From: a bacterium
GTDB lineage: Bacteria; Bacteroidota; Bacteroidia; CAILMK01; JACPUW01
Assembly (NCBI GenBank): GCA_016124515.1
Contig: WGNN01000063.1
Location: 1 to 32,178 of the forward strand
Length of the DNA stretch: 32,178 nucleotides
Direction: 5' to 3'
The notes beneath the pieces are model-generated. The model saw nothing but the letters and a program-made list of their open reading frames with translations, made no database searches and was not told the DNA's origin. This document shows, in pieces, positions 1 through 32,178 of this stretch (the stretch's first letter is position 1; every line of letters begins with the position of its first letter). The position numbers and the translations under genes were made by a program.

Positions 1-819
1 CTGTGAAGGCACTTGCACAAAATTGCCAATAAGCGAACCCAAACCATAAATACCGGCTTTTTTCAGGTCAAAAGTGGCCAGCATCAGCACGTCGGCGGTT
101 TTTACTATGATTTGCATGGTGTTGTTGAACCAGGTAAAAAGCCCGAATTCTATCATTTCCTTCAAGCGGCTCATCCACTCAAATCCGCCGTGCCATTTTA
201 TTTGAAACTCGCCCAGCCGTATGAGGTAAATAACCAAGGCTATGGTGGCCAAAATGTAGCTTACCAAATACCAGGTCATGAAATCGTCAAAATTCATCCA
301 CTTTTTAAACACCATTGCCAGCAGCAGCAGGGTAACGATGCGCTGTGCCACCTCGCGTATAAAAATGGGCACCGTAGTTTTCAACAGCGATTTGCAATAT
401 GTGCTGAGTGCTTCATAAAGTGCCAGCGCCGCGCCAAAGGGTATAATGTACAGGTAAAATTCAACCAGCAAATGCGATCGTTTGGAATAAAAATCAACCA
501 CCATGGGTTTAAAAAGCAGCAATACCACCGAAGCCAGCGCCACACCCACCAGCCAGTAGATAAATATAAAATTGAGTATGCCGCCGTGGCCTTTTTCCTT
601 GTTCATAAAGGTGGGAAAAAAGCGGTTTACCACATTGGTAAGCCCCACCAGTGCAATCACCGAAAAGAAGTCGCCGGCCTGAAAAATAACCTGCCGCAAA
701 CCCAGGTTTTCTGTAGAAAGCAGCTTTACCATGATGAGCCCCATGTTTACGTAGCCCAGCACTATGCCCAGGTACAACCACACCGAATTGGCAATTCCTT
801 GCTTTTTTACAATTCCCAT
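1..819 (-). CDS. Wzx-type polysaccharide/oligosaccharide flippase (partial, 3' end off the window)
   Basis: Translating the minus strand from the ATG at 819 gives an uninterrupted frame to the left edge: 273 residues, with no stop reached. The protein is a chain of hydrophobic helices joined by short basic loops. It begins MGIVKKQGIANSVWLYLGIV, and near the edge has KAGIYGLGSLIGNFVQVPSQ, the pattern seen after mid-protein helices of MOP-superfamily oligosaccharide flippases. Members of this family move lipid-linked glycans from the cytoplasmic to the periplasmic face of the inner membrane. The start codon directly follows the TAG stop of the sulfotransferase upstream (TAGATG), so the two are almost certainly co-transcribed and translationally coupled. 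This suggests the exported substrate is the sulfated glycan. Full-length relatives have roughly 400-500 residues, so about half is missing. The substrate cannot be read from the sequence. Confidence 0.85.
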   Translation of the reverse strand, partial: MGIVKKQGIANSVWLYLGIVLGYVNMGLIMVKLLSTENLGLRQVIFQAGDFFSVIALVGLTNVVNRFFPTFMNKEKGHGGILNFIFIYWLVGVALASVVLLLFKPMVVDFYSKRSHLLVEFYLYIIPFGAALALYEALSTYCKSLLKTTVPIFIREVAQRIVTLLLLAMVFKKWMNFDDFMTWYLVSYILATIALVIYLIRLGEFQIKWHGGFEWMSRLKEMIEFGLFTWFNNTMQIIVKTADVLMLATFDLKKAGIYGLGSLIGNFVQVPSQ

Positions 820-1758
820 CTATTCGGCATTTATTTTCATGTTCCAAAGGCTACCAAGATCCTTCTGCAAAAGTTCCGACAAATTTTGTACATTGCTGCG
901 AAATTCTTCTTTTAATCGGGCTTCAAGTTCGGGCGATAGTGGTTCTGCCGCCGTATTGGTTTTTTGGGCCAAATTACCGGCCAGCGATTTCACCGTTTTT
1001 TCTGATAAAGTTGACAAACCCGGAATGAAACCCAGATAGGGCTTTAGTTTTTTGAGAAATTTCTGGAAACGAAAAATATTCACTTTGGTGGCGGGCACGG
1101 TGCCGCCGCGGTTGTGCGCCGCCTCTATGTTGATGGCGTAATGTTCGGTAAGTTCCAGAAAATCAAACAATTTACGCAGTTCTTTTCGCGGATGCGCATT
1201 CAGCTCTTCCAACACCATTACATGCACTTTAAAGTGCTCCATAAACTGTTTGATGGGAGCGTAGTACAGTCCCATTTTTTTGTAGGCAATTATATCGCAG
1301 GGCACATAAGCTTCTTCAAGGCGTTGTGTTTCAAGTGCCAGGCCTTGCTCAAAACTTTGGTCTTCATAAAAATTGCGCCGCGCCATTTGGTAGGCCGAAT
1401 AAGCGCGCTTCACGGGGTTTCTTATTATAAAGACCACTTTTACTTGGCTGCCCAAATACTTTTTAATGTTTGCAATGGCCAGTTCGGGGAAAATCATGTA
1501 CAAGTTGCCAAAGTCGCCAATGGCCTTGTGTTGCTCAGTAGCCTTGCTGTATTGCGCCACAAAATCGGCCCATTGAAAAACGGATGTTTTGTTGTAGCCG
1601 AGGGTGTTCACCAGTTTTTCGCTGGCAAAAAACCGTGATTCTTTTTTTTCGGGAAGAAAAATCTGTGGATGGCCTTTTATGTATTCGTAGAGCGAAGTGC
1701 TGCCCGACTTGGCTGCGCCGGCCACTACAAAATTGGGAAGGTGGATTTCTGTGCTCAT
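820..1758 (-). CDS. PAPS-dependent sulfotransferase, NDST-like type
   Basis: A 312-residue cytosolic sulfotransferase that should move a sulfuryl group from PAPS to a hydroxyl or amine on a glycan. The 5'-phosphosulfate loop is at residues 13-22 (AGAAKSGSTS, Lys17). A candidate catalytic Glu lies in EKKESRFF near residue 40. The 3'-phosphate site is IIRNPVKRAYSAY, with Arg113 and Ser121. This layout resembles the heparan-sulfate N-sulfotransferase-like group of Sulfotransfer_1. The frame can be extended upstream to a TTG at 1764, but the ATG at 1758 is preferred: it overlaps the upstream stop by one base (TAATG) and gives the family-like start MSTEIHLPNFVVAGA. It is the third gene of a minus-strand operon, before the flippase. 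The acceptor is unknown. Confidence 0.9.
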   Translation of the reverse strand: MSTEIHLPNFVVAGAAKSGSTSLYEYIKGHPQIFLPEKKESRFFASEKLVNTLGYNKTSVFQWADFVAQYSKATEQHKAIGDFGNLYMIFPELAIANIKKYLGSQVKVVFIIRNPVKRAYSAYQMARRNFYEDQSFEQGLALETQRLEEAYVPCDIIAYKKMGLYYAPIKQFMEHFKVHVMVLEELNAHPRKELRKLFDFLELTEHYAINIEAAHNRGGTVPATKVNIFRFQKFLKKLKPYLGFIPGLSTLSEKTVKSLAGNLAQKTNTAAEPLSPELEARLKEEFRSNVQNLSELLQKDLGSLWNMKINAE

Positions 1759-2681
1759 TACCAATCGTCAGGGGTGTAAAAATGTGGCCAAATATCTGAT
1801 GTAAGCTCTTTTATGCGCTCAATTTCTTCGGTGCTCAACTTGTTTTTCCAGTAGCTTATGTTGGCTTTGCTGTTGCGTTGCATTTGTTCTTCGCTGCCGG
1901 TGGTGCCACCCGGATTGTCGCTGTCGCTGCTGTTTTTCACAAATTCGGCTACTTGCGGACTGTATTCCAGATTGAGTTGCTCAAACAGGTTTTTGAATTT
2001 TTCTGTTGGCTCCAACGACAAATCTTCGTGTTTGATGTATTGCCAGTCAGGGAATTTTAACATGTATTGGCGCACCGTGTGGTAAAAAAGGCGCCACACC
2101 AAACAGGCTTGCTCCACTATGGGCTTTTCTTCTTTGCTAAAGGCTTCTATTTGCGGGGCATAATCGCCCAAATAATCGTGTATGAGTTCTTTTTGCTGCC
2201 ACAAATGGCCAAAAGGAAATTTCCAGTCTTTACGCACCAGGCTGTAAACAAAGGCCGCCGGATGCCTGATGAGCACCACCACCTGCATGTTGAAATTTTG
2301 TGCCAGCCAAGGAGCCGAAAACAAGGCAATCGGGTCTTTCATCAGGGGCGTTGTTCCCTTGTTTTGGTTGAAAATTCGCAGGTATTTCAGCCACATTTTG
2401 GCTTTAAACAGGTTGTTGACACCGCCCAAACGACCCAATGCCTGGTAATTCCATTGAAGGGTTTTCTCAAAAAAGGCATGGTACTGCGCGTGGTTGTGTG
2501 CGCTTATATATAAGTACCAAATATCAATTGGGCTCTTGCGTGGCGTGGGATAAATGGGGTTCAATGGCTCGTGCATGTAGCCCAAATGTGGTACTTGGCT
2601 AAGCACCTGACCCACCCAGGTAGAACCCGAGCGATGCGATCCGGTAACCAGTACAGGCTTTATTTGCTTGTTTTCGTTCAT
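1758..2681 (-). CDS. Sulfotransferase family protein
   Basis: This 307-residue protein has the PAPS loop GSHRSGSTW at residues 14-22 followed by HEPLNP (Glu38). The segment LMKDPIALFSAPWL near 113-126 is typical of one sulfotransferase subgroup. The 3'-phosphate motif VVVLIRHPAAFVYSLVR contains Arg139 and Ser147. There is no signal peptide or membrane helix, so it should act in the cytosol on a nucleotide- or lipid-linked glycan before export. Its ATG overlaps the stop of the upstream sulfotransferase gene by one base (TAATG), and its own TAA overlaps the next ATG in the same way. It differs clearly in sequence from the neighbouring sulfotransferases, so it is not a recent tandem copy. The acceptor specificity cannot be predicted. 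Confidence 0.88.
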   Translation of the reverse strand: MNENKQIKPVLVTGSHRSGSTWVGQVLSQVPHLGYMHEPLNPIYPTPRKSPIDIWYLYISAHNHAQYHAFFEKTLQWNYQALGRLGGVNNLFKAKMWLKYLRIFNQNKGTTPLMKDPIALFSAPWLAQNFNMQVVVLIRHPAAFVYSLVRKDWKFPFGHLWQQKELIHDYLGDYAPQIEAFSKEEKPIVEQACLVWRLFYHTVRQYMLKFPDWQYIKHEDLSLEPTEKFKNLFEQLNLEYSPQVAEFVKNSSDSDNPGGTTGSEEQMQRNSKANISYWKNKLSTEEIERIKELTSDIWPHFYTPDDW

Positions 2682-3397
2682 TAATAGCTGTAGCCTAGCA
2701 GTTTTATTTCGCGTGCAAAAATGAGTGAAATCAGTTCTTTTTCTTCTTCGGTCAATACTTCGCGGTAATGTCTTTTGTCGCCGCGTCGTCCGCCTTTGGC
2801 TTTATACTCAGGCAGTTTCAGTGGTTTTGGCAGGGCAAGTTTTTCACTTATTTCCCTCAGGCTTTCGTTCATTTCTTCAAACTTATACACATGGTCCATA
2901 GCCGGCAGGTGGTTTAAGCTGTACATATCATAGCCCCTCAACCGTGCCACCTCGCCTGATTTCAGGTAGCCCATTACCGAGCCAAAAGCGTCATCGCCCC
3001 CGCGGGCAAAGTATTGCGAAAGCACCTTGTCAAACGGGTTTCGTTCAAAACAAAATTTGTAGTAGCTGTTCCAAATTGTGTCGCCCAGCAGCGCCTTGGC
3101 TTCCTGTGCCGGCATGTGGTTATAAAAGCTTTTTCTGGGTTTACCCAGCAGCATCCCCAGCCATTCATTTGGGAGGTGCCGGGCAAGGCCAAGTTTATAG
3201 TTTTGGGCTTGTCTGCCGGTAAGTGTGGCTCGTGCCGCTTCGTCATCGCGGTCAATGGGAGTTATTATATCGCTGTCGCCACAATATTCCGATAGGGCAA
3301 TCTCTAATGAGGTGCCGGCGGTTTTTCTGGTTTTTATGAAAATAAAACGGTGCTTGTGCGATACAATCATTGGCATAAGGCCCGCTAAGGGCTTCAT
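2681..3397 (-). CDS. Sulfotransferase, Sulfotransfer_2-like type
   Basis: A 238-residue protein with FIKTRKTAGTSLEIAL at residues 20-35, the 5'-phosphosulfate loop of the Sulfotransfer_2 group (carbohydrate 4-O/2-O sulfotransferase relatives). The 3'-phosphate segment YKFCFERNPFDKVLSQY has Arg119 and Ser127. The motif YNHMPAQEA around 92-100 is also characteristic. It is the first gene of the minus-strand operon. The ATG at 3397 gives the longest form. In-frame ATGs at 3376 and 3370 (MIVSHKHRFIFIKTRKTAG) are realistic alternatives, because relatives tend to begin just before this segment, and no Shine-Dalgarno sequence decides between them. It probably sulfates a glycan hydroxyl. It belongs to a different subtype from the other four sulfotransferases here. 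Confidence 0.85.
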   Translation of the reverse strand: MKPLAGLMPMIVSHKHRFIFIKTRKTAGTSLEIALSEYCGDSDIITPIDRDDEAARATLTGRQAQNYKLGLARHLPNEWLGMLLGKPRKSFYNHMPAQEAKALLGDTIWNSYYKFCFERNPFDKVLSQYFARGGDDAFGSVMGYLKSGEVARLRGYDMYSLNHLPAMDHVYKFEEMNESLREISEKLALPKPLKLPEYKAKGGRRGDKRHYREVLTEEEKELISLIFAREIKLLGYSY

Positions 3398-3528
3398 TTT
3401 CGGGTCACAATGTTAAGCACAAAATAGATTTTGGCGGTTCAATGCTTTTATTTTGCCGCTGCATTGCATGGTGCGGTGGCAAATAGCCCTTGCCAGCGCA
3501 GCAAATAAATTGTATAAAACCCATTTTG
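3398..3528. promoter_or_regulatory. Divergent intergenic region between two sulfotransferase operons
   Basis: The roughly 130 bases separate the first genes of the minus-strand and plus-strand sulfotransferase operons, so promoters for both directions should lie here. On the minus strand there is CTATTTTG at about 3422-3429, one base short of the Bacteroidota -7 consensus TAnnTTTG. No perfect -7 box was found in either direction. The exact right boundary depends on which TTG starts the plus-strand gene. Confidence 0.45.
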
Positions 3529-4368
3529 TTGGACCAAAAGCCACATACGCCACTGTTTATCACCGGCCATCCGCGCTCGGGCACTACCTTGTTGCGGCTC
3601 ATTTTCAATCAACATTCGCAGTTGGTAATACCTGATGAAACGGGTCTGCTGCACTGGTTTTTTAAACGCCCCTGGTACAAAAAATACACCCGCTCCAAAA
3701 TGCCCCTGCCATCGGCCAAGTCAAGGGCCTTTGGCGAAGACATCATTGAGCGGTTCAACCAACAGCCGCGTCAGTTGCGCAACCACCCGCAAAAAGCCAT
3801 TGAGTTTTTGTACCAAAGCCTGGCAAAACGCGAAGGAAAAAAATACTGGGGTGACAAAACGCCACTACACACGCAATTTACCGATCAGATATTTGAAATG
3901 TTTCCCAATGCTTTCATTATCAATTTGGTACGCGATCCACGCGCTGTTATTAGCTCGGCCAAAAGAAACCTGAAAAACAAAAGGGAAGGAACCGATTTTT
4001 GGATAACCGACGACCTGAACAAAACCATTGAAAGGTGGAGGTGGGAGTATGGCCTCATTAAAAAATACACCCAACAGTACCCGGCTCAATCGGTGCTGCT
4101 GCGCTACGAAGATTTTGTAGCCGAGCCCGAAAAACAACTCAAGGCACTTTGTACCAAAATGGGTTTGCCCTATGAACCTGCCATGCTCAACTACCACGAG
4201 GAGCGCAGGAAGAAGAAAGAGGAAATGACCGAATGGCACCGCGAAACAGCAAAACCCGTGAATGCCGGCAACATAGACAAGTGGCGCGATGAGCTGAGCG
4301 ATGAGGAGTTGCAGCAAATAGAAACTGCCCTGAGCAATGAAATGAAAGAAATGGGATACCTGCCATGA
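3529..4368 (+). CDS. Sulfotransferase, PRSGTT type (Sulfotransfer_3-like)
   Basis: This protein has 279 residues from the TTG at 3529. The 5'-phosphosulfate loop is GHPRSGTTLLR (residues 13-23), which resembles tyrosylprotein sulfotransferases and related bacterial enzymes. Further motifs are YWGDKTPLH near 106-114 and the 3'-phosphate segment NLVRDPRAVISSAKRN, with Arg135 and Ser142/143. No ATG precedes the PAPS loop in this frame. TTG codons at 3490, 3526 and 3529 are the only reasonable starts, and 3529 (MDQKPHTPLFITG) gives the usual short lead before the first strand. The stop overlaps the next ATG (ATGA), indicating an operon. A glycan is the likelier acceptor given the flippase and glycosyltransferase nearby, but a protein acceptor is not excluded. 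Confidence 0.85.
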   Translation: MDQKPHTPLFITGHPRSGTTLLRLIFNQHSQLVIPDETGLLHWFFKRPWYKKYTRSKMPLPSAKSRAFGEDIIERFNQQPRQLRNHPQKAIEFLYQSLAKREGKKYWGDKTPLHTQFTDQIFEMFPNAFIINLVRDPRAVISSAKRNLKNKREGTDFWITDDLNKTIERWRWEYGLIKKYTQQYPAQSVLLRYEDFVAEPEKQLKALCTKMGLPYEPAMLNYHEERRKKKEEMTEWHRETAKPVNAGNIDKWRDELSDEELQQIETALSNEMKEMGYLP

Positions 4369-5165
4369 ATACCTTGAAACAACTGGCTTTTTTGCCGCGA
4401 ATTATGAGTGCCTCTCTGCGCGGGCTGCCACAATTCATCATTATTGGTGCGCAAAAGGGCGGTTCAAGTGCCTTGTATAAATTTCTTTGCGAACACCCGC
4501 AGGTGCAGCGCGCTTTTGTGAAGGAGCCGCACTACTTCACCGGGCAGTTCCACCAAAAGTCACTCAAATGGTATAAGGCGCAGTTTCCGCTGAGCAAAAG
4601 CGGCATCATTACCGGCGAAGCGAGTCCTTCGTACTGTACGCATCCGCTGGCACCGCAACGTATCAAAAGCGTAGTGCCGCAAGCCAAACTTATATTCATC
4701 GTGCGCAATCCCGTAGAGCGTGCGGTTTCCAACTACTTCCACTCGGTGCGCTATGGGGTTGAGCCACTGCCCATAGAAGAAGCCATGCAGCGACCCGCCG
4801 AAATTTTTGAAGCGGAATATGCCAAAATGGAGCGTGAAGATGGCTACCACAGCAGCACCTACCACCGCCATGCCTACCTGCACAAGGGCTTGTATGCCTT
4901 TCACTTAAACAAATGGTACCAACATTTTGAGCCACAGCAAATACTCCTGCTCGAAAACGCTGAGTTGCTCAACCAACCGCAAAAGGTTTATAATGAAGTG
5001 CTGCAATTTTTGCAACTTGAGGCATTTGCACCCGCTGCGTTCAGCAAACACAATGTGGGAAGCACCAAACCGGTTGACGAATCGCTTACCCGGCAGTTGA
5101 AACAAGTGTTTGAAGAGCCCAACCGACAGTTTTTCCATCTTATTTCCCGCGAATTTCCCTGGTAG
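4365..5165 (+). CDS. PAPS-dependent sulfotransferase, NDST-like type
   Basis: A 266-residue protein with the PAPS loop IIGAQKGGSSALYKFL (Lys31) and KEPHYF, with Glu54 in the position of the catalytic acid/base of heparan-sulfate sulfotransferases. GEASPSY is at about 84-90 and the 3'-phosphate motif IFIVRNPVERAVSNYFH has Arg114 and Ser122. The order and spacing match the N-deacetylase/N-sulfotransferase-like branch of Sulfotransfer_1. It is the same broad subtype as the gene at 820-1758, but the two sequences are well diverged. The ATG overlaps the upstream TGA by four bases. An internal Met14 could be an alternative start, but the overlap favours the first. The gene is followed after three bases by the glycosyltransferase. 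Confidence 0.9.
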   Translation: MNTLKQLAFLPRIMSASLRGLPQFIIIGAQKGGSSALYKFLCEHPQVQRAFVKEPHYFTGQFHQKSLKWYKAQFPLSKSGIITGEASPSYCTHPLAPQRIKSVVPQAKLIFIVRNPVERAVSNYFHSVRYGVEPLPIEEAMQRPAEIFEAEYAKMEREDGYHSSTYHRHAYLHKGLYAFHLNKWYQHFEPQQILLLENAELLNQPQKVYNEVLQFLQLEAFAPAAFSKHNVGSTKPVDESLTRQLKQVFEEPNRQFFHLISREFPW

Positions 5166-5168
5166 ATT

Positions 5169-6368
5169 TTGGAACCCGTTTACAAGAAAATACCGCCCCT
5201 GAAGTCTCTGCGCGAGTGGCTCGTGTACCAACTGCTGCGTCTGGCCGATTGGTGGTTGACCGCAGGAATAAAACCCGAAAAAACATCAGAAAAATGGCTC
5301 TTGGTGGTCAAGCTCGATCTGCTTGGCGACTATGTGCTGTACCGCAACTTTTTGGCAGCCATAAAAAACCAAGCAGAATACAAGGATCATAAATTGCTCT
5401 TTTGCTGCAACCAAGCGGTTCTTGAATTGTCGCAGTCGCTTGATGATGAAGTGGTTGATGAATGGTTGCCGCTAAAGTTGAAACCATTTGTGAGCCAATG
5501 GAAGTACCGCAGAAAAATATGGCAACAGTTGCTGAGTAAAAGGTACGAACGGGCCATTTTTCCTACCCAAAGCCGCTCCTTTTTTTATGACGATATGTTG
5601 GCAAAAACCATAACAGCGCAAGAAATTGTAGCACCCGCGGGCAACAGCTACAACCGCACCGCCTGGCAACACCGCATGGCCAAAAACTACTACCACTTGC
5701 TGCCGGTTGACAACCACTACGAATTTGAATTTGAGCTGAACCGCCGGTTCATGGATAAATGCTTACATACCAATTTGGACATCCAATGGCCAAGCATAGC
5801 GATTTCCGCTGAACGCAAGGCCCACCGTGTGTTGTTTGCCCCCGGCGCATCCGCAGAATTCCGGCGTTGGTCAACCGACAATTTTATTGCCCTGGCAAGG
5901 CACATATTGCAAAAACAGCCTCAGGCAGAAATAATAATTAGCGGCGCGCCCGCCGAAAACCACTTGGGCGAAGCCATTAAGGCTGCTTTTGCTCATGACA
6001 AGCGCGTGCAAAATGCCTGTGGCAAACAGAAGCTCAGCGAGTTGGTTTATACCCTTGCGGCCACCCGCTTGGTGGTAAGCAACGAGAGTGGTTTGGTGCA
6101 TTTGGCCCAAGCCTTGGCGGTGCCTTTTATCTATTGCATTTCAAATGGCAACCACTATTGCCGGTTCAATCCCTACCACAGGCAGCATCCTGCCGTCAGC
6201 ATCAGTTATTTTTATCCGCCTGTTTTTGAGCAAATGGTGCAAAACGACCAAATGGCCACCAAAATGAAGTATTATTGGGGCTCAAGACTATCCATAGAAT
6301 CGGTAGAAGTGGCGGCCTTAAGCGCTGAATTTGATGCCCATGCCGCGCAAATTTTTAAGGCAGATTAA
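5169..6368 (+). CDS. Glycosyltransferase family 9 (heptosyltransferase-like)
   Basis: A 399-residue cytoplasmic GT-B type protein. WLLVVKLDLLGDYVLYRNFL at about 43-62 matches the GT9 N-terminal pattern, with the conserved Gly53-Asp54. FAPGASAEFRRW near 223-234 and VVSNESGLVHLAQAL at 302-316 are the C-terminal nucleotide-sugar half; GT9 enzymes usually have D(S/T)GPxHLA at the second motif. Family members add heptose or other sugars to lipopolysaccharide or surface glycans. It starts at a TTG only three bases after the sulfotransferase stop; the next candidate in frame is a GTG at 5223. Its position links it to the sulfated-glycan pathway. The sugar transferred cannot be assigned, and the divergent NES replacing D(S/T)G argues against naming it WaaF or WaaC. 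Confidence 0.8.
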   Translation: MEPVYKKIPPLKSLREWLVYQLLRLADWWLTAGIKPEKTSEKWLLVVKLDLLGDYVLYRNFLAAIKNQAEYKDHKLLFCCNQAVLELSQSLDDEVVDEWLPLKLKPFVSQWKYRRKIWQQLLSKRYERAIFPTQSRSFFYDDMLAKTITAQEIVAPAGNSYNRTAWQHRMAKNYYHLLPVDNHYEFEFELNRRFMDKCLHTNLDIQWPSIAISAERKAHRVLFAPGASAEFRRWSTDNFIALARHILQKQPQAEIIISGAPAENHLGEAIKAAFAHDKRVQNACGKQKLSELVYTLAATRLVVSNESGLVHLAQALAVPFIYCISNGNHYCRFNPYHRQHPAVSISYFYPPVFEQMVQNDQMATKMKYYWGSRLSIESVEVAALSAEFDAHAAQIFKAD

Positions 6369-6497
6369 CAAATAGGCTTCATAAATGAGAAGCTGATGAA
6401 GTGCAAATTATTTTTCTTTGCCTCAACCTTTTTTAAAGAACCTCCTGCCACACCGCATTGGTAAAAAGGTTGGCAGCAAGCTTAGCAACCAACACCT

Positions 6498-7754
6498 ATG
6501 AAAAGAAAACACTGGATATTGCTCACTGTAGTTGTAGCATTGATACTTACAGTTTGGCGTTTCAACTCATCAACCAAAAGCGAGGGTATCAACCTGAGCA
6601 CCAAGGTGCAGCGGGGTTTGTTTGTGTCAGAAGTTGTTACCTCGGGCGAGCTGGAAGCCAAAAACTCGGTGCGTATCTATGGCCCGCGCGAAATAAGGAA
6701 TTACCGCATCAACGAAGTGAAAATTCAGGATTTGATACCCGAAGGAACCTTGGTAGAAAAAGGCGGCTATGTAGGAAAACTGGACCCTAGTCAGCTGAGC
6801 AATGCGCGCAAAGATGTAGAGAATGAATACGAAAAAACCGAAAGCCAATATTTGCAAACCAAGCTCGATACGGCCATTGATTTGCGGGCCAAGCGCGATG
6901 AACTCAAAAACCTGAAATTTGCCCTTGAAGAGCGCGAAATAGAAGTAAAGTACAGCGAGTTTGAACCCCCGGCGGTGCAGCGGCAAGCCCAAATAAACCT
7001 TGAAAAAGCACAGCGCGCCTACAAAAATGCGGTAGAATCTTATGGGCTCAAACAAAAGCAATCCATTGCCAAAGTGCGCGAGGTGGGCGCTTCGTTGGCC
7101 ATACAAAAAGCCAACCTCGACAACCTTGAAGAACTCATGCGCGAGTTCACCATTATTGCCCCGCAGGATGGCATGCTCATTTATGCCAAAGACTGGGGCG
7201 GACAAAAGAAAAAAGTGGGTTCAACCATCAGCGCATGGAACCCCATTATTGCCGAGCTGCCCGATATGAGCATTATGGTGAGCAAAACCTTTATCAACGA
7301 AATAGACATTAGCAAAATAGAAAAGGGCATGAAAGTGCTGGTAGGCATTGATGCTTTTCCCGACAAGGAACTACAGGGCGAGGTAACCTATGTGGCCAAT
7401 GTGGGCGAAGACCGCGCAAGCATGAACGGTAAGGCCTTTGAGGTAACCATACAACTCACAGGCACCGATTCGCTCACCCGCCCGGGAATGACCACAAGCA
7501 ACCGCATACAGATTTTTCAGGAAGACAATGTGTTGTTTATTCCGCTTGAAGCCGTCAACAGCGAAGAAGGGGTGTTTTTCGTTTACCTGAAAAACGGAAT
7601 TTCCACTACCAAACAAGAAGTAAAATTGGGCCGCTCCAACGACAATGAAGTTATTGTTTTGGCCGGTCTCAACGAAAACGACGAAGTGCTCTTGGTGCAG
7701 CCCGAAGGCATGGAAGAAAAACCCATTGTTCGTTTAGAAAACAGCTTGCAATAA
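6498..7754 (+). CDS. MacA/HlyD-family periplasmic adaptor of an ABC exporter
   Basis: A 418-residue adaptor with one N-terminal membrane anchor (residues 5-21). Two lipoyl-like halves (about 60-96 and 217-255) flank a long coiled-coil hairpin (about 97-217, rich in Glu, Lys and Gln). A beta-barrel and membrane-proximal domain then runs to the end. In MacAB-TolC systems the adaptor bridges the inner-membrane permease and the outer-membrane channel. ATG 6498 is the only sensible start. The gene is about 130 bases after the glycosyltransferase, so it probably has its own promoter. Its TAA overlaps the permease ATG by one base. The fold assignment is secure; the exported substrate is unknown. Confidence 0.9.
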   Translation: MKRKHWILLTVVVALILTVWRFNSSTKSEGINLSTKVQRGLFVSEVVTSGELEAKNSVRIYGPREIRNYRINEVKIQDLIPEGTLVEKGGYVGKLDPSQLSNARKDVENEYEKTESQYLQTKLDTAIDLRAKRDELKNLKFALEEREIEVKYSEFEPPAVQRQAQINLEKAQRAYKNAVESYGLKQKQSIAKVREVGASLAIQKANLDNLEELMREFTIIAPQDGMLIYAKDWGGQKKKVGSTISAWNPIIAELPDMSIMVSKTFINEIDISKIEKGMKVLVGIDAFPDKELQGEVTYVANVGEDRASMNGKAFEVTIQLTGTDSLTRPGMTTSNRIQIFQEDNVLFIPLEAVNSEEGVFFVYLKNGISTTKQEVKLGRSNDNEVIVLAGLNENDEVLLVQPEGMEEKPIVRLENSLQ

Positions 7755-9085
7755 TGAACAGAGAGCGGTTATTATTGAATTTTAATATTGCCTCCGATGC
7801 GGTTCTGGGCAATTTGTTCCGCTCGGTGCTTACTGCCTTGGGTATTATTTTTGGCGTGGCGGCTGTAATAGCCATGATGGCCATAGGCAAAGGCGCACAA
7901 CAGGAAATTCTGGACCAATTGAAAATGGTGGGGGTAAATAATATAGAAATAAAGGCCGTAGTGGAAGAAACAGAAGGCGGCGACGAAAACAGCGAAGAAG
8001 CTGAAAGTACCTCAAAAAAGCGCTACAGCCCCGGTTTGTCGCTCAACGATGTGGCAGCTATAATAAAAGTGGTGCCCGAAGTGGCGCATGTGTGCCCCGA
8101 AGCGAGCCTGAAACCCAATGCCATTTATAAAGATGTGCAAAAAAGCATCAACCTTATTGGTACCGAAATGCAGTTTTTCGACATATTTCACTTCAATATA
8201 AAAAAGGGAAACGGCTTTAACCAAAAGCAAATGAGCTACGGTTTGCCGGTGTGTATAATAGGAAAAAATGTGGAAGCCTTGCTTTTCAGGGGCGAGAATG
8301 CCTTGGGAAAGTATATGAAATGTGGCAACCACTGGCTGAAAGTAATAGGTGTAATAGAAAAAATAGGAGTAAACGAAAGTGCGGCCAAAAGTGCCAATAT
8401 CAGGGATTATAATAATGATGTGTATATTCCCATCAACACGTTTTTGTCGCGCTACAAAGACCACGGAACCGACGCCACTATGGAGTCGGATGGTGGTATG
8501 ACGGTTTATACCTCCGGAAGCAAAGCCAAAAGTTACCACGACCTGGACCGCATAATAGTGCAGATGCGCGAACCCGAACAATTGACGCAAGGCGGTTCGC
8601 TGCTGGAGAAAATGCTGCTGCGAAGACATAATGAAGTGCCTGATTTTGAAATTGTTATTCCTGAGTTGCTACTCAAACAACAGCAGCGCTCCAAAGATAT
8701 TTTCAACTGGGTGTTGCTCAGCATTGCCTTTATTTCGCTTTTGGTAGGCGGCATTGGTATTATGAACATCATGCTCGCCTCGGTTTTTGAGCGGATTAAG
8801 GAAATTGGCATACGCATGTCAATGGGCGCCACCCAGGGCGATATCATCATGCAGTTTTTGCTCGAAGCCGTTATTATAAGTTTAACCGGTGGTTTTATCG
8901 GTATATTTTTAGGTGTTATTATTTCTTTTGTTATCACCTTGGTTACCGACATACAAACCCTTATTTCATGGGGTTCGGTGGTGGTTTCATTTGTAGTTTC
9001 GGCAGGTGTGGGGCTCATTTTTGGTATTATGCCCGCGCGAAAAGCCGCCCTTCAAGATCCTATTACTTCACTCAGGTATGAATAA
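7754..9085 (+). CDS. MacB/FtsX-type ABC transporter permease
   Basis: A 443-residue permease with the MacB layout: a first helix at about 22-45, a large periplasmic domain (about 46-315), then three helices at about 317-342, 366-397 and 405-427. Between the first two of these is the FtsX loop ERIKEIGIRMSMGAT, which contacts the ATPase. The end ARKAALQDPITSLRYE is also typical. There is no nucleotide-binding domain, Walker A or ABC signature, so an ATPase must be supplied in trans. An acidic stretch at about 71-88 (EETEGGDENSEEAEST) sits at the start of the periplasmic domain and is unusually charged. The start overlaps the adaptor stop (TAATG). Confidence 0.92.
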   Translation: MNRERLLLNFNIASDAVLGNLFRSVLTALGIIFGVAAVIAMMAIGKGAQQEILDQLKMVGVNNIEIKAVVEETEGGDENSEEAESTSKKRYSPGLSLNDVAAIIKVVPEVAHVCPEASLKPNAIYKDVQKSINLIGTEMQFFDIFHFNIKKGNGFNQKQMSYGLPVCIIGKNVEALLFRGENALGKYMKCGNHWLKVIGVIEKIGVNESAAKSANIRDYNNDVYIPINTFLSRYKDHGTDATMESDGGMTVYTSGSKAKSYHDLDRIIVQMREPEQLTQGGSLLEKMLLRRHNEVPDFEIVIPELLLKQQQRSKDIFNWVLLSIAFISLLVGGIGIMNIMLASVFERIKEIGIRMSMGATQGDIIMQFLLEAVIISLTGGFIGIFLGVIISFVITLVTDIQTLISWGSVVVSFVVSAGVGLIFGIMPARKAALQDPITSLRYE

Positions 9086-9097
9086 AAAAGCGATGAT

Positions 9098-10543
9098 ATG
9101 AAAAATATAGTATTGGTGTTTATTACCTTTTTGCCCGGCCTTTTGGGCGCACAAAACATATTGGATTTGCAAACAGTGGTTGAAAATGCCAAGGCCAACT
9201 CGCCCGACGCAGCGGCTGCAAAAACGCGCTTTGAAAACAGCGATTGGACTTTTAAATCGTACAAAGCCAATTTTTTGCCTGCGGTGAGTTTGAGTTCTAC
9301 TTTGCCCAACTACAACAGCAGTATTACCGCTTACGACCAAGACGATGGAACGCAGAAATTTATCAGACGCCAATTGTCCACCTCGCTTGCCAACCTTACC
9401 GTAAACCAAAATATAGGCCTTACCGGTGGCAGCGTTTCATTGAGTACGGGTTTGCAGCGCATCGATGTATTTGGGCCCAATTCATCTACAAGTTTTCTCT
9501 CTACGCCTATTAGTATTGGCTTCAACCAAAAATTATTCGGCTTCAATCAATTCAAATGGCAGCGCCAAACCGAGCCGCTGAAATATAATGAAGCACAGCA
9601 CCGCTATTATGAAGACATGGAGGCGGTGGCCATAAAGGCAGTGAACCTGTATTTTGATTATTATGACGCAAAAATTGCCTTTGAATTGGCCAAACTCAAC
9701 CTGGCAAACAGCGATACTTTGTACAAAATATCGAAAGGTCGCTACCAATTGGGCAAAATAGCCGAGCACCAATTGCTGCAAATGGAACTGAATGTGCTGA
9801 ATGCCCAAAAATCGCTGCGACAAGCGCGTATTGACCTGAGCAACGCCCTGGCACAAATACAAAACTATACCGGGCTGCAACTAACCAAAGACCTCGATTT
9901 GATTCCACCTGTAATGACCGACACCTTTTCGGTAGATAAAAACAAAGCCCTGCAAATGGCCTTGAAATACCGTGCCGATGTGATGAATATGCAGCGGCAA
10001 TTGGTTGAAGCTGAGCAAAGTATGGCGCAAGCAAGAGTAAACGCCGGCCCCAATATTACCCTGCGCGCCATGTATGGTTTGTCGGGCAGTAATGCTAAAG
10101 TCGGCAACTCCTACACAAGTACGTTGCCGCAACAACAGTTTCAGGCAGGTTTTACTGTACCGGTAACCAACTGGGGCAAGGGCAGGGCACAGATAAAAAT
10201 AGCCGAAAGCAACCTGTACCTCACCAAATTGCAGGTAGAAAACCAACAGCTCAATTTCAAGCAAGAGGTAATTAATCAGGTAAACCAATTCAATTTTAGA
10301 AAACGCGAATATGTGATAGCTGCAAAAAGCGACACCATAGGCCAAAAACAATATGAAATAGCCTACAAACGCTATAAAATTGGGAAAATTGATATTACCG
10401 ATTTGAACATAGCCTTGCAGGGAAAAGACCAGGCACGACGCACCCACATTAGAGCGATGCGCAACTATTGGGTCGATTTTTACCGACTCAGGCAACTGAC
10501 ACTCTACGATTTTGAAAACGGCTTGCCGCTAATTGCAGAATAG
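9098..10543 (+). CDS. TolC-like outer-membrane efflux protein
   Basis: This 481-residue protein begins with a clear signal peptide (MKNIVLVFITFLPGLLGAQN, cleavage near residue 18-19). Two OEP-type halves follow, with long alpha-helical stretches such as KSLRQARIDLSNALAQIQNYTG and EAEQSMAQARVN, interleaved with strands of the barrel. This is the outer-membrane channel that partners the upstream adaptor and permease. The gap of 12 bases from the permease stop makes one operon. The coding sequence ends at 10543 and is followed by a weak hairpin with a T-run, where the transcript may stop. Confidence 0.92.
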   Translation: MKNIVLVFITFLPGLLGAQNILDLQTVVENAKANSPDAAAAKTRFENSDWTFKSYKANFLPAVSLSSTLPNYNSSITAYDQDDGTQKFIRRQLSTSLANLTVNQNIGLTGGSVSLSTGLQRIDVFGPNSSTSFLSTPISIGFNQKLFGFNQFKWQRQTEPLKYNEAQHRYYEDMEAVAIKAVNLYFDYYDAKIAFELAKLNLANSDTLYKISKGRYQLGKIAEHQLLQMELNVLNAQKSLRQARIDLSNALAQIQNYTGLQLTKDLDLIPPVMTDTFSVDKNKALQMALKYRADVMNMQRQLVEAEQSMAQARVNAGPNITLRAMYGLSGSNAKVGNSYTSTLPQQQFQAGFTVPVTNWGKGRAQIKIAESNLYLTKLQVENQQLNFKQEVINQVNQFNFRKREYVIAAKSDTIGQKQYEIAYKRYKIGKIDITDLNIALQGKDQARRTHIRAMRNYWVDFYRLRQLTLYDFENGLPLIAE

Positions 10544-10571
10544 CGCTGTGCAGTTAAAACGAGCCATACAG

Positions 10572-10592
10572 ACTGTAAGAACAGTTTTTTTT
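10572..10592 (+). terminator. Possible weak intrinsic terminator after the exporter operon
   Basis: ACTGT (10572-10576) and ACAGT (10581-10585) form a five-pair stem with a four-base loop, followed at once by eight T residues. The stem is short and only 40% GC, so termination may be partial. It lies 28 bases after the tolC-like stop. Confidence 0.35.
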
Positions 10593-10623
10593 CTTTGGCA
10601 GCATACCGGTGTTGTTGGCGCAC

Positions 10624-11106
10624 ATGGTCGTGCAGTTTATCCTTCATTTTGATAGGTGCTACGAGGTAAACAAACCCGATGCCGACCCGCAATTATTGGT
10701 CGCGCAAATCTTTTTGTTGTTCTTCTTCAACTTGTTTTTTAAGGTGTTCACTGCGTGGAAATCTTTAAGAACAGGTTTTAAGGTGTTGAATTACATCAAT
10801 TTATTAGTGGTTATTTTTACATTATACCGCGTATTATTGCCGTTTAACTATTATGATAAATTTGATGAAAAGGAGTGGCGCGAAGAGCCGAGTATAGAAA
10901 TGGCGCGAGATATTATAAGGCAAGAACTGCTTTTGGGCAGAAACCTTGAGGAAGTAGAGTTGCTATTAGGGCCACTTGAAAAAGATACTTACAATCGTTG
11001 TGAAATAGACATTTCGCAACGCGCAACTGTAGGAATTGTTACGCTCCAAATTGCCTTTTCAGGAGATGTAGTGACTGCTGTATTATTAAATTGTTTTGGT
11101 GATTGA
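10624..11106 (+). CDS. Small membrane protein of unknown function with BamE-like C-terminal pattern
   Basis: The protein has 160 residues from ATG 10624; a GTG five codons upstream (10609) is possible. The N-terminal half has two hydrophobic segments, about residues 24-40 (LVAQIFLLFFFNLFFKVF) and 54-70. The soluble C-terminal half contains IIRQELLLGRNLEEVELLLGP, similar in rhythm to the SmpA/OmlA/BamE signature in which a helix carrying 'G.s.eev..llG.P' precedes a small beta-sheet. I infer a resemblance in fold only; there is no lipobox. No neighbour explains its role. It marks the left side of the AT-rich block, but its own base composition is intermediate. Confidence 0.6.
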   Translation: MVVQFILHFDRCYEVNKPDADPQLLVAQIFLLFFFNLFFKVFTAWKSLRTGFKVLNYINLLVVIFTLYRVLLPFNYYDKFDEKEWREEPSIEMARDIIRQELLLGRNLEEVELLLGPLEKDTYNRCEIDISQRATVGIVTLQIAFSGDVVTAVLLNCFGD

Positions 11107-11188
11107 ATTTAGTTCGATAATTAATTGCATCAGACTAATTACCCAGTAAACAATTTTCACTAAAAAGCAAGTTGTTTGGAATATTTAG

Positions 11189-11196
11189 TAAATTTG
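11189..11196 (+). promoter_or_regulatory. Bacteroidota-type -7 promoter box (TAAATTTG)
   Basis: TAAATTTG is a perfect match to the TAnnTTTG -7 consensus. It ends 21 bases before the ATG at 11218, a normal distance for a short leader. No TTG was found at the usual -33 spacing; TTTG at 11175-11178 is too close. It would drive the two lipoprotein genes and perhaps the receptor. Confidence 0.45.
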
Positions 11197-11217
11197 TTTG
11201 AATCAAATGTTGTTGTA

Positions 11218-12576
11218 ATGAATAAAATTTTAAGCTTCTTACTTCTTGTTATCTTTCTAATTTCGTCATGTACTAAAGTTGTAACCAATGAAAATGATGA
11301 ACAGATTCAGCAAGCACCTATGAGTGCGGGATATATTGCTAATGGGTGGACAACAGATGTAGATGTGCAAATAGAGTGGGTTGCAAAGGGTATGACGCAT
11401 TATGTGCAAAATCGCTCTTTTGTAAATGTGGTTCATACAATAGCAGAAGGTAACGATTTTGAACAGGCTAAAATGCAGGAAATTGAAGATCAATATTATG
11501 GCATTTCTGGTATATCGTTTCAATTGTCACATAACGATTCGGTACAAACAAATTTTACCCCAAATTCTTACAACTTCACTTTCCTACCTGCCTTTGTATT
11601 AGGAGCTATGGCTTTTATCAATCATATTTATATTCCAGAAGTTACAACTGTTGATTCAACGTTACCTCAATTAATTGTCCCATTGCGTGTATGGGAAATA
11701 AGGCAGCAAAATGATGTTACAGGTTTTTTTATTGACACGACTGGTTCAATTGATTCGGTAAAGATATCTGGCGAAGATCCTCCGGTAGATCAGTATTATA
11801 TATGGGTGATTGGGTATGATACAGATCCTGCGTTTGTTGACACTACCAGGGAATTTCCCGAAGGCATTAGTTCATGTGGGGATAGTATTTGTGATAAATT
11901 TAGACATGAAGATGATTCTACACATACAAATTATTGTCCGGGGGATTGTCCGGATTCCAATGCCGTATATAATTATCATGTTATTGTTGAATCAATACAG
12001 ATTTATAGAGATGAATCTCAGTACTTTGAGTCATGGTTAAACGGTAAATATGAAATGACATGCAAGGGAGCTACCATTCGTGATTCTACTGTTTTGGATT
12101 ATTTTGGTGATGTAGAGGATGAGTTCAACCTGTTACTGGATAAGATAAAGAGAAAGAATGTTTGCAGGGTTTCTACTTTTGGCCATGAGAGAGGATGTCC
12201 TGGAGCCTTGGTAACTGTTAATAAGGAAATATTCAATTATTTTAATCCACTAACTGATAGTTTGTTTTTTGTTGTTTATGAGCAAAACAAAAAATCAAGA
12301 AATAGAATAACATTTAGGTTACCTGGGAAAAGTGCTAATAATTACCCGAAAACCATCGGGGGTGTAACAGTTCCATGGCCTCAGTTTCCTTGTTGGTTCG
12401 TTAGGAACGAGTCTGGTTTTAATCCATATTATACGTTTATTAGTAATAACGTATATTATGTGCCGCAGGAGTCCTATGGAACTATGATTCCAGGAACTAA
12501 TTTTTTATCAAATAATTTAATTCACATTCTAAACAATGGCGAGTATGAAGTAGTATTAAGATTGGTGAAAGAATGA
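11218..12576 (+). CDS. Lipoprotein of unknown function with a Cys-rich motif
   Basis: This 452-residue protein has a signal peptide ending in a lipobox (LISSC, lipidated Cys18). I do not recognise the family. It is predicted to be mostly beta-strand. Near residues 220-244 it carries CGDSIC...CPGDC (Cys220, 225, 240 and 244), resembling the short 'CGDGxCxxxE...NCPxDC' motif found in many secreted proteins. Two further Cys-containing stretches follow (KNVCRV and ERGCPG). The frame extends upstream to a TTG at 11176, but ATG 11218 places the signal peptide correctly. It is followed by a second lipoprotein (ATGA overlap) and a TonB-dependent receptor. It has neither SusD nor DUF4249 features, so its role as a surface ligand binder is inference only. 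Confidence 0.75.
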   Translation: MNKILSFLLLVIFLISSCTKVVTNENDEQIQQAPMSAGYIANGWTTDVDVQIEWVAKGMTHYVQNRSFVNVVHTIAEGNDFEQAKMQEIEDQYYGISGISFQLSHNDSVQTNFTPNSYNFTFLPAFVLGAMAFINHIYIPEVTTVDSTLPQLIVPLRVWEIRQQNDVTGFFIDTTGSIDSVKISGEDPPVDQYYIWVIGYDTDPAFVDTTREFPEGISSCGDSICDKFRHEDDSTHTNYCPGDCPDSNAVYNYHVIVESIQIYRDESQYFESWLNGKYEMTCKGATIRDSTVLDYFGDVEDEFNLLLDKIKRKNVCRVSTFGHERGCPGALVTVNKEIFNYFNPLTDSLFFVVYEQNKKSRNRITFRLPGKSANNYPKTIGGVTVPWPQFPCWFVRNESGFNPYYTFISNNVYYVPQESYGTMIPGTNFLSNNLIHILNNGEYEVVLRLVKE

Positions 12577-13451
12577 AACTCAAAATTGGCATAACAATAA
12601 TTAGTGTATTAATTTTAACGTTCATTGAGATGTCATGCACAACATCTCAGTCAATTCGGAATGTGGCATCTCATTATTTTGTGGATCAATTTTTTTACGT
12701 GAAAGATGAACATATTCTTAGGTCTGATATTGTGATTTGGCTTGGTAACCCCGTAGATTCTCTTGTAGTTCCTGATAAATTATTTCAAGATGAGACATTT
12801 AATCAGCCATTGAGTTTATCTCTTGCTAAATCGAGTTGTTTGTTAAAATGTCAGGATGATGTATTTAGCTACAAGATCAATCAATATCAGAATAAACTAC
12901 AATTAAAGAATTCTGATACTCCTTTATTCAATAATCATTCATTTTTGCAAATGATGATTGATGGTAAGCAGGTGTCGGATACAATAGTGCCATTTGAATT
13001 TACTGTAAATGGTTTAGATACTATTTTGACTAAAAATAATTCAATTTATGATATTGTAGCAACTGTAAACGTTAGTGAAGATGATTTATATTATTTGTCG
13101 TATGTTAATACCGGGTATAGCTTCAACGACCAAAATGTCGTTTATAAGGTTCCATTTGTTCCTCTTTCAAAGGGTGAAAATAAATTGTCTAAAAGAAGTT
13201 ATTTTAATCAAATGTACCTAAGTGATTCAAATTCACTTAGTGAGAAGGAAATTGAGTGGAATCACAAATATATTAATAATTTAGTTGAAAATGACCATGT
13301 GGGATTAACCGATAAAAATAATTTCATCATGGCAAACAAGATGAAAAGTGTATATGAGAAAAGAAATAATCCATTCCTGATACCTTATAATGAGTTTGAT
13401 CCAAATGTGAGCTTTATTATTAGTAAAAGAGTTTATTATAAATTGTTTTGA
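12573..13451 (+). CDS. Probable lipoprotein of unknown function
   Basis: A 292-residue protein with a hydrophobic N-terminus ending IEMSC (Cys22). The lipobox is imperfect but fits Bacteroidota lipoproteins. The rest is soluble and rich in Asn, Ser and Asp, with no recognised domain. A pair of cysteines (SSCLLKC, about residues 86-90) could form a disulfide or bind a metal. The ATG overlaps the stop of the upstream lipoprotein gene by four bases, so they form one transcript. The receptor gene starts about 50 bases downstream. The two lipoproteins and the receptor probably act together at the outer membrane, but nothing in the sequence identifies a substrate. Confidence 0.7.
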   Translation: MKLKIGITIISVLILTFIEMSCTTSQSIRNVASHYFVDQFFYVKDEHILRSDIVIWLGNPVDSLVVPDKLFQDETFNQPLSLSLAKSSCLLKCQDDVFSYKINQYQNKLQLKNSDTPLFNNHSFLQMMIDGKQVSDTIVPFEFTVNGLDTILTKNNSIYDIVATVNVSEDDLYYLSYVNTGYSFNDQNVVYKVPFVPLSKGENKLSKRSYFNQMYLSDSNSLSEKEIEWNHKYINNLVENDHVGLTDKNNFIMANKMKSVYEKRNNPFLIPYNEFDPNVSFIISKRVYYKLF

Positions 13452-13500
13452 ATTTTATATGATGTTAACATAATTAATTGTGGTTGCTTTTAATAAGTAT

Positions 13501-15717
13501 ATGAATATCTTGAGTGCAAAGGTGATTTTGCTGTATTTTCTGTTCGCTCATAATTTAATTTTCGGGAAGAGCATTTTGATTCTTGATAACACTACTAAAA
13601 ATCCAATCTACCATTGTGAAATTATTATTGACCATCGTTCCACAGGCATTTTTAGCGCTGAAGATGGTAGAGTAAATATTGAAGTTGGCGATGAAAATAA
13701 AAATATCGAATTTTTTGCGCTTGGCTATGATATATTAAAGTTAAATTCAGATGTATTGGATACAATTAACATTATTTTCCTTGAGCCATTGGCTTATAAC
13801 TTGAGGGATGTGATAATTACAGATTCCCTGCAAATGCCAATTCAAATGCGAGAAGGAGCTATTCTTTTAAATGCCATGAGCTTGTCTAAGTTACCAATGG
13901 TTTTTGCTGAGCCGGATCTTTTAAAAAGTTTACAGTTACTTTCTGGCGTAAGTAGTGTTATGGAAAACAATGTAGGGTTGTATTTGAGAGGAGGTAGAGC
14001 AGAACAAACTCTAATTAGTATTGATGGAGCTACAGTTTACAATCCGGCACATTCTGTAGGTTTGTTTTCAGTTGTACACCCATCTTCTGTTAATTTTGCT
14101 TTACTTTACAAAGGAGGTATACCGGCTCATTTTGGTGGAAGAGCTTCTGGATTTTTGGATATTAAATTGAAAGAAGGGAGTTATAAGGACTTTAGAGGAG
14201 CTTTTAGTTTAGGTGTGGTAAGTTCATATCTTGATTTACAAGGCCCAATATTACAAGGGAAGCATCCTGTTAGTTTTCAGTTTGTGGGACGAACAACCTA
14301 CATTGATAAAATTGTAAAAGTAATGAGTTCGAAAGAGCCTGAATTTAATACTGGGTTTAGTGATTTTAGTATGAAGATTTCTTCAATAATTTCAACTGAA
14401 AAAAGACTAAGTTTGGCATATTATCACAGTAATGATCATTATAAATATGAAAATAGTAATTTCATTTATTTTGGAAATGAATCCAAATGGAATAATGATG
14501 TAATTGGCTTAAATTTTAGATGCCGGAACAGTGATAAATGGTTGAAATTATTGTCAGCTACATTTACAAATTATCGATTATCTAATATATTGTCTAATAC
14601 TCAGCTTCAATCGGGTATTTATGATTTTGGACTAAATTATAGCGTTAAATCATCTAGCATAGCACGTGCCGTTCAAGAAATTGGAGTGCAAAGTGTTCTT
14701 CATAAGATTTCACCAGGAAAACTTCAGGTTGTAGGAGCTAATGTTATTAGTGATATTGTGTATGATATTCCAGAACAACAGTTTTTAGAAGTAGCACCTT
14801 TTTTTATTATGCGCAAAGAAATTGGAATGGATTTGGAATTGATGGCTAATTTTAGAATGGGGACATATTTGGCTAGTTCGATTCAATCTGTGCAGCCGGA
14901 GCCAAGAATTACATTGACCAAAAATTATGATAAATCAAAGGTTTACATTTGTTATGATAGGTTGTCTCAATTTATGCAACTATACTCATCGAATGTTACG
15001 TTAATGCCTACGGATTTTTGGTTTATGAGTTCAAAATCAATCAAGCCGACTACATCAAATTCATTATCATTAACTTATCATAAAGGAGGGCTTTCTGATA
15101 AATGTAATATCGAGACATCAGTTTATTATCGAGTATTTAACCATATTACTGATATAAGGCCTGGTGGTAGTTCTATTGCTACACCTGAATTTGAAAAATG
15201 GTTGGAAGTCGGTGTAAACCATTCTTATGGCATTGAGTTTATGATACAGAAAATAAAGGGTAAGTTAACTGGTTGGTTGTCTTATACATATAGCCGATCT
15301 ATAAATAGTATCCCCGGAATATTGTCGAATGGTTCGAAGTATAGTGCTAACTATGATAAACCGCACCTTTTCAATGTGGTTGCTAAAAAGCATTTTGGGA
15401 AATGGGAGTTTAATGGAGTGTTCGTTTTTCAAAGTGGTCGTCCAATAACAAAACCACTATATTCAATAGGAATTATTAACTTATACTCAGATCGTAACGA
15501 ATATAGGTTGCCGAGCTACCATAGACTGGATATATCGCTTATTCATTATCAAAAAAGGCATAAACATTTTCAAGCGTCTTGGATGCTGAGTATATATAAT
15601 GTATATAATCACCACAATGTTTACAATATTCAATATAATCCCTTAAAAGGTAGGGTTGAGAAAATCACCGTATTCCCCATCCTTCCATTTATTAGCTATA
15701 AGGTAGATGTTTTTTAA
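13501..15717 (+). CDS. TonB-dependent receptor with N-terminal carboxypeptidase-like domain
   Basis: The protein has 738 residues from the ATG at 13501, which gives a signal peptide ending near residue 23; seven more codons are open upstream. Residues about 24-104 form a carboxypeptidase-regulatory-like domain (DNTTKNPIYHCEIIID, FALGYDI). The plug follows at about 112-222 with LRGGRAEQTLISIDGATVYNPAH, then a 22-strand-type barrel ending in an aromatic residue (YKVDVF), as outer-membrane barrels need. Such receptors import substrates through the outer membrane using TonB energy. It is shorter than SusC proteins (about 1000 residues), closer to receptors paired with small lipoproteins, and no susD follows. 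Substrate unknown. Codons are strongly A/T-biased. Confidence 0.88.
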   Translation: MNILSAKVILLYFLFAHNLIFGKSILILDNTTKNPIYHCEIIIDHRSTGIFSAEDGRVNIEVGDENKNIEFFALGYDILKLNSDVLDTINIIFLEPLAYNLRDVIITDSLQMPIQMREGAILLNAMSLSKLPMVFAEPDLLKSLQLLSGVSSVMENNVGLYLRGGRAEQTLISIDGATVYNPAHSVGLFSVVHPSSVNFALLYKGGIPAHFGGRASGFLDIKLKEGSYKDFRGAFSLGVVSSYLDLQGPILQGKHPVSFQFVGRTTYIDKIVKVMSSKEPEFNTGFSDFSMKISSIISTEKRLSLAYYHSNDHYKYENSNFIYFGNESKWNNDVIGLNFRCRNSDKWLKLLSATFTNYRLSNILSNTQLQSGIYDFGLNYSVKSSSIARAVQEIGVQSVLHKISPGKLQVVGANVISDIVYDIPEQQFLEVAPFFIMRKEIGMDLELMANFRMGTYLASSIQSVQPEPRITLTKNYDKSKVYICYDRLSQFMQLYSSNVTLMPTDFWFMSSKSIKPTTSNSLSLTYHKGGLSDKCNIETSVYYRVFNHITDIRPGGSSIATPEFEKWLEVGVNHSYGIEFMIQKIKGKLTGWLSYTYSRSINSIPGILSNGSKYSANYDKPHLFNVVAKKHFGKWEFNGVFVFQSGRPITKPLYSIGIINLYSDRNEYRLPSYHRLDISLIHYQKRHKHFQASWMLSIYNVYNHHNVYNIQYNPLKGRVEKITVFPILPFISYKVDVF

Positions 15718-15837
15718 CTTTTAACACTATTGATGAATAAAATACTTGTTGGTCTTTCGGCACAAACCTGCCCAATGTCAATATCAGTCCTGACTTATTT
15801 TCTCTAAATTCGAAACTCAAACTTAAAACAAGCAATT

Positions 15838-16368
15838 ATGGCAATTCCAGGCCCTTTTAACCTGCAAAAATGGATTGACGATAACCGCGATATTTTGAAG
15901 CCACCCGTGGGAAACAAAAACCTGTATCCCCTTGGCGAAGACTTTATTGTGATGGTGGTGGGCGGCCCAAACGCCCGCAAAGACTACCATTTTAATGAAA
16001 GTGAAGAATGGTTTTACCAAATTGAAGGCGAAATATGCGTGAGAATTCAGGAAGACGGCAAGCCCCGCGATGTGATTATTAAAGAAGGAGAAACCTTTTT
16101 GCTACCTAAAAATGTGCCCCACTCACCCATGCGCGGCGAAAGCACCGTGGGCCTTGTAATAGAACGGGTGAGAAAAGGAACAGACCTGACTGACGGACTC
16201 ATGTGGTTTTGCGACAAATGCAACCACAAACTGCACGAATACCGCTTTCCGCTCTCCAACATAGAAAAGGATTTCCTGCCGCGCTTCAAAGAGTTTTACG
16301 CAAGCGAAGAATTGCGCACCTGCGATAACTGTGGCCACGTAATGGAAACCGATCCGCGTTTCGTATAA
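15838..16368 (+). CDS. 3-hydroxyanthranilate 3,4-dioxygenase
   Basis: A 176-residue cupin that opens the ring of 3-hydroxyanthranilate with O2 to give 2-amino-3-carboxymuconate semialdehyde, the precursor of quinolinate and NAD in the kynurenine pathway. The iron ligands His51, Glu57 and His95 are present (DYHFNESEEW and KNVPHSP). The C-terminal rubredoxin-like metal site is complete: Cys125/Cys128 (CDKC) and Cys162/Cys165 (CDNC). Both the residues and the numbering fit the bacterial enzyme. Other kynurenine-pathway genes are not in the window, so the pathway must be completed elsewhere. A TAAATTCG box at 15805-15812 is a one-mismatch -7 element. A strong hairpin follows the stop. Often called nbaC or haao. 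Confidence 0.95.
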   Translation: MAIPGPFNLQKWIDDNRDILKPPVGNKNLYPLGEDFIVMVVGGPNARKDYHFNESEEWFYQIEGEICVRIQEDGKPRDVIIKEGETFLLPKNVPHSPMRGESTVGLVIERVRKGTDLTDGLMWFCDKCNHKLHEYRFPLSNIEKDFLPRFKEFYASEELRTCDNCGHVMETDPRFV

Positions 16369-16376
16369 CCATATAT

Positions 16377-16415
16377 ATTCACCTTGCCGGCATTTGGTTT
16401 GGCAAGGTGAATTTT
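16377..16415 (+). terminator. Strong hairpin with short T-tail after the dioxygenase gene
   Basis: ATTCACCTTGCC (16377-16388) and GGCAAGGTGAAT (16401-16412) form a perfect 12-pair stem with a 12-base loop, followed by TTTAAATT. It starts nine bases after the dioxygenase stop and ends 14 bases before the next ATG. It fits an intrinsic terminator with a poor T-run, though a regulatory leader hairpin for the next gene is possible. Confidence 0.6.
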
Positions 16416-16426
16416 AAATTGCCGCT

Positions 16427-18055
16427 ATGAAGTCAGCTTATTTTACCCTAATCATCATACTGTGGGGCGCAGCATTTGCCAAGGCTCAGTTACAGCAAAC
16501 GCTGTTGCATGAATTCAACACCGACGATACGGTGAGCATCAGCTGCAATGGAGCCAAAAGGCTGCAATATGCTCATCTTGAAGTATATACAACCGACAAT
16601 GGCCAATGGAACGGAGCTAAAAAACCACTTTGCTACGAACTGGCAAAAAGCAATGGTCTTTTCGGTAATTGGGCCATAAGTCTCAACGACAGCCTGAGCG
16701 ACAAGTTTATTTTTATTAGTGATACAGCCCTTAATATTCCACTGCAAAAAGATTCGGTTTACCAACTCAATGATTATTCGTGGCGCAAAAACTGCCGTGT
16801 GAGAGACTATGTGGTCATGATGCTTGTGGAGCGTTTTGATACCACCCAACGCGGTTATGTGGTTGATACAGTGAATTTAACCGGGCTGAACAGCTATTGC
16901 CTGTGCGGAAATAAATACAGCGGAAAAATAATAAGTATAGTGATGGGTATTAAACCTTATGATATTAGTTTGGGCGCTTATGCATTGGGTTCGTATGCCT
17001 CATATATACAGCGCAATGTGGCCGTAATTTTCGATACGGTATCGGCGGTTCGCGGTGCTGATACCTTTTACATGGTTGACATTCCGGCTTATGATTTTGC
17101 CCAAAATAATATTGTATTCAGCAATAGAGATACCAACAAATTCAGTACTGAGCTACAAATAATAGAAGCGGTTCCGCGTGATAACCCTTCGCGGCGGGTA
17201 AGCATCAATTTCATAGCGCATGGCGGGGTGTTTTTTCAACCCTATACCGCCTTAAAGGGGAGTGTTTTTGATACAGTAACAGGGCAGCGACACCGCATGC
17301 AAATAACTCTTGATGGGGGCAATTTGTGTGTGTGGCCTTATGCCGAACTCGTAATTGACGACGATAATATTTTGAAATACCAAAGCGGCAATATTGCACT
17401 CAATGGCAAAAATGCCTGCACCATGCTGCGCGATCGCGGCAAATTGGTGTTGGGTGCCAACAGCCACCTTTCGTATGGCTCGCCTAAACAAGGAATTTTG
17501 GGCCTTAAACCGGGTGCAACCATTGAGTTTGAGCAAGGTGCCGGTCTCACTATCAACAACATGCTGCTGCTAAGCGATTATTGGGAAGCACCCAATGGCG
17601 GCGAAATAGACATATACCTTTACCAAGGCAACCAATTGATTTTCAACGAAGGAGCGTTTGTGAGCAACGGCCCATTTGCCCCCGGTTCGGTCACGCTCAA
17701 CATCCACCTGAAAGGCGGTCTGCTTGATATGCAACACCTTGACGAACAGAGCAAATCGCTCATTAATGTGGTTGAATATGCCTTGTATCAACCAATTGGC
17801 AATTTGCAGTTGTACCCAAACCCCACCAATGGCATGCTCTACGGAAGCTTCAGCAGCGAAGCAGGGGCGGCAATTACCTGGCAACTTTTCAGCCTCAACG
17901 GGCGACAAGTTATGAGCGGAAACCTAAGCGGCAACAGCCTCAACCACCAAATGGCCATTGATATGAGCCATTTGTTCGCCGGGGTTTACCAATTGGTGCT
18001 TCAAAATGGCAAAGAGCGCATCAATAGAAAAGTGGTATTGAGCAATCAATTGTAA
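16427..18055 (+). CDS. Secreted protein with C-terminal type IX secretion sorting domain (type A)
   Basis: A 542-residue protein with a signal peptide (MKSAYFTLIIILWGAAFAKAQ, cleavage near residue 20) and a C-terminal Por-type sorting domain at about 456-542. That domain begins LQLYPNPTNGMLYGSF and contains FSLNGRQV and LFAGVYQLVL. These are the signals for Sec export followed by T9SS transport across the outer membrane. The central 430 residues have no recognised enzyme motif; they look beta-rich, with repeated hydrophobic strands and Gly/Asn turns (for example SHLSYGSPKQGILGLKPGATIEF), reminiscent of a right-handed beta-helix. It could be a surface-attached structural or binding protein. 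It converges on pfkA with a single base between the two stop codons. Confidence 0.85.
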   Translation: MKSAYFTLIIILWGAAFAKAQLQQTLLHEFNTDDTVSISCNGAKRLQYAHLEVYTTDNGQWNGAKKPLCYELAKSNGLFGNWAISLNDSLSDKFIFISDTALNIPLQKDSVYQLNDYSWRKNCRVRDYVVMMLVERFDTTQRGYVVDTVNLTGLNSYCLCGNKYSGKIISIVMGIKPYDISLGAYALGSYASYIQRNVAVIFDTVSAVRGADTFYMVDIPAYDFAQNNIVFSNRDTNKFSTELQIIEAVPRDNPSRRVSINFIAHGGVFFQPYTALKGSVFDTVTGQRHRMQITLDGGNLCVWPYAELVIDDDNILKYQSGNIALNGKNACTMLRDRGKLVLGANSHLSYGSPKQGILGLKPGATIEFEQGAGLTINNMLLLSDYWEAPNGGEIDIYLYQGNQLIFNEGAFVSNGPFAPGSVTLNIHLKGGLLDMQHLDEQSKSLINVVEYALYQPIGNLQLYPNPTNGMLYGSFSSEAGAAITWQLFSLNGRQVMSGNLSGNSLNHQMAIDMSHLFAGVYQLVLQNGKERINRKVVLSNQL

Positions 18056-18056
18056 A

Positions 18057-19025
18057 TCAAGAACTCAGCACCATCGCCATTCGTATTTTCTCCAGGTTTA
18101 TTTCCGGTTTTTCAGTAACGGCGCGTTCCAGTGGCACCAACTGCATTTTGTTGTCAACCAACGCAGCCATCTGATTTTTTTGTCCGCTGCGCAAGGCCTC
18201 CACTGCCAGTACGCCCATGCGGCTTGCCAATTCGCGGTCAAAAACCGTAGGACTACCGCCCCGTTGTATATGTCCAAGCACGGTAACACGCACCTCGTAT
18301 TCCGGAAATTTTTCGCTTATTTTCTTTGAAACCAAAAGCGCCCCGCCCGATTCTTCGCCTTCGGCCACCACCACAATATTCGATTTCTTTTTGCGCAACC
18401 TTGCCCGCTCCAGCGATTCGTAGAGCAACTCCAAATCGCCTTCCATTTCGGGGATAAGAATGCCGAGAGCACCTGTGGCAATGCCGCATCTAAGGGCTAT
18501 GTCGCCGGCATCGCGGCCCATTACCTCTACCAGAAAAAGTCGGTTGTGCGAGGTGGAAGTATCGCGAATTTTGTCAATTGCTTCCATTGCGGTGTTGCTT
18601 GCCGTGTCGTAGCCCAGGGTCACATCGGTGCCCGCTATATCATTGTCAATGGTGCCGGGAATGCCAATGACGGGTATGTTGTATTCATCAGAAAAAATGC
18701 GCGCTCCCCTGAAAGTACCATCGCCACCAATGGCTACCAAAGCGGTAATGCCGTGTGCCTGAAGGTTTTCGAAAGCTTTTTTGCGACCTTCATCAGTTTT
18801 GAATTCCATGCACCTCGCCGAGAATAGAAAGGTGCCGCCTTTGTCAATGGTGTAGCTCACATCGTTGCTTTCAAGCTTCACTATGTCGTTGTCTATCATT
18901 CCCTGATAGCCGTAGCGAATGCCGTAGCACTCAATGTTGTAGTGGTTGGCTGTGCGCACCACGGCACGTATGGCAGCATTCATTCCGGGCGAATCGCCAC
19001 CTGAAGTAAATACACCTATTTTCAT
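18057..19025 (-). CDS. pfkA: ATP-dependent 6-phosphofructokinase
   Basis: A 322-residue enzyme, the length of bacterial PfkA (about 320), that phosphorylates fructose 6-phosphate to the 1,6-bisphosphate in glycolysis. Visible motifs are GGDSPGMNA (residues 9-17), the ATP site GGDGT at 100-104 and GTIDNDIAGTD with catalytic Asp127. Arg162 and Arg171 (TSTSHNR and MGRDAG) bind sugar phosphate, and HIQRGGSPT carries the later substrate Arg. Gly104 in the GGDGT site fits an ATP-using rather than PPi-using enzyme. The ATG at 19025 gives the canonical MKIGVFTSGG start. It is on its own transcript, with 238 bases upstream to the next gene. Confidence 0.97.
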   Translation of the reverse strand: MKIGVFTSGGDSPGMNAAIRAVVRTANHYNIECYGIRYGYQGMIDNDIVKLESNDVSYTIDKGGTFLFSARCMEFKTDEGRKKAFENLQAHGITALVAIGGDGTFRGARIFSDEYNIPVIGIPGTIDNDIAGTDVTLGYDTASNTAMEAIDKIRDTSTSHNRLFLVEVMGRDAGDIALRCGIATGALGILIPEMEGDLELLYESLERARLRKKKSNIVVVAEGEESGGALLVSKKISEKFPEYEVRVTVLGHIQRGGSPTVFDRELASRMGVLAVEALRSGQKNQMAALVDNKMQLVPLERAVTEKPEINLEKIRMAMVLSS

Positions 19026-19223
19026 TGCATTGTATTGTTTAGCGTGTTCAAAGAACGTAAAGTTTGCAGATAGCTCAAATGCTTTTCATTTTGAAGATAA
19101 AAGAAAACCGGGCATTAGATAGGTTTGGGAGTGGGTATGGCGTTTTGAATGCCGGAAGTTTGCCCGCCTCACACTACAGCCACCAATTATTTGCAGCAGC
19201 ACAAGGCTTAAGTCGCCGTTAAC

Positions 19224-19231
19224 TATTTTTG
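19224..19231 (+). promoter_or_regulatory. Bacteroidota-type -7 promoter box (TATTTTTG)
   Basis: TATTTTTG matches TAnnTTTG exactly and ends 32 bases before the ATG at 19264. A TTTG at 19190-19193 is about 30 bases upstream, further than the usual -33 spacing, so only the -7 element is convincing. It would start the run of four plus-strand genes that follows. Confidence 0.5.
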
Positions 19232-19263
19232 CCGCCCTTCAACAATACTTTCGAACGAGCAAA

Positions 19264-19830
19264 ATGAGCAGCAAAACAGAAGCACAATACGACAGATGCA
19301 TAGCAAAATGCCGCGAAGTCTTTATCAATAAGAACGAAGATTATGGCCCCTCGTGGCGTATTTTGCGTGTGAGCAGCCTCATAGACCAATTGTATATAAA
19401 AGCCAAACGCATACGCACCATCGAAGAAAAAAAGGTAAACAAAGTAGGCGATGCCATTGAGTCGGAATTCATGGGTTTGGTAAACTATTGCGCCATGACC
19501 CTCATACAAATTGAGACAGGCCCGGTAAGCCTCAATTCAAATAATAATGAAGATTTTAAATGGCTCACCGAATTGTTTGACAAACAACTGCTGAAAGCCC
19601 GCACGCTTATGTTGGCCAAAAACCACGACTACGGCGAAGTTTGGCGCGATATGTGGGTGAGTTCTTACACCGATTTAATCATTACCAAGCTGTTGCGCAT
19701 AAGGCAAATTATTGAAAACGATGGGAAAACAAAAGTCTCAGAAGGGATAGATTCCAATATTCTTGATATCATAAATTACTCGGTTTTTGCACTTATAAAA
19801 TTTGATGAGCAAAATGAAAATAATAACTAA
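19264..19830 (+). CDS. DUF1599-domain protein with two tandem copies of the domain
   Basis: This 188-residue alpha-helical protein is built from two similar halves. The first (about 15-84) has KNEDYGPSWRILRVSSLIDQ and later GLVNYCAMTLIQIE. The second (about 111-180) has KNHDYGEVWRDMWVSSYTDL and later DIINYSVFALIKFD. The shared N-DYG--WR--WVSS signature identifies DUF1599, which Pfam links to nucleotide modification. I cannot assign a reaction. The conserved Asp, Tyr, Trp and Arg suggest a binding pocket in each half. The stop lies inside the next gene, which starts 26 bases earlier, so expression is coupled. Confidence 0.85.
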   Translation: MSSKTEAQYDRCIAKCREVFINKNEDYGPSWRILRVSSLIDQLYIKAKRIRTIEEKKVNKVGDAIESEFMGLVNYCAMTLIQIETGPVSLNSNNNEDFKWLTELFDKQLLKARTLMLAKNHDYGEVWRDMWVSSYTDLIITKLLRIRQIIENDGKTKVSEGIDSNILDIINYSVFALIKFDEQNENNN

Positions 19831-20914
19831 TATCGCGCGGGTGCTTGTAGGCGCCCTGTTTATTTTTTCAGGATTTATAAAAGCCAACGACCCCATGGGT
19901 TTTGGTTTCAAACTGGAAGAATATTTTGAAGTATTCGGTACCGAATTTATGGTGCCAATTGCCATGCAACTCGCAATCTTTATTTGTGTGTTTGAAATAT
20001 TGCTGGGTATCATGCTGCTGCTCGGCTACCTGCCCAAGTTGGTCAACAGGTTGCTGCTCGCCATGATTGTATTTTTTACCTTTCTCACCTTCTATTCGGC
20101 TTACTATAATGTAGTTACCGACTGCGGCTGTTTTGGCGATGCCATAAAACTTACACCCTGGCAATCCTTTACCAAAGATGTGATTTTGCTCGTGCTTATA
20201 GTCGTTTTACTCTGGGGTGAAAAACACATAAAAATGATTTTTTCGTCACAAATAACCAAGGGCTTAACCATAGGCGCCACCCTCGCTTCCTTGTTATTTC
20301 CTGTATATACCTACACCTATTTGCCGGTTATTGATTTCAGGCCTTATAATATTGGTGCCAATATTGTTGAAAAAATGAAAACCATTCGCGCGCCAGAAGT
20401 GCAAATGATGTTTGAATATGAAAAGGATGGCGAAAGTTATTTTTTCAGCGGCGATGAATTGGGAACCGTGGAAGACCTTGGTTCATACAATTTTGTGAAA
20501 CGCGAAGACAAAATACTCGATCCGGGCGAACCTGCACCTATTCATGATTTTGTGTTGAATGATGACAACGGAAACGACGTAACCAACGTGTTTATTGATG
20601 CTGAAGGTTACAAACTCATGACGGTACAATACGACCTGAAAAGAACCGATTTGTCAAAAATGGAACCGATGTTGGCACTTGACAAAGCCTTGGAAGACAA
20701 GGGGGTAAAGTGTTACCACCTGACTGCCGGCACACAGCGCGAAATACAAGGCCTAAACAGTCCGCTCAAATTTTACAGTGTTGACAAAACCACGCTTAAA
20801 ACCATTATAAGAAGCAATCCGGGTTTGGTGTTGTTTAAAGGCAATGTAATTGTGATGAAGTGGCCGTCAACCCGTTTTCCTGAGGTGGACGAAGTGATGG
20901 CCTACGTGAAATAA
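19805..20914 (+). CDS. DoxX-family membrane protein with C-terminal thioredoxin-like domain
   Basis: This protein has 369 residues from ATG 19805; a TTG just before it and an ATG at 19814 are alternatives. The first 150 residues contain four DoxX/MauE-type membrane segments, with GALFIFSGFIKANDPMGFGFK at the start and the DCGCFGD motif near 103-109. The C-terminal half (about 235-369) looks like a thioredoxin fold (PIHDFVLNDDNGNDVTN, YKLMTVQYDL, GLVLFKGN) but lacks a CxxC pair. The layout matches a DoxX subfamily common in Bacteroidota (BT_3928-like). The role is probably in envelope redox or metabolite handling, but the reaction is not known. It overlaps the DUF1599 gene by 26 bases. Confidence 0.8.
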   Translation: MSKMKIITNIARVLVGALFIFSGFIKANDPMGFGFKLEEYFEVFGTEFMVPIAMQLAIFICVFEILLGIMLLLGYLPKLVNRLLLAMIVFFTFLTFYSAYYNVVTDCGCFGDAIKLTPWQSFTKDVILLVLIVVLLWGEKHIKMIFSSQITKGLTIGATLASLLFPVYTYTYLPVIDFRPYNIGANIVEKMKTIRAPEVQMMFEYEKDGESYFFSGDELGTVEDLGSYNFVKREDKILDPGEPAPIHDFVLNDDNGNDVTNVFIDAEGYKLMTVQYDLKRTDLSKMEPMLALDKALEDKGVKCYHLTAGTQREIQGLNSPLKFYSVDKTTLKTIIRSNPGLVLFKGNVIVMKWPSTRFPEVDEVMAYVK

Positions 20915-20948
20915 GCGGGTTGGTTTAAATAAAAATAATAGAGATAGA

Positions 20949-21458
20949 ATGAATATATATTTAATTGGATTTATGGGCTCAGGCAAATCGACCTATGCGG
21001 GGCGGCTTGCTAAACAATTGGGTTTTGATGTGCTCGATTTAGACAAACGCATTGAAGAGCAATACCAAAGAACCATTTCGTCATGGTTTGAAGAAGACAA
21101 CGAAGAAGGATTCAGAGAGGCGGAAACGGCGGTTTTGCACAGCACCAAAGAGCTTAAAAGTACCATTATAGCCTGCGGTGGCGGCACACCTTGTTTCAAC
21201 GGAAATATGGAGTGGATGAACCAAAATGGCTTTACCGTTTATTTAAAATTGCTGGAAAATCAGTTGGTAAAACGATTGAAAAATGCGAAGGACGAGCGGC
21301 CACTCCTTGCCGATGTTGAAGAAGACGAATTGCACCTGTTTGTGCACGAAAAATTGACTGAACGCTCTCGTTTCTATGCACAAGCGACTTTGGTTATTCA
21401 GCCCGAACAGTTTCAGGCGGGACAGTTGGCTACTTACTACAAAGCTCATTTTTCTTAA
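20949..21458 (+). CDS. aroK: Shikimate kinase
   Basis: A 169-residue P-loop kinase that phosphorylates shikimate to shikimate 3-phosphate in the chorismate and aromatic amino acid pathway. The Walker A motif is GFMGSGKST (7-15). Shikimate contacts are Asp32 (LDLDKR) and Arg56 (GFREAE), with the CGGGTP loop at 76-81. The lid has Arg117 (DERPLL) and the C-terminal substrate Arg139 lies in LTERSRFY. The length fits AroK. The ATG at 20949 gives the usual MNIYLIGFMGSGKS start. It lies between the DoxX gene and a methyltransferase on the same strand, probably on the same transcript. Confidence 0.95.
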   Translation: MNIYLIGFMGSGKSTYAGRLAKQLGFDVLDLDKRIEEQYQRTISSWFEEDNEEGFREAETAVLHSTKELKSTIIACGGGTPCFNGNMEWMNQNGFTVYLKLLENQLVKRLKNAKDERPLLADVEEDELHLFVHEKLTERSRFYAQATLVIQPEQFQAGQLATYYKAHFS

Positions 21459-21467
21459 GTAGCGGGC

Positions 21468-22610
21468 TTGCACAACGCTAGCGAGTTATACCCGTTTTTA
21501 CTTGAAAACAGCAGTCTTTCGCCGGCAGCCTTTGTACTCAAATACAAAGCATTATTGGGCGACAGAGTGGGTTTTGCCGCGGCACAATTGCTGGGTTTGC
21601 AAAAAGCATCTAAAAAATTGCCCACTTGGTTTGCACACCCTGAAATTATATATCCGCCGCAACTCAATTTGGAACAAGCCTCGTCTGAATTAACCGCAGC
21701 CTATAAAGCATCACTGATGCCAATAGCTGAAAAATCTGCCGATCTTACCGGTGGTTTTGGTGTGGATAGCTATTATTTTTCAAAGCGAAGCAAGCAACAC
21801 TATTATTTTGAGTTGAACGAAGGGCTTTGCCAAATAGTAAATGACAATTTCAAAACCCTTGGTGCTCACAATATCATAACGCAGACAGCAGATGGAATGC
21901 AACATTTGGCTGACGACAGCCATTATGATTTTATCTACATCGATCCATCGCGCAGGGCTGTGGGGCGGCGCAAATATTTTTTGGAAGACTATGAGCCCAA
22001 TGTGCTCGAATGGCAGGACAAATTAAGGCAAAGCGCACCATTGGTTATGATAAAAGTGAGTCCCATGGCCGACATAGCCCGATTGCTGCAGCAAATAAAC
22101 GGTGTTAGCGAAATTCATATCGTAGCGGTAAAAAATGAGTGTAAGGAGTTGTTGTTGCTACTAAAACCTAAAGCCACTGAACACATAAGTCTGAAAGCAG
22201 TAAACATAATAAATGAGACCGAAAAGTGGGTTTTTGATTGTAGGCTAGGGGATGAGAAGCAAGCAGTGGCGCAATATGGTGAAGTGCATAGCTTTATCTA
22301 CGAACCCAATGCCGCTATACTCAAAGCAGGTTGTTTCAATTTGGTGGCCAAGCGTTATGGTTTGCTTAAACTGCATCCAAATACGCATTTATACACAGCC
22401 AATGAAGTGGTGGATGATTTTCCGGGGCGAATTTTTGAAGTGACGGCAACAAAACCGGCTTCGGCCAATGTGCTGATAAGGAACCACAAGACAACTGCAA
22501 CGGCTTTGCTCAAAAAGATGAAAATTACCGAAGGTGCAGTGGATGATTATGTACTCGCTTTTACTGATGTAGCCAAGCCGAAAGTGTTTTTTGCGAAAAG
22601 TCTGAAATAA
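21468..22610 (+). CDS. Class I SAM-dependent methyltransferase with THUMP-like C-terminal domain
   Basis: A 380-residue protein. The Rossmann core has motif I ADLTGGFGVDSYYF (91-104), an acidic residue at Glu115 for SAM ribose, and YDFIYIDPSRR (153-163), a variant of the DPPR/NPPY catalytic loop. The last third (about 300-380), ending TKPASANVLIRNHKTTATALLKK, fits the THUMP-like/ferredoxin-like domain of the PG_1098-type proteins of Bacteroidota. RNA methylation is the likely activity, but the target is unknown. The start is a TTG at 21468, ten bases after the aroK stop; no ATG occurs before residue 84, so TTG is required. Confidence 0.85.
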   Translation: MHNASELYPFLLENSSLSPAAFVLKYKALLGDRVGFAAAQLLGLQKASKKLPTWFAHPEIIYPPQLNLEQASSELTAAYKASLMPIAEKSADLTGGFGVDSYYFSKRSKQHYYFELNEGLCQIVNDNFKTLGAHNIITQTADGMQHLADDSHYDFIYIDPSRRAVGRRKYFLEDYEPNVLEWQDKLRQSAPLVMIKVSPMADIARLLQQINGVSEIHIVAVKNECKELLLLLKPKATEHISLKAVNIINETEKWVFDCRLGDEKQAVAQYGEVHSFIYEPNAAILKAGCFNLVAKRYGLLKLHPNTHLYTANEVVDDFPGRIFEVTATKPASANVLIRNHKTTATALLKKMKITEGAVDDYVLAFTDVAKPKVFFAKSLK

Positions 22611-22707
22611 TAATAAACATTTTTCATAGCGCCTAACCGATTGCCTAAAACCACAGTCCAGATTATAGGGATGAAAATCATCGATATATCGTGGCGCAAA
22701 TTACATG

Positions 22708-22725
22708 TTTGTACATCAGTACAAA
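22708..22725. repeat. Inverted repeat in the convergent intergenic region
   Basis: TTTGTAC (22708-22714) and GTACAAA (22719-22725) pair perfectly across a four-base loop. A separate 10-base palindrome CGATATATCG lies at 22682-22691. Both are in the 164 bases between the ends of the methyltransferase and MarC genes. There is no GC-rich stem or T-run, so a standard terminator is not supported. Confidence 0.4.
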
Positions 22726-22774
22726 AGTTAAATCCTCATTTTTCTGATTCATCAAAAATGCGGGCTTCGGTGGT

Positions 22775-23344
22775 TTATGCAGGAGCCCAGCTTTGCTTGA
22801 AAATCTTGACCGCAATGGATAATAGGATGATGCCGAATACCTTGCGTAAAATGGCAAATCCGCTTTTTCCCAGCTTTTTTTCGAGCCAATTACTCGCCTT
22901 CAATACAATGTAAACAAAAATGAGGTTGAGTACAATGCCAACCAAAATATTGGGTACGCTGTATATAGAACGCAAGGAAAGAATGGTGGTAAGTGTGCCC
23001 GCACCGGCAATGAGCGGAAAGGCCAAGGGTACAACTGAACCGCTTGACGTGGATGGATCTTCCTTGAAAAAGGTCATACCCAAAATCATTTCCATAGCAA
23101 TAATAAACATAATAATGGCGCCTGCGGTGGCAAATGAAGCTACGTCAAGGGCAAACAATTTGAGGATGGACTGCCCAAGGAAAAGAAAAGCAATCATAAT
23201 GGCACCCGATACAATGGTGGCTTGCTCGCTTTGCACGTGTCCCATTTTTCGGCGCAGAGCTATAACTATGGGTATGGAACCCAAAATATCGATGATGGAA
23301 AAAAGGATAAGGGTAACTGAAAGTATGTCCTTGATATTGAACAT
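22775..23344 (-). CDS. MarC-family integral membrane protein
   Basis: A 189-residue protein with six hydrophobic segments. Characteristic MarC features are the first helix LSVTLILFSIIDILGSIPIVIAL, then MEMILGMTFF, PLAFPLIAGAGTLTTILSLRS and the last helix ending LRKVFGIILLSIAVKIF. The family is described as NAAT-type transporters but physiological substrates remain poorly defined. The reading frame is open ten codons further upstream to a TTG at 23374, but ATG 23344 gives the standard MFNIKDIL start. The gene stands alone between two convergent or unrelated neighbours. The name MarC does not imply multiple-antibiotic resistance here. Confidence 0.85.
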   Translation of the reverse strand: MFNIKDILSVTLILFSIIDILGSIPIVIALRRKMGHVQSEQATIVSGAIMIAFLFLGQSILKLFALDVASFATAGAIIMFIIAMEMILGMTFFKEDPSTSSGSVVPLAFPLIAGAGTLTTILSLRSIYSVPNILVGIVLNLIFVYIVLKASNWLEKKLGKSGFAILRKVFGIILLSIAVKIFKQSWAPA

Positions 23345-23433
23345 GATATAAGGATAGTTTTTGTGCCGGAGCAATAAAACAATTTACCGCTTTTACCGGC
23401 AGGTTGGTACTTGTGGCTTGCTGTTTACTTGGC

Positions 23434-24588
23434 TTAGGCCACTGCTATTTTGCGGTCGCTAAGTATTTCTACCAGTTTGTCAACGGTGTAGTCAATTTCT
23501 TCAAGGGTGTTGTATTTGCCAAAAGAAAAGCGCACACTCGTTTTGTCAGGGTCGGCATTGATGGCTTTGAGCACATGCGAGCCAATATTGGAGCCGCTTG
23601 AACAAGCTGAACCTCCCGAAGCAGAAATGCCGGCTATGTCCAGGTTAAACAACAGCATATCGCTGTCTTTGTGGTTGGGGAAGGCAATATTCAGGGGGAT
23701 GTAATTGCTGCGTCCGTTGTAGTCGCCGTTGAACGAAACGCCCTCAACTTCGGTAGTTAGTCGCTTAATCATGTGCGCTCTGAGACCCATAATACGGTTT
23801 TTCATTTCTTCCATTTCGTCGAGCGAAATTTCCAAAGCTTTGGCAAGCCCCACAATACCCGCCAGGTTTTCGGTACCGCCGCGCATGTTTCGCTCCTGCG
23901 CACCGCCATGAATGAAGGGTTTTACCTGCACATTTTCATCTATATAAATGAAGCCCACACCTTTGGGTCCGTTGAATTTATGTGCCGAAGCGGCCAGAAA
24001 ATGTACCTTGTTTTCTTTTGGTTTCACTTCCCAGTGGCCAATGGTTTGTACCGTATCCGTATGGAAATAAGCTTGGTGCTCAGCACATATTTCACCTATT
24101 TCGGCCAAATCTATCATATTGCCTATTTCGTTGTTGGCATGCATGAGCGACACCATGGTTTTCAGGTGGCTGTTTTCCTGTAGTAGTCTGCGCAAATCTT
24201 CGGTATCAATATGGCCGTTGGGTGTAAGGCCCACGTAGCTCAATTTCACATCTTTGTAGCATTTTTCTATATGCTCGGCAGTGTGCAGTACAGCATGGTG
24301 TTCAAGCGGTGATGTAATGATGTGTTTGCACTCCAAATCGGTTACAGCGCAGGTTAAGGCCATGTTGTCGGCTTCGGTACCGCCTGAGGTAAAGAATATT
24401 TCGCCGGGTGCCACACCAAGCGCATTGGCTACTTTTTTGCGCGACTTTTCAATAAGGGTTCTCGATTTGCGCCCGTGCGAGTGTATGGAACTTGGGTTGC
24501 CATAGTTTTCTTGTAGCACGCGGGTCATCAATTCTATTACCCTTTCGTCAACAGGGGTGGTAGCGGCATTGTCGAAATATACTTTCAT
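23434..24588 (-). CDS. Cysteine desulfurase (NifS/IscS type)
   Basis: A 384-residue fold-type I PLP enzyme that removes sulfur from cysteine for iron-sulfur cluster and thio-cofactor assembly. Key residues are all present: FDNAATTP at the start, TSGGTEADN (68-76), His98 in EHHAV, the PLP lysine Lys204 in SAHKFNGPKG and the catalytic Cys329 in GGSACSSGSNIGSHVL. The long SSGS... loop around the cysteine matches the NifS/IscS branch rather than SufS. The ATG is four bases after the glmM stop, so the two share a transcript. iscU or sufBC are not adjacent, so which assembly machinery it serves is unknown. Gene symbol left open because iscS and nifS cannot be separated here. Confidence 0.93.
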   Translation of the reverse strand: MKVYFDNAATTPVDERVIELMTRVLQENYGNPSSIHSHGRKSRTLIEKSRKKVANALGVAPGEIFFTSGGTEADNMALTCAVTDLECKHIITSPLEHHAVLHTAEHIEKCYKDVKLSYVGLTPNGHIDTEDLRRLLQENSHLKTMVSLMHANNEIGNMIDLAEIGEICAEHQAYFHTDTVQTIGHWEVKPKENKVHFLAASAHKFNGPKGVGFIYIDENVQVKPFIHGGAQERNMRGGTENLAGIVGLAKALEISLDEMEEMKNRIMGLRAHMIKRLTTEVEGVSFNGDYNGRSNYIPLNIAFPNHKDSDMLLFNLDIAGISASGGSACSSGSNIGSHVLKAINADPDKTSVRFSFGKYNTLEEIDYTVDKLVEILSDRKIAVA

Positions 24589-24592
24589 CGTA

Positions 24593-25978
24593 TTAACCTT
24601 TTATAAGTGTTTTAATGTCTTCTATCAGTTTTTCGGCCAGGTTTTCAGCGGTTGTTTTTGAACTGCTTTCACTGTAAATTCTAATGATTGGCTCTGTATT
24701 CGATTTTCTCAAATGTACCCATTCTCCGTCAAAAATTATCTTCACTCCGTCAATGTCATTTATTTCCTGCTTGCTGTATTTTGTCTTTATGCGGTTCAAA
24801 ATGGCATCTACATCCATACCTTCTTCAAGGGTTATTTTGTTTTTCGAAATGTAGTAAGTAGGAAATTTTGAGCGGATTTGGCTCGCGCTTTTGCCGCTTT
24901 TTGCCATATAGCTCAGGAAAAGTGCTACGCCAATAAGGGCATCGCGTCCGTAGTGAAAATCGGGTACTATCACACCGCCGTTGCCTTCGCCGCCTATTAC
25001 TGCGTTGGTTTCTTTCATTTTGCTCACCACATTCACTTCGCCTACAGCGGCAGCGGCATAGCTTCCACCATGTGCAAGTGTTACGTCTTTAAGCGCCTGA
25101 GTTGACGATAGGTTGGAAACCGTATTGCCTTTGCGGTGCTGCAAAATGTAGTCTGATACGGCTACAAGCGTATATTCTTCGCCAAAAAAGGTGCCATCTT
25201 CTTTCACCAACACCAAGCGGTCCACGTCGGGGTCCACGCTCACGCCAAGGTCGGCATTGTTTTTCTTCACGGCACTTGCCAGGTCGCTCAGGTTTTCAGA
25301 GAGCGGCTCAGGATTGTGTGGAAAATGGCCATTTGGTTCAGTATAAAGCTCCACCACTTCTTTCACACCTAGCGCATGCAGCAGTTTCGGTAGCGCTATG
25401 CCACCGGTGCTGTTTACGGCATCTACCACCACAGTGTAGTCGCAGGCGGCTATGGCTTTGGTATCCACCAAATCATAGGCCAATATGCCTTCTATGTGCT
25501 TGTCTATCCAGCTGTTGTCTTGTGTGTAGCTGCCCAGGTGATCTACTTCGGCGTAGTCAAAATCGCCTTTTGCTATCATGTCAAGCAGGGCATTGCCTTC
25601 TTCTGCCGAAATAAATTCGCCTTTTTCGTTAAGTAACTTAAGGGCGTTCCATTGCTTGGGGTTGTGGCTCGCGGTGAGTATGATTCCGCCACCGGCTTGC
25701 AAGCGCGGTACTGCATATTCCACCGTGGGCGTGGTGCTCAAGCCAAGGTCAACCACATCAATACCCATGCTCATGAGTGTGCCTGCCACCAATTGGTTTA
25801 CCATAGCGCCTGAAATACGTGCATCGCGGCCAATAGCCACTTTTAATGGCTGACCCGAGGTGCGCAAAACAGTAGCGTAGGCCGATACAAAATTTACTAT
25901 GTCAATGGGAGTGAGTCCTTTGCCCTGAGAGCCACCAATGGTTCCGCGAACTCCCGATATTGATGCAATTAGTGTCAC
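24593..25978 (-). CDS. glmM: Phosphoglucosamine mutase-type phosphohexosamine mutase
   Basis: The protein has 461 residues from a GTG at 25978, converting glucosamine 6-phosphate to glucosamine 1-phosphate for cell-wall and glycan precursors. The active-site phosphoserine is Ser104 in TASHNPKQWN. The Mg loop is DPDVDR (249-254), the sugar-binding loop is GGEGNGG and the phosphate loop near the C-terminus is RKSNTEPIIR. GGEGNGG is the form seen in archaeal-type GlmM and many Bacteroidota rather than the GEQSGH of classical GlmM, so other phosphohexomutase activity remains possible. The frame extends to a GTG at 26029, but a -7 box (TAATTTTG, 26005-26012) lies inside that extension, so the start at 25978 is preferred. 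Confidence 0.88.
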   Translation of the reverse strand: MTLIASISGVRGTIGGSQGKGLTPIDIVNFVSAYATVLRTSGQPLKVAIGRDARISGAMVNQLVAGTLMSMGIDVVDLGLSTTPTVEYAVPRLQAGGGIILTASHNPKQWNALKLLNEKGEFISAEEGNALLDMIAKGDFDYAEVDHLGSYTQDNSWIDKHIEGILAYDLVDTKAIAACDYTVVVDAVNSTGGIALPKLLHALGVKEVVELYTEPNGHFPHNPEPLSENLSDLASAVKKNNADLGVSVDPDVDRLVLVKEDGTFFGEEYTLVAVSDYILQHRKGNTVSNLSSTQALKDVTLAHGGSYAAAAVGEVNVVSKMKETNAVIGGEGNGGVIVPDFHYGRDALIGVALFLSYMAKSGKSASQIRSKFPTYYISKNKITLEEGMDVDAILNRIKTKYSKQEINDIDGVKIIFDGEWVHLRKSNTEPIIRIYSESSSKTTAENLAEKLIEDIKTLIKG

Positions 25979-26004
25979 TTTGGTTAGTCTTGAGTTTTGA
26001 AGCG

Positions 26005-26012
26005 CAAAATTA
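26005..26012 (-). promoter_or_regulatory. Bacteroidota-type -7 promoter box (TAATTTTG) for glmM
   Basis: On the minus strand TAATTTTG is a perfect TAnnTTTG match, 26 bases before the GTG at 25978. No clear TTG is found at -33. It places the transcription start around 26000, after the alternative GTG at 26029, and so supports the shorter protein. It would drive glmM and the cysteine desulfurase. Confidence 0.5.
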
Positions 26013-26074
26013 AAACCCCTTTTTGGCACTAACTGCTTTCATTCACAAATACCCATTATATGAGCCCGAAATTC

Positions 26075-26102
26075 TTTGTGCTGGCACAAGGACTTATTTT
26101 TG
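26075..26102 (+). promoter_or_regulatory. Possible promoter for the methyltransferase gene
   Basis: TATTTTTG (26095-26102) is a perfect -7 box, with TTTG at 26075-26078 sixteen bases upstream, a little shorter than usual. Initiation would fall just before the ATG at 26111, giving a nearly leaderless transcript. The box also overlaps the GGAG (26102-26105) that could serve as a ribosome site, so the call is tentative. Confidence 0.35.
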
Positions 26103-26110
26103 GAGCCTGT

Positions 26111-26836
26111 ATGGAGACGCAAGTAAATTGGTTCGGGTCTGAATACTACCTGAAATTGTACCGCAACCGCAATCTTGAAGAAGCCAAAGCATTTATTGAT
26201 AATTTGCTCGGCTACTTGAATCCGGCAAGCGGGAGCCGTTTTATTGACGTGTGCTGTGGCCGTGGCCGGCACGCTATTTACCTTGCCGAAAAAGGATATG
26301 TGGTCACAGGCATCGACTCGTCTGTAGAAAGTATTGCCGAAGCACAAAAAGTATGTAAACCCAATTTGAGTTTTAAGGTTGGCGATATTAGAAAGCCGCT
26401 GCAACTTGAACCTGCCGATGTGGCCCTGAACCTGTTTACCAGTTTTGGTTATTTCGACAGTGATGAAGAAAACCTGCTGAGCATGCAAAATATTGCGGGA
26501 AGTCTGCGCAAAGGGGGCAGTTTGGTTATTGATTACCTGAACGAACACAGCACCGCACAGAACCTGCAATGCTGCGACGATTTGGAAATTGATGGGATTC
26601 AATACGCCTTGGACCGTGTGGCCGACGAGCATTTTATAAGAAAAACCATAGAAATAAACGATAAGGGGAAAAAACTGGTTTTTCACGAACAGGTGCGCCG
26701 CTACGGATTGTCACATTTCAATGGCTTGTTTAAGGCGGCCGGCTTGCAACTACAAGCGGTATTTGGCAACTACCAATTGGCACCTTTTGAGCTTGAAACT
26801 TCTGACCGATTGATTATGCACGCCAAAAAGCTATAA
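26111..26836 (+). CDS. Class I SAM-dependent methyltransferase
   Basis: The protein has 241 residues from the ATG at 26111. Motif I is FIDVCCGRGRHAIYLA (about 46-61), followed by the acidic VTGIDSS (SAM ribose binding), then VGDIRKPL and the segment DVALNLFTSFGYFDSDEEN. The order fits Methyltransf_25/11-type small-molecule or cofactor methyltransferases, with the substrate not identifiable. An upstream ATG at 26060 is in frame, but 26111 has GGAG five bases before it and gives the family-like start METQVNWFGSEYYLKLY. It diverges from glmM. The PAP2 gene follows after four bases. Confidence 0.83.
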   Translation: METQVNWFGSEYYLKLYRNRNLEEAKAFIDNLLGYLNPASGSRFIDVCCGRGRHAIYLAEKGYVVTGIDSSVESIAEAQKVCKPNLSFKVGDIRKPLQLEPADVALNLFTSFGYFDSDEENLLSMQNIAGSLRKGGSLVIDYLNEHSTAQNLQCCDDLEIDGIQYALDRVADEHFIRKTIEINDKGKKLVFHEQVRRYGLSHFNGLFKAAGLQLQAVFGNYQLAPFELETSDRLIMHAKKL

Positions 26837-26840
26837 GATT

Positions 26841-27410
26841 TTGAGCCTGGAACAATTTTACCCTGACTGGAATTTTGTGTGGTTTTACCGCATCAACAGT
26901 TTTTGGTCATCGCCCTGGCTCGATGCCTTTTTGCCTTTGGTGCGCAACAAGTTGTTTTGGGCGCCTTTGTATGCTTTCATAGCTGTTTTTTTACTTAGCA
27001 ACCACGGCAAAAAGGGGCTGTGGGCCATAGTGTTTTGCCTGGCCGCTTTTGCGGTTTCAAATACCCTGAGTGCCGAGGTATTGAAACCCGTTTTTAAACA
27101 AGACCGACCCTGCAACAACGAGGTGGTGCAAGCCTATATGGTGTTGCGCGCCAACTGTGGCGGTGGCAAAAGTTTTCCTTCGGCACATGCTACCAACCAC
27201 TTTGCGCTGTCTATTTACTTGTGGATAGTGTTGCGCCGTAAATACAGGCATACCGGATTTTTATTAGTTTTTTGGGCGGCAATGGTGTCGTATGCGCAGG
27301 TATATGTGGGGGTGCACTATCCGGTAGATGTTTTGGCGGGTGCCGCGCTGGGCGTTGCAATCGGTTGGCTTACAGGCGTTTTTTACAATAGAGTGGTCAG
27401 GTTTTATTAA
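26841..27410 (+). CDS. PAP2-family phosphatase (membrane) with Arg-to-Gln change in motif 3
   Basis: A 189-residue membrane protein of the PAP2/lipid phosphatase type. Motif 1 is KPVFKQDRP (Lys82, Arg89) and motif 2 is FPSAHATNH (Ser114, His116). Motif 3 is SYAQVYVGVHYPVDV, with nucleophile His159 and Asp163. In the usual motif 3 (SR-----H---D) the Arg stands six residues before the His, where this protein has Gln153. Relatives dephosphorylate lipid phosphates such as undecaprenyl diphosphate, phosphatidic acid or lipid A; the substrate here is not known. It starts at a TTG (26841), the only sensible option, four bases after the methyltransferase stop. Confidence 0.85.
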   Translation: MSLEQFYPDWNFVWFYRINSFWSSPWLDAFLPLVRNKLFWAPLYAFIAVFLLSNHGKKGLWAIVFCLAAFAVSNTLSAEVLKPVFKQDRPCNNEVVQAYMVLRANCGGGKSFPSAHATNHFALSIYLWIVLRRKYRHTGFLLVFWAAMVSYAQVYVGVHYPVDVLAGAALGVAIGWLTGVFYNRVVRFY

Positions 27411-27489
27411 GGTTTTTTTAGAGGCTGGTTTCGTTTTTTTTTATGTTTGGGCGGCAAATAATCACCACGTTTTTATGCAAATAGTTACT

Positions 27490-27497
27490 TAGATTTG
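27490..27497 (+). promoter_or_regulatory. Bacteroidota-type -7 promoter box (TAGATTTG)
   Basis: TAGATTTG is a perfect TAnnTTTG match, 29 bases before the ATG at 27527. A T-rich run at 27470-27474 is close to the -33 position but has no TTG. It would serve the outer-membrane protein gene and perhaps the large surface-protein gene after it. Confidence 0.45.
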
Positions 27498-27526
27498 AAT
27501 GAAATAGTGGATAAAAATTAATTACC

Positions 27527-28198
27527 ATGAAAATTTTAACAGTGGCTCCTATCATTCTTCTACTAATGTTCAACCTTTCCTATGCCCAAAATGTGTGGTT
27601 TAGTGCCGGCACCACGGTGCAGTACGAAGGGTTTAAACAATTGAATAAATTTGTTGAAGTGGCTGATTTTCAGTCACTAAAAGAGCCATTTGAAGCTTTG
27701 GAGCTGGAGCTGAGCAAGGTATTGGGCTCAAGCGTTATGGGCTTTCGCTATACTACGGCACATGCTGTAAGCGACCAAAACTCTGCAGGCCTTACTTTAC
27801 TCAAAACACAGACTTTTTCACTCGTTTATTCACGTGCCATTGATGCGGAAAAAAAGCTGAATCTGAGCCCTGTATTTGGCTATGGCTTCGGTATTGGCAA
27901 CTTGATTTTGAGCCAAAATACGGAAAAAATCAATCAGTTGAACTCCCTGAACCAAACAGCGGTGGTGAATGCCTATCAATTGCAACGAAATGTAAATAGT
28001 TTGTTTGTTGCCTGCCGTGCGGCCTACCAATTATTGGAGCATGAATATGTATTTTTAGAAGCGGGTGCAAAAATCAACTTTAATAATGAAAACTATACCC
28101 TGGCCAATAATGATGTCAATTTGCAAAGGCAGCTGTATAATGGCGGTACTAAACTTGGTTTTTCACCCTATATATCATTCAAATTGGCTTTATATTAG
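27527..28198 (+). CDS. Small secreted outer-membrane beta-barrel protein, unknown function
   Basis: A 223-residue protein with a signal peptide (MKILTVAPIILLLMFNLSYAQ, cleavage near 20). It has alternating-hydrophobicity strands through the rest (VWFSAGTTVQYEG, QTFSLVYSRAI, LSPVFGYGFGIGN, YVFLEAGAKINF) and ends in an aromatic residue (FKLALY), as expected for an outer-membrane barrel of about eight strands. I do not recognise a family. It precedes the 926-residue T9SS protein by 22 bases, so co-expression and a partner or anchoring role is possible. T9SS type-B cargo often has a nearby PorP/SprF protein, but this one is too short and lacks their features. Confidence 0.72.
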   Translation: MKILTVAPIILLLMFNLSYAQNVWFSAGTTVQYEGFKQLNKFVEVADFQSLKEPFEALELELSKVLGSSVMGFRYTTAHAVSDQNSAGLTLLKTQTFSLVYSRAIDAEKKLNLSPVFGYGFGIGNLILSQNTEKINQLNSLNQTAVVNAYQLQRNVNSLFVACRAAYQLLEHEYVFLEAGAKINFNNENYTLANNDVNLQRQLYNGGTKLGFSPYISFKLALY

Positions 28199-28220
28199 CA
28201 GTGTTTAATAAACACATGGT

Positions 28221-31001
28221 TTGTTGAAGCTGTTTAAAATTGTAATATCAATACTGTTGGTTTGTTTTGCCGGGGTTTGCGGGGCACAGCAACCGGGCAT
28301 TTATACCATTTCGGCCAAGGGAAAATTTAGCGACACCAAACTACAAGTTGATAGTTTTGGTAATATCTATAGTTTGCTACGGATGGCTACAGGCGAAACC
28401 ATCCTGACCAAAATAAACCCTTGTGGTACGCGTCTGTGGTCACGTCAGGTGCAAATGGCCAACCCACAGGCGGAAAAATCTGGGCAATTTGGCCACATCC
28501 TTCAGTTGTATATTGGTAGGGTCATTTACATCATTGCCGATGAAAACTACCACACCCGATATGGTGGTTTTAGCAGGTACATGCTGCATTGTTTTTCAAA
28601 AAGTGGTGACTATAAATGGTCAAAAATTCTGCCTTATAATAAGCTCAAAACTGTAACAAGTATCAATGCTCTTGTTGGTGATGATGGAGCAATTAGTTTA
28701 TTTTTTTATAATGGCGATGTACATAAAAACCAAGCCTATTTAGATAGCCTGCATTATAATGTGCTTCGCTTTGATGCCGCAACGGGAAAACGCCTGGCTC
28801 AAAACAGGTTTAACGAATCGGATGTGCTGGGCACTATGGGTATGTATTCTGAAACTACTCCACTTATCAATTACGACTCAAAAAGCGGAAAACTTGAAAT
28901 ACTTCGAGTGGGCGGTACACTACCCGAAAAGTTGGTGCTGAGGTACAATGACTTGCGGCCACTTGGAAATTTCACTCAAAATAGTTTGTACAAGACAATA
29001 AATGTGCAAAATGCATCTATTGATAAATCGAGGGTAGGTGCCACGTTCAATACCAGCTCATCGGCTGAAAGCGGTGTATTTACCAAAGGGTTCGACTCGC
29101 TATTTATGAATTCATTCAAGAATAAAACCGCTGCAAAAGAGCAAATCAGTTCAGCCATTTATACAAGTACTTTGAATGGTATGTGGCTTTTTTCAAGGAG
29201 TTTGCCCAATCTATATCTTGAATTTATTGACCTTGCAACGTGCGATGGCTACAGAACGAAAAGGAGTGAGTATAATAATATGCTGCAGAATGGAAGTGCT
29301 AAGCAGTATTATGATGTATTGAAACAAAGGGGATTAATATTTCCGATTTTTTATACAAATCCGGGTACGGAAATAAAGTCTCAGAAGTTTGAGGTAGTGC
29401 GAGCTTTTACCCATGATTGTAGTGACACAACAAGTCCGAATTGGGTGTATGACACCGTTGATACTCTTGTAATTAACTGGCAAAACAAGGTTTTGAAAAC
29501 GGGCAAACCCTTTTTTTTCAAAGACACTGCATTTACGGTAAAAAATGCTTTGTTTGACGTAATAAAAAATTGTGGAGCGCATACATGGCTTCCCACTGAT
29601 GTTCTTCCGAACGATACTATAATTTGCGATAATTTATTTTCAATTGATGTAAATGCAGACTCAATTGATGCCCGGTTTTTGTGGAATACAGGTGATACAA
29701 CGCATTCAATCACGGTAAAAAAATCCGGTTATTATTATCTTACCTTGAGTAATGGTTTTTGCTCGGTTACGGATTCAGTAAAAATTACATTTATAAAACA
29801 ACCGATTCAATTATTCAGAAAAAATTATACTGTTTGTGGCGGAGATTCGCTGCAATTGCAAATTGAAAATCCGGTGCTTTACCACATTATCGCACCTCGG
29901 TTTGATACCATTAAACTGCATGAGTCTGATACTACATATTTTGTAAATCAAATGGGTGAATACATAATATCATCCACAAAAGAATCATTTTGCACTTGGC
30001 ATGATAGTTTCAACCTGAATATTTCTATGCCTGAAAAGTTTTTGCCAAATGATACCCTTGCTTGTCAAAACGCAACAGTCACACTTAACATCAGCAATTT
30101 GTATCGCTTCTATTATTATGTCAATGGCCTTTTGAAAGACTCTATGAAGGCTGCGTATGAACTGCATCCGGCTTTGGACAGCATGGTTTTCGTAAAATTA
30201 ATTGATAGTATCGGCTGCACCGCTGTTGATACGATGTGGGTTCATACATTTAGCAAATTTGCTGTTTCGGCCAATTTTGACGCCGTTTGGGCTTGTCGAT
30301 CAGATAGTTTTTTGGTTCGCGTAAACGCTTTGGGTGGCAACGAACCCTATCGATATTATTATAATGGCCAATTGATAAAGGAAGATTCCGCAGCCTTGGT
30401 TTATCGCAATTTGCAGCAGGCACCCTATGAGCTAAAGGTAGCGGACAATTGCAATGAGCAGCATGTATTCTCAACATACAACACCGAAAAGTCGCTTCGG
30501 CTTCATGTTGATTTTCAGCAGGGCGATACCATATTGTTAGGAAAATCAATTGGTGCATTGGCTACCGCTTATTCCGGAAAAATTAGTTGGTATTTGAATG
30601 GCAGTCTCTATAGCCAAACAAATTTGATGAAGTTCACACCTGCTGACACGGGTTTGTTTCAAGCCAAGGTATTGGTATCAAATGAATATTGCAGCGATAG
30701 TGCCTACAGAAATTACTATGTTACGCAGCCCATTATTTACATTCCTAATGTTTTCAGCCCCAACCACGACGGGACGAATGATGAATGGAAGCCTGTGTGT
30801 TATAAATGTCGTATCTCGAATTATGAAATATATAATAGATGGGGGCAGAGGGTTTTTAGCGGACAAAAAGGTAAAGTTTGGTCGGGTCAAGACCTGTCCG
30901 GAGCACCTGTTCCTTTGGGTGTCTATATGGCTATTGTGAGCTACTATGACGAATCCGGTGCCACCTACGTGGTTAATACATCGGTTTGTGTTATCAAATA
31001 A
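28221..31001 (+). CDS. Large T9SS-exported surface protein with gliding-motility-associated C-terminal domain
   Basis: A 926-residue protein starting at a TTG (28221); TTG 28224 is an alternative. The signal peptide is LFKIVISILLVCFAGVCGA. The first half (about 30-400) looks like a beta-propeller-type repeat region (VDSFGNIYSL, LTKINPCGTRLWS). From about 455 there are several Ig-like or PKD-like modules with repeated 'NDT..C...' starts (LPNDTIICDN, LPNDTLACQN) and paired cysteines. One SprB-like stretch is ALGGNEPYRYYYNGQ. The last 90 residues contain IPNVFSPNHDGTNDEW, YEIYNRWGQRVFSG and the terminal strand of the CHU_C domain (type-B T9SS signal). It is likely a surface adhesin. Its exact ligand is unknown. 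Confidence 0.88.
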   Translation: MLKLFKIVISILLVCFAGVCGAQQPGIYTISAKGKFSDTKLQVDSFGNIYSLLRMATGETILTKINPCGTRLWSRQVQMANPQAEKSGQFGHILQLYIGRVIYIIADENYHTRYGGFSRYMLHCFSKSGDYKWSKILPYNKLKTVTSINALVGDDGAISLFFYNGDVHKNQAYLDSLHYNVLRFDAATGKRLAQNRFNESDVLGTMGMYSETTPLINYDSKSGKLEILRVGGTLPEKLVLRYNDLRPLGNFTQNSLYKTINVQNASIDKSRVGATFNTSSSAESGVFTKGFDSLFMNSFKNKTAAKEQISSAIYTSTLNGMWLFSRSLPNLYLEFIDLATCDGYRTKRSEYNNMLQNGSAKQYYDVLKQRGLIFPIFYTNPGTEIKSQKFEVVRAFTHDCSDTTSPNWVYDTVDTLVINWQNKVLKTGKPFFFKDTAFTVKNALFDVIKNCGAHTWLPTDVLPNDTIICDNLFSIDVNADSIDARFLWNTGDTTHSITVKKSGYYYLTLSNGFCSVTDSVKITFIKQPIQLFRKNYTVCGGDSLQLQIENPVLYHIIAPRFDTIKLHESDTTYFVNQMGEYIISSTKESFCTWHDSFNLNISMPEKFLPNDTLACQNATVTLNISNLYRFYYYVNGLLKDSMKAAYELHPALDSMVFVKLIDSIGCTAVDTMWVHTFSKFAVSANFDAVWACRSDSFLVRVNALGGNEPYRYYYNGQLIKEDSAALVYRNLQQAPYELKVADNCNEQHVFSTYNTEKSLRLHVDFQQGDTILLGKSIGALATAYSGKISWYLNGSLYSQTNLMKFTPADTGLFQAKVLVSNEYCSDSAYRNYYVTQPIIYIPNVFSPNHDGTNDEWKPVCYKCRISNYEIYNRWGQRVFSGQKGKVWSGQDLSGAPVPLGVYMAIVSYYDESGATYVVNTSVCVIK

Positions 31002-31230
31002 TAAGAAATTAACTCCTGGTCTATGTCATCAACTGAGTGCAACAGATATTCTGAAACATCCTGTGTATCTCAATGAATGCTGAAAAATCTGACTGACATT
31101 TCACTTGAAAAACGACCCGCTATTTTGACGAAAGCGCTTGCTTTTTCGACCTGGGGTAGGAATGATGGCTGCCGCTTTTTTTTGACAGTCTGAGTGCTCT
31201 TGCTATTTTCGAAGCCATAAAGAGATATAC

Positions 31231-32010
31231 ATGGAAAATCAATTCATACTAACTGAAATAATTGCGGAAGATAAAATAGCCATATTGCGATTGAATCGCC
31301 CAAAAGAGCTCAATGCCCTGAACCTTGAATTGATGTCGCAACTGCGCGACAGCTTGGTGGCGCTTGATGCCAACGACGAGGTGCGATGCATGATTATTAC
31401 CGGAAATGAGCGCGTTTTTGCAGCCGGTGCCGACATCAAGCAAATGGCAGGCAAAGGCGCTATTGACATGTTGAAGATAGATCAGTTTACCACTTGGGAT
31501 ACCATTCGCCGAGTGAAAAAGCCCATAATAGCGGCTGTTTCAGGCTATGCGCTTGGCGGTGCCTGTGAGTTGTGTATGCTTTGCGATATGATAGTGGCTT
31601 CGGAAACCGCACAGTTTGGACAGCCCGAAATAAAAATTGGGGTAATGCCGGGAGCCGGTGGCACCCAACGGCTTTTGCGCGCTGTAGGCAAGGCCCGCGC
31701 CATGGAAATGGCCATGACCGGCAGGTTTATTACCGCCACCGAGGCTTATGATTACGGGCTGATTAACAAAATAGTACCTGTGGAACTCTATTTGTCTGAA
31801 GCCATGAAAATGGCAAAAACCATTGCCGACATGTCGCCATTGGCCATACAAGCCATCAAAGAAAGTATCAACGAAGCTGCAGAAACCTTTTTGCAGGAAG
31901 GCTTGCGTCTGGAGCGTAAAAACTTCTACATGCTATTTGCCACCGAAGACCAAAAGGAAGGTATGAGTGCGTTCATAGAAAAAAGGAAGCCCAATTTCAA
32001 AGGTTGCTAA
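31231..32010 (+). CDS. Enoyl-CoA hydratase/isomerase (crotonase) family protein
   Basis: A 259-residue crotonase. Hydratase residues are both present: Glu113 in GGACELCMLCD and Glu133 in QPEIKIGVMPGAGGTQRL, 20 residues apart as in mammalian mitochondrial hydratase. The oxyanion hole is formed by AAGADI (64-69) and Gly110. The C-terminal helix segment FYMLFATEDQKEGMSAFIEKRKP is the usual crotonase tail. It should hydrate trans-2-enoyl-CoA in fatty acid or short-chain acid degradation. No other beta-oxidation gene is nearby. The ATG at 31231 is unambiguous; a near-match -7 element TATTTTCG at 31204-31211 lies 19 bases upstream. Confidence 0.94.
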   Translation: MENQFILTEIIAEDKIAILRLNRPKELNALNLELMSQLRDSLVALDANDEVRCMIITGNERVFAAGADIKQMAGKGAIDMLKIDQFTTWDTIRRVKKPIIAAVSGYALGGACELCMLCDMIVASETAQFGQPEIKIGVMPGAGGTQRLLRAVGKARAMEMAMTGRFITATEAYDYGLINKIVPVELYLSEAMKMAKTIADMSPLAIQAIKESINEAAETFLQEGLRLERKNFYMLFATEDQKEGMSAFIEKRKPNFKGC

Positions 32011-32137
32011 GGAGCTTTTTTCTTGCTTGTGTTTTTGATGTAGCGTTGTGTAATTCAGTTGGTTGTGGATTTTTTTATCCCCTTTTGAGCCCGTTTTTGT
32101 GCACTTATATATTGTGGTCAACAGCAGGCGGTCAAAG

Positions 32138-32169
32138 TTGCGCTTTTTAGTGAGATAGGTTTATATTTG
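32138..32169 (+). promoter_or_regulatory. Promoter near the right edge, pointing out of the window
   Basis: TTG at 32138-32140 and TATATTTG at 32162-32169, a perfect TAnnTTTG, are separated by 21 bases, within the range for Bacteroidota promoters. It is the best-spaced promoter in the window and reads rightward, so it should serve a gene that begins just beyond 32178. Confidence 0.5.
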
Positions 32170-32178
32170 GTAGTGTTA

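Follow-up and report, generated by a model that had tools for sequence, protein, structure and literature searches.

Sulfotransferase (ST) genes have been described in a handful of bacterial polysaccharide clusters. As set out in the available portion of PMC8205485, the Synechocystis xss cluster (synechan) places STs of distinct subfamilies in a Wzx/Wzy exopolysaccharide cluster, with two ST and eight glycosyltransferase (GT) genes. The accessible text on the capsule of Vibrio sp. KMM 8419 (PMC11641403) reports ST genes with cysC, cysN, cysD and polysaccharide export, the three ST genes lying in separate regions, and that on the capsule of Cobetia marina KMM 1449 (PMC11766843) reports ST genes with cysN/cysC, cysD, cysQ and polysaccharide export; both are ABC-transporter capsules. 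In the wps-1 cluster of Actinoplanes missouriensis, as far as the text seen of PMC13390465 goes, two STs of different families, one of them heparan-sulfate-ST-like, sit in a Wzx/Wzy cluster.

Here we analyze five contiguous ST genes in a Bacteroidota genome. As in xss, the STs belong to distinct subfamilies; unlike the cyanobacterial cluster, the locus offers only one GT gene in view. It differs from wps-1 of an Actinomycete in the number of STs and resembles it in that sulfate is putative in both. In contrast to Vibrio and Cobetia, the PAPS genes are known here solely from relatives, and in G001 and G002 they lie beside wza. On our best reading, the locus belongs with the known sulfated-glycan loci of bacteria, as a variant rich in STs.

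Two divergent sets of sulfotransferase genes

The window analyzed is the entire contig WGNN01000063.1 (GCA_016124515.1; 32,178 nt) of a draft assembly of 156 contigs that is 82% complete, so that the left flank of the flippase gene is unreadable. Frames of at least 80 aa were listed. The Bacteroidota origin proposed in an earlier note on this DNA agrees with the presence of T9SS domains and with the best named phosphofructokinase match (74%, 'Bacteroidetes bacterium isolate HKST-UBA117'). That note had also described five adjacent reading frames with both PAPS-binding motifs, three on the minus and two on the plus strand, and this description is borne out (Table 1). The genes form two divergent sets, ST3-ST2-ST1-flippase and ST4-ST5-GT9, packed so tightly that neighbors overlap or lie a few bases apart; the ST1 stop codon abuts the flippase start codon. 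The plus-strand pair leads, as claimed, into a GT9-type enzyme (PF01075, 68.7 bits), which is followed after 129 bp by macA. Any role of the MacA/MacB/OEP genes in the glycan is putative. Base composition gives no sign of a foreign island: the ST genes have 45-50% GC, GT9 and macA are alike, and the contig has 43%.

Table 1. Features at the left end of the window
Feature	Position	Strand	Basis
Wzx-like flippase, N-terminal 273 aa	1..819	-	Frame cut by contig end; homologue in G002
ST1, Sulfotransfer_1/3	820..1764	-	Pfam; nearest solved sequence 3rnl (bacterial ST)
ST2, Sulfotransfer_3/1	1758..2681	-	Pfam; 46% identical to an ST in G002:C219
ST3, Sulfotransfer_2	2681..3397	-	Pfam; predicted sulfotransferase fold
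Divergent intergenic region between both ST gene sets, 92 bp	3398..3489		
ST4, Sulfotransfer_3	3490..4368	+	Pfam; nearest solved sequences TPST and CurM ST; G001 orthologue precedes GT9
ST5, Sulfotransfer_1	4365..5165	+	Pfam; predicted heparan-sulfate 3-O-ST/NDST-like fold
GT9-family glycosyltransferase	5169..6368	+	PF01075; 3 bp after ST5; 45% identical in G001
MacA-like adaptor, MacB-like permease without ATPase domain, OEP outer-membrane protein	6498..10543	+	Kept as a block after ST4-GT9 in G001

Five distinct members of sulfotransferase families

All five proteins score above the curated threshold for one or more Pfam ST families (Table 2). NCBIfam gives a specific name to none of them, and the acceptors of ST families include lipids, peptides and small molecules as well; we count both points against our reading. 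Across 39 aligned sequences, five residues of the nine-position ST3 loop (K, K, T, A, S) do not vary. The ST3 alignment and model were made without the first codon, and their residue numbers are one below those of the full protein. A sulfotransferase fold is predicted in both models built, those of ST3 (with modest scores, which weigh against our reading) and ST5, that is, for two of the five proteins; absence of a family from the fold lists does not exclude it.

Table 2. Pfam scores and putative PAPS-binding motifs (located by pattern search, except the ST3 loop, which was read by eye)
Protein	Pfam family	Bits (cut-off)	5'-phosphosulfate loop	3'-phosphate motif
ST1	PF00685	52.3 (22)	GAAKSGST	RNPVKRAYS
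ST2	PF13469	41.9 (27)	GSHRSGST	RHPAAFVYS
ST3	PF03567	32.3 (22)	KTRKTAGTS	RNPFDKVLS
ST4	PF13469	134.3 (27)	GHPRSGTT	RDPRAVISS
ST5	PF00685	72.6 (22)	GAQKGGSS	RNPVERAVS

Against PDB sequences of solved structures, ST1 is closest to 3rnl (E 2.3e-29) and ST2 has no match at E 1e-3. The best matches of ST4 are tyrosylprotein sulfotransferases (E 1.2e-13), with the CurM ST also near; its true start may lie some 12 codons further downstream, close homologues of full length having 277-282 aa. By sequence and predicted fold, ST5 is closest to heparan-sulfate 3-O-sulfotransferases and NDST, which are animal Golgi enzymes, and the position of the catalytic Glu is kept (E85).

Tandem duplication is rejected as the origin of the array: BLAST among the five (E ≤1e-3) aligns only ST1 with ST5 (28.6%) and ST2 with ST4 (24.5% over 102 residues), and the best partner of ST5 within its own genome is on another contig. 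The comparison supports several distinct enzymes rather than copies.

An extreme of a recurrent pattern

The earlier note had called five STs in a row far more than usual. This holds for uninterrupted runs: across 40 genomes, 117 ST places were counted at E ≤1e-3, of which a few score under the curated threshold and some could be fragments of a single gene, and no locus but this one has a run longer than two at gaps of at most 300 bases. It does not hold for looser groups, since four STs with gaps of up to 4.5 kb are present in three relatives; the locus thus stands at the far end of a recurrent pattern. The sample is Bacteroidota by named matches, and 24 of its genomes contain ST matches. Four ST loci were inspected (L111, L113, L114 and L118), of which L111 and L114 were annotated. 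Proteins lying between ST pairs, two in G002:C676 and one of two in G033:C29, match nothing above cut-off even at E ≤1. The other ST pair of the present genome (C142) has hydrolase, acyltransferase, PMT_2 and Asp/Asn hydroxylase genes as neighbors; it is no clear glycan locus, which counts against our reading.

Putative flippase and conserved gene pairs

The Wzx-type flippase claimed earlier stands in part. A homologue in G002:C219 (495 aa) is 46% identical; however, the 273-residue fragment has no Pfam match at E 1e-3, and the homologue reaches 19.5 bits with PF01943, below the cut-off of 28.2. In G002:C219 an ST gene corresponding to ST2 directly overlaps the flippase gene, so that ST2-flippase is a conserved pair, between whose members ST1 sits here. 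ST4-GT9 is likewise a conserved pair in G001, with the MacA-MacB-OEP block downstream there too. G001, rated 100% complete and the sole same-genus genome sampled, carries just ST4-GT9 at this spot; the array is therefore not a genus trait. The absence from G001 of the full array and of any flippase match counts against our reading, as does the finding that 14 of 20 flippase homologues have no ST within 20 kb. A search of the surroundings of the five STs yielded a single GT gene and neither Wzy, Wza nor a sugar-nucleotide gene, a further point against our reading, as is the truncated flippase with its homologue below the Pfam cut-off; the contig ends inside the flippase gene. A glycan locus, as first suggested, is likely.

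A large protein set was searched for homologues of ST3, ST4 and ST5, and these were found in other lineages at 55-77% identity. Homologues of ST3 from one arm and of ST4/ST5 from the other recur on equal-sized contigs among the first 12 to 13 of the 120 matches listed for each, which ties the two arms.

Possible supply of PAPS

The cysDNC genes lie outside the window, as the earlier note had stated, and no APS kinase or CysD match occurs in the whole 82%-complete assembly. This weighs against our reading, although the genes are probably missing from the incomplete assembly; both are found in the closest relatives, G001 and G002. Strong APS kinase matches, a count that omits those weaker than E 1e-50 (partial, mostly in frames of ~440-515 aa), are present in 22 of the 24 genomes with STs, both exceptions being incomplete, versus 0 of 16 ST-free genomes. 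With weaker matches included, G004, G013 and G028 turn positive (3/16 ST-free; p 3.9e-6). In G001 a cysC-cysD-cysN operon is divergent to cysQ-wza-wzc, and in both relatives the PAPS genes adjoin wza. PAPS genes beside STs are not a general pattern, a further point against: of 23 APS kinase genes, none has an ST within 10 kb (0.56 expected) and two have one within 20 kb (1.1 expected).

Proposed mechanism and alternatives

Five ST-family genes beside a likely flippase and a glycosyltransferase predict a surface sugar chain bearing several sulfates. We consider it rather probable that the five distinct STs perform multi-site sulfation of one lipid-linked oligosaccharide of a flippase-exported surface glycan. 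By analogy with G001, PAPS would come from a cysC-cysD-cysN operon and PAP would be cleared by CysQ. GT9 may add a sugar of the same glycan. The STs would likely sulfate different positions of the oligosaccharide in the cytoplasm; that they are not recent copies suggests that they differ in acceptor position. The Wzx-like flippase would then carry the sulfated oligosaccharide across the inner membrane, and the product may be exported as a capsule, exopolysaccharide, O-antigen-like chain or lipo-oligosaccharide.

The two arms may instead serve different products, ST3-ST2-ST1 a flippase-exported glycan and ST4-ST5-GT9 another sulfated compound, a glycolipid or small molecule, leaving through the downstream MacAB-OEP. 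Divergent transcription, the ST4-GT9-MacA-MacB-OEP block kept in G001 where a flippase match is absent, and the respective nearness of ST4 to TPST/CurM-type STs and of ST5 to heparan-sulfate STs are consistent with this view. However, the recurrence of homologues from both arms argues against it, and at 129 bp from GT9 the pump may be a mere neighbor; we hold it to be unlikely. We judge it still less likely that this lineage has accumulated acquired ST genes at a variable glycan locus, with only some of them active or cooperating. The absence of the array from G001, the intrusion of ST1 into the ST2-flippase pair and the dissimilarity of the five STs would fit such a history, but all five frames are intact with motifs kept and packing tight, and the homologues of ST3, ST4 and ST5 elsewhere speak against it. 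That ST4 sulfates a tyrosine of a secreted peptide leaving by the adjacent adaptor-permease-outer membrane channel is highly improbable: its tyrosylprotein sulfotransferase relatives and the resemblance of the gene set to raxSTAB, as described in the available part of PMC4216712, would suit this, but the permease, whose only matches are MacB_PCD and FtsX, has neither C39 peptidase nor ATPase domain, GT9 intervenes between ST and pump, and four other STs are left unexplained.

Within multi-site sulfation of an exported glycan, a bolder version appears improbable: a glycosaminoglycan-like surface polymer, heavily and variably sulfated by position-specific STs including heparan-sulfate 3-O-ST-like and 2-O/6-O-ST-like enzymes, would parallel in bacteria the heparan-sulfate code of animals and might account for the sludge-granule matrix.

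Implications

Sulfation of a surface sugar chain has so far been documented in few bacteria. Two recent papers, in the portions available (PMC8205485, PMC13390465), call bacterial sulfated polysaccharides exclusive to cyanobacteria; the Vibrio and Cobetia capsule work (PMC11641403, PMC11766843) is to the contrary, and a review names six producing genera in the text accessible (PMC11625862). A survey of a Shark Bay set, in the part seen (PMC9723792), found all its Bacteroidetes MAGs to lack STs under the BLAST criteria it applied. In granular sludge, the makers of the sulfated, glycosaminoglycan-like matrix are described as not clear in the available passages of PMC10483923 and PMC7356697. ST matches in 24 of 40 Bacteroidota genomes, tracked almost perfectly by APS kinase, make this phylum worth looking in and suggest a simple genome test for producers of sulfated glycans. 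ST5 would be a bacterial relative of the heparan-sulfate enzymes used for glycan engineering.

A sulfotransferase array larger than its sampled peers

The earlier note had described five consecutive sulfotransferase (ST) genes at a flippase/glycosyltransferase locus. This array is real and not an artefact. We counted STs in 40 genomes, our own (G000) and 39 relatives, of which 28 represent one genome per family at class level, using three Pfam searches (PF00685, PF13469 and PF03567; E up to 1e-3, a few matches falling under the curated cut-off). The 117 ST places are spread over 24 genomes: G000 has 12, the same-family relative G002 has 11, G012 has 10 and each remaining genome has at most six. 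When gaps of at most 300 bases are allowed, no run other than the window's five contains more than two STs. Raising the limit to 4.5 kb gives four STs each in G002:C676, G012:C17 and G033:C29, and three in G023:C61. The locus belongs to a kind already known in outline, and its array size exceeds its peers in the sample. In the titles, abstract openings and passages covered, from a literature set with few subscription papers that included PMC8205485, PMC10483923, PMC11641403, PMC11766843, PMC7356697, PMC9723792, PMC11625862, PMC13390465 and PMC4216712, we found no description of a Bacteroidota sulfated-polysaccharide locus or of five contiguous STs.

The genes form two divergent, closely packed sets at the left end of the window, which is the whole of contig C71 (32,178 bp), one of 156 in an assembly that is 82% complete. 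Each set looks like one operon, since ST genes adjoining on one strand share 1 to 7 bases and 92 bp separate the sets. No ABC ATPase was matched among the scanned window proteins.

Features of the window
Feature	Position	Strand	Remarks
Flippase-like frame	1-819	minus	interrupted by contig end
ST1	820-1764	minus	
ST2	1758-2681	minus	
ST3	2681-3397	minus	
ST4	3490-4368	plus	
ST5	4365-5165	plus	
GT9	5169-6368	plus	
MacA, MacB-permease, OEP genes	6498-10543	plus	
MacB-like permease	7754-9085		MacB_PCD and FtsX domains, no ATPase domain
Three low-GC frames	11176-15717		29-35% GC (contig 43%); no Pfam match above cut-off; TonB plug match, sub-threshold, in the last
Proteins carrying a C-terminal domain for type IX secretion	16427-18055 and 28221-31001		Por_Secre_tail, CHU_C

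Conserved pairs and the other ST genes

On sequence comparison, ST2-flippase and ST4-GT9 are the conserved pairs, because G002 keeps the former arrangement and the same-genus relative G001 (100% complete) the latter. In G002, a flippase homologue (46% identical) is overlapped by an ST 46% identical to ST2. The equivalent site of G001 reads ST4-GT9-MacA-MacB-OEP (56%, 45%, 63%, 60% and 58% identity, respectively); it holds no counterpart of ST1, ST2, ST3 or ST5, and the window flippase has no match anywhere in that genome. In the window, ST1 separates ST2 from the flippase, and ST5 separates ST4 from GT9. Among the first 12 to 13 entries of each homologue list, the longest contigs of close ST3, ST4 and ST5 homologues (55-77% identical) are equal in length in eight cases, one of them common to all three; this strongly suggests, short of proof, that these homologues share the same contigs.

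Sulfate activation tracks sulfotransferases

Of the 24 ST-bearing genomes, 22 have a strong APS kinase match (E below 1e-50), versus none of the 16 ST-free ones (Fisher p 2.4e-9); the PF03567 search adds no ST-bearing genome. Both exceptions are incomplete: G000, whose assembly yields no APS kinase or CysD match, and G029 (84% complete). The association holds in genomes at least 90% complete (21/21 versus 0/14) and with one genome per family (15/16 versus 0/12); when weak partial matches are counted, three of the 16 ST-free genomes become positive (p 3.9e-6). CysD lies within 300 bp of the APS kinase gene in 21 of 23 cases; the sole genomes with CysD (E up to 1e-20) but no strong APS kinase are G016 and G032. 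In this sample the presence of APS kinase, usually with adjacent CysD, matches that of STs nearly perfectly. This suggests that these genomes activate sulfate for sulfation and not for assimilation.

G001:C30 carries cysC-cysD-cysN and, in divergent orientation, cysQ-wza-wzc; after the latter come a regulator-like gene with a sub-cut-off match and a nucleotide-sugar dehydrogenase that narrowly misses the TviB cut-off. APS kinase and Wza matches are likewise 1 kb apart in G002:C277. The sole Wza-family match in G000 lies in a 783-aa frame that does not resemble the G001 one of 283 aa. This dissimilar frame and the absence of cysC and cysD matches are what one would expect if a single region were missing from the assembly. 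The counts speak against a general physical link between PAPS genes and STs: none of 23 APS kinase genes has an ST within 10 kb, while two have one within 20 kb, near chance.

Likely glycan setting and proposed route

In three annotated relative loci (G002:C676, G033:C29 and G010:C67), STs stand among initiating sugar transferases, flippases, glycosyltransferases, epimerases or aminotransferases. Six of the 20 window-flippase homologues in ST-bearing genomes, the window's included, have an ST no more than 5 kb away (about 0.2 expected); the other 14 do not.

Two more adjacent STs of G000, 32% identical (5043-7176 of locus L018, on C142), adjoin hydrolase, acyltransferase, PMT_2 and Asp/Asn hydroxylase genes, with no clear glycan locus. 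An ST-ST-unknown-unknown-ST-ST order beside a flippase recurs in two families (7060-13591 of locus L027, on G002:C676; 6349-12876 of locus L028, on G033:C29), the intervening proteins (440-489 aa) having no Pfam match above cut-off.

The most likely route runs from sulfate activation through transfer by multiple STs to flipping and export. Sulfate would be activated by CysD/CysN and CysC; several position-specific STs would move it from PAPS onto a growing lipid-linked oligosaccharide, which would then be flipped and exported in sulfated form. What the data show are the protein families, their gene order and their co-occurrence; from these the acceptor, a division of labour among the STs and the polymer are inferred.
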